Assembly: GCA_026419785.1 (NCBI GenBank)
Contig: JAODTK010004954.1
Location: 127,001 to 191,000, forward strand
Reading direction: 5' to 3'
Origin: Sclerodactyla briareus
Taxonomy: Eukaryota > Echinodermata > Holothuroidea > Dendrochirotida > Sclerodactylidae
DNA: 64,000 nt
The translations under genes were made by a program, and so were the position numbers. Under the pieces are notes generated by a model, which saw only the letters and a program-made list of their open reading frames with translations, made no database searches and was not told the DNA's origin. Positions 1-64,000 of this stretch are shown here, piece after piece (within the stretch, counting starts at the first letter, position 1; each line of letters opens with the position of its first letter).

Positions 1-560
1 GATTACAACTGACTACCGAAGAAAACACAATTCCCAATGGACGTGATAAGTGGAGGTAGGAACCCAACCCCTTCATTTCAGCCAAGAATATCTGATCGGC
101 AAAGTGACAATATGTGAAAAATGTATGCACCCGTTGTGGGACATATAGTTAATGTGGGGGATAATTTTGCCGCATATCGAAACGGAGTACCACAATCGCT
201 TGACATGAATCGTTGGAATATTTAAAGAGAAACAGGTCACTCAATGCAGGAAACGTACTGACCCGTTTAAATCCTGGGCGTAGCCAGGATTTGTTTTGTG
301 GGTGGAGCTGGGACTTGGAAATTTAGAGAAATGCAGCCACTTGATGCCAGGAAATAGCATTTTCCTGACCTATTTTACGAAGCTGATGCAGTGGCGTAGC
401 TATAGTTTTTATGAGGGTCTGCCCCAGGTGTTGGACAAAACTTGGAAGTCACCAAGTCATCTGTTTACATCGGCACTGTCATTAGTCACTCTGCTTCTGC
501 GAGGCTGAGGTCAGTAGACGCCTTGGACTGGAATATGGAGTCATGAAATCATGGACAGTG
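1..560. other. No gene recognised
   Basis: Unique-looking AT-rich sequence. The short open frames here have no recognisable motif and no convincing splice context. I see no repeat shared with the rest of the window. Confidence 0.4.
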
Positions 561-599
561 GTGTCTGGCGGTTTCGCGTTATTTTGTAAGCAAGTGGAG

Positions 600-788
600 T
601 TGACAATGCTTAGCTTGATCAAGTCAGGATCAGTCGAGGAATCACAAAGCCTTTTTGGCTTTCTTCCGTTTGACCAACATCATGACACTTTCAAATAGCC
701 ATTGGTTGGAACTTACCCAATAGTCCAATCTGTTACATGGTATAAAATTAGTAAGAGCAGTACTCCGGTAAATGATATTTCTACACTG
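600..788 (+). repeat. Left-cluster intron-like repeat, copy 1
   Basis: This stretch resembles sequence upstream of the exon candidate at 4299. Shared phrases include 'ACATCATGACAC' (also near 4195) and a stretch ending 'AGCAGTACTCCGGTAAATG' (compare 4240-4275). The part around 635-650 also resembles 3214-3225. It looks like the intron upstream of a duplicated exon module. It is cut at 788 by the hAT-like element that follows. Confidence 0.4.
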
Positions 789-1050
789 CAGTGGTTCCCA
801 ACCAGGGGAAAATTTCCCCCTGGGGGGAAATTTCAAGATTTCAGGGGGGGAGAAAATGTATTGAAGTCAATCATTCTTGCAGGATTTTTCGAGTTGTGAA
901 ATTTTCTTGTTTACAAACACATTTCCATAGCAAGTGTAAACCCTTTCCCGCATCTGCCCACCTATCAACCTTCAATTATAATGTATTTCATAAGGGGACG
1001 GCTTCAAGCGAAAGGCAAAGGGGGAATGGGGAGAAAAAGTGGGATCACTG
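789..1050 (+). mobile_element. hAT-like MITE (non-autonomous DNA transposon)
   Basis: The left end reads CAGTGGTTCCCAACC, a typical hAT terminal sequence. The right end, read in reverse, is CAGTGATCCC, so short imperfect terminal inverted repeats are present. The 8-bp flanks CTACACTG (781-788) and CTCTACAG (1051-1058) match at 5 of 8 positions, as a decayed 8-bp target-site duplication would. The 262-bp interior has no transposase motif, so the copy depends on another element. A related locus at 4240-4300 is continuous where this element sits, which supports insertion. The call rests on ends, size and the empty site. Confidence 0.6.
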
Positions 1051-1058
1051 CTCTACAG

Positions 1059-1131
1059 GCACTGAATGTACACGATTCGCTACTGCTCTCTTACGACGGT
1101 ATCTTGTTCGACGAAACGATTATGCAAGTGT
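1059..1131 (+). pseudogene. Degenerate type-A exon candidate, left cluster
   Basis: It follows the acceptor-like 'CTCTACAG' directly downstream of the MITE. It begins GCACTGAATGTAC, close to the start of the better exon at 4299 (GCACCGAATGTACG). The rest is diverged and no clean GT donor is seen, although AGTGTAATT follows the likely end. The cysteine pattern is not preserved. It is probably a decayed duplicate of the left-cluster exon. Confidence 0.2.
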
Positions 1132-1189
1132 AATTAAGAGGCCTAGTAGGGAAACTTATATGCGCCAGTAATTAAAAAAATCACAACTG

Positions 1190-2035
1190 CGCTGACAAAC
1201 CTAATTGACGCGTGTACGCGAATGTTATCAGGTTATGACAGGCGGAATTATTTTTTTGAAATTACGTCAATGGTCATCTAACCAGGTAATCGCCATTAGG
1301 CTAACAAATCGGGAATGAAAAACATTGTCGGCTTTGTAAGCAGACGGGAGTGAAGTCACTGACGCTTTAGCATAATCGCAACCGCTCAGACGGTTTTGAA
1401 GGCCTGTGCTAAATGAAATGAAGCCTGTGCTAATGAGGCGGTGGACTGGAGAGGGCAGTTCGCGCCACGACTTTGAAAAGAGCATCTCTGAATTAGAGCT
1501 TGTCGGAGACTCAGACAACTCTTAATTGGACCAAAGATAAACGACTCGTGGATGTCTGAATTTGATGCCTCATTATAATTTAGTGGTTATTTGGCGTGAC
1601 GCACGCACACCCCTTATCACTTCCGAATCCAGTGTCTATAAAGACGTGTATTGCCGTTTAGATTTCATTCTGTTCTTAGTAACAGTTTACTCTCTATATT
1701 CGGATTTTAGATCAGATCATTTCCTTTGTCCTACGTTGAGGTCATATAGTTAAGAGGTGGCCAGGTTTTGAAATCATGAAAATTCACTATGGGAAATGAT
1801 AGCGATGATTCTAACCCTGCTAAGGGAGTGAGGGTTTATAAAATGCAATATTCCTCAAATCCAAGGTGCAGAGAGAAAAAATCTGATTCAGCTCATCGTA
1901 GCTTGTTAGATCCCTGAATGACAGCAAGCGATTCCGCAGAGGATGTCAGCCATTTTGATCACGTTTATATTCATCTCATTTGCAGGGGTCCGTATTTTAT
2001 TCGATAATTCACTACAGAGTATGATTGGGTCTCAT
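1190..2035. other. No gene recognised
   Basis: Mixed-composition sequence with only short open frames. None has a motif I recognise, and I see no repeat relationship to other parts of the window. Confidence 0.4.
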
Positions 2036-2039
2036 CCCA

Positions 2040-2471
2040 CTTCATGTTGTGAGAGGAAACTTACTATTAATAAATGCTACAAATACAATGATGCACCGTC
2101 AAATATGAAACGCGGTAAATCTCCTGGTTCGAATGGTCTTTCAACAGATTTTATTGGCCTGTGATGGGACAAATAGTTCACTGAATCACTTGTTTGTGTT
2201 TTGACAAGCATGGACTAACCCGCCAAGTAACCAAAATTCATTCTACCTGTCCAGTCACATACAGGTTACTCTAATGAATGCAAATTTCCGGATTGACGCA
2301 CAAGCGCTTGCATCACGCATTAAAAAGATTACCCTAACTGAAATCGGTTCACAGGATATTGGATTCATTCATAACAGATTCAGTGGAGAAAGAAACATTT
2401 GTGTATTGAGTACGCGTCAAAGAGAGGTTCTATGGTTACTGTTTATTGAAACAAACACCAGAATAATGTGA
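2040..2471 (+). mobile_element. L1/Tx1-like LINE reverse transcriptase fragment (decayed)
   Basis: Two open pieces in sequence order match the N-terminal part of a non-LTR reverse transcriptase. The first (to 2164) contains MKRGKSPGSNGLSTDF, the conserved 'GKSPG.DGL..EF' block. The second (about 2265-2471) reads VTLMNANFRIDAQALASRI and then continues through a GFIHNRF segment, the 'RPITL.N.D.KI.A..LA.R.....I...Q.GF...R' block of L1/Tx1 elements. Between them the frame is broken by stops. The catalytic YADD region is not found downstream, so the copy is truncated before about 2480. There is no intact endonuclease or ORF1 upstream. Clade assignment (Tx1/L1 rather than another clade) is from motif wording only. 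Confidence 0.75.
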
Positions 2472-2614
2472 CCGATAAGTAAACAAGTCAAGCTGCACAT
2501 ATAGACGATATCACTGTAACAGCCAGCGCTTTGTTCACGTGTCCGTGAGAATACATTAAAATCTATGCAGTCATGGACTGTGTGAGTGTATGTGTGTGAC
2601 GCCTAGCCTGTTTA

Positions 2615-3065
2615 ACACATAACTCACCCCCCGCTTTGATGGTAATCAGTTCAGGACTTTGTATATGGGTTCCCCATAATGAGTACATGATCCCTAATGT
2701 TTTGGGTCAGGTCAAAGGTCATCTGAGGGCAAAAGAGGTCAAAGTCTGAAAATCTTGTTCTCACATAAGTCCAGAATACCTGGTCCATTCAGGTTGAACC
2801 TCCACTCGGTAATGCAGCTTCCCTCCTGAGGAGTGCATGAACCGTATTGTTTTTGGTGCAATTCGGGGGTCAGATTCGGGAGAGAATTGGGAAATTGTGA
2901 AAAATTGATAATTTCGCCGATTTTAGCTCGTTAACACGATAACTCGACCCACTTGGATGGATCGAGTTCATACTTGTATATGGGTTCCCCATATGAGTAC
3001 ATGATCCCTAATGTTTTGGGTCAGGTCAAATGTCATCTGAGGTCAAATGAAGTCTGAAAAATCGT
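2615..3065 (+). repeat. Two-copy tandem repeat with AGGTCA half-sites
   Basis: Two copies about 310 bp apart share 'TATATGGGTTCCCCATA', 'GAGTACATGATCCCTAATG' and 'TTTTGGGTCAGGTCAAA' (about 2660-2760 and 2965-3060). A more diverged relative lies at 6500-6625 ('TGATCCCTATTGTTTTGGGG', and the ACTCGACCC...TGGATGGAT phrase shared with 2945-2960). There is no coding signal. The unit carries several AGGTCA half-sites. Confidence 0.6.
2709..2721 (+). promoter_or_regulatory. Perfect DR1 nuclear-receptor-type site
   Basis: The sequence is AGGTCA-A-AGGTCA, a perfect direct repeat with 1-bp spacing. DR1 sites are known to bind RXR heterodimers, HNF4 and COUP-TF type receptors. It lies inside a tandem repeat. 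The second repeat copy has a degenerate version (AGGTCAAATGTCA, about 3022-3034). There is no evidence of use. Confidence 0.35.
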
Positions 3066-3199
3066 TGAAATTCAGTGTGTACCTTTCTATCAAGAGTATA
3101 GGAACCCTATTGGTTGATTGGGATAAATGTGAAATTTGTCAGATGTTATGTTGCCCATGAGCTGGTGCAATCGCCATTTGTCGTTGTGTCTAGCTATAG

Positions 3200-3298
3200 G
3201 TTGTCAGAAAGAGTCAAGGAATCACTAAGCCTTGGGCTCCTGGTTGGCACTCCATGTTGTACTGATTGCACGACGATAAACTCGCTACAAGAAGAGAG
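3200..3298 (+). pseudogene. Degenerate type-A cysteine-rich exon, left cluster
   Basis: The 3' part aligns with the exon at 3934: it reads GLLVGTPCCTDC in one frame, where 3934 reads GLFGPPCCSDC. It follows 'TAGCTATAG' as a possible acceptor and ends at GAG|GCAAGT, a GC-type donor. The upstream half has stops and has lost the first cysteines. After CCTDC a one-base shift is needed to follow the family frame. It is likely a decayed duplicate. Homology is supported by order of residues and by the shared end. Confidence 0.35.
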
Positions 3299-3617
3299 GC
3301 AAGTCAACATGTCGAGCTCGACCTCGTTTACAACAACCATATGTTCTATGGGATTACGAGAACCCGGCCAGCACACCCCCCCCCCCCCCCCTCGACGGAA
3401 CGGAGTATGCAGGTGTAAATACCGGTTGTACCTACCGTCCGTAAATCCATTAAAGTGCATAAGTTATTTGACATATAGTGATTATTCGATCTGCTCTCTG
3501 CCAATTTTTTATGTCGCCACACCGCAAAATATTCATCCCTCTTCCCGCTTGATACGCGTTCTCCATAATTTCGACTTAACAATGAAGGTTAGCTGAGCGG
3601 CTCTTCGTGCTCTGGTT

Positions 3618-3772
3618 GTCTACTCCCACCTGGACAAAACCCACCCGGACAATTCCCACTCGGACCTTTCCACCAAAGACGTTTACCTAACTTTAGACCC
3701 TAACCTAATTCTGACCACAAAAAACATTCCGTTGAGGGGGAATCGTCCGGGTGGGAATTATCCGGCCACGAT
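3618..3772. repeat. Small foldback locus of the GGACAATT minisatellite family
   Basis: The left side has 'CACCCGGACAATTCCCACT' type units. The right side (about 3738-3770) has the reverse complement, 'GTCCGGGTGGGAATTATCC'. Between them is about 70 bp of unrelated sequence. The same unit forms the long arrays at 21775 and 34805. The inverted arrangement suggests that the unit began as the end of a transposable element. Confidence 0.6.
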
Positions 3773-3933
3773 CGAAATGGCATATATAACAAAAGCCCAC
3801 TAACCACCCACTGCTCCGTGAAGTATGTCTTCAGCGAGTTTGTTATTGATCAACTAGAATTGTATATAACCGTGTATAACCTATATACGCCAATAATACT
3901 AATAATCTAAATGCTGCTCTCACATTTCTTTAG

Positions 3934-4037
3934 GCAGCGAGTGTGAGTGTTCGTGACTTGTGGCCTCTTTGGCCCGCCATGTTGTTCAGACTGCACCGAC
4001 GAGGAACTCGGCTACAAGAAGCGACGGAACAATGGAG
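3934..4037 (+). CDS. Type-A cysteine-rich mini-exon, left cluster (partial gene)
   Basis: It is bounded by TTCTTTAG and GGAG|GTAAGT, both good splice sites. In the family frame it enters and leaves in phase 1 and encodes two early cysteines followed by TCGLFGPPCCSDCTDEELGY and KKR. That gives cysteine spacing C-x-C-x3-C-x6-CC-x2-C, allowing for one apparently missing base near 3956. Right-cluster copies at 46383 and 52600 keep these residues but use different third bases (GAC/GAT, TGC/TGT, ACC/ACT, AAG/AAA), as expected for a protein under selection. I do not recognise the family. A secreted disulfide-rich segment is a possibility. The one-base gap is either a real frameshift or an assembly error. 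Confidence 0.45.
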
Positions 4038-4298
4038 GTAAGTCATAGGAGTACAGGCTGACAGGGAAAGCTCTTAACTCCACATCTACAATATCACTGT
4101 AAAACTGATAACGCTTTGGAATAATTAGCTGCGTGCGCATTTTCAGGTTGACGCAACTTGTTTTTGTTTTGTGAACAATTCCAAGTTTGGTTAACATCAT
4201 GACACCTTCAACTGAATAGCATTGTTTTGGACTATGGTATACAATTTCAGTAACAGTAGTACTTCAGTTAATGTTTCGATTGTGTATGCTTTCTCCAG

Positions 4299-4389
4299 TG
4301 CACCGAATGTACGATGCTCCGGACGTTTTGCTCACTTACACCGACACGCGGGAAAACTCGGGGCTATAAGAAGCGCGAAAACAGCAGAG
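4299..4389 (+). CDS. Second type-A mini-exon, left cluster (partial, diverged)
   Basis: It is preceded by a pyrimidine-rich acceptor (CTTTCTCCAG) and followed by GAG|GTAAGTT, a strong donor. The frame is open across the exon and ends GYKKRENSR, matching the GYKKRRNNG end of the exon at 3934. The cysteine-rich middle is altered: only some cysteines are kept in one frame, and small shifts are needed to align the rest. It sits 262 bp after the previous exon, in the same orientation. Open frame plus good splice sites make it a plausible exon. The altered cysteine pattern could mean divergence or decay. Function unknown. Confidence 0.35.
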
Positions 4390-4399
4390 GTAAGTTAAA

Positions 4400-6145
4400 G
4401 TTTCATATCAACCATAGGTTGGGGGCTTATAGGCCAACCACTTTTTCTCTACTGAGGCGTATCAGCCACCAGCCATCCCAAAGCTGAAAAATATTTTTCA
4501 GACCTTGATCAATCAGCAGAGCAAACGGTGAAATACCGGAATGTCCTAATCACAATCTACCTGGAATCGCAACATTTCACACCACTTCAAAATTGAAGGG
4601 GAGGGGACAGAAGTTGAAAAGTCATTTCGACTATTTAGAGCCGATACTCTGTGGCGTCGGGCCCCTCGCAGGTTCACTTTCGACTGCGTATGTCAAGAAT
4701 GTCATCGTGTACAATTGTCTCACATCCGGCAAAAACACATTTTTACATGCGCAACTTTCCATCTGGCTACGCTAGGGAATGACAAAGTAAAGGGCCTCTG
4801 CAATACAGTTACCGCTGAAAATCTGGACACACACCTGCAGCTCAGTCTTTCCCGAGTTCGAGCCAGTTTACGTCGTATGTAATGATGACTCTGGTTCGTG
4901 TGCTCGTTATTCATTCCCATGTTGCCGCTCAACCAATAGTGGTGCACCGCTTACTTGGCTTTTCTCGCCGCATTAAAAAAACTCCGATATCGGGATTTTA
5001 TGCAGGACAATTTTATTTTGCCCACAGGTCTCCAGGTTTATTAGGCAGTCGTGACAATAATCTATTGGTTGACACAATCTGGTGTGTATGTGTTCTCAAT
5101 CAAAATTCAGAAGTAAAATAGGGCAAAGTTCCTCTAAGAAAATGGCCCATGCATCTGTATTTGTGCGTCAGTGAAATCTAGCAACTCCTTTTGGCGATTC
5201 AAAAGAATCGCCATTTCCCACCCTATATATAATTATCAATCATTATGTGATTGACCCAAGTGTGAAAGAGCCTGCCGTTCGGTTTTCGGTGGAGCAGGAC
5301 GCGTGTCCCAATGAAAACTTTGTTCCCCAGGTGCCCCGCGAAATAGTGTGTGACAGTTTGTTATAAAGAGCGAAACATTTATAGGCCTATTGTCAAAACG
5401 TGGGGGAAATATCCATTGCCCCCCCCCCTCCAGTACCGCATGAATCCTGGGTACGCACGTGACGCCCCACACTGCGACATGTCACTTTTTTATCTTTACT
5501 CATTTCAGCAAGAAATCCAAGTGGTGAATGTTACGCTTACGGTGAATCTGATGAAGGTCGTTTCAGACGAATTTGTTTGACGGAGGAGGGAAATTACGCA
5601 TGTAAAACGCCTGCAAGTCAAAAAGTGTACTGGCTATGGCAGTTATTCCCTATTTATTTCCGTGTGCACTGGGGGGGGGGGCGTTTTCTTAAGCCCTTAG
5701 GCCTGCCACAAATTACAGCTAACTCCAAGTTTGAATCCATGGACTGAGCAGCAACCGTATTCCCAAACGATTAAAACGATAAAAAAAACGTTCACCTCTT
5801 CCATCGGACGTGCATTCTTTCAAGGAAACGCGTTTTACCAACAATAACTGAACCGAATATCGGCTCCGTTCTTCGAATAGCGTGGTGACAAGCTGTGTGT
5901 GTTTTTTTTTCTTCTTCTTTTGAGACCTGGAATGAGCTTGGCCGAACATCTTCCTTATGTGCAACTCACAAACTTCAGTGCCATGTCATGTCATGGCCCT
6001 GACCTAGCTAACAGCAATAGGTTTGTCCTATTGCATTATTGCATTTTCCAACGTTCCTCACATGGACTTGATGATTTCGAATTAACATAAAAACAATAGG
6101 TTCCTCTTCCCCGTAAGAGCAATTCCTAATTTGAACATATAAATT
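4400..6145. other. No gene recognised; short homopolymer runs
   Basis: Only short unsupported open frames are present. A poly-C run lies at about 5419-5428 and a poly-G run at about 5671-5681. Polypyrimidine and poly-A stretches occur near 5780 and 5900. I found no copy elsewhere in the window and no protein motif. Confidence 0.4.
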
Positions 6146-6149
6146 GCGT

Positions 6150-6500
6150 AGATCAATACAATAAGGTTTATACAGCACTTAAATCAGTCATGGACTGCTC
6201 CAAACGCTTAACAAAGAACGTTTAACAAGAAATAACAACTACAAGAGAGACCTACGATTTGAGGCCTGAACAAAATGCGTCTTCAGCCGATAGTCTTGAA
6301 CCACTCAGTCGCCGGAATTGCATTATACCGCAGAATAGAATTCCACAGCTTAGGGTCCTAGTTCCGTATGGTCAGAATCAAAATTTCGTATCCGGTTCGG
6401 TACCAGAAGCCAATGCAATTCTTCCAGCGTGGGTGTAATCTGACGGCGGTGTTCTGGATTTGCTGAATTCAATCAAGAAGTGTTTGAGGTAATCCATCAA
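6150..6500 (-). mobile_element. L2/CR1-type LINE 3' end (decayed)
   Basis: Read on the minus strand, the C-terminal tail of an L2/CR1-type polyprotein is visible across frames. In order: IQQIQNTAVRL (like 'LQ.VQNAAARLI'), LHWLLVPNRI (like 'LHWLPV..RI'), PKLWNSILR (like 'P.LWNSLP..IR') and WFKDYRLKTHF (like 'FK..LKTHLF'). The minus-strand sequence then continues into 'AGTGCTGTATAAACC', like the 3' untranslated tail of this clade. Stops and frameshifts show it is dead. The 5' part is missing, as usual for reverse transcription that stopped early. Placement near the L2 clade is by motif memory. A related clade is possible. Confidence 0.7.
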
Positions 6501-6885
6501 TTTGGCCAATTTTAGCTTGTGAACAGGATGACTCGACCCCCACCTGGATGGATAAAGCTCTACTGGCTATGTGGATCCTGCGCAATGTGTATGATCCCTA
6601 TTGTTTTGGGGTATTATATTCTGTATGCAGCAAACTAGGTCCTCAGCAGTCTTGTTGTCCAAGCTGTCATTCAAACGCGAAAGTTCAGAAAATATTCTTG
6701 GAAGTTCGGTATATCCATGTCACAGAGCTTGCAGAAGGCTCGGAGTACTCTCGCCCTCGTCCAGGTCGAGAGACGTTCAGCCAGAAACTTACAGCGTACT
6801 GGTTATCGGAGAATCCCAGAGACGGATCGGGGACTGTTAGACGGGCACGTTATAGGTGGGTATGTGAACGCGTGAGGAATCGTTC

Positions 6886-8385
6886 AGTGCAAGGGCGGCG
6901 ATTTGTGTTGGCGGTTGGGGAGGGGACGGACAAGATGAATACCATCTAAGCAGAGGGAATTCTGCTGCTCCATTTTCGAAATTTTTGCGCGATGCGCGCG
7001 GATATTTCATGTGTCGGTAGTGTTCAGACATACGATGTGCCTTCTGCAGACATATGATGTTCCTTAACAAAAAATGCCTGAAATTTACTCTGGGTTGTTC
7101 TCAATTATCAATGAGAAGAAGGGTTCTCCTCCAATCCCTATCGTTACATAAGACTAGCTTCACCAGCTTAAGGTGTGTCTCTCCGTCATTGGACGTTGTC
7201 AACAAATCGCTATCTTGCTGGAAGGGGGGTTGAGACGACGGGGGTAGGTTGAGTGAGTGCACTAGCTGTGCACATACGATCACTATGAGGGCACACGGTG
7301 CGGCATCGAAAATGCAAACAGGGAATGCCACAAAAAGTTGTCAGAAAGACATGATCCAAAATTCAAGTGAAGAAAGGATTGTCCAAAAGTGGTCCAAATA
7401 TTGCCTGAATGTTTGATGAATGCCCAAAAGTGTAAACTCTGTTGTTTGAAGGGAGAATGTTGGGGCGAGAGGGCTAAGTCTACCACCTGGCGGGACCTAT
7501 GATTTGTTTTGGCCAAAAATATGGTCTATCTGCAAATTTAAAATAAGTATTCGGCAATCAATTATGGGTGCGACCACTTCTTGAAAGTTGGTTGCGTGCA
7601 CGGTGCACATACTGAGGGGGTAGGCACACGGTGCGGGTGGAAACCCCATAAAATTGTCATCGAAGATTCGGTCAGGAAAACTCCACAATTTCGTGCAAAG
7701 ACATGATTAAAATGTTTGGTGAAGACAAGTTTATATTCAAAGATTGCCTGTCTTTTAGATGGAATGTCCAAAAGTGTAAAATTTTCGGTCGCGCTTCGCG
7801 CGCAGTTGGAGGTTTTTACTTCTGTGTTATACTCTTTGGACACAAGTCTGGCTCCAAGTAGAAATGTCCCTCCCATGCGCCAGTGGTCCACAAAAAAGAT
7901 AAAAACGGGGGCCGTAATCTTTAAGTAAAAAACTCAGGCCTGCCCTATCGTAAGTGATAGGTCATAGAGTGGTCAGTGCAATATCGTTCGTTGGTCAAAT
8001 TGGATCCTGCAAAATCTCACGCTTCGCGCGAACGTAGTGGTGGTGGCATTGTCCATTTCGATTGATCCGTTCATGACTGAAACCTCACTTGCATCGTATT
8101 TCAGAATGTCACAGCACCAACGCAAAACCTTGAAATTGATCCCTATTGCGATAAGTTTTTGGAGAACCTTCCCTGAAATAAAAAAATTGTGATCAAGTAG
8201 GAATGCTGCTGACTGTCCCATGAGGCATGGGAAGTGCTGTTTCATGCCATCTAGGGGGTCTGGCAAAGAAACACTCGTGTCGTGTACACGACACGCGCCA
8301 ACCTGTGGTGGCGCTCCGCTTAGATTGGTATTCATCTTGTCCGTCCCCCCCCCCCAACCGCCAACACAAATCGCCGCCCCCTTTG
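6886..8385. mobile_element. Putative element with long inward-facing inverted ends
   Basis: The left end (about 6890-6956) and the reverse complement of the right end (about 8325-8385) share 'GGCGGCGATTTGTG', 'TTGGCGGTTGGGG' and 'ACGGACAAGATGAATACC', then 'ATCTAAGC'. They face each other, as terminal inverted repeats would. The right end also contains the GCGCC..GGCGC core found in many window repeats. Inside are two diverged copies of a ~340-bp unit (from about 7255 and 7590, sharing CACACGGTGCGG and AGACATGAT) and GCGCTTCGCGCG motifs near 7792 and 8020. There is no transposase motif. Ends and duplications were not resolved to the base. Confidence 0.45.
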
Positions 8386-8389
8386 ATGT

Positions 8390-9240
8390 AATCGGTCCCC
8401 CGTGATGTCATGGGCGCAAGTTCCATTGTCGTAGCAACCGATCGAAAACTCACTATTAACAGTAATCCTACCAACCCATTACAGCAAATTCTCAGTTCTC
8501 ATAGACTAATTTACTCCAAAGTGATTTGAACTTACCGTGTTCATTTTGGAGGACGAAGCATATTAGGCTGGGATTCTATCGTTGCGAATGCGGGACCGTT
8601 GCGCATGTGAAAAATGTCAAATCACGAGGTTCACGTCTTACTTTGATTTCAAATATAGATATTGGTTCTACAGAGTCGGAACTTCGGAAGTAAAATCTGA
8701 ATGGAAGCGAACAAACACGAATAGGCAAAATATCACTGGGAGTGAATTCTAAGGATATTTTCTCAAAAAGGTATTCAACGCAATATGTTGCATTTTGATG
8801 GTCTTCACTGGGTCGCGGAAACGTCGGTCCTGCCCAAGATGGGAGTGGTAGAGTGTAATTGCTACGAGGGGCATAGGCTGGCCTGGGAGCCTGTGAACAA
8901 CATTTTGGAATATGGAACTGAAGAAAGTGTCGAGGAATGCCCCCAGGAGTCTAAAGGTGGCCCAAATTGTACACCATATCACTTGAATGAGCATAAAATT
9001 GGCCAGAGATTGAAGTTCTAATTTATGAGTTTGGATGGCTGTGTAAGCGTAGCGCAGCTATAGAGTGGCATGAAGCGAAGATATATATTTCGATACCCCC
9101 AAATCGCCAAAAAAGATGTGTAGACTTATTGTGCATGAAAATGAACAACGGAGACGTGCACATGTAATGCATACACACGCATACACAGTCGTTGACCACG
9201 ACCACTTACACTGGATATGAAATTCCAGCTGGTTCTTCCC
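8390..9240. other. No gene recognised
   Basis: The open frame at 8785-9021 (78 codons) has ordinary composition but no recognisable motif or splice context. I do not call it a gene. Confidence 0.35.
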
Positions 9241-9279
9241 GACTATCGTCGCCCCGTTTTTTAGACGCCTGGTGGCGGC

Positions 9280-9415
9280 AGGGGGAAGCTTCCCCTTGAA
9301 TGGCGCGACGAGTAGAAAGAAGAAAACGGGGAATCGAGGAGGGAAGGAGGGAAATGAGAGGAGGATAAAGGAGAGAATAGGAATAGAAAAGTGGAGGAAA
9401 AGAACATTTCTATTA
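9280..9415. repeat. Purine-rich tract next to GC-rich block
   Basis: The plus strand is mostly A and G over about 9305-9408. It follows a short hairpin-like GGGGGAAGCTTCCCC (about 9281-9295). A similar arrangement, GC-rich block then GA-rich tract, occurs at 19360-19515, so this may be a repeat family end. Confidence 0.45.
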
Positions 9416-9419
9416 CACC

Positions 9420-11650
9420 CTAAGACAGGTGAGTGGTTCGTCCAGTGAAGAAACTTCCTGGAACTTTGAAGTATGTTGGCATTCTTACCCATCATTTGGC
9501 GACTGACGACGCATCTTATCTAAGCACGGATATTCAAAATGATATCCAATGCTATAGTCGATTCCGTAAGGGCAGAAACCCGAGTCGTTTGGAGGCTCCA
9601 ACTATTACGGCATCATATTAAATTCACCTATAGATATCTCTCGTAGTTTTTTTTTTGATCAGTGGTTCACTTCGTCCATGTTATGTAGACGAGGAGTTCG
9701 GGAGAGGTTCATATTATTTGCGGAAGTTGAGAAGAGTGACTCTGGTAAGAGCTAGTCCTCCCAGACCTGTATACTTTTTCTCACATCCATTCAACCTCGT
9801 ATGAATTCACCTGGTATGGGCAAGCGACAGTTTAGGATGGAGAACTTGGTTGAACTAAAAGCGTACAGTTGTGAAAGTCGTGTTATCGTCAGTTAAGTAA
9901 GGTCACATTGTACTTCTTTGTTATTAGCGCTTGAGCGATTAGTCTTGCAGGACAAACAAGAAGCAATGGATCGGAAGAGATGGTATTACTTGAAATCTTT
10001 CTTGGTCGAAAATCTCTGTGACAACGGAACAGGCTGTCGGTATGGTATATGTGCAAAACGACTCAAATGTGGAACTCAGTATATGCAAGTTACTATATGA
10101 TTGTGTGGATAAAAAGGGTTGACCTCGAAAAAACGAACCGTTACTGATATTGCTCCAAAAAGCACGTAGTATAGCTGAAACGGAAAGACGATCACTCGAT
10201 TCAAGTACCAACGGACACGAAGGCGGAAACGGAGCCAGTGAATAGGCTCGTGTGATGAAAAAATTAAAATTAAAATGAGAGCGTGGTGTTTCTTTGTGTT
10301 GTTTTCAAGTAACACACAACACATCATTGACGAAACTGACGGTCGCCTTCGCAGATTTCCAAACTATGTATACTAATTTAACTGCTCGTGCCTCAACATC
10401 TATGTGATATTAATACGCTTGAAAGCCTGTATGTTGCATTTACCAGGATGACATCGATTTAGAATTGCGGAATCTGAATACATTACAGGTTTTGTCAATC
10501 CTACCAGAGCGACACGTTAACTCGAGGCACCCGGCAACCCGCCAAATAATTACAGAAAATAAATGCATCAATTACGGGTGGGATATATTAACCGAGCAGA
10601 CCCTAATTTAACAATTCAGGCCCTACAGGACTCATGAGGACAAATTACTATTTCATCTGCACACTTGTGAACATTTTTTAGTCGATTTACACTTCATATT
10701 TAAGATTATGGGCTGAAGAACGTATGGCTGAAATCACTAGCACTTCTCAGTTAGCCATGTTAGCATAGGACAACCTCGCGGAATCGTCAAATTTGGATCC
10801 TGTAAAACACACGTTAGCGAATGACACGTGAAAGACGAATAAGCAAACTGATTGTAACCACAATTATTTTGTACCAAGCCTAAATATGATCGTTGAACAT
10901 ATTTTTGCAGAGTGACGGTTAGCAGCAATTGGAAAAACTAAACCGAAATTGACGTGTCCGATCTGATTTTTATTTTCATTATTCAGTGTTCAACCTCTTG
11001 ACCGCAAAGCGAAATGAAACGACGCGATCAGAATTGCCAAGATTTCTGTTGTCCCCGTAGTTAAAGCCATATAGTCACGAAACTCACTGCACCATGAAGA
11101 GCTATTCTTATTCTTCCCCCCGTGCATGATGTTTCTGCTGCCGGACTGTCGCATTTATGTTCTCAGTGGCCTGGACCGTTTGGTTGACTATAGAATGAAG
11201 TCTTCCAGGACGCGAGCTATTGGAGTTGAGGAGCACAGGCGGCTCCAGTACCTGCTGAAATATTTAACCAGGTGGAAACAAAATGGCCTTCTTGTTTCCA
11301 GGCAGGAAGGGGACGAAGATCAGGAACTCATCTCCGAGACTCTTCGTTATTCATCATTTGGGTGGAAATGTCATCCGTTTTTTCTTCTACTAATCCAGGT
11401 GAAACAAAACGATACAACATTTCAAAGTTTTTGCTTGTGGAATGCAATACTTTAGATCCCAAACTGCCGGAATCTCAGAGTTCATCATATCATGACAATT
11501 GACATTTTGGCAATTACGAACCCTGCTTTATGGGACAAATGTAGTAATCGCTGATCTCGCTGCAACATTCCCACACTACAAATTGCATCAGGTTCCGATG
11601 AAACCTCTCACCGTTTTCCCCTCGCTTTGTTTCCGTTGTCTTAGCAATCG
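9420..11650. other. No gene recognised
   Basis: Open frames such as 9918-10100 and 11126-11455 lack recognisable domains. The 11126 frame just precedes the LINE fragment and could be part of a decayed element, but I could not align it to a LINE motif. Confidence 0.35.
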
Positions 11651-11659
11651 CTTAGAAAA

Positions 11660-12350
11660 ATCATCATGACCTCCCCTACCTCAAACATGTAACTGGACCC
11701 GATTCCAACAAGCCCTGCTCAAACCTAATTGATTTTCTCTTGCCGCTCATCACCTAAAATTGTGAACCTGTCCTTGTCAAATGGGCACTTTCCCGACTCT
11801 TTGAATGGCCCTCATATAACCCTCTCTTTTTTTCAAAACAGGAAGGTAATGCAAATGAACCTAAGCGCTTATCGTTCAGTCGCACGTGAGTTTCCTGGCC
11901 AAAACCCTGGAACGTGTTTCCTCAATCAGATTCCAGAACTATCTCCGAACAAATTAACTAACTTAGTGAGAGCAGAGCGCTTATCGCGCCAACCATAAGC
12001 ACTGAGACTGCGCTTCTGCGCATCTCTCTACCACGACTTTCTTCTCACTGCTGACAAACGGGCGAGAAGCCATCCGAGGTTGTTTGACTATTCGGCAGCA
12101 TTCTAAACCATTAACCATGACATCTTCTTTCAGCGTCTGGAGAATAGACATGGCTGGTCCGGCAACGCTTTGTGTTGGTTTAAGTCAACCTCACCAACAG
12201 ATCCCAAGTCTTAGTTGTAAATGACGGTGTATCTAACGTTCACAACCAGTAGGAGGAGTTCCCCAAGGATCTGTCTTGGGCCCTCTATCGTTCACAAGTA
12301 CAACCTCACCTGTAGAGGACATAATCAGGCCCATGGTATATGCGGTATGG
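11660..12350 (+). mobile_element. L2/CR1-type LINE reverse transcriptase fragment (decayed)
   Basis: Reverse transcriptase motifs appear in order across frames: LDPIPT (about 11693), KIVNLSLSNGHFPDSLNG (about 11758), LENRHGWSGNAL..WF (about 12139), then the diagnostic GVPQGSVLGPLSFT (about 12255) followed by SPVEDIIR. A degenerate YADD-like region is suggested near 12350. Frameshifts and stops separate the blocks, so it is a fossil. It stops almost exactly where the large repeat at 12358 begins, so that repeat probably cut it. The motif wording fits L2/CR1 rather than L1. Confidence 0.8.
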
Positions 12351-12357
12351 TTATATG

Positions 12358-15300
12358 CCGGGCAGAGGATCAATGCTGTCACTAACTTGTTATTGCGTTG
12401 GTTCAGATATGTTGTGAATATGTAATGTGGGGAGATCGGGAAAGCCCACCCCTCACATTTAAATTCAATATTTTCCTACTGATAGTGCAATATCATTTTT
12501 CAGTTTTCAGTGTAATTCCACAACAAGGAGGCACTTTGATTTTAACCGATAAGTGCGAGTATATATGTCCCCTTCTCGCGCCCCCAAAGGGCAGTTTCCG
12601 GCGATCTGAGAAGTGGTTAATTTTTTGTGTAAAATTGTGTTAAATTCCGGCTGCGCTCGCGCCAACCGATGGTGGCGCCCAGCTCAGGTGGTGACCCCAC
12701 GCCCAACCCCCCCCCCCCCCCCGGTTGACAAATCCCTTCCTGCATACGCTCCTGGTTTACCATAATACAAGGATTCATTGATATACGCCGGCATTAATTG
12801 ATCCAACTCATGCTGGTGACCCTGATCGCCGACCAACTGCGATGCCGCGCCAGCATGGGGGAGGATCTGCTCATAAATTTACCCTTGATGATGCACAATG
12901 TCCAACGGAGGGTCTTGCAGTGACCGAACATGCGTATTTAGCAAGCCGGACTCTTCTTTGGTGGTATATGTGACCATGTGTAATTTGGCTATAGGATTCA
13001 GTTGATAGAGTGGCACCGCATACACTTGAACGAATCACGTCCGATGACTGCAACACCTCGTGTCAAACAAAGAGAGAGAGAAAGAAACCCGCAGAAACAA
13101 AATGTCCACTAAAAGTAAGTCCATCCATTTTATTCCTGTCAAGGTTACACTTCAAAGACAAATAGTAATCCATCAGATTCATTTTACCCTAACACGGGTA
13201 AAAGACGGAGATATGTATTCAAAAGTTCACATGAAATGAATCATATTATTTTGCAATATCTTGAGAACGAATTTGTAAGTTTTCATGTAGCTACAGGGTT
13301 CTCAAAAGTACATGCTCAAAGCTACGCTCAATATATTCTTGTCAATTTCCTATCTGTAAAGACGGATGGTGACCGTAAAAAATTTCCTTTCAACAGCACG
13401 GGTATGACGGGAATAGTATTTATGCACATGAAAATGTATCAGTTTTTTTACAATATCTTGTACAATTCTGTAAGTTTTTATTCATATCCGATCTATAGTA
13501 TGTTATCTACATGGATTCGTCAAAATTTCCCTGCTTTAAACTAGACTCCCATGACACTACAGGTCGTATACGATTTGGAAGACCGCGCGATTTCGAAAAT
13601 GCTACGGGGCCTTATACGGTTCCTCTCGCTCCAGTACTAGTGATGCTCTCACAAGGTATCCGGCAGTTTTACAGACCTTCAAGACTTTGGGGTGTTTGAG
13701 AGCTTGGAAAGTCCGTATACGGTAACTCCACGCCGCGTGCTAGAATCGGAAAGTCACGTCATGTTCCGACGACCAAGTGTACTTCAATCCACTGGCGCCT
13801 CACGTGTCTACGATGAGCGAGTTGGGTGGACAAGTAGTTTGCAGTGAGTGACCAAATTAACGCCAACCACCGCACACACAAAATTGTGTACACATTGAGG
13901 GACTAGGTGACGCAACATATTACACTATTCACACGTTTCTTTAACATGAAAATATGCAAATTAGGCGAAAAACCAGCCATGTGACTGAAAGCATCATTCA
14001 GTGGAGTTTACACACTGTAGAGACCTCCCGTGACACAAAATTGCAAAACCACATGGGCATGTATATTTTCTATCCTCAAATTTCGAAACATGCTTTGCCT
14101 AGAGATTAAACACTGCCCCAGTTTAATCTACACATTTGTAGGTTGCTTCTGCCACGCTCAGTGTAAATTCCGAACGTTAACCGTGACTGGAAAGCTTCGT
14201 TTCGACGATGAATTCGGGTTTTCGGACGAATTATGGGAACGGCCAGAAGTTTCGAAAAAGCACATGTCATTATATTTTATCTGGTTTTCGACTGTCAAAC
14301 GTTCCGTTAATAGTTATAGTGGATCTTTTCATGGGGGTATCCTTGCCTATCAGATCGAACCTACATAAGACCCAGTAACCGGCAATTATAGGGTGCTGGC
14401 CTGGATATACTCACCTTTCAGGCCCGTACCCAACAGATATGTGGAGGGGTGGGTCTTTTTCCCAAGATTGGAAATCTTGTTTCCAAACGGCTTCCTTAAT
14501 TCTCCTGCAAGAATGATCCCTTGTTCATCATGTCAACCATGGAATCTTGCTGTCTCATTGAAACCATGGTAAACACCAGGTAATTCAACGAAGAAGACTG
14601 AACGTGCTGATCTGAATTTCTCTGAAATCCGGTTCAGAAATATTTCAACCTGCCTTTTCGGTATGGGCTGGACAAGCGAATCTTGCGCAATTAATAGGGG
14701 CGGGTCGTTCGAACCCTCCGACACCCCTGGCTGCCCTAAGTCACCTGCGAATCTTTCACCAGGTGAAAGTATAAGGTCATGATTCAATGTGGAGGCAATG
14801 AAGAAGTAGAAGTGACCAAACAGGCAGCTGCATGTCAGTGCCTAACCCTCGTACATCCCTTCCCCAGTCTCTCATTGAGCGCTCAGCGAGAAAGCCAGGC
14901 GTACCAGTTTCACAGCCTCGTATGACCGAGCCGAGATTTGAATTCTTCAGGCCTTTCGGGTGGTAACCGATGCTCTGTGTTACCCACGGGTTTGAATTTC
15001 GAAACGCATCGTATTGAGTGTTCCTACTACTAATGAGGTTTTTACCGCGGGCAATTAAGCCTGCAGGAATGTGCTATTCTATTAATACCTTACCGTTCAG
15101 TGTAGTTTGGCGGTTCCGGGTGTGTAGCGAACAGGTATGTTCGAGTATGCGTACGTGTGTCAGTGTGTATGTCTGTTTGAATGACTGTCCGTAAATTTCA
15201 TCCATTCACATTCAAATTATATGGTTTGACTGAAAAAGTCACCTTTGAAATCTTGGATTATTTTAGAGACGTGGGATATTGATTATGAATTCTGGATATT

Positions 15301-15890
15301 CTGAATTCCGTTCACCTACACTCGTGTTTTGTGACTGTTATGTGTTGCTACATTTCCAGCGGTTTTGCCATTTCAGTACTTGGGTATCTTGATGTGAAAA
15401 TAGTTTAAATTCAAATTCTCATGCACCCCCTCCAAAAATGATCTATAAGATGAATCCTTCCGAATTTCGAAAGACCATTTTGTGTCTTCTTGGGAGGGAG
15501 GATTCATTCACAGAATTAATATAAACCACTCTTCTTTTCCATTCCAATATAGAAAATTTGTGGAAAAACCTAGTGACTAGCACAACTCTTTTTCGAGAAT
15601 GGTCATTCCCTGGTCAAATCCATATTTCATGTAAATTCCAAGAGGAGCCTACTCGAAACAGTTCCTTGTTATAAAATTAGAAACTACCCCACACATTCAG
15701 AACATCGTAGATTTTTTTTTCAAAACGCTGGGGTGGAAGCTACAACCCCCATAAAATTTTATTCTAGGTTATTTGACATAAAAATCTAATAAATCTTTAT
15801 TAATTCGTGCCTTTTAGCATGTGATCCTTGGCATCTACGCTACCGAAATTTAGAAATCATGAAAATAGTTAAAAAGAACCATGGTTTATA
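12358..15890 (+). repeat. Large dispersed repeat, copy 1
   Basis: It is collinear with 37213-41866. Shared phrases include AAAAGTAAGTCCATCCATT (13110/37943), GCTGGCCTGGATATACTCAC (14395/39608), AGAAGTAGAAGTGACCAAAC (14802/40002) and GTTCGAGTATGCGTACGTG (15137/41074). There are many small indels. This copy lacks the 760-bp insertion and a ~450-bp segment present in copy 2. It contains a poly-C run (about 12708-12722) and the GCGCC..GGCGC core at 12659-12677. The open frame at 14030-14368 lies inside it, but its equivalent in copy 2 (39380-39730) does not keep the same protein, so I do not call it coding. Element type unknown. Confidence 0.75.
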
Positions 15891-15899
15891 AAATTGACG

Positions 15900-17630
15900 G
15901 TCGAGATAGTACGTGCAATGTTTGTTTCGACAATAAGTCAAGTGAAATTTTGCCATATGGCTTCGATAATTAATACTGGTTCAGTCTTTCACCCCCACCC
16001 GTCCCGAGGGAGTTAACAAAAGAACTTTTATCATACTATGTCCTGAAACTTTTACTGACCAATCAATTGTTCGCTTATCTGGTCTGGAACAAGCAAATTT
16101 AATTTGGACAAGCTTCATATTCTCCAAAAACCGTGGTCGATCGAAACATTGCCAGTGACACATCGCCACAAGTACCTCCAATTTTCAAAAGAATTGCATC
16201 TTTTGAACTTGAAGATCTGTTTGCACTAATGTGTTGACCTTTAAGTCATAATTGCCTTAATAATTTTTTTTTACAAGCAGTCGGAAATTGTTTTACACTA
16301 TTAATCCGATCATTCCATAAGTCTATACTAGGCAGGATGATGATAGAAACAATCTGTCAGACGTCACCAGTGTGAACAAAGCTTAATATAGAAGTACGAA
16401 ATATGGAATGGACTTGCCAATGCGCATATAAAACGCGTAAATCCACAGTATCATTTGGGCAATATGTCTCCCAGCACTTGCAAAGTACTCACTGAGATAT
16501 AGCTGTTTGCTGTGGTAAAGACACATTTCCCTTGTTTCTTACGACTGGGATAAGGGTTTGTGTGGGTAAGGGGGGGGGGGGGGGGTACGTGGGTGGGGAA
16601 GGGAGAACGTATGCCAATCTGTTTCTGACTTGACAAATCTTGATTGATATTTTCAGGGAATTACGGCTTGTTAAGCCCTTCAATTCCATGGTTCTTAGTT
16701 TACTCCTTCCCACCTTGCAATATTTGTAACCAATGCACTATTGTTATGTTTAATATTCTGCGAACGTGGTTAATTCTCAAATAAATAATTGAATTGGATC
16801 TCGATATTACAAGGTTTGCCATGCATTACCGTAAAATATATTCCCTGGGCTGGGGGTGCTGAGTTATTGTTTCAGAGAGGGGGATCCTTAATGACTCTTC
16901 CGGGGTCTCTCGCATACATGGGTTTTTTGCCAACATAATTTTTTTTTACAATGAAACATTCCTGTTTGCCACCGCCTCCCTCCCTCCACTCAGTTGGCTG
17001 TGGACCTCCAACGTGTACCTCACTTGGAGTGAGTTTGGAGAACCTTTCATTTTTATAGCAATAATTATATTGCGATTACAAGATGACGTCTTTGATGTAC
17101 CATCGACAACAATGACACCAAAGGATCACTTACGAAGAGGTTGCGTTTCTTTTTATAGTAGGTTTCCCTCCTCTCACTCCCAGTTGAAGCGTACTGACAT
17201 ATGTTTGCGTTTGTTCACTGTTCACCTGTGATAACGCCGCGGCATCAGATCACACAAGGTGGATTCAACCGTTCATCAAAAAGTTTCATTACATGTTAAC
17301 ATACTTTTCCGTGACCTTCATCAAAACGGTTCAATCGATCATCAATATCCACCCTCGTCCAATCAACCTTCCATCAAAAACATGTGAACGCACCGCGTGA
17401 TCAAAACCATTTTTGCACAAGGCTGACGTGACCTCGTATGTGGTTTCGGTTACATACCAAATTCAAACCGGTGGCGGTAATTTCGCGGTAACTAGTCCAC
17501 ATAATTTGCGTAGTTGCAGTACGGTACATATGCGATGGGTTGCTAGCTCGGATGCGATTAAGCTTTCATCAGCAGTTTCCTTTTACCCTGTTTCACATCT
17601 CGACTAATTCTCCGCCGTATCAGTTATCTT
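15900..17630. other. No gene recognised
   Basis: AT-rich sequence with a poly-G run at about 16570-16586. Around 17255-17410 the phrase ATCAAAA recurs several times with similar neighbours, a weak short repeat. The region may hold the decayed downstream part of the Penelope-like element, but no GIY-YIG motif was seen. Confidence 0.35.
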
Positions 17631-17639
17631 TCTGTTCAA

Positions 17640-18340
17640 ATAGTTTCTGCCCTCTTAATATTTGTTGATGCTTCATCAGTGGTACGCCGATTGTGGCGGT
17701 GTCCTCTTTCTTGTACAATTGAGCGTTGTTTTCTAGTTTTTTTATATTCTGCGATCAACACTTGAGAGGAGTATCGGCTTTCACGTTCTGTTCGTCGTTT
17801 GTAGGCCCGCGTGGGTATCTGGATTTAACAAGCCTCTCCTGTAATTTTATGTTCTTTTGTAGATATCTGGGGCTTTTTCCGGAAACAGTTGCGAGAGTTC
17901 TAGGTGACCTTTCAGTAATTGGCAATGCTTAGTTCATGCCTTTTCAGGTTCCCGGTTTTGATAGGGGTTTAAACTGTGTTGTCAGTTTGAGCACTGATTT
18001 TCGTGCCGTTTGTGCGGGCTTCCAATATTGGTCGCAACCCTTATGCTTGATAGCATTGGACACGGTCACCACCTCTCCTTTCGTGTAGTTACGGAGCAGG
18101 AGTTGTTCTGTGAAAAATTGTTTTGTTTTTTTTTTTTTTCTCGAGGAAGTCTGCTCGTTGAATAGACGTGCACGCCTTAGGACTTCCCCTTTGACACTTC
18201 CATTGAAGGTCCCTGGTTTGGGGGATGAGCCGATTTCGATCAGAGTATTGGCAGGTTTCCGTGGGCTCCGTATTCTTTAGTAGTTTCCACTCCACTGTAC
18301 AACAGAAATAGGCTATGTCATTTCTTTACCGGAGCCATGC
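17640..18340 (-). mobile_element. Penelope-like retroelement fragment (decayed)
   Basis: On the minus strand, motifs of the end of the Penelope reverse transcriptase follow in the right order. LLKNTEPTETCQYSDRN resembles 'L..KPTDTH.YL...S'. SAHPPNQGPSMEVSKGEVLR resembles 'SSHP.......S...LR..R'. TVSNAIKHKGC then leads to LTTQFKPLSKPGT ('LVT.Y.P.LP.L'). LFPEKAP followed by NIKLQERLVKSRYPRG resembles the '..KNLKDLLVRA' block. Frameshifts and stops break the frame. The catalytic palm (upstream, above 18340) and the GIY-YIG nuclease (below 17640) were not recognised. It is a truncated fossil. Confidence 0.65.
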
Positions 18341-18544
18341 AGGATGTTTGGTTCTGATTGCATGATAGGAAATCATTTTAGCTACGCAATGATACACGGC
18401 TGAGATTTGAAACACTGGGATCCTTAAAATCAGTAATAACTGATACGTTTCACACCTGACACGCTCAATCTGCTCTCACATTCGCGGAAATGGGATCCTA
18501 TGCAGTCAAAACACATTAGAGCGCAGACAGTCGCAAGTATTCCC

Positions 18545-19175
18545 CCCTAGGTCCTTCGCAAGCCCCGGACATGCTGTACTGAAGCTCCTATACAAAACAG
18601 AAGTCAACGTGGAGCCTCGTTGCTATGCTTAACAGCGCCCTCACTTTGAACAGTGGTGTTATAGTGACTGGCAATTCAGACGACATTGATTAGCATTTCA
18701 TCGTAATATTAGACCTGTGTTCGTTTGATGACCAGCCTCCTTTGATTCGAGTTTCACATTATTAAGCTCTAGTTCACTCCATGATGTCCTACTTACGCCT
18801 AGATGGTGTATCTGTCAGACGTAATCGATTCGTATTCCCGAATTATTAATGTTGGGTTCTGTGCTCGTAATAGTATTTCTGATTTACCCCCCGCGTTTTT
18901 TCTGAAACAGGTAACACTGCACTGAGATGTTTGCAGAATCTTGCACTATGATAATTCATCTTTACTATGGAAACAACGACGTAATTTCTGGGGTTCTCTG
19001 GTCGGAGAATTCGCAGATAGAGAGTAAACAAACTGAATGGGTTTTTAACAATGTTACACACAATAGGCGCCTTAGTTTTCCTCCCATCGAATTTTGTGGT
19101 TCCCTTCACGGGGATTTTGGACAGGGCACACAATACGCGCTCTGAAGTCCTCTCCATTTAATTATAATAGCTCCA
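18545..19175 (+). repeat. Dispersed repeat pair R2, copy 1
   Basis: It matches 58065-58645 in the same orientation. Shared phrases include ACAGAAGTCA, CGTTGCTATGC, GTGGTGTTATAGTGAC and AATCTTGCA.CTATGATAA (18937/58431). There is no coding signal in either copy. Confidence 0.7.
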
Positions 19176-19384
19176 TGGTCCTTCGTTCCGTTCGCCGCGC
19201 CTGATAACGGGCGCGTCATCACGATCACACACTCGTAATCACATGTGAACAAAATCCGCGAGACTGGTGACCTCGATAGTTGAATTGTGTCTGATGACCC
19301 GTGCGTTATCCACATGTGAACGTAGTCATAGCATACCCAGTATCAGGGCGCGTATCAGGATAGTTTTGGGGCGCGCGCCCCCGG

Positions 19385-19515
19385 TAAGAGGTGAGGGAAA
19401 AAGGTAAGGGGAAGGAAGAAAGTGGAGGAGGAGGGAAGAGGGAGAGAGAGAGAGAGAAAAGAGAGGAAAGAAAAGAAGGGAGAAGAAAGGGAAGAGAAAA
19501 GAAAGAGGGAAGTTT
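19385..19515. repeat. Purine-rich tract (polypurine/polypyrimidine)
   Basis: About 130 bp with almost only A and G on the plus strand, following GGGGCGCGCGCCCC (19369-19382), which is a perfect GC palindrome. Such tracts can form triplex DNA. The open frames on the minus strand are artefacts of composition. Confidence 0.65.
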
Positions 19516-19519
19516 GGTA

Positions 19520-20830
19520 AAATACGAGAGAACCCCAAAAACTAACTGACAAATGACGTAGGCTATTGTGTGGCCTATACGCAAATCAACTGTGTGACGA
19601 TTTCCTACAATTTTAGCACTATCCCCTCCCCCCCCCCTCCTGGGGTCCATCAGTGTACATCATCAGCTTCCGGTACTCGCTGAATAAAAATGTGATCGAG
19701 GCCGGACCCTCGTCCCCCCCCCCCCCACTCCAAAGCTATCAGGGAGAAAAGTCATGGGTTTAATGATGATTTTCGTGGATCCGCCACATAACCCGCTATA
19801 AAGGCATGAGTTGCACTGACTTAAATTGTGTTGACAAATCCTTGTTGAAAGAATGGACCTCAATCGCTCTCATGGAAAATCTGCCGAGCCTGTGGAATCA
19901 GCAATTTACAACGCCACACCCGTTTAACCCAACTCGAAACCATTTATCAGCCGGTTTCTAATACTGAACCCCCTGCCCCAATAAGACAATTGCCAGGATG
20001 ACTTATGCAGGGGCTAAACTTATAGCTGTATAAACTGAATATGTCCAGTCCAAACAGGGAGTTCATAGGACTTTCCGTTACGGAGTTTATAGGTCATTTG
20101 AATTTGTTATGTATTGCGCATATCAAATGCATACCATCATGCAATAATATTTGATGTCATACTTGCACAACCACCCTGCAAACTTTCTTTGTTTTCTATG
20201 GAATCACAACATTAATTTCAATTCAAAAAACATTAAGTCTATATGGATATGGAGAGGATTGCTTTAGTGTGTTGTAGGGTGTTGATGGTTACTTTGGTAG
20301 AGAAAGACAATCAGAACTTCTGCTATTGTTGACTTATTCCACAAAATAAGCTACTATCAATACATAATCGTAATCAACCCGGTGTTGTCCATGTGTTACG
20401 TCATGCGTTATTACGCGTTTGCCAATCCCCCCACATAGAGCATCGTATTGAGGAATGGGGTTTCGAACTATATAGAGTTTTCATTCCTCCACAAATAAAC
20501 CTCTGTTGTATCCAAGCCTGCATTGCCCGCTAATACGATTCGCATCAGCTGAGGCGACGATGGTGATCCGCTCATAAATACCCCCCCCCCCCCCCCCCCC
20601 AATAGACTTCAGTACAAGTACGTGTTCGCATTAAAAAAAAAACCAGTTAGGGCACCACCATTATGTCACATCACAGGCAATCTAAGTGACCTATTACTCT
20701 CGAAACTCTCTTAACGATTCGTGCCAAGCAATTATTTTAGCTTCCGTTTAGATACCCCAAAATCAAATCTTCCACATTCACGACGGGTGTGGGTATTGTC
20801 ATTTTGCTGCAGTGTTTGAATAGTCCCCCC
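19520..20830. other. No gene recognised; poly-C runs
   Basis: Poly-C runs occur near 19628-19636, 19716-19725 and 20581-20600 (20 nt). Otherwise AT-rich sequence with no motif or repeat partner. Confidence 0.4.
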
Positions 20831-20837
20831 GAGAACC

Positions 20838-20945
20838 CGGCACCTCCGAGACCGAGACCGAGACCAGAGGGTGTCGAGACCGAGACCGATACAACAGGAC
20901 ACAACTTCGAGACCGAGACCATCAAGGTCGATACCGAGGAACCGA
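20838..20945 (+). repeat. (GAGACC)n-type minisatellite, locus 1
   Basis: Irregular array of GAGACCGAGACC units interrupted by GGTGTCGAGACC. The same mixture occurs at 36317-36448, including the GGTGTCGAGACCGAGACC phrase. The two loci therefore share origin or mechanism. Confidence 0.7.
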
Positions 20946-20949
20946 ATGT

Positions 20950-21770
20950 ATAAGTGTAAATATTGCAACAATTCAAAGTCCGCACTGTATTGTAGGCCGA
21001 TTTACACCCAGCCACATGTTCTATATTGACATGATAGACCAACCTCTTCATTGATACATTTGCTTTTTCTACCTACGAACTGCAAAACAAGTCAACACTT
21101 ATCTTCCCGATCATGTCTCCATAATCGACAAGGAATAGTTCTAACCCACAGAGCTAAATAATAGGTGACGCCCTTTGGGTATGCACGGGGGGGCCTCCAC
21201 CCATCAACCCCTCCCCCCCCCCATCAGTTCCCCAAATTTGTCGGTGAAGCATGAACCTAGAAATAAACAGCCCTCATCACATTTAAAATAAAATGGTCTA
21301 TATAAGAAGACCCCCCCGACAGATAAGACGACCTCTTGACATTCAACAGTATGGATATGGTACAGTACCATAACACAGCAACATTTTGCTTCTGTCGACT
21401 GCCATGGATGAGCCCTCCCCACCCCCCCCCCCCCCTTACCTCTCCAACACACACACACACCCTCTCTTGGCCTGGGTGGCATTCTTTTCCTGCATCCTTC
21501 ATACAAGTATTCGGAATACTACAGCTTCCCAATTTTCTCTCTGTATTCCAAATTAGCTTCTGTTCTTAACCCCCAACACCCCAGGACACCCGCCTTCCTT
21601 ATGAGCAGGTGGGGGCACCATGGTGTCTCCATTGATGGGCCCAGATAGATTCCGAAATCATACCAATAACTTCACCCCTGATGCATACCATAGCTTTCGT
21701 TCCTATGGATGGATGAATAATCGCATCTACCATGTACCATAATGTTAGACCTCAGTGTATGTCAAGGTCG
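20950..21770. other. No gene recognised; poly-C and CA runs
   Basis: Contains poly-C runs (about 21211, 21309 and 21424) and a short CA run near 21449-21461. The open frames over these runs are not credible. Confidence 0.4.
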
Positions 21771-21774
21771 TGAC

Positions 21775-22150
21775 CGGACAATTGGCACCCAGACAATTCC
21801 ACCCGGACAATTCCCACCCGGACAATTTCCCCCGGAGGTCTTCCACCCCGGACAAACTCGCAACCAGGGACAACTTCCACTCAGGACACTTGCCACTCCG
21901 GACAAAAACAAAAATTTGCCATCGGACAATTACCACCCAGACAACTCCCCCCGGACAATACCACTCCGACACTTCCAACCAGACAATTCCACCAGGACAA
22001 ACTTCAACCCCGGACAATACCAATCGGACAATTTCCACCCGTCAATTCCACCGGACAATTTTCCACCGGGACAATTTCCACCCGGACAAATTCCACGGAC
22101 AATTCTACCGGACAATTTCCCCCCGACAATTCCCACCCGGGACACTGCCA
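21775..22150 (+). repeat. GGACAATT minisatellite array
   Basis: About 24 units of roughly 15-16 bp with core CACCCGGACAATTTC, imperfect in length and sequence. The same unit in reverse complement makes the array at 34805-35150, and single inverted units occur at 3618-3772. Open frames across it in several frames are products of the repeat. Confidence 0.9.
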
Positions 22151-22159
22151 CCGATAACT

Positions 22160-22745
22160 TCATCTCACACTGACATAGGTGGCCAGTAGCTTCCGTGTGG
22201 CATATCAGTTATGGGTTAAAGTTTTCGCGGCGAACGAAATCCAATGCAAGTGTGGTTCTGGATGTCCGTCAGATCGCGAAGTTGTCGTGTAGCTAGTGGT
22301 TCATTGATGCGATTATATCAGACAAGTTTGGCCAAAAACATATGATTGGAGTGGCATGGACCGGATTCCCACCTGAAAATTTTCTACATTATCCTATTGA
22401 TCCATCTGATTCTAGTGCTGTCGGTACGGCATTGGCACATTATTAATTTGTCAAAATTTTGGCACAGTGGGGAAATTTCACGAAAATTCGGATTTTATTA
22501 ATAGCTCTGGCTAGTTCACCAGACTTGAAAGGTATCCTAATCACGAATTTTCAAAAAAGAACAAATTAGCCTATGTTTATTTTCCCGCGAAATTACAGGA
22601 AATTCGAAACGGGATGAAAAAAAAAACGCGATGAATTGGGGTCGTTTAGGCATCCAATGTTTATAAAAAAAAATGTGCGGTCGCGCCGACGGGTTGCAGG
22701 GGGCGGCGATCTGTGTCAAAGAGTGGGCGGGACTTGAGGGTAGCA
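22160..22745. other. No gene recognised
   Basis: No motif seen. Near 22695 it carries GGGGGCGGCGATCTGTGTC, related to the ends of the block at 6886-8385. Confidence 0.35.
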
Positions 22746-22749
22746 CAAT

Positions 22750-23660
22750 CTAGGCGGAGTGCCACCATGGGTGGGCGTATCGGACAAGGAAATTTTTCGT
22801 TTTACAGATCCACCAGATTGCAGGAAACGGCACTGTGGGGTCATATGGCAGTAGCAACATCCCTAAAATGTCAATAGTTCCCGAGTTTTCATTTCAAAAA
22901 CAGGACTTGAAGGAAAAAATGATCAACGTGATTCGTACAATTCGAGCACCGTCGGTTGGTGACGCGTAAGGTTACAAGAAAAAAAAGTTTTACAGACCCC
23001 CAGATTGCAGGAAACGGGCATTCCCGGACCGTATGGCAGTAAGCAGTCCATAAAATTGGCAAATAAATTTCAAATCATATTTCTAGAAACGTTCTTGAGG
23101 AACTGATTGATGTTATCATTTCTAATTCGGGCCAGCCGCAGCATCAGGGACGCGTAGGTACAGGAAATGTTGTTTACAGACCTCAACTCGCAGGAATGCA
23201 ATTCCGCGCTGTATGGCAGTAAGCAACATCTATAAAATTGTCAATAATTTCAGAAATTTGGCTGTATTTCCAAGAAACGTTCTTTGAAGGAACTAATCGA
23301 TGTTTGGGGCTAGCATCAGTGGTGACTGTATAGGTACAAGGAATGTTAGCCTACGATTCCCCCCGATTGCCGGAAACGGTACTTCCCATGTCTTATGCAG
23401 TAAGCAAACATCCCCAAAAATGGACAATAAATTTCTGAAATGTATAATTTCAAGACAACTCTTGACGGAACTGATTAAGGTATTCATTACAGATCGCGCC
23501 ACCATCAGTTGACGCGTACCGTACAAGAAAATGTCTACAGACCACCCTCCCCCCCTCCCATATTGCAGGGAGCGGTACTTCCCGCACTTACGCAGTATGC
23601 AATCACTGAAAGTGTCAGTAAATTTCGAAAACTGTTGTTTGCCATCGCTTACATTCCTTC
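22750..23660 (+). repeat. ~180-bp satellite array, five units
   Basis: Five units start a shared block (TTTACAGACC..CAGATTGCAGGAAACGG, then TATGGCAGTAAGCAACATCC and AAAATTGTCAATAAATTTC) near 22802, 22990, 23168, 23348 and 23530. The spacing is 188, 178, 180 and 182 bp. Each unit also contains a version of the GCGCCACCAT.GGTTGGCGCG core. Dispersed single units occur at 25970, 26303, 28220 and 52938. There is no coding signal. Confidence 0.85.
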
Positions 23661-23669
23661 AGTCGTGAT

Positions 23670-25955
23670 CTCCATTCCACATAGCCATGTCTTAGAGCGA
23701 ATATTCCATCAGGACTCTTTCCAATTGGGTTGATTCTGGCCCGCAGATTGAAAATTTCTTTGAACATCACTGTCATGGTGTGCATTCTTCGGGCATTTTA
23801 TTTAAAGTACTTGAGCCAGTCAGCAGACAATTTTGGTCACCTCTCTTAATTCTGAGCCCCCCTTTCACTGCCACACGTGGGTTGAGCCATCCAGCCAGAC
23901 ATTTTGGTCCCCGCTCTTGAATTTAGCCCCCTTTCCACCTGCCACACTTGGGTTGCGCCCCTAGCTCCCCATGGAACGCCTGAGGGTTCCTAAAACTGTA
24001 AAAATGTGCCCAGCGATTCAGCGTGTCGGTTTTTGGAGGAACTGATCTACGTTCATTCATTTCAAAAATAAAATTAGAAAAACAAATGGCGCCCAAATTT
24101 GCTTCTTCAGTCCCCATCTTGCCCATGGATACCAACCGCATTAGACATTCGGGAACCCGAAAACGATGTTGAAAATCCTGAAAAACCGTCATCGTTGATT
24201 TTGTGTGCCCGATCCGGTCTTTGACGATTGCCATACTCATGGTGGGGGCTGTTCAAAAATGCTACTTTCATGCCGATTCGGGGCTCAGACATGCATTAAA
24301 CGGTGTTGTTGTTGTTGTTGTTTTTTTTTGTTTTTTGTTTTGTTCTGGGGGGGGGGATTTCTCTCTTACCGATCATGAGGATCGGTCCGAGTGGGACATA
24401 TGTGATGTACCTCTGCGAGCCGAATCGATTAGCTATTTCCGAGAGGCCATAATCTAGGTATTTTTTTTTTTTATTGTGTCCCCCTGTAGTAGACCCGGGG
24501 TCAATCTCATTCAAAAAAAAAAAAAATGATGGCAAATTCGGTCTCAAGCAGGAAAATTTTACGATTCAGATTCAAACCTGAAGACAAAATCTGGGCAGGA
24601 TTTTGAAGGGTTTTTCACTCCGTTCTGAAATTAATAAAAATAGCGATTGAGGTGCCTCCATAAACTCAAGAATGCAATGTTCCACAAACTCGGGACATAG
24701 CTCATTCGATTTGGCTCATTTTTGATGCGTTTTTTGTTTGTTTTCGGCCTTTGAGACTTCAGATCGGCCGACAATAGCATCTGCGGGGCACCCAAATCGA
24801 AGGTAACTGTTTTCGGGATGTTAAACATCGTTGTCGTGTTTCCGCGGCCCGATTTAGCCTATTTTGGTATATGGCGGGAAACCGAAGGGGCGAACCTGGC
24901 CCGTTCGCGTTCGAGTCGAGAGAAGTAGATGCCCCTCCCGATATTTATTACAGATCGCCGCCCCTGAGCTTCGAAAAAAATTCTTGCTCTCATCCGAGTA
25001 AGTATCCAGTCTGGCGGCCGCGCTCCGCTTAGATAGTTGATGAGAAACGAGAGGTTATTTCAACTGAGCGCGTGACGTTTGAATGCAATGTCAAAAACAG
25101 TTATGGATTTACAAAAACGAAGGCTGAAAGAGGATCGGGTTTAAGCACTATTTTTGATACTGACACCACTGCGAAAGTAGGCTAACGGTCCCCGGCTCCG
25201 AAAGTCCACGTACGTAGTACAGTACTATGAGGGCGTGGAGAATGGTACCATGTGTGGGGCAACGCACTTGCAATGAAAGGAAAGTGGGAATAAACATACT
25301 GACGATAACGCTACATTTATTGAGGAAAAAGGGTGTTCTGACTCGCAAATAATGTTTCCCACATTTTTCACTTGGGGCGCTCAGCCGAACCCGCTGTTAG
25401 TACGTTCCCTTGGAAGCAGTAGGATAGAGAATTCAGAGACTTGCATGCAAAAAGGAGGGAGTATTCGAGAAGGGGATTGACTTCGCAGAGGTCATTTTCT
25501 CTCTCATGATGCCTTCCGGTGAGGGGTATATACTAGAGGTATTGCGCCTCTGGGCAGGCGTACAGGGAGCCGCAGGGTCCCCGAGTGGGGGTCCAGAGGT
25601 CTGTGGGGAATGATGAAGTTCAGGGCAGTTTAGGACTCAGAGCGTATTTTGCATTGATAAATGGGTTCATCTCTAAATTTGGGGTTCAAAATAAGGAACA
25701 TAGTCTCAGCATTTCAAAAAAATTTCTCAACTTTAAAAAGTATGTTATTCATAGGAAATGCGTATGTCTTCATATTATTGAAATTTAGTGTTTTAGATGC
25801 CCAGAAAAACCATTGGGAGCATGCCTACATTGAGATTACAAAATCGACATTTTGTCGGATGTGACTTGGGACCCAAAAGAGCATATTCCCCCCAGGATAC
25901 AGGGACCGCGGAGAGATTATAAAAAAGTGAGGGGGCTAATCACTGAAGGCCCCCC
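23670..25955. other. No gene recognised; simple repeats
   Basis: Includes a two-copy phrase at 23815-23850 and 23885-23920 (GAGCCA.CCAGC..ACA.TTTTGGTC), a GTT run (24303-24321) and poly-A/T runs. Near 25010-25034 lies GGCGGCCGCGCTCCGCTTAG, related to the shared core. Open frames lack motifs. Confidence 0.35.
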
Positions 25956-25959
25956 ACTA

Positions 25960-26480
25960 TATAAGCGGAAGCGCCACCACTGGTTGGCGCGTTGACCGTA
26001 GATAGAATTTTCGTCCACAGACCCCTCCAGATCGCAGGAAAAAGCCCTTTCCGTGTATTTTGAGCACAAGTGACAACCCTCTAAAAGTGAGTACGCAACG
26101 GTTCCATGAATGTTTTATTTTAGGGAAAAATCACGAAAACGAATGCCTCCTGTTCCCCAGGGTAAATCAGAGATTGCCTGAATCTAATTAGAAATAGGAA
26201 TTCGAAGTGGAAAGGGGCAATTATATTTCTCACGGACAGGGACACGGGGAGGATTTGAGTGGGGGGGGGGGCTAATCATGGTGGCGGCCCACCATCTAGG
26301 CGGCGCGCCCCATCGGTGGGCGCGGAGCGTCCCCGAAGAATTGTTTGTATGACGGACCCCCTGATCGCAGGAGAAGCTACTTTTCGCGCGTTTTCAGGCA
26401 GAAACTGACATCCTAAAAAATGGAGTCATGTACCACATTTTTTTTTCGCGGACAAACGAATACTTCTTACCCAAGTTAAA
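25960..26480 (+). repeat. Two dispersed units related to the ~180-bp satellite
   Basis: Units near 25965-26130 and 26285-26480 contain the GCGCC..GGCGC core, then CAGACCCC..AGATCGCAGGA, then 'ACTGACATCCTAAAAAATGG' or a close variant. They are about 330 bp apart, with extra sequence between. Confidence 0.65.
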
Positions 26481-26489
26481 TCAAGTAAA

Positions 26490-27840
26490 ACCTGAATCTA
26501 ATAGGTAACGTGGAAAATCTTCATTATTATTTTATTAAGGCCCTACAAAAAAGGAGAAAGCACATACGTATAGTATGCACGAACATAGACCATTGAGGGT
26601 ATCTGCGGAAAAATGTGATTGAAAAAAAAAATCAGTGAAAAAACTACAATGAATGGGGGAGTGTGCCGCAGTAAGTGACGAAGGTGTCGTGGCTTAACCT
26701 AAACCATAATTCATGGTATCAAAATTCTAGTACCAAATATCCAGCAGAAGGAAAGTTGTACACGGGAAGTCCTCAAGTGCCATTAATGGAAGCATAGGCC
26801 CGTCTATTCAGTCGAAAAAAAAAAAATAACATTTGACGTTTACCAGTTACCGCTAATGTCGAACCAACGACAACGTCAGGAATTTACTAGCAGGGTTCCT
26901 ATCTCCATGTTATGTGTTGTGGGAGGAACTGTGTAGGTCTACGACTTCAATACGTTGTGCAATTCAGAGAGGTGGGTCAGTGTCAGATGTTTACTTTACA
27001 TCGACCATAGCAATATTATTGTGAAAAACCTGGACGCAGCACCGTCGTAAAATGTGGATAATTAAATAGTAACCATATCCCAGGAGGGCTTCGTTGTTTA
27101 AACTTTTTACGTTTACACGAATGGTCGCGCGTTTAATTAAACGGACCAAATTCCTGGTAAACGGATCTTGTCCCCCAGCCTGTTCTTCATTTTATCTTGC
27201 TCGGACTAGAACGGACATCTTTACTCCATCTTAACTGAGCCAAACTGATCTTTAGCTGGGGTGCCTTGCCACAAACTCATTCCGATGGAGCACGGGGTCG
27301 CGGTCTGTTCGGTTTTAAGGTGGGTTTGAGGATGGCTCGAATGTTGAAACGCCTCTGAGTCAGTTCGAAGCAGCCACGTCTTGATTCTCCTCGCGGTGGA
27401 AATGACCTTCTCCTGTGGCACTCGTTTGCAGGACTGACATGCAGAAGCTTACAAATTGTTATTACATTCTGCATCATAAGCCTTTCTTCTTCCGACAGCC
27501 TCTTGACTTCATTCAGAAATTCACTGAAACAGGTGATTTCAGAGTTCCATCAGTACCCGAAAGATGCCAAGATGCAGTGCACACACAAAACGGTTGTAAC
27601 CGTCCTGTACACTATAGCATACTCGACTCGGAGCCTAGTCGACGGTGCATTGTGGGCTGCCGGAGTCGAGTAGGTCTAACCGTACGATAGGGCATACTGC
27701 ATTTCGGGAGTTTCTAGCAGACTCCTAGTATGGATTTTTTTAATTTGCAGAGCTGTGATTAGCGGACAAGTCCAGAAAATTGTTCATTGTCATATTGATT
27801 TGTAATACCTGAAATTAGTGGGCTAAACATTATTTTTACC
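26490..27840. other. No gene recognised
   Basis: AT-rich. The open frames at 27221-27477 (minus) and 27415-27690 (plus) overlap each other and show no recognisable domain. Confidence 0.35.
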
Positions 27841-27844
27841 CAGT

Positions 27845-27935
27845 CACAGGGCGGCCCGAATTTAGGCGGCCCAAATTGCCGATGGCAGAAAAGTGCTAAA
27901 AGCCCCCGCAGACACACCCCCCCCCCCCCCCCGTC
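27845..27935 (+). repeat. Short dispersed repeat with poly-C end, copy 1
   Basis: AGGCGGCCCAAA.TGCC...GGCA.AAAAGTGC...AGCCCCCGCAG followed by poly-C. It matches 30352-30440 in the same orientation, where the poly-C follows GCAGCC. Confidence 0.6.
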
Positions 27936-28162
27936 TCCGCGGTTCCGGCGAATTTAGTTTGCCCTTCAAAAGTAAGAAAAAATACAAAATAAGGGATTTG
28001 AAAAAAAAAAAAAACTGGAATGGAAAATGGAGATAAAAGGCGCAGGCCCGAACGGTGTCAAGAAAGAGGTGGACAGAGGGTATTTTCATTCCTGGTAGAC
28101 CACGGTACAACATCGGTACCTAATTTCACAGGCCTATTAACGCGTAGGAAAGTTGCTGCACG

Positions 28163-29189
28163 CAGGGCGTCGGAGGTTTCGAAAAGTGGGGGGGACACAT
28201 CGAATGCAAAGACCATCTAAGCGGAGGCCAATATAGGTGGCGTGGAGCGTACAACGAAAATTTCAGATTTTCATACCATCCAGATCGACGGGAAACGGGA
28301 CCCCAGGCCACTTGCAGGCTCATTAGCACACATCTAAATGTGTGTGATTTGAGTAAAAGACAGACACAAAGTTGTCATTACGCATACTAAGATGATTTAC
28401 TAAGTATCACACATGGTATTATCTTATAACCTTTCATACTCTGGCTTTGTTTGCGTGGGATCAGGGTCTACCGAACTGGTCTCTGGGTGGGATCAACGTG
28501 GGAAAGCCATAGGCGTACGGGACCACTCAAGTTTGGGAGCAGAAAATTTGTACCCGAATTTTACAAATCGGTCATTGGAAACTACCGGCGCGCGCGAAGC
28601 GCGCGAAAAACAAATTTTGAATGTCTTCGGGCAATTTACCGCAAAAGACTGCAAAAACTTCAGGCATTTTTTCACTTTGCTTTTTTCTTCCCAAATCCTC
28701 CACGAATTTCCGCCCGTATTTTTCATCTCAGAAAAATTGGGGGGGGGGGGCACAGTTTCCCCCACGGCTTCTGAAAAATTAATCGAGTGCACCGAAAGAT
28801 TCGGAGCTCATAATCGCCATTATTTAGCCTTACAAGCCTGCGAAGAAAAGCAAAAAAACGCTATTGCGCGCGAAACACTTGGCTATTCGATTCAAAATTC
28901 GAGAACTCGGTAGGAAGCATGGGTAATCCTTCCACTTCGGCCCTAGTCGGGTCCAGATCTTCACCTGGGGTCCGCACCTGGAATTAGTGGACTTGAGACA
29001 ATTTCCAACGCGATTATGTTTGGTTAGACAAAAATTGAATCAGTTTAGATGATTATCAAACATTCGGGCATGTGCCTATTATTTTTATTACGGTCGGAAA
29101 AGTGGGGGGGACAAATGATATGATATCCCCCCCACTTTTGAAAGTGGGGGGACATGTCCCCCCCGTCCCCCACCTGTTGACGCCCATGC
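28163..29189 (+). mobile_element. ~1.0-kb non-autonomous DNA element, copy 1
   Basis: The left end is CAGGGCGTCGGAGG and the right end, read in reverse, is GCATGGGCGTCAAC. Both are followed inward by G-rich AGTGGGGGGGACA-like sequence, so the ends are inverted. The flanks CTGCACG (28156-28162 and 29190-29196) are identical, a 7-bp duplication. The interior matches 52862-53876 and, reversed, 56345-57230, including GCGCGCGAAGCGCGCG. Open frames inside (for example 28413-28913) differ between copies by frameshifts, so there is no evidence for a protein. Superfamily unassigned. Confidence 0.75.
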
Positions 29190-29199
29190 CTGCACGTGG

Positions 29200-30350
29200 C
29201 ATGGAAATGCCCTTGGACGGCAGGTTAAATGTCGATCCAGTCTATTAACCCGTCACCTTACTATTCACACTATTAGAGAACAAAAACAAGGATTCGCCGG
29301 TTTCTACCTAGCGTTAGTCGTTGGCGTGGATCACTCTCCATTTTTTGGGGGGTAAGGGGGGTAGTGGTCGCAATCTGAAGGGGGTTCTGATCTCGATTTT
29401 AAATGTTCAGTTGACGTCAAAAATAGGCCTAACCAGTAATGGGAACAAATGGAAGTCAGAAACAGGACGCGAACCTCAACTTGCTCTTTAAATCCTCTTG
29501 CCCTGGACTGGAGGCGGCCATGAGCTCAAGTCCCCTGCCCATTACGCACAGGTCTCCCGCCCCCTACAATCACAGTAACTCTTGTAGAAACATCTAATGA
29601 TCATTGAATGTTTAGTCCATCTCGAGTGATCCAAAATAATTGGGTGGGATTTATTGACCACTGACGAACACAGGACTTTTTTTACAAGGGGGTGAGAGGC
29701 TGAGGATCGGTGGTCACTTTTTTCAAGGCTTAGGCTAAAATTGAACCACAAATGGGCCCATGTCATTCAGCCCGTTTCCTTTTATTTTTCCTATAATTTC
29801 ATTAGATTGCTAAGGTTGCGATAGGCCCTCGAGCCCCCGAGCCCGAGCGGCCGAGTAGGCTACATGTTACACGTCACTTAGTCCGGTGTCCCATTCAGTG
29901 ACTAATTTAGGCTTGCAAAGGCTGATTTTTGACACACATTCCCCAAAATGAGAGAAAATGACGGAAAAGACAGTCTCAGCCTCCTTTCAAATAACCTTGG
30001 TAACGGCTGTTACGATACGTGGCTAGCTACGTAATGTGCACTGTCACTCGTACGTGCGAGGACAACGTTAACGCTACCTGCATGTCGGTCGGGTAACCAG
30101 GTAGCGTGACTAAACCGTGCGGGTTTCCTCCATGTGAACAGTTCAATCGTTAAACCTGCGCGGTTAGTATAAATCACTCTATATACCTGATAAATCCCAT
30201 TTCACGAGTTGTAAAAGAATGCGGCATAAGTTTAAATGGAACGCAACAGGCATAACCACTGTGCGTTATGAAGTGAACGGATGAATCTTTGGCCCATAAT
30301 TTTTTGAAAGTTAAAATGGGTAGGTTTCATATTATTTTTCTTTTTCCAGT
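29200..30350. other. No gene recognised; one perfect inverted repeat
   Basis: Contains a perfect 10-bp inverted repeat, ACGCTACCTG at 30071-30080 and CAGGTAGCGT at 30098-30107, with a 17-bp loop. No coding signal. Confidence 0.4.
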
Positions 30351-30351
30351 T

Positions 30352-30440
30352 TAAGGCGGCCACCTCAGACTTAGGCGGCCCAAAATGCCTCTGGCAAAAA
30401 GTGCGGGGGCTGAAGCCCCCGCAGCCCCCCCCCCGTTCCG
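30352..30440 (+). repeat. Short dispersed repeat with poly-C end, copy 2
   Basis: Second copy of the 27845-27935 repeat: AGGCGGCCCAAAATGCC, GGCAAAAAGTGC, then GAAGCCCCCGCAGCC and poly-C. Confidence 0.6.
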
Positions 30441-30444
30441 CTTC

Positions 30445-31135
30445 CGGGATAGGGTAAAATAAATCTCAATCTATTGATTACACGTATCCTCAAAATGTAT
30501 TCATCATTGCCTAGGATATACTAAACGATGAAATCAATTTGAACCACTTTAATAAAATCTCTAAAAGCATTGCAAAAGTTTGACAAAAATGCATATTTTT
30601 TTACCAAAAAGGAGAAGTGCAATATGAATATCATGAAATGTCATTTTTTCCAATAGCAGTTACATGGTTACATATTTTCTGCACATTAACCTGTTTCCCT
30701 TTCAAAATTATCTCACAAAACTCAGAAAAACAACAAAATAAGGATGACACGCGACCATACTGCCTTCCGAAGGTTAAATTGTCTACGAAAAAAATATAAC
30801 CTGCTGCCAAAAATGTAATCAGTTTGGTAAATTCCCATAGGTTCTTCAGTCAGTATTCAATTCAGGATCGAAGCAGGGCGACCCTCTTTAGTGTCGGATG
30901 TGACAGGGACACATGGAACTCAAATTTAGAGATTGAATACCCGAGTTGTATCATCTGATGCTAATCTCTGAAATCCTTAGAGCTATAATGCAAAAACTGG
31001 CAAAACTTGCGAAATACAACAAACACTACCCTGCCACATAATCCAGGGTTCTACTAGGCCAAGAGCATTAGATAAAAGTGGACATGTCTGGTAACAAGTT
31101 GCATTGTTCCAACATAGGTTCAGAATAATGTGTAG
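30445..31135. other. No gene recognised
   Basis: AT-rich sequence, no motif and no repeat partner seen. Confidence 0.4.
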
Positions 31136-31139
31136 ATTA

Positions 31140-31365
31140 ACTACTTAAAATTCCCAAAAATCCCAAGTTGTGGAAACTTTGAAATCCAAGATGGCGTTCA
31201 AAATGGCTGCCATTTACACTGTTGGCACAACTTTGTCTCAAATTATCACGAGGAACGAAAATGGTGTCTATTATATGTTTGAGGGAGAGGAATCAATAAA
31301 AAGTTATTTAGTAATCCAAGCTTCTCGTGACATAAACCAAGGTGGCGCCCAAAACTGATTTAAAA
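31140..31365 (+). repeat. AAGATGGCG-type repeat
   Basis: Contains CCAAGATGGCGTTCAAAATG and later CCAAGGTGGCGCCCAAAACT about 145 bp on, with similar phrases nearby. Such AATGGCGCC-rich repeats also appear near 33110, 33265 and 58895-59410. The open frame at 31170-31358 follows the repeat and is not credible. Confidence 0.45.
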
Positions 31366-31754
31366 TGGGCCGGCATTTCCTATGAATGCCATAGAGGATG
31401 ACAGTTGGCATTGGAGGTAGAACATCTGTCTATCTGTCTAAATATATGTTTCGAGGTATGAGGATTTTAATTACTATTTGAGTAATCAAATGTGTCTATA
31501 GAGCATTAATTAAGATGATGCCCCAAAATTTGGAGATTCGCATCGCCGCAAAATGACAAGTAATCAATTGAGTCTTCAGTAGCATCAAATACATATAACG
31601 TACAAGTGGAAACGAAGATCCCTAATAGGCCTTAAGCATTAGCTCAAAATTACCCTGAAGATGGACAAATCAAATTAAATTATTTAATGAGAACTGAATA
31701 TCTCATATTTTCTCTATTGTAGTGGTGTGGGCATATGGTGCGGGGGGAATCCCT

Positions 31755-31990
31755 TGCAGAACCAGTTGCACTCACAGGTGATTACTAGAGCGTGATATGA
31801 GACGGTGATACCAGCATATAAAAGGCATCAGTAAGAATGGGAACATGCTTCTTCGGTTTCCATAACTGCAACTGGAATTACTAGAACATGTTGTGTCAAG
31901 TGAATAACAAGAGAGTGACATGAGACGGTAATATCAGCAGATAAAAGGCATCAGTAAGAATGGGAACAGCTTTGTCGGTTTCCCATAGCA
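31755..31990 (+). repeat. Two-copy ~120-bp tandem repeat
   Basis: Both units share GAGACGGT.AT..CAGCA.AT, then AAAAGGCATCAGTAAGAATG, GGAACA and TCGGTTTCC. The second unit starts about 120 bp after the first. Confidence 0.75.
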
Positions 31991-31994
31991 TAAC

Positions 31995-34795
31995 GATGAT
32001 GAATAACCCTGATACCACACTAAACTGCCAAAATCAAGGAAAAAATGGGTCATGTTTTCCATATCACATCAATGTTCTGTAACAACATAGGATCAACGAA
32101 TTATTCGTTTTTCACAGTTCTAGAAATTATTGGAGTGTTCAATAAAATAGCGGACACTAGAACGAAAAGGGCGCGAAAGGTCCTGCCTGTACTGCAGTTG
32201 CGATGGAAGAAACAGGACCCATTTTACATATGCAGTTTGCAATCATTGACTTCGGATTAATCTAATTACATGTTACCTTTTCGGAAGCTCTTACAATTGA
32301 ATAAACAAACCATTTGTCCGCAAGTGCTCGATACCTATACACGGCTAAAAACAGATCTGTAAACACTGCTGCCAAGATAAATGTCCTCTTCACTGTCAGA
32401 GCTGTAATGTAAATCTGGACTATTATGTTATTTTTAACAGCAAGGTTATGTGAATCAATTCACAGAATTCCACTGTAATCTGAAAAACACAATATACCAA
32501 CATTATATTCACGGCCTAAGCTGTGAGCCCAGCAAGAAGTATCTTAATTGGGATTTTTTTTTTTTCAATATTATTTAGAATAAAGGAATTTGGTAGGGGT
32601 TTTCTTGTGGCCTATAATGATTTGCGTCCCTGTGTGTTGGAAGCTAGGCTCTCTGGAGATTCTGAGCAGCGTGCCAACCCTCTGTCCACCTGGTATCCTT
32701 TGTATTCAGGTATTCTGGAAGTGAGAGTTCTGTAGGGTGTGCTGGTGGTGATTGGTGAGGAGGAGGGGGGGGGGGGGGGGGGGGGGGGGGGTGCTGCTAG
32801 CCCAAGACCAGTCGCTTGCTCACAATAACATAATAGGAAAATCGGGGAGGCATGAGTTCTTCATTTATCATTACTAGGTTGTTTGGTCAAAAAGAAAAGA
32901 AAAAAATTGAAAAGAACAAACAAAACGAAACAACATAACATAAACTAGATCAATGTTGTTGTTTTTTTTACTCCAAGAGAAGAATTACTCAGAATACGAA
33001 CAGTCAAATACTAAGGTACCAATTTCACCTGATCTGCTGACATCAAAACATGTGATCAACACTTTTTCACGTTCCACGCTAATCTGGAGGCATATTCATG
33101 GCAGAAATGGGAGATGGCGGCCTTTTTCAATCAATTTTCGGCGCCATCTCGATTAGCGCTATACGACGCAGTTCGTAACTAAAATTAAACTGTTTCATGA
33201 ATTCCCTTGTGCCTTCAAAACATAGAAGAGACATCTTTTTTCATTTCCTGTGGGACAATTGAAAATGGCGCCATTTTGGACGCCACTTGGATACAAGTTT
33301 CCACAAGGGGATTTACGGGGAGTGTAGTATGGTTAAACCACACCTTTCGGACCTATGTAATGAAAATCAGCTTGTTTACCAGGCAGGTCCATGTTAGGGT
33401 GAATTTGAGCTAATGCTCTCGGCCTAGTACCAGAGAAGGATTAAGATGGGTTCGCTAATCCAGCCTACGAATGACACGAAGAATAGACACATTGCGAGGG
33501 TGGCAAGCGAAAGCACAAAGCCGCAGGTCCAGTCTTGCACAAGGCAGTGTTTGCTATGAATTGTCCCGTTAACTAATTTAGACCTCGGGGGTATGTCAGA
33601 AATATAGTTGCGCGAGTTACAGGTTATTTGTGATATAGGGTACATACTGCGCGCGAACGCGCACACAAAAAAGCCCGCCTGCTCGGAAATTGACTTAAAA
33701 TTTGCGCAATTTGTCTCAAACATATTGGCGTGGCATTGAGATATTGTGACGCCACGAAGTGTGGAGGGGACATGTTCCCGCCCCCCCCCACCACCTCCCC
33801 CCCGGAAAAAATCACTCGATCATTATTTCAGCTCTCACTTGTGAACTTAGACGATAAGTAATGAAAGCGGGAATCTAGCAACTTCTTACAGAGAAAAAAC
33901 AATAAAAAGTAGGTCACAATAGCGAAGGGAAGGCTGAAGAGAAGGATAGGATTGCTGTCCAGTGTTCCTGCTTCTGGAAACATGTTCCCCACCCACATTG
34001 GCCATTGTGTTTCATACTTTATGTTGCTACTTTCGCTCTCTCTGGGAACAATACATTTCTATTTCATCCTTCATTTATTGGTTGAAGTCTAGGGGTCTAG
34101 TAGTGGAGTAATGTGGAGACTCCCCTGATTACCCCCATGAAAATAAGGGTACCAACTTGAGAATGAGTGTTTTAGAGGTGAATTCAGGAATTATGCTTTA
34201 GTGGGTTTTGAATAATTTTCAGGTGTCTGTATTAAGAACCATGGATTCATCGCGAATCGACGGCAAAGCGATGTTATCGAATAATCTTAATACCCGTCGA
34301 AATTTCCCGATATGGTTGAACATATTATGATGACCTCACCTTGTATTCCTTTCTAACTTGATCAACTAAAAAAACCGGACAAAGAAAGCGCCTGCATAGT
34401 ATTTGAAAAACCCCAAAAATTGGACGTCTTCTGTTCAAAATGTTCTCCCAGACGCGAAGACTTTCTTTTGTGCCCAACAGTGTATTTATTACATACGTTT
34501 TTCGCCCACACACCAATGTTCATTATTGGGTTGGACCCCGCCCCGTTACATCATTGTTGTGAGGAGTGCGAACCATCGAAAAGATTGTCAGCACGAGATA
34601 TAACAAACGCAAACAGGTATCAAGTCAAATTTGGCCCCTATAAAACCCATATGGAGAGAATGAACGCAGAATCCCTATTGTCTTTGGAGGTTAGGTAGCC
34701 TAGGTCCACGGTCAGGGAAAGGACACATAGCAGAAACAAACACCTGTGAAATATTATGATATGTATGATAGTTGGACTGTTATCGTCCTCGTGAG
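31995..34795. other. No gene recognised; long poly-G run
   Basis: Holds the longest pure poly-G run in the window (32765-32791, 27 nt) and a GCGCGCGAACGCGC motif near 33646. The segment 33640-33800 resembles the G-rich DNA elements (ends with poly-C). Open frames at 33424-33723 (minus) and 34420-34698 show no domain. Confidence 0.35.
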
Positions 34796-34804
34796 TGTGG
34801 TGTC

Positions 34805-35150
34805 GGTGGAAACTATCAGGGTGGGGAAATTGTCTGGAGTGGGAATTGTCCGGGGGGTGATTGTCCAGGGTGGCAGTTGTCCGGGTGGTAATTGTACGGG
34901 TGGAAAATTGTCGGGTGGGAATTGTACGGGTGGCAATGTTCCGGACGGATTGTCGGTAGCAGTGGCAGTTGTCCGGGTGGAAATTGTCCGGTGGGAATTG
35001 TCCGGGTGGCAATTGTCCGGGTGGGGATGTCCGGGGGCAGTGTCCGGAATGAGAATTGTCCGGGTGGCGATTGTCCAGGTGGGAATTGTACGGAGTGGCA
35101 GTGGTCCGGGGTGGAGGGCGTTGTCCGGGTGGTAATTGTCTAAATGGAAA
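34805..35150 (-). repeat. GGACAATT minisatellite array, reverse orientation
   Basis: About 22 imperfect units of TGTCCGGGTGGGAATTG, the reverse complement of the unit at 21775-22150. Open frames rich in G, V and I on the plus strand are repeat products. Confidence 0.9.
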
Positions 35151-35154
35151 TTGT

Positions 35155-36310
35155 AATGAAGTAAGTTTATGAGGAAAAAATCCTCATTCGGGATTGTGCA
35201 GTCAATGTCAGATTTAACTTTGCGCTAAACTGGTATCAATTCATAAGGGTCCAACCCACCTGGAAAATCGACACCAAATCATGTTCATGGTTCATAATGA
35301 CAAGTGATAGTCATTTAGTGCTACTGCCGCGTCGTAACTAGTTTAATTTAATTACCAAGTACTGCACCCTCTCCCCACTAAATTAGTAATTGAAGTCACT
35401 AAAGATTTAACTCTCCATTCTTTCTAAAAGGTATTAGTGCTTGCTGGAGATTTTTTTATTGTGGTAGCATATGTAACGAGGTTCCCGTGGGTCATAGACG
35501 GGTTCTTGGTTATTCATTCATTTTTCTTATCATGATCAGGGTCAATATATGAGGGGTGAATACAAATTTGGCTGAATAGGCCTAACAATACGGCTAGGAA
35601 ACCGAGGAAGCAAACAATATATTAGTCAGGTTTGGGACAGGACTTTCATTTGGAGAATCTTGATGGGATAATGCCGATATATCCACGTCAAAACAGGAAT
35701 GGTAGCACCAATGAACCAGGCAACCCGTACACTTCATGACTCCTTGCTACGGTACTGTACGGACTAAGGTGGTGACTGCCAAAAAGTGAGCTGGCGAATA
35801 CACGCGTCCGGCGGCCAAGGTTTTTTACTGAATTTACCTGAACAGCCAAATTGCAATAACTGGCTGTTTTTTTTTTTTTTTTTTAGCGATAAGAGACTTC
35901 CGTCGTTGATGATCCCTTTTTGTCAATAATTTTCTTGAAGGTCAGTAGGTTGGTGCTGTGGACTGGCCTCCTTCCGACAGTTTCCCAGGTTTTCCAGGTT
36001 CTCCGAAAAATGATTCGTCTACTTCTAGCTTGTATATCGTGGCTTATTTTCTTAGAATTGTCTCTCGTACGGCTTCCTGTTCCACATCAAAAATATGCGC
36101 CAGGGTTCTATCATTTTTTTGCTGAACATAGTGTAGCCAGTTAGAGTTATGAGTTTATGAGTTATCACAACTGTTTCCCACATGACCAAAGTTAAAGGCC
36201 ATCTCCATTAGTTCATAGTAAAGCCCAACACAGGAGTTGTAGGATTTGTCTTCTCCTTTCCCCCCTCCCCAGAACAACATTATTCCGAAGAAAAAGGGAC
36301 ACCAATATTT
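35155..36310. other. No gene recognised
   Basis: AT-rich with a poly-T run near 35867-35884. The plus-strand open frame at 35920-36144 has no recognisable domain. Confidence 0.35.
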
Positions 36311-36316
36311 TTGTGG

Positions 36317-36448
36317 TCTCGAAGCCGAGACCGGAAGAATTGCCGAGACCAGGGAGGGTTCGAGACCGAGACCGAGACATAGACCCACAGGTGTCGAGAC
36401 CGAGACCAGCAAAAACACTAGTCTCGAGATCGGTCGCGAGACGAGACC
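36317..36448 (+). repeat. (GAGACC)n-type minisatellite, locus 2
   Basis: Units of GAGACCGAGACC with variants GAGACCGGAA and GTCTCGAGATCGG. It shares the GGTGTCGAGACCGAGACC phrase with 20838-20945. Confidence 0.7.
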
Positions 36449-36454
36449 GGCTAG

Positions 36455-37210
36455 AGTACACGACAACATCGCTTTGCTGATCAGATATTAATGGCCAAAT
36501 TAAGTGGGTTGGGCTAAACCCTAGCTACACTGTTTACGTAAACTTGTAAACGCAGACGGTTCTTGATTTAAGTTTGAAATCATTGCTGACAGATTCTTCC
36601 ATAAACAAATATATAGAGACGTAGAGCTGTGTTGACTATAATATTCTGCCTATTATTATGAAGAGTGAAAGTCTTAAACATTCTTCTACTGAAATTGCAC
36701 ATCCAGATTTTTGCTTTAGCCGGCAAGTGCCATTCCGGGACCTGGGAGGTATAAAAAAACACTAAAATTTCCCGGGAGCGCTACGTGCCAAGGGGGCCGC
36801 TCCGCTGAGATAGTTAATTGCAGTCCACAACGCCCCCCACTTTTCGTAACGGATTGATGCCTCTGCATGGTAAATTCATGCATGTGTTCCAGGCCGAGGT
36901 TGTGCTCCTTTCAGGCATGGTGGCACAGTCACCGGTCAGCGCAGCTGCCAAAGGCCATGCAAGTTTGCCTCATCCTGTCAGATCGAATGACGAGATAAGG
37001 CCGTATTGAATGTGAATTGATGATCTCAGCCTGATATGAGCGCATTTATGAAGGAAAAAATGCACATTCAAACACTACCATCAGTTATTCAAACACAATC
37101 ATTTTTTTCTGGTTCTTAAAGATGGAACAAGATAACATATACAGCACTGGAATAATCATATCCGTGACCCATAAATGAGAATTTGTTTAGAGTCGTGCAT
37201 ATACTGTAAA
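36455..37210. other. No gene recognised
   Basis: A GGCCGCTCCGCTGAGATAG phrase near 36795 is related to the shared core repeats. Open frames lack motifs. Confidence 0.4.
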
Positions 37211-38349
37211 GGCCGACGGGCAGACGAATCAATGCTATCACTCGTATGGCGTTGGTTCATATCCGTGTGAATGGCATTTGGAGTAGGAAAACCCAACCCT
37301 CACATTCAGATCCAATATTGGCCACTGACAGTGCAAAGATTTTTTTTTTTTTTTTTCAGTGTAATTCCACAACGAAAAGGCACTTTGTTTTTAGCTGATA
37401 GTGCGAGGAAAACGTCTTCTCTCGGGCCTCCGAAGGGCAGTTTCCGGCGATTTGGGGAGTGGTAAAACCTCGAAAATTTCCGGCTTCGCTCCGCGCCTAC
37501 CCATGGTGGCGCTCGCTCAGGTGGTGACCCACGCCCTGTCCGCTACCCCCCCCCTCCCCCCCCCCCCCCGGTTGACAAATTCGGCATACGCTCCTGGTTC
37601 ACAAAAGTAAAGTATTTCCTGTATGCCGGCAGTGATTCTGATCAAACTCCACGCAGCGCCCTGTAGCGCGACCAAATGCAGCGCGCCAGCATTCAGGCAT
37701 GGGACAGGAATCTGCTAGTAAATTCACCCTAGCTGATGCATATGACGCAGTCCCGCACGTGGCCGACCATGCGTATTAGCAAGCCATACTTTACTTTCGG
37801 CTGGTATGCTACCCTGTGTAAATTTGACTATAAGAAGTCAGTTGATAGCGTGTACCGCATTACACTTGGAGAATCACGTCCGACGCTACAACCCTCGTGT
37901 CAAATAAAGAGAGAAAGGAACGAGAACCAAAATGTCACTAAAAGTAAGTCCATCCATTCTACTCTTGTCAAGGTTACATTCAAAGCCAAATTGTGATCCA
38001 TCAGATTCCCTTTACACTGACACAGGTAAAAGACGGAAATATGTATTCAAAATTTCGCATGAAAATAAATTATATTATTTTGCAATATCGTGAGAACGAT
38101 TTTGTAAGTTTTCATGTTAGCTACGGGGTTCAAGTACATGCTCAAAGCTACGCTCATGTCAATTTCCTATCTTTGAAGGCTGATGGTGACGTAACATATT
38201 TCCTTTCAACTAGCACGGGAGAAAGACGGCAATAGGTTTATGCACATGAAAATGTATCAGTTCTTTTACAAATTTGTAACAATTGTGTAAGTTTTTATCA
38301 TTATACGATCTATAGTAGTTACCACAGGTGTTCTCGAAATTACGTGTTT

Positions 38350-38815
38350 CAAACTATTGGTGCGTTCTTTCGAACTGGTAATACCGTATATACGAGATAA
38401 AACGCGTTCTTTCGGTACAAAAGTGGTGACTTTAAGTGGTAACTTTGGGAATTATCCAATGAACCTCCACTTCCACGACTTGTATCAAAATGGCGACCAT
38501 TCGATACTCTCCATGCAGAAATCGCGAGTCATTCCGAAATGTTCCATCTATAAAAAGGTAAATCATGTGAATAACTTATAGATGAGAATGTTAGGACCGG
38601 AATCATGCAATTGAATTGAAAAAATTATCGACGTATGAGCGATTTCACGCAAATTAGTGCAGCGTCGAACTTCGGAAAGCGAGGACTTCTCGCGGAACCA
38701 CTACTCTGTGCACTGCAATGACACAGTGGAGCCAGCTGTATTGGAAAAGTGTTGGGGTCGAGAGAACGCATTTCACCAGTTGGGAACTCGTATGTACGGT
38801 ATGTACGAGTTCACT
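38350..38815. mobile_element. Copy-specific ~450-bp segment, possible DNA element
   Basis: Copy 1 of the large repeat passes directly from AAACTA to CACTACAGGTCGTATACG (about 13538-13570). Copy 2 has about 450 bp extra. The left edge reads TTGGTGCGTTCTTTCGAAC. The reverse of the right side reads CTGGTGAAATGCGTTCTCTC, an imperfect inverted match. A deletion in copy 1 is the alternative. Confidence 0.35.
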
Positions 38816-40297
38816 ACGAGAACACTACGAGGTCGTATACGATTGGGAAACCGCGCGATTTCGAAAATTCGACGGGGCCTTATACGGTTCCTTCTCGCTC
38901 CAGTACTAGTGATACTCTCACATGGTATCCGGCAGTTTACATACCTGCAAGACCTTGGGGTGTCTGAAAGTTGGAAAAGTTCGTATACGGTAACTCCACG
39001 CCGTTCCCAAGACCAAGTGTATTTCAATTCACTGGCGCGCTCACGTCTACGATGGGCAAGTCGTTCTCAGCGACGCAAACCACTGCACACACACAATTTG
39101 TGTACAAAATGGAGGGACTAGGTGACCAAGATATAATACTATTCACACGTTTTTTTTTTAACATGAAAATTGAAAATTGGGCGAAAAACAGCCATGTGAC
39201 TGAAAGCATCATTCAGTGGAGTTTACACCCTGCAAGGACCCTCGTGACACAAATTTGCAAAACCACATGGGCAAGTATATTTTCTTTCCTCGAATTCGAA
39301 ACAATGCTTTTCCTAAAATCAATCACTGTCCCAGTTTAATCTACACAATTGTAGATTACTTCTGCTAAGCTCATTGTAAATGAAAATTCCGAACGTTCAC
39401 TGTGACTGGAAAGCTTCATTTCGACGTCGAATTCGGGTTTTCGGACGAATTATGGGACGGCCAGAAGTTTTGAAAAAGCACGTGCCATCATATTTTATCT
39501 GGTTTTCGACTGTCGAACGTTTCGTTAATAGGTATAGTGGATCTTTTTTATGGGATACTTGCCTAGCAGATCGAACCTACATAAGACTCAGTACCGGCAA
39601 TTATAGGGTGCTGGCCTGGATATACTCACCTTTCAGGCCCGTAGCCAACAAAATTTGGAGGAGTGGGTCCTTTTTCCAGTGTGGACTTTGCAAGAATTAT
39701 CCCTTGTCCATCATGTCGACCATGAAATAGTGCTGTCTCATTGAAACCATGGTAAACACTAGGTAATTCGAATTAACTGATTAAGACGAAGACTGAACAT
39801 GCTGATCTGAATTTCTGAAATCCGGTTCAGAAATATATTTCATCCTGCCCTTTCGGTATAGGGGCTGGAAAGCGAACCTTGTCCTTGCACAATTAATATG
39901 GGTGGGTCGATCGAACGCTCCGACACCCCTGGCTGTCACCTGCGAATCTTTCGCCAGGTGAACAGTATAAGGTCATGATTCAATGATTCAATGTGATTCA
40001 ATGAAGAAGTAGAAGTGACCAAACAGGCAGCCGCATGTCAGTTGCCTAACCCTCGTACATCCCTTCCCCAGTCTCTCATTGAGCACTCAGTGAGAAAGCC
40101 AGGCGTAACCGTTTCACAGCCCTGTATGAATGAACAGGCCGAGATTTGAATTCTTCAGGTCTTTCGGGTGGTAAGCAGATGCTCTGTGGTAACCACGCGG
40201 ATGAATATCGTATTGACATGATTGAGTGTTCCTACTAATGAGGTTTTATCGCGGGGAATTAATACTGGAATGTGCTAGGCTCCGGTTCGTAGCGAAC

Positions 40298-41057
40298 TAG
40301 CCTGTTGAAACAGGCGTTTGACTTTGCACACCTGCGTATCCGCCGCATTCACTATAGTGTAGGGTGGCCCTTTAACCAATCGGTGATTTGCCTAAACAAA
40401 CGCCTGTTGCAGTCGTTTCTGCTCGCTGTCGAGGGAATCATGGGCGGTGCTAGTGGGCGGTGCGACGTTCAACGTTGATTGCGCAATCGGACATTATTTC
40501 TTTCACTAAATTACGAGAAACGGCCATGTTTGCTGGAAAATTACTCTGTTGGTCGAATTGTAATTATTTAGAAACATCCAACAAGTTTCGGCATACGTTA
40601 GATGGATTTCTTTTTATTTGCCCATTTGAAGGATTCATATTTTTCTGAACGTCTGCGGCGATACCAAACAAGCCGCAATACGCCTGCGCATAGCCGAAAC
40701 AGTGCCTCGGTCAATTTTTAGGCTCAAAAGGGCATTATTCTTCGATCAATTCTCCTTTTCGGTGTTGTAAAATGTTAATGAAAGTCTTCTGTAAATATTT
40801 ATGACCTATATATTGGGCGACTTTCCTCCCGGAATCTATCATTGTTGCTCCCATCCATATCAACGCCCGTGTGCTACTGAGACTGACATCCACGACGTCA
40901 CCCTGAAACGTAATGAGCAAAATCCCAATTTTCTGGATTTGCCAAACGAAGTCCTGCAACGATATGTTGGTGATATTCGACCGTGGTATATATACTAAAG
41001 AGCGATAGCCCCCTCTATTTTAGGAACGGATTCTCCATATCGTCTGCTTAGAGGCTA
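40298..41057. mobile_element. 760-bp DNA element with 9-bp target-site duplication
   Basis: GTAGCGAAC flanks it at 40289-40297 and 41058-41066. The uninterrupted site GTAGCGAAC is present in copy 1 near 15123, so this is an insertion. The ends are TAGCCT (left) and AGGCTA (right), a 6-bp inverted repeat. Near the left end CAGGCGTTTG (40311-40320) is repeated inverted as CAAACGCCTG (about 40397-40406). A 9-bp duplication fits Mutator-like elements. An 8-bp reading (hAT or P) is possible if one base belongs to the element. The two short open frames inside (40460-40648 plus, 40735-40959 minus) are not recognised as transposase, so it is probably non-autonomous. Confidence 0.75.
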
Positions 41058-41869
41058 GTAGCGAACAGGTATGTTCGAGTATGCGTACGTGTATCAGTGT
41101 ATATGTCCTGTTTGCATGACTGTCCGTAAATTTCACCCATTTACATTTAAATGTTATGGTTTGATTGAAAAAGTTATCTATCTCTCTTTCGATATCCTAA
41201 AATGTTTTGAAGCCGTGGAATATTGTAGATATGAATTCTGAATATTCTGAATTCTGTTTTTTCTGTTACCTACCTGTTTTGTGACTGTTATGTGTTGCTA
41301 TATTTCCAGCGATTTTGCCATTCCAGTCCTTGGATACCTTGTTGTGAAAATAGTTTAAATTCAAGATTATCATGCTCCCCCCCCTCCAAAAATGATCTAT
41401 AAAATGAATCCTTCCTAATTTTCCTTCTTAAATTTATTTTTTTGTCTTCTCGGGAGGGAGGATTCGCTTACAAAATGAATTAGTAAAACCACTCTTCCTC
41501 TCTTCTTTTCCAGTCTCCAAATATAGGAAATTGTGGAAAAACTAGTGAAATGCCCAACTCTGTCGAGAATGGTCATTGCCTTTGAAAATCCATATTTCAT
41601 GTGAATTCAATCCAATTCCAAGGGGAGACCTACTCGATACAGTTCCCTGTTACGAAATTAGAACACCTTACACATTCAGAACATCGTAAATTTTTCTAAC
41701 TCTGAGAGTGAAGCTACAACCCCCATAAAAAATTATATTCTAGGTATTTGAATAATAAGCTAATGCTTTATGAATTCGTGCTTTGTTACGGAATATTGAT
41801 CCATTGGCCATCTACATCTACGGAAATTTAGGGAATCAAGAAAATCGTTAAAAACCCCAAGGTTTTCAC

Positions 41870-42245
41870 TCCAAAAATTCATGGACCTAATTTAAGTAGT
41901 TGTGGCGTAGTAATTACAATAGAAAATCGATAATTTGTGGCTTTCACCTTGTCGTAAATTTTGGAAATCGTTTGACCATTAAAAATATGGTTTAACAATT
42001 TCACAGCAGTTTTTGCAACAATTGTCGGGAACACTTGTACTTTGTGTGACTTTCCCCTCATTCCGCAAAATTGATATCGTGTCGATCGACAGCGGAACAA
42101 AACTGTAAAACCCTGTCTGCCTGTCTGTCTGTGACTGTCTGTCTGTCCATCCCGTCCGTCTGTCTGTCTGTTGTTAAATTAGCCCGCTAGCCTCACTGTG
42201 TGGAAATTGTGGGAACCTTTCATTGGCATCGAGTGAGCCTGTGGG
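41870..42245 (+). repeat. Unassigned flank with (CTGT)n microsatellite
   Basis: Tetranucleotide CTGT repeats with interruptions run from about 42113 to 42173. The rest is AT-rich with no motif. Confidence 0.6.
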
Positions 42246-42249
42246 TTAT

Positions 42250-43555
42250 GTAGGCTGTAGCGCATATTTGATATTTAATCCTTGTCTGGGAAAAGGACCA
42301 TGCGACAATCACTAATGCCCGGTATCTCGAAAGAAATAGTTTACATCACCAGAGATCTCCCTTCCAATACTTCATTGTGGGTTATCTCATTGCCAGATAT
42401 TACAATTCATCTTTACTGTAAAATTATATCGAGGTTAAGGCTCTCCCAACTCAGGGTATTAACACAAAAAACTAAATCCGCAGACAAAGAAACAACATTC
42501 ACTCATAGGCACACACAATTGCTCGAATTTACAACTTTTCCGTAGGTGAAAGGGCGCTGTCGGGTTCACAATGTATGTTCAATTGACAGGCCTACGTGAA
42601 CAGGCGCCGGAGCTGGTAGTAGGTGCAATCATATGCACCATGCCTTTTTTTAGCGTACTGGGCCGCCGTGGCATCAGTCAGGGAAATTCATCAAGATTTG
42701 TCATCGCAACCGTTTGCTATAGCGAACAGTAGAGTAATATACTAGTAATAATAGCATAACTTTCTGCGATAACAGGCGATACCAAGCTTTCCGAATTATA
42801 CATTGGGTGTTGAGGGGGCATGTGCGTGGTGTGTGTACGTGTGCTTTTGTGTGTGCCCATCTTTTTTTCAAACGTTTTTCTCGCTAATATGTCCGAGTTT
42901 GAAAGGACTCAGACTGTCCAAAATTTTAATACACGAGTGTAAAGCGTCACAAATACACTATTCTTTCAAAATCAGGCAGTATTGTACATTTGGGGAATTT
43001 AGGGAAAAGATAGCCTTAACTCGTTCTTATCGGTTGTTGTTCGACATTTGCATAAGTATGACGCAGCATTCGTTCGAGGAAGCACTCATCATTGAGTTTT
43101 TTGTCCCTGTTTATTGTATACCAATAGGTGTAAATCGCCACTGACGAACTTGAGTTCGAAGAGCGCTCTATAATTGTTTTTTTTGTTTGTTTTTTTCATA
43201 TTCCTACAGATCACTCTCCTGTTCATGATGTTGGTGCTGCTGGTTTCGATGGCATCCTTGACCACTTGGTAACTTTGAATTCTCTGTGAAATAGCCATGT
43301 TGCTCACACAACCTTGAGGATTATTAATTCCAGGCTCTAAGGAAAGAATCTAGAGAAAAAGAACAGCGTCTTGTGTGCTGAATTGAGAGTGAATTGCTCT
43401 ATCTAACCTCTCCCTACTGTGTGACTGTGTGGTTCATATACCAGGCCACATCGTGTTTAAGTAGAATAGCCCAACGGAAACATTGTCAGTGTATTGTGCC
43501 CCCAAACCATTTTATTGTTAGCATAATTGAGCTAGTTATGTAAGCGAAAGATAAT
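42250..43555. other. Start of duplicated block; no gene recognised
   Basis: Near 42535 the phrase CCGTAGGTGAAAGGGCGCTG followed by TCGGGTTCACA recurs at 47577 and 48368 in variant form, each time with a GTAAG-like or GTGAA-like donor context. It could mark a decayed exon end, but no coding frame is visible. Confidence 0.3.
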
Positions 43556-43559
43556 GATT

Positions 43560-45075
43560 CTTTTTTCCGGAGCAGGCCTGGTTAAAATAGCTTACTCACT
43601 TTCGCAGACCACACTCCTAGATGTGAATTTATAACATCACGAGTAACTGAAGCCAATTCTTTAAAAAGGTGAGCTCGTACTAGAGTTGTGCAAACGGAAC
43701 ATATCCTAATCTTCTGACCAATGGCCCGGTCACCGTGGCGCTCCCAATCATCCAGTCACTATACACTATAATATATATGGGGGGGCACTGCCCCCCCCCT
43801 CACGAGACAAGTATCTCGGTACGCGCCTGATCGGCTTGGTGTTGATGCGCAGGAAATTATTCCAAATGAGTTGTTTTGAGGATATCATCATGATAGTAAT
43901 ATCCTCCAAATACTCACTTTGAGTCAAATTCCAACACTTTGATGATTGCATACACAAAACTAATAATGTGCTTACCTATAACACCAAACTGAAAATTCCT
44001 TCTGATATGCTCGTCGTTGCATTTCTATCTTTTAAATCGTTATGCCCTTGATGAGTCTCACCCAAATCCCCGGTCTTGCCTGAATAATCGGAACTTCGAT
44101 TGTGGTGGTTGTTTTTCGTCTCCAAAACAAAATATGCGAAATGGTAATCTAACAACTTCTTCTTCTTTTCCTCCTCCTTCGCTTCTTTCCTCTTTTCCTT
44201 TGTCCTTTTCCTTTCCTTCTTCTCTTTTCCTTCTTATCATTCTTCTTCTCCTTCTTCTCTTCTCCTTCTTCTCCTTCTTCTCCTTCTTCTTCTTCTTCTT
44301 CTTCTTCTTCTTCTTCTTCTTCTTCTTCTTCTTCTTCTTCTTCTTCTTCTTCTTCTTCTTCTTCTTCTTCTTCTTCTTCTCCTTCTTCTCCTTCTTCTCC
44401 TTCTTCTCCTTCTTCTTCTCCTTCTTCTCCTTCTCTTTCGCCTTTGCCTCCTCCTCCTGCTCCTTCTTCTTCTCCTTCTTCTTCTCCTTCTTCTCCTTCT
44501 TCTCCTTCTTCTCCTTCTTCTCCTTCTTCTCCTTCTTCTTCTCCTTCTTCTTTTGGAATGGGTAAGGTGAAGACCGTGTTCTGCTCAGCTGATAGAGGAA
44601 AGGGCTGTTAGCTAGACGAAAAACAAATTCCGGGGAACAATAGGTCGGGTGTATACAGGTTACCGGTATCTTTGAAGCATGTAAAGGATCGATTGAATTA
44701 TGATGGAACAACGTTCTTTCCAACTGGGTCAATTCTATTTTTCACCTGCATGTTTTCTGACCTGTGAGCCGATTTATTACTTGATTAATTTGTCACCAGA
44801 AGGCGATGATTACGAATATACCGAGTAATCGTCTCAGAATCAGTGAACATATTTCGGAAACAAACTGCTTTCGACATCTCTTTTGAACTGTTAAAGACTG
44901 ATCCCTAATGTTCAATTTTCCAAAACGTAAGCATATTGTGTTTTTGGTGTTAAACTTATATTGTTTCTGTTCTGCAACAATATCGTATATGCCCTCAGAA
45001 CTTCATAGTCAGATACATTTCACATCCATCCCCCCGCCACCTCTAGGACCATGCTCCATGTTGGCCTATATTTTA
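43560..45075 (+). repeat. Duplicated block R4, copy 1
   Basis: Matches 48880-50310. Shared phrases include GGCTGGTTAAAATAGC, GTTGTTTTGAGGATATCA, AGCTGATAGAG, ACAAATTCCGGGGAACAAT and CAGAATCAGTGAA. It contains the large TTC tract, which is short in the other copy. It precedes the mini-exon array, as copy 2 also does. Confidence 0.75.
44161..44553 (+). repeat. Large TTC/GAA triplet tract
   Basis: About 390 bp of TTC with TCC interruptions. The pure part runs about 98 bp (44283-44380, roughly 32 triplets). The sister locus near 49606-49645 has only a short version, so this copy expanded after duplication. Open frames of poly-F or poly-K/E over it are artefacts. Confidence 0.9.
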
Positions 45076-45440
45076 GGCTAATCGCCATAATTGACTGTAA
45101 AAGAGAAAAGGAATTCCCCTGGTCCCTGGGCTGGTAGTAACGGAATTCTGACTGGAGTACCACAAACTCTGTCGTCCTACCTCTCCGTTCGCAGCCGCCA
45201 CTTTAGGTGGGCGGGTGGCGGTCCGGTTTTTGGGTATCTGAGCATCCTCCCACTCCAGGGAAGGGTTGTTGGGTTTTGGGCATCAGTATTGCAAGGTGAG
45301 TTGCCGGGTCCATAACGAGATCAAGTGGGGAGGGTCGTTGCCATATTATGAAATGTCGTTTATGCCTAGTCGACGTACAGGGGGGGGTGGTTGGGTGGCG
45401 GTTATTGATTGGCTATTCTTTTCTTCCCTCGGTGTCACAG

Positions 45441-45493
45441 ATAACGTCAACTTCCGAGCGTTCAATAATATGACTGCGGATCAACCCACTTCC
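45441..45493 (+). CDS. Type-B mini-exon, copy B1 (partial gene)
   Basis: It follows the acceptor CGGTGTCACAG and is followed by GTGAATACC. It begins ATAACGTCAACTTCCGAGCG like the other B copies but is 53 bp rather than 48, with extra bases after TTCAAT, and the end reads CCCACTTCC rather than CCCACGCC. In the family frame the shorter copies read DNVNLRAFNVTADHPR, where the first codon is completed by the previous exon. This copy is frame-disturbed. It lies 225 bp before exon A1. Function unknown. Confidence 0.35.
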
Positions 45494-45717
45494 GTGAATA
45501 CCTTGAGTTATTTGTAACAAATGTACGTTCCGACGTAGGAACGTAAATTGGTGAAAGCGCATTCAGCTCTCGGTAAGCGGCTTATGGAAGATATGTAATG
45601 TACGATGAGAAATATTATATCCACATACGAGCGTTATCATTACTTGAAAATCACCTACATTCTCCACCTTGCGATGTTGGCACATTCTACCTCTATTTCA
45701 CTGTCATGCTTCTACAG

Positions 45718-45817
45718 GCGAACGATTGTTCCTGTGCTTATGCCTGTGGTGTGCTTTGGCACCTCCTGCTGTGCGATTGTACTGACGATCAACTCAACTA
45801 CAAGAAACGAGATGAAG
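45718..45817 (+). CDS. Type-A cysteine-rich mini-exon, copy A1
   Basis: It follows a good polypyrimidine acceptor (TGCTTCTACAG). The frame containing the early cysteines (NDCSCAYACG) runs through DCTDDQLNYKKRDE to the end. Compared with the other A copies it has one extra base near the start and lacks a G in the CC-x2-C region, so only five of six cysteines are in one frame. The donor reads GAAGTTAGG, one G short of the usual GAAG|GTTAG. These changes are single-base and could be assembly errors. The alternating B-A-B order with neighbours supports an exon rather than chance. Confidence 0.4.
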
Positions 45818-46230
45818 TTAGGTTACTGGAGCGTGAGGGGATCAACGTCAGTGGGAAGGCTGTCATTATATTCGAGACCTACTATTAAACCTAGACCTAC
45901 GAGCATTCAGCTGGAAAAGAAGAAATAGGAATTCTGCTAGTAGTGCACGCTGTTGTCTACCTCTCCGTTCGCACCGCACTTCAGGTGGGCGGGGCGGTCG
46001 GTTGGGTATTGAGACATCCTCCCACTCATGAGGACATCCATCCACCCGTCTGGTCAAGGAGGGTTGGTAGGTGGTCATCAGTATTGCAGGTGAGTTTGCG
46101 GGTTCTCAACGAGATCAGTGTGGGTAGTTTGCACAAGAATTGCATGGTCGTTACGATGGTGGAAGTGAGCGGGGGGGGGGGGGGGGGGGGGGATTGCTGT
46201 GGCTAATCTTTTTCGTTTTCGGTGTCACAG

Positions 46231-46278
46231 ATAACGTCAACTTACGAGCGTTCAATGTGACTGCGGATCAACCACGCC
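46231..46278 (+). CDS. Type-B mini-exon, copy B2
   Basis: Exactly 48 bp between CGGTGTCACAG and GTGAATACC. It needs one base from the previous exon (G from GAAG|) to start with GAT and leaves one base (C), so it is phase 1-1. It encodes 16 residues beginning DNVNLRAFNVTAD. This copy reads CAACCACGCC at the end where B3 reads CACCCACGCC. It is 105 bp upstream of A2. A symmetric exon of this kind can be duplicated without frame change. The protein family is not recognised. Confidence 0.5.
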
Positions 46279-46382
46279 GTGAATACCTTTAGTTATTTGT
46301 ATCATTCATTACTGAAAATAACAGTCTACACCTTGCGGATGTTTGCACATTCTACCTCTATTTCACTGCCATGCTTCTACAG

Positions 46383-46479
46383 GCGACGATTGTTCATGTG
46401 CCATGACCTGTGGTCTCTTGGCCGTTATGCTGTGCGGATTGTACTGACGAGCAACTCAACTACAAGAAACGAGAGGAAG
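46383..46479 (+). CDS. Type-A cysteine-rich mini-exon, copy A2
   Basis: It runs from TTCTAC|AG to GAAG|GTTAGT. Entered in phase 1 it reads DDCSCAMTCGLL at the start. The end in the family frame is DCTDEQLNYKKREE. Two single-base gaps (in CTTCGGCCCGT, where this copy reads CTTGGCCGT) shift the middle, so the exon is 97 bp against 99 for the family consensus length. Copy A3 has both bases. At synonymous sites it differs from the left-cluster exon at 3934 while keeping cysteines and the KKR. Alternatives: a decayed duplicate or a sequencing indel. Confidence 0.5.
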
Positions 46480-46609
46480 GTTAGTTTACTGGAGCGTGAG
46501 GGGATAAAGTCTCAGTGGGAAGGCCTGTAATTATATCTGAAACTAATATTAAATCTAGACCTAACGAGCATTTCAGCTGGAAAAGAAGAAAATTCCGGCG
46601 TCCGTAGTG

Positions 46610-47060
46610 TAATTGGAACTCTTCGTCAACCTCTCCGCATAGCACCGTCGCACCTAATCCTAGGTGGCAGGTGTGAGTCTCCGAGAATCCTCCACTTAGG
46701 AGACGCCAATCACTGTCTTGCCCCCAATGGGGTGGGGGGTTTTTTAGTTGGCTCAGTAGTGCAAGTTGAGCATGCCGAGTTCTACCTAGATCAGTGTAGG
46801 TGTTTATTGGAATGCTTGTTACGATATAAGCAGGGTGGGAGGTCTTGCTGTGGCTAATCTTTTTCTTCTTTCGGTGTCACAGATAACGTCAACTTACGAG
46901 CGTTCAATGTGACTGCGGATCACCCACGCCGTGAGTGCCTTATTTGTAGACGCAATGTACGTACGTTCCGACTGTAGAGCGATAAACTTGTGGAAAGTAG
47001 CGTTGTAAGCCCACTCAGCTCCGTGTACGATGATATTCCGCAAGTGTGATATCAGCCAAC
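46610..47060 (+). repeat. Spacer module of the mini-exon array
   Basis: The sequence between A and B exons is itself repeated. Copies lie at about 45100-45600, 45930-46310, 46610-47060, 53870-54060 and 55140-55620. Shared phrases include GGTCAACCTCTCCG or a variant, CATCCTCCCACTC, GTATTGCAAGTTGAG and TTACGATATAAGCAGGG. The whole A-spacer-B unit was therefore duplicated, not the exons alone. Confidence 0.75.
46883..46930 (+). CDS. Type-B mini-exon, copy B3
   Basis: Best copy of type B: 48 bp, acceptor CGGTGTCACAG, donor CGCC|GTGAGTGCC. Encodes DNVNLRAFNVTADHPR with the first codon completed by a G from the upstream exon and one C left over. It is preceded 403 bp upstream by exon A2. No A exon follows within 5 kb. 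The next recognisable one is at 52600 after an intervening copy of the R4 block. Confidence 0.5.
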
Positions 47061-47064
47061 TGAA

Positions 47065-48875
47065 TGATCCAAATGTTGGTTGTGACAGTGTATGCTGACA
47101 ATAAAGACCGGAAATAGAGACCAGCGTTCATGTTCATCCGATTTAAACTGCAGGAGGACAAGCATTTTTCTGTGTATTTTCACAAAATGGCTTAAATCGC
47201 CACCCAGATGCAACAAATCGCAAACAGCAAACGCAAACAAATCGCTCCGCAGCATTTGGCAGGATCGCCAGAACTCGCACGGCATGGCAACGACAAATAG
47301 AAGTTTTTCACGGTTGCATGCGCGCACACTCACACCGGAACAAAAATCGGCTGTAGCCTAAACGAAATTTCCCTAATTGCGATATCATTGTCCGGGTATA
47401 TTCAAGCTGCTACCATGCACTCTCTCGAAACAAAGCCATGCACCCTGTATAATTATCACACTATTGTAATGCAACTGTGAACAGACTTATTCTCGAGAAC
47501 ACATAATGCCAATTACTTTATCTTTCAAACCAGCCTACCCATCACACGAGGAGATCATTCTATATTTTCACTCTTCCGTAGGTAAGAGGAGCTGTCGGGT
47601 CAGTAGCGTATTTTGTGAACTTATGCGCTTCAGTACAGCACAGCCGGTACTTCAATGGTTCTAATCATGGAGCTATCGTATTAACTGGAGCGGTCGTGAG
47701 CCAGTGTTTCATGGTTCAGTTTGGCAATTCGGGGACTATTAGTGGAGGCAAAACGGCCGTGGGGCTGCACTATTTCATATTACACACCGATTGCACGTTT
47801 CAGCACAGCATATTAGTCGCCATGGAAACGAGTATTGTATGAACCAATTTGGCACTATTATGTGAACACGAGTTTACACCTTGTGTGTAGACACTCAAAA
47901 CGACTGCAAATAGTGTCAGAGTTCCTCCAACCGGTAATTCAAAAACAGAAAGCGGACGCGTTTTGCGGGGAGCTCAAAAGTATAGTGCAACAAAAATGCA
48001 ACTCGATTACGTCTGACAGGAACATCATCAAGGCTGAAATACAGCCTTACAGAGCGAAGAAGAGGCTGATTAATTCATTTCAATTCTACGAGTACAGAGA
48101 GCCTGGTCAGGTTCATTAAGAAGCCCTAGCCGTGAAAAAAAAAATTATCTAGGATGATCGACCAGTGCTCAGATGGTATCGGGGCCGCGGCGTACCCAAT
48201 TCAATCTGCTGTGTTGGCTTGTCAAATTTAACTGATATCATTCTGCCATTTTTCTGCAGAGTGGCATCGTAGAGTGGCATCGTAGAGCTTCAATATTGTG
48301 GAGTTGTCGAGCAAAACTTTATAGTTGTAAATCACATAAGGAGATCCTTGTACATCTTTACACCTTCCCGTGTGTAAGAGGGCGCCGTCGGGTTCACATT
48401 GTAAGTTTCGTTTCACGTAGAAATGCAGCCAACATGAACTGGTGAATGGGCGCTCGAGTACTAGGCCTACAGCACAGACGGGATCCGGTTAGAATCATGG
48501 GGATTCTATCAACTGAAGCGGGGACATTGTGTGCCCTATTCACAGTCCCGTCAGAGACCACAAACTCAAATTGAGAAGTTGCACCAGCCACATGGTGTGT
48601 AGCATAAGGAAACGCATTCACTTTTTACTTCCATTATGAACTTTTTCTACACATTACATGCACCGATGCATTGATGCGTCATAGTGCAAGACCCTCGGAC
48701 AATCTTCAGTGCGTGTATTTCGTTTTAAATACACTGAAAATAAACTCTGGCGTCAACTGAATCATTACGGAAGCATGAAAACAACATAGTAGTAGTAATT
48801 TGAGTCTCGTCTATCTGACATGCATTAGCCTCCGCCACTTATCACGATCTGTTGTTGCTCTTGAATTGCGACGTT
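47065..48875. other. No gene firmly recognised; one weak open frame
   Basis: Open frame 47835-48119 (94 codons, plus) has a balanced, charged composition (for example FCGELKSIVQQKCNSITSD) and no low complexity. I do not recognise it, and no splice or promoter context decides. Two related stretches at about 47640-47700 and 48470-48540 repeat each other. A 15-bp direct duplication GAGTGGCATCGTAGA lies at 48257-48286. Confidence 0.3.
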
Positions 48876-48879
48876 ATTG

Positions 48880-50310
48880 TTCCGAGCAAGGCTGGTTAAA
48901 ATAGCGTACTCAATTCGACGACACTAAGGCTAAGTTTCGAAAACATGACGTGTTGCCATAATATTTTTTTGTTCTTGATTTTCTACATAGCAACGCCGAT
49001 CCAGTATATCGTGGGATTGCTGGGGCTAGCTCCACACTGACTTCTGCTCTGCCTAGGCGCCGTCCAGTGCCGCATGTCCGTCTGCTCAGTGGCGTACCCA
49101 CGGGGGTTCACAACCCCCCCCCCTCCCCACCTCATGACCCCAAGTTGTCAATTCATTTTTAACACGAAAACTTATTTTTGCAGTTTAGTAGAAGTTTGCA
49201 GCTGTATTTACAAAATATTGCAGCAGCATGTGCATAGGGGCCCAGAATTTATTATTTGCCAATAGGGAGGGTGAGGCCATATATGAGGGCGCAATTCCGT
49301 GGGTTTCAACTAACCCCCCCCCACCCCCCCCCCCCCCCCACCCCCCCCCCCCCCTCCCCCCTCCAACGAGACAGGTCTCTCGGTACCGCGCCTGCGGGCT
49401 TCGTGTCGATGTGCAGATTATTCCCAATGGTTGTTTTGAGGATATCACGATGATAGTGAATCCTCGAACTACTCACTTCGAGTAAATTTAAACACTTTGA
49501 TGATGGCATATACAAACTGATTTAAAGTGTTACTTACCTCTCACCCAAAATGCAATTCCTTCTGGTATGCTCGCGTTGAATTCCATCATTCGTTTCTTAT
49601 CTTCTTCTTTTATTTTCTTCTTCCTCTCTTCTTCTTCTTCTTCTTGGCAGGTCCAGATGAGGGGACCGTGTTTTGCGCAGCTGATAGAGAGAGGGTTGTT
49701 AGCTAACGATAAACAAATTCCGGGGAACAATGTCGGGTCGGTCTACCGTTAGATTTGAAGCCGTCAAGGATCGAATCCGATTTGAATTTATGATTGAACG
49801 TACTTTCCAACCTGGGTCAATTCTATTTCTAACCTGCATATTCTGGCATGTTGCGATTTACGTTTCGTAAATTGTCACGCAGAGCGAGGGTACGAATATT
49901 CCGAGTACATAAATCATGTACATATTTTATGTACCGGTATTCACAAATTCTGCTTATACACATGTGTTAGAAAAGCGAATACCTTTTTAGGTATATAAAC
50001 AGATCGAGGATTAACATGTACCTATCATATATGGTCTTCGGTATATCATAAACAAGGAATCAAACATCATAAAAAAAAAACAGAATCAGTGAAACTATTT
50101 CGGAACACTGCTTCGATATCACTTTTGAACGTGTTAAAATAGCTGATTACTCTATATCAAATTACCAAACGTATACAGTATTTTGTTTTTGTTAAACTTA
50201 TAGTGCTTTTTGTGCTCAGTATATATCGTATATGCCTAGAATCATAGTCAGATTAGTTTCGCGTCCATCACCCGCAACCTCCAGGACCCTGCTCATGTTA
50301 GCTTATATTT
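48880..50310 (+). repeat. Duplicated block R4, copy 2
   Basis: Second copy of 43560-45075 (phrases listed there). It differs by a C-rich stretch at 49314-49363, a short TTC tract, and about 160 bp of extra AT-rich sequence at about 49915-50080 that copy 1 lacks. Confidence 0.75.
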
Positions 50311-50319
50311 TGGGGGAGG

Positions 50320-52520
50320 GCAATGATGGGAGGGGTGTTTCGCGCGCTTTGCCATAGTCTTTGTACCCCACCATCGATCGCGCCCCCCATAGAGTAGGCG
50401 CTTTGGCTGTCTAGGGAAATTATTTATCACCTGTCCTATGGCTATTGCGTGTATGGGGGAAGGGGTGCGGTACGATTGCATGTTCCCGTGTACGCTGTGG
50501 CCGGTAACCTATCACTTGCCTATTGTAGAGCAGTATTGGAGGCATGAATACGGCCTATACACGGCATTAGGGATCGATATTTAGTCCCGATTCGCATAGA
50601 GTCGCTTATCTTCTGCAACAATGTCGGGTGGTATACCGGTAGAGAATCTGTTTGGAGTTTTGCATATCAAACTTTTATAATTCTGAAAATATATGAAAGA
50701 AGGAATTCATTACCTTCTTCGCGACTGCGCGATTCGTTTATGCGTATACAGAATGCCGGCAAACTGTGTAGGGTAACATGGGCGACCATTGCCTTGGTCC
50801 CCTAGTGACTGGTTCATCAAAGTAGGATTCCCTAATTATTTGGTAGTAGAAAGAAATGACTCCGCAAGACCACATGCTTGAATCAACGTGTGCTAGGAAT
50901 CCATTGTTGCAATTGCGGGTTCGGTACCCAAGTGAAAAAATCGTCGAGTCCCGTGAGCATGAAGATGTGGCCCAGTCGTCTGGACATGTCGTATTACCAA
51001 CAGCCCTAGCGTATAGGCCCAAATCAGCACATGTTAACCAATGCGTAGCGGAGGCGTATCAGCGCGAATGAATTATACTGGAATATCTTCCCCTAAAAAG
51101 CCAATCCACATGAAATATTCATGCTGTTGCATTTTCATTGTCTCTTCGCATGAACTGCAGTGTTTTCTCCTTGTGAAACAAACGTTCGTTTTCGTGAATA
51201 TGTGACTTTCACATCCAGCCCGACATGACGGCCAAAATATGTTAAAACTGGGGAATATTACATATCTGAAAAAAGTGTTTTCATCAAAATCAAAGAATAT
51301 GTGTACATTCGAGGACCCAAGTATATTTTCTTTCCTCAGAATACGGCGTCACCCACTGTAATGCATATACTTATGTGTCTATCCCTGGCCCCAGATGTAA
51401 CGTTGGTAACATGGACGGACATTTCCCTACCTACAGTGATATGTTGGCTTGCGAACAAATGGTCAGATCATGCGAGCCAATCAAACATTGGTGTTACATT
51501 TGAGCACAATGTTCCGGCTGACGTGGAATTTTTGAAAATCCTCCTTGACTTTTTTTGTAACGTATATAACATGGACGGACAAAATGCGTTACGTTGGACC
51601 GGACACTATACTACCTCTTCTGCGATGCTAAATGTTATATTCAAACAACTTCTGTTGTCATTATAAGAAAGGAACTGCTCTAAGCTACATTGAAAGGTTT
51701 ACCTTTTGATATCCTCCTAAAAAATCATTAGATATTTCATAATTATGTTACATACGTTACAATTTTGTGGACGGACATTTCTGTGGTGGCATTTAATAGT
51801 CAGTAACTTCAAAACTATTAGCAAAAGTTCTTAACTCCTCCTTTAACCCCTCCCTGGGTTTTTGTTTGAGCAATAAAGGGTTAAAATGGTTATGTAAACA
51901 AAAGTGCTGGGTTCAACGGAAAAAAAGGGCAGGTGAATGAACGCGTGTAACATGTTGGAGGGACACTGTTACATAAGTTACATGTACAAACATGTGTCTG
52001 TAGAAAGCACTTCCTTCATTAATACCTTATTTGAAGAGTTTATATTTTATTTTTAGATGCTGTCAAGTAAGGAAACCTAATAGGACTGTGAGCTTGGGGG
52101 TCACCCTTTATCTTGACAGAAAATTCCTGAGCAATTGATGTCACAAATAAGGAGCTTTATATCATGCAGATATGAAAATAAAATCTCCCCAAAATAAAAT
52201 GCAATGTAAAAATATTGTCATAATTGTTCTATTACTTTTTGACCTGTAAATCACTTTTTAACAACATGTCACTTATATTTATAGCAGATTTGGACTGAAT
52301 TCCCGTCCCTCAAACAGTTTGACATCATTTGTACCCCATGACCGTGGAAAGGCCCTTTTTTTTAAAATATAAAATATTAGGTCTGGTGTTATATGCATAC
52401 ATGACATGAGGCCTTATCTGACAATCCACAAATCCAGCGATGGTAAGAAGATTGGAGTTGTCTTTAAAAAAAAAAAAAGTTCTCTTCATAACGGGCCAAA
52501 GAGACCCATCATCATCATTA
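50320..52520. other. No gene firmly recognised; one weak open frame
   Basis: Open frame 51301-51666 (121 codons, plus) has no low complexity but includes the repeated nucleotide phrase TAACATGGACGGACA (about 51409 and 51569; a variant GTGGACGGACATTTC lies near 51769). That suggests repeat-derived sequence rather than a gene. 51670-52500 is AT-rich with no motif. Confidence 0.3.
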
Positions 52521-52599
52521 CTGAAAAGAGTCAAACGGTCTACACCTTACGAGTGAGGGCAACATTTCTACATTGATTTTACTCTTCAAACTTCTACAT

Positions 52600-52695
52600 G
52601 GCTACGATTTTCATGTGCCATGACATGTGTCTCTTCGGCCCGTTATGCTTGCGGATGTTTACGACGAAGAACGCAACTACAAGAAACGAGAGAAG
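52600..52695 (+). pseudogene. Type-A mini-exon, copy A3 (damaged acceptor)
   Basis: It aligns with A2 from GCTACGATTT to AGAAG|GTTAGTTTACTGG. The acceptor reads CTTCTACATG rather than CTTCTACAG, so the splice site seems lost. It keeps CTTCGGCCCGTTATGC, which shows that the two bases absent in A2 belong to the family. Further small losses near GCTTGCGGATG and TTTACGACG disturb the cysteine frame. Probably a decayed copy, or one affected by assembly noise. Confidence 0.4.
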
Positions 52696-52861
52696 GTTAG
52701 TTTACTGGAGGTAGAGGGATCAACTGTCAGTGGGAAGGCTGTAATTATATCTGGAAACTAATATTAAACTAGACCTACGAGCATTTCAGCTGAAAAGAGG
52801 AAAGTAAGAGGAACTCGGTAGTAGTACAAGGTTCGTCTACCTCACGTTCGCACCTCACTTT

Positions 52862-53876
52862 CAGGGGCGTCGGAGCCTTTCGAAAAAGCAAAGTGGGGGG
52901 GGGGGGGCACATCTAATGCAAAGGACATCTAAGCGTAGCGCCACATCGGTTGGCGCGGGGCTTACAAAGAAAATTTCGGATTTTCATACACTCCAGATCG
53001 ACGGACACGGCATTGCCAAAGCTCAATAGCCACCAATCTAAATGTGTGATTGATTGAAAAACAGACAACAGAAGTGTCATTGTGCATAATAGATGATTTA
53101 CCGAGTAGCCAACATGAGATTTGTATATTACCCTTTTATACTCTGGCTTTGTTGCGTGGGTCCAGGGGTATATCGAACGGTCTATGGTGGGATCGAGGGG
53201 AAAGCCATAGGCGTACGGGGACAACTCAAATTTGAGCAGAAAATGTATCCCAAATTTTACAAGTCGGTCATGAAAAACTAGCAGCGCGCGTCGAAGCGCG
53301 CGAAAAAAAATGCAGGTTTCGGCATTTTATCCGAAAAAGATGCAAAAAATTCAGGCATTTTTTCACTTTGCTTTTTTCCTTCCCAAATTTTCACGAAATT
53401 TGGCATTTTCATCTCAGAAGAAGAAGGGGGGGGGGACAGTCTTCCCACAAGGCTTCTGAAATTAATCGAGGGAACGAAATGGTTCGAAGCATTACATCGC
53501 ATATTTAGCATACAAAGCCGGGAAGAAAAACGCCATTGCGCGCGAAACACTTAAAATTTATGAACTCTGGGGATTCGATTTAGGAATTCGAGAACCGGTT
53601 ATGAAGCAGGTATAATCCTCCATCGGCCTAGTCCGGTCCAGATCTTCACCTGGGTGGCAGCACCTGGAATATTATGTGGACTTAAGAAAATTTCAAACGG
53701 GATTAGCGGTGTTAGACAAAAATTGAATCAGTTTAGAGTGATACAACATCGGCATGTGCCATTATTTTTTTAAGACGGTCCGGAAATGTGGGGGGGACAA
53801 ACGATATGAGATCACACCCCACTTTGAACAGTGGGGGGGACATGTCCCCCGTCCCAACATGTTGACGCACATGCTG
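52862..53876 (+). mobile_element. ~1.0-kb non-autonomous DNA element, copy 2
   Basis: Same element as 28163-29189, of nearly equal length. The left end is CAGGGGCGTCGGAGCC and the reverse of the right end is CAGCATGTGCGTCAAC. CACTTT flanks both sides (52856-52861 and 53877-53882). Related spacer modules (45197, 45975) read CACTTTAGGTGGGCGG or CACTTCAGGTGGGCGG without interruption, so the element inserted into the mini-exon spacer. Confidence 0.8.
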
Positions 53877-53955
53877 CACTTTAGGTATGCGGTGGGAGGT
53901 CCGGTTTGGGTATCTGAAACATCCTCCCACTCCATGGGGACGCCCACCCACCCGT

Positions 53956-53971
53956 GCGAATCACCCACGCC
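53956..53971 (+). pseudogene. Remnant of type-B mini-exon, copy B4
   Basis: Only the last 16 bp (GCGAATCACCCACGCC) of a B exon are present, followed by GTTGATAAT where the others have a GTGAGT-like donor. The upstream part of the exon and its acceptor are missing. The spacer jumps directly from CACCCACCCGT into it, so a deletion is likely. Confidence 0.4.
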
Positions 53972-54201
53972 GTTGATAATGTGTTATTTGTAGACACAAT
54001 GTACGTCCGACGTAGGAAAGCGGATTTAATGGTGAAAGTGCAATCTCTTTCGTAAGGAGCTATATCAGTAGGTAAGTACGATGAGAAAATAAATTATAGG
54101 CCAACAACGACGTTATCATTAATGAAAAAAAACCAAAAAAGTCTAAAACTTACGGATTGTTGGCACATTCTGCCTCTATTTCACTGTTTCATGCTTTACA
54201 G

Positions 54202-54301
54202 GGCGACGCGATTTGTTCATTGTGCCTGACCGTGGTCTCTTCGGCCGTTAGCTGTGCGGATTGTACTACGAGCAATCTCAAACTACAAGAACGAGAGGAA
54301 G
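54202..54301 (+). CDS. Type-A mini-exon, copy A4 (frame-disturbed)
   Basis: It follows ATGCTTTACAG and ends GAAG before GTTAAG. It contains the family stretches ATTTGTTCATTGTGCCTGACC, CTCTTCGGCC and TGTGCGGATTGTACTACGAGC, with several one-base indels, so cysteines fall in different frames. Length (100 bp) and borders match the family. It is followed by an insertion (about 54355-55070) that separates it from B5. Conserved borders with a broken frame suggest recent decay or poor base quality. Confidence 0.35.
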
Positions 54302-54354
54302 GTTAAGTTTACTGGAAGCGTGAGGAGACTTAACTGTCAGTGGGAAGGCTGGTC

Positions 54355-55070
54355 ATTAATCCCCGCGACACTGGAAGTGTCCGGGGGGAGGAATTATGGT
54401 TTTGGGTGTGAGCCGCCGCCGCCGTTCCAAGCTCCGCCGCCGCCAGAACTTTAATAACTCTCATAACGCTTTATCCGGTGACTGAAACTGGTAACAGTCC
54501 CCCTGGTGGAATCCCAGATGAGTTCGAAAGTGGGCCATAAATGCAATGTGGGGGCCGCTAATTTGCCATTATTTGCGCGAAATTTTTCAAGTTAGTCAGA
54601 TTTGAACGAATAATTGGTGGGTAGGACTATAGTTGATCCCGGTAAATGTGGAGGTTTTTCAAGGTCATCGGAGGTCAAATTTGCGAATTTTCCGATTTTT
54701 CCAACTTCGTCAATTGAAACGAAACTTTGTTGGACTGGACTATAGTGATCCCCAAAAATGTGGAGGTCTTTTCAAGAGTCTCGGAGGTCAATTTTGCGAA
54801 TTTTTCGCGCGATTTTCCCAACTTGTCAGATTTGAACGAAACTTGGGGGGATGGGGGCTACATTTGTTAAAAGTCATTTCAAAACCATCGTGGGTCAAAT
54901 TTGCATAAATCTTGGGCCTATTACCCTCCATGGATTATAACAGAATTGGTGTATGAAGTTTATCTGGTTCTGCCAAAATGGGGGTCTTATGGAGGTGTTA
55001 GATACTTTTCCCGATGCTTGCTCAGAAGCGGGGGATATACACGTGGGCGTTTTTACCCGCCTACACATGT
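54355..55070. mobile_element. Inserted segment with GGCGGC-rich start
   Basis: Elsewhere GGGAAGGCTGTAATTATATCTG is continuous (46518 and 52733). Here GGGAAGGCTGG and TTATATCTGAAAC are separated by about 700 bp. The insert starts near a GCC-rich stretch (54408-54448, GCCGCCGCCGCC), contains three ~125-bp tandem units (54540-54910) and ends near CCCGCCTACACATGTCTAG. No target duplication was resolved. Confidence 0.55.
54540..54910 (+). repeat. Three ~125-bp tandem units
   Basis: Each unit carries GGAGGTCAA.TTTGCGAATTT, then TTTTCCAACTT.GTCA, ACGAAACTT and a GG-rich phrase with ACTATAGT. Open frame 54633-54908 follows the repeat and is not taken as a gene. Confidence 0.75.
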
Positions 55071-55432
55071 CTAGTTATATCTGAAACTAATATTAAACCT
55101 AGTACCTAACGACATTTCAGCTGGAAACGAAGAAAATCCCGGCGTCCGTAGTGTGATTGGAACTCTTGGTCAACCTCTCCGCCCGGCGCCTACTTCTAGA
55201 TGGGCGGTGGACTGTCCGGTTTGAGTCCTCCGATACAAAGCTCCTCCCACTCTATGGAGACGCCCATCACTTGTCTAATTGTCAGTGGGTGGTAAGCTTG
55301 GCCTCAGTATTGCAAGTTGAGCAGACGAGTTCGACCAGATCGTGTAGGTGGTTATTGGAATGCCTTGTTACGATATAAGCAGGGCGGAGGTCTCTGAATG
55401 TGGCTAAGTCTTGCGCTTTACTTGAGGTTCAG

Positions 55433-55485
55433 GATAACGTCAATTAACGTCATTTTTATTAAAGTGACTGCAGATCACCCACGCC
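55433..55485 (+). pseudogene. Type-B mini-exon, copy B5 (diverged)
   Basis: It aligns from AG|GATAACGTCAATTAACGTC to CACCCACGCC|GTGAGTGCC. The donor side is perfect, but the middle (ATTTTTATTAAAGTGACTGC) is altered and an in-frame stop (TAA) appears. The acceptor has lost GTGTCACAG and reads GAGGTTCAG. It probably no longer codes. Confidence 0.4.
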
Positions 55486-55639
55486 GTGAGTGCCTTATTT
55501 GTGATAGAAGAATGCATGTACGTCCGAGGTAGGAAAGCGATGACATTGAGTGAAAGTTGCGTAGTAAGCCCACTCAGATCAGTGGTAACGAGCTTTTCAG
55601 CAAGTGTGATATTACCAACTGAATGATCCGAATGTCGTC

Positions 55640-56340
55640 ATGAAAGTGTATGTGACAAGCTCGAAGTCGCACGAGTGACTCGATGTGAATGCAGGAGCAG
55701 GAATGGCTCAACTTTAAAATTTAAAATTGGAGCATCCGGAGGACCCGCTGGGACATGTCCGGGAATCAGGGGCGTCGTGCAAAAAAAAAAAAAATTTTTT
55801 GGGTAGGGGGGAATCAGCAGTAATGATTATCTAAGCCGGGCGCCACAACAGTTGGCGCGCAACATACATACAAATGTGCGTCAGATAGCAAGAAAGTCAC
55901 TTACCACTATCCCGTTTCCTATGGAAGAGCAACAACCGTAGAATTTACAGAAACTTCCAACTCTCTTATGTCGAGAAAATTCTCGAAAGATACAGTTGAT
56001 AGGCTTCTGGCTTCAATTCACTTCTTTCGGCCTAAAATATTCAGTTGATAGGATTCTTGCTGCAATTGAACTTCTTCGACACCTCTTTAGTTTAGTCATC
56101 ACAGAGGATATTACCAGGGGGTTGGTTCCACAATGATGGTTTCAGTATTGCCAAGAAAAATATGTGAATAAATGCGGTCGTGATCTATCTAAGCTTCGCC
56201 ACACCATTGGTTGCAGGCGTTCCCATTTTAAAGTGTTCTCCGTGGCCAAAATGGGGAGCTCCAGATTATCATTTCCATTCCAAAAATCATTAGAATAAAC
56301 TTAAATTTGAGAGGGGATGAAAAAGGGGAATTTCATTTTT
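55640..56340 (+). repeat. End of array; core-motif units and 60-bp duplication
   Basis: Two core-type units lie at 55840-55858 and about 56196-56218. A ~62-bp direct duplication at 55990-56080 shares CAGTTGATAGG.TTCT, GCTTCAATT and CTTCTTTCG-like sequence. No coding signal. Confidence 0.5.
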
Positions 56341-56344
56341 CCCG

Positions 56345-57230
56345 GACGATAATAAAAATAAACGAGGCACATGCCCGTTTCGTATCACTCACAACTGATT
56401 CAATTTTTGTCTAACCAAACAATAATCGCGTTGGAAATTGTCTAAGTCCACTAATTTCAGGTGCGGCCCCAGTGAAGATCGGGACCCAACTAGGGCCGAT
56501 TTTAAATCGAATAGCCAAAAGTGCATAATTTTTCAAGTGTTCCGCGCGCAATGGCGTTTTTCTTCAGGCGTTGTAGGCTAAATATGCGATGTAAATGCTT
56601 CGAATACATTTTGTTTACTTGATTAATTTCAGAACCCTTGGGTGGCAGACCCCCCCCCCCCCTGCCCCCCTCCCATTTTTCTGAGGTGAATAATTCGGGC
56701 GAAAATTCGTGGACAACTTGGAAAGGAAATTAAGTTAACAAAAATATGCCTGAATTTTTTTCAGACTTCTTCGATGAAATGCCCGGAAACATGCAAATTT
56801 TTTCCCCGCGCGGTTAGTTTTCAATGACTGAATTCGGGTAGGCTTACACTTCTTATGCTCTCTAAATTGGAATGGTTCCAGTACGCCTATGGCTCTTCCC
56901 TTCGATCCACCAGAGACCGTCGGGGTTAGACCCTGGTCCCACGCAACAAAGCCGCAAAGAAAAGGTAAAAAAAATCCATGTGTGATATCGGTAAATGATC
57001 TTAGTATGCACAATGACAACTTTTTGTCGGTTTTTACTTAAATCCAACATGTAGAGAGGTGATATTGAGCTGGCAAGTGCTGTTTCCGTCGATCAGGAGG
57101 GTATGAAAATCCGGAAAATTTTTTCGTACGCTTCGCGACAACCAGATGGGGCGCTTCGCTAGATGGTCCATTTGCTTCGATTGTCCCCCCCCCCCTCCCA
57201 CTTCCAAAACGGTCCAGGACGCCTGTGTAA
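56345..57230 (-). mobile_element. ~1.0-kb DNA element, copy 3 (reversed, one end missing)
   Basis: The reverse complement matches 28163-29189: CAGGCGTCCTGGACCGTTTTG end near 57225, the CGATCCACCAGAG region near 56910, and CGGGCATGTGCC at the other side. The terminal G-rich inverted repeat on the 56345 side is absent, so this copy is truncated. The open frames inside are not conserved. Confidence 0.7.
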
Positions 57231-57349
57231 GGGGTTGCCGCGCAGCGTCGCGATTTTGTTTTGAAATTAGGTCTTCTCAAACATGTCAAATGCCGAATGA
57301 TCTCCAAGATGACTATTTCACGTGAAATTCAAAATCAAATTTGAAGCAT

Positions 57350-57800
57350 TAGTATGAGTTTCACCTTAGCCACGCTATGTAATTGCGATTCAAGGCCTAT
57401 CCAGGGGAAGCGGCCACCATGGCTGCGGCACAGCGTAGCCAGAATGAGGTTCTTAGGTCAACTAATTAGAATGAATTTCACCTTAGCATTTCTATGCTCT
57501 TGAGAATTTGGGCCTGTAATTGCGAAACGGTATAACAGGATCACACAGCGTAGTAAATATATTACAGAAAGGTTTTTACAGATGCCAAATGGGAAGCGCC
57601 AGATTGCCATTCTTATATGAAAAATAAATAAAGAATTTGACGACCTGACAAATGAATGTGAATTTCCCTTAGCCGTGCTATGCGAAATTTTCTAAATTGG
57701 GTTCGCGTCTGTGGCGACGCCAAGTGGTGAGGGCCAGATGGCCATTTTTTATATTCATAAATATAAATAAACTTCACACATTAAAAAGGATATCACTTTA
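57350..57800 (+). repeat. Diverged tandem repeats with TTTCACCTTAGC
   Basis: Units near 57355, 57470 and 57650 share GAATTTCACCTTAGC, a .GCTATG phrase and TAATTGCGA or a variant. A second shared phrase, CCA.ATGGC or CCAGATTGCCATT, follows each. Spacing is 115-180 bp. Confidence 0.6.
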
Positions 57801-57804
57801 GCAG

Positions 57805-58060
57805 TTCGTGTGATTTTAGATTAGGTTAAGTGGCATGATGTGTCAAGCAGCGTGGCACAAAATTATCAAAAAAGGAAATTAGTGGGTCGCAAATGTTACT
57901 TTTATAGATGAGCGTTAATATATATAGAAAAAATATCTCTATAGCCCGTATATATAGTGGTCACAATATTACTTGACTAAAGTGATTTTGATATTTTATT
58001 GATAGCGATTTTGGCCCTTGCCGCCATTTGGGAACCCCTCGAGAGGCTGTTTGTGTATGT
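57805..58060. other. No gene recognised
   Basis: AT-rich, no motif. Confidence 0.4.
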
Positions 58061-58064
58061 ATTA

Positions 58065-58645
58065 ACAAAAGCTCCGACATTGCGTGTACTGAAAGTCATA
58101 TACGAAACAGAAGTCAGTGTGGAGCGTTGTTGCTATGCCAAACGCGCCATCAACTGACGGTGGTGTTATAGTGACATGGGATTTAGGCGATATGATTCGC
58201 ATTTCGTCAGAAGATCAGAATGTGTTCCGTTTGACCGGCTCATCTGATTACAGCTTCACATTAATAAGCTCTAGGTCACTCCGGATTGTTATATTTTATA
58301 TATGATGGGGTTTTTCAGAGGGCCAATCAATCGGTTCCGAATTAATTACGTTGTTTCTGTACCTCCGTAATGAAGGGTCTGACTCTCTCTTTCTGAAACA
58401 GGGTAACAATCAATGAGTGTGTTTCAGAATCTTGCAACTATGATAACCATTTTTACTATGGAGCAACGACGGTATTTTCGGGGGGTCTATGGTCGAGGGA
58501 ATTCGCGGATAGAGAGTCAATGAACTGACTGTGTTACGATGTACACACATTAGGGCGCTCCATCACACGGAATTTGACAGGGCAACACAATACTGCGCTC
58601 CGTGTCCTCTCCCGTTACCACTAGAATAACTCCATGTTTTCACAT
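58065..58645 (+). repeat. Dispersed repeat pair R2, copy 2
   Basis: Matches 18545-19175 (phrases listed there), with small indels throughout. Confidence 0.7.
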
Positions 58646-58884
58646 ACCTCAGCGACACACATGAATACCGTAGAACAAAAAAACAACTTAAACTAGACGT
58701 CGCCTGGCGGGGAAACCGCCCGTGTATATCTCACTTGGATTCAATCAGAGGGTTGACATTGGTTAAAACTTGTTTTCTATCAGAAGGGGATATAATCCAG
58801 GGAAGTGGGGGGATGGTTCCAATGCACACACTGTGCTCCGAACATAATGCAAATGGTCAATCTCTGGCAAAAAAAAATCATTTT

Positions 58885-59430
58885 CGCAAAAATTCAAAAT
58901 GGTCGCCGGGTGGGGTCGTATGAGGCGAAAACAAAAATTGGTCTCAAAATGATCGCCACGCTGCAAAACCAAACGCGCAAAAGCGAAAAACTCAGAAGAA
59001 GGGCCGCTGTCAGAGCGGTTGTGGCGATGCTAACTGTTCCACCCTTTTGAAACTTTCCATTACGTGATCATGTGTTTACAAAGTTTAATAAAAAATACAA
59101 TGCAAAACTGCTGAAGAATGATTTCCGCAGAAAAACAAAATGGCTACACGGTGGGGTCGTATGGGGCGGGAAAAAGTTGGTCTTTCAAACGATCGCCATA
59201 CTTCAAAACGCGCAAATCCAGCGAGAAACTCAGTTTCGCTAAAACTATAAAATGGCCGCCGTCAGAGCGGTCGGGCGACCGCCCACTCGACTCATTCAAT
59301 AATTGTATTAGACGATCATGTGTGCAAAGTTCATATGGATAGACAAGGCACTAGCGAGTTATTGTACAAATTCTATCAATTCAGTTTCATTGAAAATCCA
59401 AGATGGCCGCCGCGAGTGTGGTCCCGTGAC
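58885..59430 (+). repeat. ~240-bp tandem repeat with AAAATGGCCGCC
   Basis: Shared blocks are AAAATGG....GGTGGGGTCGTATG (58895 and 59137, 240 bp apart), GCCGC.GTCAGAGCGGT (59005 and 59249) and a related AAGATGGCCGCC at 59400. Open frames on it are not conserved. Confidence 0.7.
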
Positions 59431-59544
59431 GCCCACATCCGAACTCATCCGAGAATCTGTGAGGGCGAACATGTGTGCAGAGTTTCGTGTCACTCGGGGG
59501 ATCGGCACATTTGTTAGAGAGTTATTGCGTTAACAACGAAAATC

Positions 59545-59625
59545 TTCGGCCGCGGCGTAGCGGTTTCGGCCGCAGCGGTGGCGCGGCGGCGGTAGCGTGG
59601 CGGCGGCGGCGGAGACGACGCTGCC
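59545..59625. repeat. GC-rich CGGCGG block
   Basis: Contains TTCGGCCGCGGCGTAGCGG then TTTCGGCCGCAGCGG and several GGCGGCGG groups in an otherwise AT-rich setting. The composition resembles 54408-54448. Confidence 0.6.
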
Positions 59626-59649
59626 AAAACCATAATATCGACCGAAGTG

Positions 59650-60465
59650 GGGTTATAATTCCAGGAGGATATAGCGTGTAATTTACGCAATTTGATGCAT
59701 TAGCCCCGCCCCATTTTCTCGGCGGTAAAAGTCGAGCTGTAAAGACCACAGGTTGGTCAGTTGTGGCGTCTGTATGTATATGTGATATCAAATATCAAGC
59801 GCGCGCTTAGGACAGCGTATTAGAAGGCAATGGCCAGTACTATCCTCGATAAATGTTGAGCTGTGTGGCGGGCAATCCACAAAGATTATCAAAGAACAAT
59901 TGACATATATAGTTTACTTTTTTCGAATTTCGATAATACCTTTGTAAGTAAATATGACGAAATTATTGACACCCTTGACAAAAAGATCCCCCCCCCCCCG
60001 GGTCCCAATGGCACGACGTCACGCGGGAATCAGTTGAGGTCAGAGAAACAGAGATCCGCCAGGATAGACTATTGTATAAACCCAGCTTTTTATTCTGGGA
60101 GCTATGACGATTGGCACTAATGGCAATACGTCGAGGAGCGGAGGCCCCAAAGTATCAAACAATCCGGAGGCTCCTGATGTGGCGCAATCCCTAGCTTTCA
60201 AGGTAAGGTGACGCTGATCCGGATTAATGAACGATAAATCCGACGCGCGAGCCCGCCTTGTAGAATGAAACTCATGTCTACTTTAGGGCAAACTCGATGT
60301 CACGAAAGGAAGCTGGAGGGTGGGAAGGCCCACGGGGTATGCGGCATGCATCCAGAGACGCCCGGGGTGCGGCCATCCGTTCCCTCGAAGTTGCCTCAAT
60401 TTTTAGCTCTGCAATCATCCCAACTGACTTAAAAGAGAACTCGTTGTTCCGTTCACTCTAAAAAA
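59650..60465. other. No gene recognised
   Basis: Mixed composition with a poly-C run near 59989-59998. Open frame 59863-60120 crosses that run and has no recognisable domain. Confidence 0.35.
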
Positions 60466-60474
60466 AGTTGTGTA

Positions 60475-60610
60475 ACTAACACCTATCGCGGTGTTTTGTA
60501 AGGAATTACACAATGTTGTGTAAAATGCACAATTTGTGTATGTTTTCACGTAACCTTTACATAATGTTTGTGTAATTCTTTACACAACAACGGGGATAGT
60601 GTGCGCTAGT
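60475..60610. repeat. Foldback element with TTGTGTAA arms
   Basis: The left arm (CACCTATCGCGGTGTTTTGT then GGAATTACACAA) pairs imperfectly with the right arm (TTGTGTAATTCTTTACACAA then CAACGGGGATAGTG). Internal TTACACAA and TTGTGTAA repeats add further symmetry. It looks like a small MITE or foldback. Confidence 0.6.
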
Positions 60611-60639
60611 TCATAGTCCAATAGTGTCGTGGTAAATTC

Positions 60640-61600
60640 TACACACATTTTCAGGCTTGTTTGGGTTCATTTGGTCACAGTTAAATGAATGTAAAATATT
60701 TCGTGTTACCTACGTTAAGACCATACTATACTATCAAGTGGGGGGCATCAATTACTGTTTCACATTTGACGCAAGAAACAACAGGATTCATTCACTACTT
60801 TGCCTATTTACCCAAAGTATACGACGCTGTGTGGTTTCACTTCTGTCCCATACTTATTATTTCCTAACTTAGGCCGAACAATTATTCCCTCCGGGGACAA
60901 TTCCGCTGGCCTTTGTAATTCCACCCAATTATTCGTTTTAAGGCAACATTTCTGATAGTATTTTTGATCCCTAACAGTTTTCTTATAGTGGAGCACAAAG
61001 GCCCTCTCGAGTACATAGACGTCTTACAAGTCGCTTCTCCAGACTGCGAATTTCTACGGGAAATGATTCCATTCCTTACAAGGCTCACAAGTTCAGAACG
61101 CCTTTCTCTCATTTCGTCCAACACTTTGGAGTTGGAGAAGATTTGCAGAGATAGAAACGAGTTAACGATTAAGACAATAACTGCAATCATTCCCCCATGT
61201 CCTCTGTTAGCCCACTGATTCTTTGGACACCTCCCATGGTTGTTACTTCGTTACTCATGGGAAATTCTTAAGACCCAGGGGGTGCAAATGGGTAATACAA
61301 AAGGCGATGTGCAATGGGCTTCAACCTGAACATTGACATGGTCAATGGGTCCGCATTGGCCTCCAAGGGTCTTCATGGGATTTACATAGGGTTCTGTAAC
61401 AGTCGTATAGCCCCATCAACAACGAGGTTCTCATTATGGCCAATTGAGTCTACAGTAACCTCATTTTACTGGGATTCATGGGAAATCTCACAATATAACG
61501 CCACAGGAGATCCGGCATATGATTACAACCTAATAATATTCAATTCCACTTTTAATGGCCGGTGGCGCCACTCATTTGGGCAATGTTTTGAGTGAAGAAG
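60640..61600. other. Open-frame-rich segment, no gene recognised
   Basis: Several medium open frames without low complexity lie here: plus 60964-61218 (84 codons, for example LTRLTSSERLSLISSNTLEL) and 61314-61595 (93 codons), minus 60882-61190 (102 codons). None matches a family I know, and the plus and minus frames overlap, so at most one strand is real. No intron borders could be chosen with confidence. Confidence 0.3.
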
Positions 61601-61609
61601 CGGCAATAG

Positions 61610-64000
61610 GGCCCTTGCTCATGCGGCATTCCTGCTAATCAGATAGTATTAAACCCATGCCAATAGGCGCATGGCAGTTACATTTTAAAGCGCTCCAAAC
61701 TCCAGGGGGATTGCCGGAATGTTCGCGGAAGTATAGATTTTCCCGGAAGGATTCTTCGCATCAGTTCTTGTTCATATTTTTTAAATCACTGCGTTTTCCT
61801 CATTTCTTTCACGAAAGACATGAATTAGAAGAGAGAGGTTGTAATTTCAGAGTCATCCGAAGGAACCTATGTGGGAATCGATAAACTGTACCGAGTGACG
61901 TCCTAGTACCGTCTTTATTACCGGTTAGAAGTCCAAATAAAATAGCCTCGCATACATACGGTTGTTACTTGTTACTACGATCGGAAATGCACCTGTTCGA
62001 TTCTGGTCTAATTTGCTTGTGTGTCTTTTTCTTCCTGTTTGGCCCCGTGTGTCGTTGAGCTGGCCTACCTAAAGTCCAATAAACCTGGTTCGAGGATTTG
62101 AGTTCGAGCCCCGTCAAAGTCGAGACTGATTTTACACACTGTATACTAGGGAGGCGACCAATTCCAATGGACACATGGGCGTCGATCCTGGAGGACAGGG
62201 GCCGCCCCCCCCACACTTTTCGAATTTGGGGGGGGGGGGGGGGTTTGGGGGGTGGGGGGGGGTATCAGAAATGATCCGTAACTGTCGTCTTCTATATTGT
62301 CGATGAGCGATGCATTTTTGAGGCATATTCTGGCGTATATATGAAGCTTATGCAAGTGGTCTCACTCATAACATAAGTGAGACTATTCTATTTGTTGTGT
62401 TTAAACAAAGGTAGATTCCACATACGATTTCCATCATGATTATAACACGGAGCGTCGTTGGCACACGTAGCGTCGCACTGTTTCCCAGACACATTTGAGT
62501 AAAAGCAAGTTTGCAGATCCAGGAACAACCGCTTGTGCAAAAATAGGCACAATTCAGGCATACAAACCATACAACCTGCCAAATTGGATAAACGGCCCAC
62601 AATGTCAGCAGAATACCGCATTTCTCTGTCGAAAGCCGATGATTGAGCACAAATTTGTCATTCTTGTCAAGTTTTGGACCGTTGGTGATTTTATCGATTG
62701 TCCAAGAAATTGCAAAAAATTTGTCCGTTCCCGGTGCCCTGGTGGTTGTTTCGCTGTCTTACGTAGACCACGTGCACGTACTATGGATTCCGTGAAGAAT
62801 CGTTGAGTGCAAATTTTGTAATTTCTGGGACTATATTTTACAAATTGCCTCCTAGACATGAATTTTCTAGCGCTGAAGGCATCGCTTGACGATGCACTCC
62901 AATTTGAACAAGATAGACGATGCACTTCAATTTCAACAAACAGTCCGTGGCCACCAGATCCGAAACTAAACGAAACATTGTGGAACGCCTCGAGAATTCC
63001 CTGGATTGAATGCGCTTAGAGGAATGAAATAGTATGTTACAAAACCCGGGCAAGAAATGAATATTCTAGCCAAGATGGAGAAGCATTTTTAAATCATTAA
63101 CTATATATATACCAGGAAACCGTGCGAAATTAGCATCTTTCGACTGTTCGTGTGTTCTACCTCATGAATTGCAACAAATTCAAACAAACTTTGTGAATTC
63201 AGTCAAAATTTCCGCCGAAAGAAACTGGTACGAGGCCTCGAGGCAAAAAGAAAATTATAAACCTAGGTTATCTAGAATGGGCTACCCGTCCGGTCTGACT
63301 TCAAGCTTTCCCTAGACCCTTAGTGCGGCAGGGAAGTAGGATTCAGGCCAGTGACCAAAAGAAGAGAACTTACTGCCCGTTGGTGTGACAGACATTTTCG
63401 CACCAAAAAAAAAAATCACATTTTTAGAAGCGATGAATGCACCTAAAGACAAAACTTTTAAAAGGGGGGACGGGTAAACCCGACTGCCTAAGACCCCTTC
63501 ACAGGGACCTATATAATAAATGTTAGCCCCTCGATAGTCAGAAATGTATTACGTCACTGCTGCAGACAGAGTTGAAAAACATAATCTAGACCTCAGTGAC
63601 GGATTCCAAGTTATCCTTTCTTTCTGCCAACATGAAATCACCAGGGCCACTTATAATTCGCAGAGGCTGAGAATACATCCACCCTATAAATCATTTTGAG
63701 CTACTCCCAAGGTGACAGGAGTAACTAGGCTAGATAGTTCGTTCACAATTCAATTAAGTGTAAATCCAAAATGCTTTGACTTCTGGCTCAGACATTGAAA
63801 AAATCGGGCAAAATTGACAATCATTCGGAAACTTGGACCAGAAAAAGGCAAAAGTGAAGGAAATGCCCAAAAGTCTGCTGACTGGCCTGAATTTTCAATC
63901 AAACGCCTCGAAAAACATGCAAAAATTTTCACGCGCTTCGCGGGGCTGCCGCTTTTCTGTCGTTTAGGCACAAACATGTCCTGCCAAGAATCAGAAGGGT
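61610..64000. other. No gene recognised; G-run and weak cysteine-rich frames
   Basis: 62228-62262 is a broken poly-G stretch. Around 62390-62810 open frames on both strands have several cysteines (minus 62388-62621, plus 62495-62806), but they overlap and no splice borders are clear. At 63750-63977 the minus strand resembles the interior of the ~1.0-kb elements (GCGCTTCGCG, CAAAAGTCTGC, 'CTGAATTTTCAATC'), so it is probably an element fragment running off the window. Confidence 0.35.

Follow-up and report, generated by a model that had tools for sequence, protein, structure and literature searches.

Tandemly duplicated segments, probably exons of an orphan cysteine-rich gene, in the sea cucumber Sclerodactyla briareus

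An array of two alternating short segments, A and B, lies on the + strand of a 64,000-nucleotide stretch of Sclerodactyla briareus DNA (the window; positions 127,001 to 191,000 of contig JAODTK010004954.1), and it probably consists of duplicated exons of a predicted orphan cysteine-rich gene. Under this explanation, a small exon A, phase 1 at both ends, would encode a cysteine-rich segment of ~33 residues, about C-x-C-x3-CGLFGP-x-CC-x2-CTDEELxYKKR. Older, diverged copies of this exon would sit near contig 124.8–131.4 kb. At a second place, contig 172.4–182.5 kb (window 45.4–55.5 kb), a ~650-bp unit holding A and B would have been duplicated in tandem together with its introns, and insertions would later have split the array. 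Because exon A would be phase-symmetric, additional copies could arise without a frame shift. From the letters of the DNA, B may be spliced together with A, and the array copies may be transcribed. The array comprises the following segments:

45441 to 45493, + strand: B1, 53 nt; CACAG on the 5' side, GTGAAT on the 3' side
45718 to 45816, + strand: A1, 99 nt; CTACAG 5', GTTAGG 3'; open frame ANDCSCAYACGVLWHLLLCDCTDDQLNYKKRDE
46231 to 46278, + strand: B2, 48 nt; CACAG 5', GTGAAT 3'
46383 to 46479, + strand: A2, 97 nt; CTACAG 5', GTTAGT 3'; frame interrupted internally as assembled
46883 to 46930, + strand: B3, 48 nt; CACAG 5', GTGAGT 3'
52600 to 52695, + strand: A3, 5' end placed by alignment; CTACAT, thus without an acceptor AG; GTTAGT 3'
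53955 to 53972, + strand: B4, 3' fragment alone, aligned from 53955; GTTGAT 3'
54202 to 54301, + strand: A4, 100 nt; TTACAG 5', GTTAAG 3'
55433 to 55485, + strand: B5, 53 nt; TTCAG 5', GTGAGT 3'

The preliminary description had reported five B and four A segments in alternation, with splice borders at regular repeated positions. The segments are present, and the three junctions that it named (45493/45718, 46278/46383 and 46479/46883) were verified in the DNA sequence; the regularity of the borders did not hold, as several copies deviate. CACAG precedes three of the five B segments (B1, B2 and B3) but not B4, which retains its 3' part only, or B5 (TTCAGG), and GTGAGT follows only B3 and B5 (two of five), with GTGAAT in B1 and B2 and GTTGAT in B4. 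Similarly, CTACAG precedes A1 and A2 but not A3 (CTACAT) or A4 (TTACAGG), and GTTAGT follows A2 and A3 but not A1 (GTTAGG) or A4 (GTTAAG), each thus in two of four copies. The proposed 48 bp for B applies to B2 and B3, whereas B1 and B5 measure 53 and B4 is a fragment; for A, put at ~99 bp, the lengths of A1 to A4 are 99, 97, 96 and 100 nt.

The alternation of A and B results from tandem duplication of the ~650-bp unit that contains both. The repeated element is this entire unit, whose introns are also alike, and the copies, each with flanking intron, stand head to tail in two blocks:

45166 to 47101, + strand: repeat-unit block 1, introns included
52511 to 55658, + strand: repeat-unit block 2, split by a ~1-kb dispersed repeat (52865–53879) and a ~0.7-kb insertion

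Units U1 and U2 share 75.3% identity over 685 columns (E 1e-101), and the repetition of the array units is far above chance. Within the array, the conservation of exons does not clearly exceed that of introns, which counts against the coding-exon reading. No gene start was found for the exon A gene, which also counts against the explanation that we favor. Protein self-comparison across contig 166–184 kb, in search of other exons of the gene, returned only a few weak matches beyond A, long duplicates and dispersed repeats.

Evidence from outside the array is provided by diverged relatives of exon A, three of which lie in the window and another at contig positions 125,257–125,355:

3934 to 4037, + strand: A0, diverged A relative whose acceptor and donor (GTAAGT) are both good; VTCGLFGPPCCSDCTDEELGYKKRRNNG
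3222 to 3302, + strand: weaker likeness to A, SLSLGLLVGTPCCTDCTTINSLQEERQ; donor not seen
4299 to 4389, + strand: weak A-like segment, ending in YKKR and then GTAAGT

A0 was first detected by DNA similarity (77% over 71 columns, E 9e-8), and protein comparison with A2 gave an E of 6e-8. Its likeness to the array is confined to the exon: local alignments with A1–A4 run from position 3/4 to 91/96 of 104, and the 60-bp flanks of A0 and A2 are near random, with 23 and 34 of 478 random pairs scoring equally high. The change between A0 and A2 is mostly silent. Over a 17-codon stretch unbroken in both A0 and A2, 12 differences were counted, and five of the nine changed codons are silent. In the frame of the preliminary description, 13 of 17 residues are kept, a value reached by 279 of 20,000 permutations (0.014) for a stretch that was picked after the alignment had been seen. 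In that frame, dN is 0.15 and dS 1.4, whereas the second frame gives 0.31 and 0.28 and the third contains a stop. Across whole exons, mismatches at the three codon positions number 8/3/11 for A1, 8/4/9 for A2, 7/7/9 for A3 and 10/4/6 for A4; the last, without a third-position excess, counts against the coding reading. Further matches on the contig at 246,871 (E 0.50) and 249,741 (E 0.066), and in the genome on contig C418 (E 1.95), were judged to be chance, those on the same contig being weak.

Both segments had been described as phase 1 at either border, such that joined exons stay in frame. A appears to behave accordingly, as a phase-1/phase-1 coding exon, but its four lengths require one-base assembly errors to agree with that phase. 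A lone G precedes the donor in A2 (GAA G/GTTAGT), A0 (GGA G/GTAAGT) and the weaker relative at 4299–4389 (AGA G/GTAAGT), and a frame starting two bases in is common to the 5' ends of A0 (SECECS) and A2 (DDCSC). These two copies agree in phase 1 at either end, but as assembled the two ends of each are out of frame with each other; in A0, a single frameshift is required to connect the 5' half with the 3' half. For B, the proposed frame is the sole stop-free frame across B1, B2 and B3, but the right border is doubtful, and phase 1 follows only if GTGAGT/GTGAAT is a donor: the donor is weak in all five copies, and likeness continues beyond the border in three of four comparisons. As for the joined exons, B1-A1 is open while the other three of the four single junctions are closed as assembled, and the five-exon join B1-A1-B2-A2-B3 contains stops in all three frames.

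One-base gaps in the array prevent a confident reading of the encoded protein, and for most of them assembly error is the likely cause rather than decay. Five of six histone alignments, including H3 and H4 copies, contain 8–11 frameshift steps, or 2.5–2.7 per 100 bp, from which ~5 one-base gaps per 100 are expected between two copies of the same assembly; four array pairs show 4.7–7.0. Among 12 repeat pairs elsewhere in the window, the density ranges from 1.2 to 6.8 per 100, which the array exceeds slightly at most. The assembly errors are patchy, as shown by actin, in which up to 134 codons run without a break. The histone copies could themselves be pseudogenes. It is rather unlikely that the entire array lacks function, having arisen by tandem duplication of a formerly coding exon and being now in decay, with one-base gaps that are real. 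Only the B1-A1 junction is open and the second block is interrupted by insertions, as decay would have it, and some copies are probably dead at any error rate (A3, which lacks an acceptor, and B4, a fragment); however, A2 and A4 differ by gaps in 12 of 103 columns with zero mismatches, a pattern hard to produce by decay, and the histone H3 and H4 copies show a similar gap density.

Given the weak donor and the continuation of B3 and B5 to CLIC and a stop, B may instead be the start of a terminal exon rather than an internal mini-exon, the repeats being the 3' ends of tandem gene copies; we regard this as quite possible, although we lean against it. In that case CGT GAG TGC would mimic a donor, and the frame would continue via CLIC to a TAG ~45 bases on:

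46885 to 46977, + strand: B3 read-through, NVNLRAFNVTADHPRRECLICRRNVRTFRL then stop
55434 to 55532, + strand: B5 read-through, ITSINVIFIKVTADHPRRECLICDRRMHVRPR then stop

Both copies read on to RRECLIC (followed by RRNV or DRRMH) before the stop. The B donor reaches a score of 4.8 in B3 and B5, a level expected about once per 206 bp by chance, and at most 1.1 in B1, B2 and B4; furthermore, the likeness of B3 to B1, B4 and B5 extends at least 32 bases beyond the supposed border. Nevertheless, recent duplication alone predicts such likeness, the read-through is absent in B1, B2 and B4 as assembled (B2 has a stop after REYL), and the spacing of 104 bp from B2 to A2 and 224 bp from B1 to A1 would, were every unit a gene, leave little space for its promoter and first exon. 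That neither segment is an exon, the array being a non-coding tandem repeat with splice-like borders by chance, is improbable. Exon-like pairs (acceptor and donor 40–110 nt apart with an open frame) are frequent in the window, and the borders alone are not beyond chance: the loosest threshold gave 184 pairs on + and 120 on -, as compared with 92–138 for each of 10 first-order Markov sequences, and the one passed by A2 gave five and zero against 0–3, counts that depend on the splice matrices used. Yet the diverged relatives resemble A only inside the exon and with mostly silent change, and A0 carries an acceptor-donor pair with a better score.

The gene family proposed as undescribed has no trusted-score match in Pfam or PDB and may be new, on searches that covered these two collections, viral contigs and prokaryote genomes. 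Pfam profiles against the six frames of 42001–56999 yielded no family at E<=1, in a test whose power frameshifts lower. Sub-threshold Pfam matches to NADH_dh_m_C1 (A1, E 0.056), bHLH-TF_ACT-like_plant (A4, E 0.036 and 0.026) and DUF4971 (a hybrid sequence, E 0.031) are not believed; one PDB sequence search found only tail tip protein M, at E 1.9 and judged to be chance, and another gave nothing at E<=10. One stretch in viral contigs and 28 in prokaryote genomes fitted the pattern, none confirmed as relatives; no mention of the array peptide words was found in the literature, and the window contains no Rfam families and no tRNAs. The cysteine spacing of A and B is, we presume, similar to that of a RING finger, with paired cysteines in A and directly past B as in the RING families PF13920 and PF14634. 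That A and B together form such a zinc finger (CxxC pairs in A, a CLIC pair past B) is highly improbable: the pairs CADC and CLIC are present, but the expected histidine is missing as assembled, no RING profile matched above its cut-off, and without a hand-inserted histidine there was no match or just zf-RING_5 at E 0.79.

Tandem duplication of phase-symmetric exons is a general mechanism, of which work on COE factors reportedly provides an example. The array resembles such cases in that exon A probably has phase 1 at both ends, which would make its addition frame-neutral, and in its head-to-tail copies with introns; it differs in that two segments may duplicate as a pair, the copies are partly broken, and they are known from sequence alone. 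In a noisy assembly such as this, single-copy open frames are not to be trusted, and remote relatives elsewhere on the contig offer a test of mini-exons spotted by eye. Provided that the exons are spliced, they would belong to another orphan gene expanding by tandem duplication of symmetric exons, a useful example of change in repeat number. It might even represent a lineage-restricted small cysteine-rich domain whose phase-1 mini-exons are gained and lost in tandem (A or A-B), such that the number of ~33- or ~49-residue repeats would vary between individuals, an unlikely but conceivable outcome.

The two short exon-like segments that alternate at 45441-55485 on the + strand (A1-A4 and B1-B5) belong to a unit of about 650 bp, which self-comparison of the window revealed in head-to-tail copies. 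In the first block (45166-47101), 45166-46304 matches itself, and 45637-46289 aligns with 46306-46941 at 75.3% identity over 685 columns. Further copies were identified in the second block (52511-55658):

Further copies of the repeat unit in the second block, from self-comparison
52511-52803, + strand, copy of the unit
53955-54358, + strand, copy of the unit
55072-55658, + strand, copy of the unit

The second block is split by a dispersed repeat of about 1 kb and an insertion of about 0.7 kb, and a longer duplication lies directly before both blocks (43791-45077 vs 49353-50314). Introns were duplicated along with exons in the array units, so the alternating order of A and B follows from duplication of the whole unit. 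Between the neighbouring units U1 and U2, each holding an A, a B and introns, gap-free identity reached 0.98 in B and 0.92 in A, and the segments in between gave 0.81-0.93.

Several other repeats were observed in the window. CTT/CTTCTTCTC repeats span about 400 bp directly upstream of the array (44156-44552), and a shorter TCT run (49597-49645) occupies the corresponding place before the second block. The dispersed repeat of about 1 kb is present in three copies (28165-29195, 52865-53879 and, on the - strand, 56334-57191), two of which are inverted relative to each other and lie about 2.5 kb apart, one interrupting the array and the other following it. Two long segments of about 3.5-4.6 kb (12359-15875 and 37217-41854) are direct duplicates at 77-81% identity, with related protein fragments elsewhere, as seen in protein self-comparison, and a 14-15-bp tandem repeat (CCGGACAATTCCAC or its complement) is found in opposite orientation at 21774-22152 and 34828-35140, 13 kb apart.

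Relatives of A were identified by DNA and protein comparison, both within the window, which spans bases 127,001-191,000 of contig C2519, and before it on the same contig. Diverged copies lie at 3934-4037 on the + strand (A0) and at contig positions 125,257-125,355, and weaker A-like copies at contig 124.8 kb and at window positions 3222-3302 and 4299-4389. The splice scores of A0 are good for the acceptor (9.1) and very good for the donor (11.7). Of its 104 bases, those from position 3 or 4 up to 91 or 96 align with A1-A4, and the flanking 60 bp in A0 and A2 align at near random-pair scores (reached by 23 and 34 of 478 random pairs). One stretch of 17 codons, picked after the alignment had been seen, has no break in either A0 or A2. 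It contains 12 differences, five of the nine changed codons are silent, and 13 of 17 residues are kept, a level reached by 279 of 20,000 permutations. For this stretch, dN is 0.15 and dS 1.4 in the frame of the preliminary description; the next frame gives 0.31 and 0.28, and the third contains a stop. Whole-exon mismatches against A0 by codon position (A1 8/3/11, A2 8/4/9, A3 7/7/9, A4 10/4/6) fit coding in A1 and A2, weakly in A3 and not in A4, with codon positions close to the 5' end wrongly assigned owing to a frame break in that part of A0. A lone G precedes the donor in A2, A0 and the 4299-4389 copy, and A0 and A2 share a 5' frame starting after two bases. Overall, comparison with A0 moderately supports A as a coding exon.

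In a genome search of 319,486,128 bases in 3,171 contigs, which scores the best candidates only and so yields match counts that are lower bounds, a 460-bp DNA query gave at least 6 matches and the B3 peptide at least 2, all listed ones being in the array. The A0 peptide gave at least 3, all listed ones on the contig of the window (C2519), and a hybrid A-B peptide at least 8 at E<=10; 7 of those listed fall on C2519, with E up to 0.17, and the other on C418, at E 1.95. Pfam searches returned no match at E<=1 for six frames of 42001-56999 or for the three + frames of contig 117,001-127,000 and window 1-9999, and pieces and hybrids gave nothing above sub-threshold matches; PDB yielded no believable match.

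The role of B is less clear-cut. Apart from a contig match of E 0.50, no B relatives were found outside the array. The preliminary description treated B as an internal mini-exon, and its frame is indeed the sole open one in B1, B2 and B3; however, B donors score low (1 per 206 bp of window or commoner), and B3 and B5 can be read beyond GTGAGT into NVNLRAFNVTADHPRRECLICRRNVRTFRL and ITSINVIFIKVTADHPRRECLICDRRMHVRPR, respectively, each followed by a stop. B1, B2 and B4 have no such reading. Similarity to B3 extends beyond the border in B1, B4 and B5 and ends early in B2, where the unit carries a deletion. Judged from sequence, B may be either an internal or a terminal exon, and the preliminary description assigned its status too firmly.

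Inspection of the flanks at all nine segment positions indicated that both the regularity of the array and the number of good borders had been overstated. CACAG precedes B in three of five copies and CTACAG precedes A in two of four; B is followed by GTGAGT (2/5), GTGAAT (2/5) or GTTGAT (1/5), and A by GTTAGT (2/4), GTTAGG (1/4) or GTTAAG (1/4). Acceptors of A1, A2 and B1-B3 have good scores (1 per 416-1391 bp of window), and the donor of A2 and A3 has a high score (1 per 1641 bp). Exon-like pairs across the window numbered 184 (+) and 120 (-) vs 92-138 in 10 Markov sequences, 30 and 13 vs 7-19 at the middle threshold, and 5 and 0 vs 0-3 at the top threshold; the + strand is therefore somewhat enriched in such pairs. 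An open joined frame was likewise claimed too strongly: as assembled, the three frames of the B1-A1-B2-A2-B3 join contain 3, 6 and 2 stops, one frame is open across B1-A1, and every frame has at least one stop across A1-B2, B2-A2 and A2-B3. Nevertheless, B2 continues into A2 as R-DDCSCAMTCG, and the A2 interior reading PVVSWPLCCADCTDEQLNYKKREE continues into B3 as D-NVNLRAFNVTADHPR. Since the local frame is correct on both sides, a single frame break inside A2 parts two agreeing halves.

Such breaks could reflect either decay or assembly error. A search for histones, with 7 candidates scored, returned 4 matches, none of them full-length; heavily frameshifted H3 and H4 copies were observed on contigs C1362, C2362 and C2876 (loci L011-L014). 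For five of six H3/H4 copies from these loci, frameshift-tolerant alignment required 8-11 frameshift steps, or 2.5-2.7 per 100 bp; a single step was needed for the remaining copy, which is partial (67 residues). About 5 one-base gaps per 100 would be expected between two such copies; the four array pairs have 5.5, 4.7, 6.9 and 7.0, and twelve other repeat pairs in the window 1.2 to 6.8. A2 and A4 differ by 0 mismatches and 12 gap columns of 103. Possibly, the histone copies used for the error rate are themselves pseudogenes. Among 16 actin matches, one comprises 134 unbroken codons, while adjoining pieces of other copies sit in different frames; errors are therefore patchy, and their rate is not uniform. 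Assembly error is the more likely source of most one-base gaps in the array, a claim on the bulk and on no single gap. Given the frameshifted histone copies, all gene readings from this assembly call for caution.

The preliminary description was probably right in proposing that the array holds repeated copies of a small phase-1 coding exon, of which more can arise in tandem. The likely mechanism is ordinary tandem duplication of a segment holding a symmetric exon, in a stretch where the assembly has many one-base errors.
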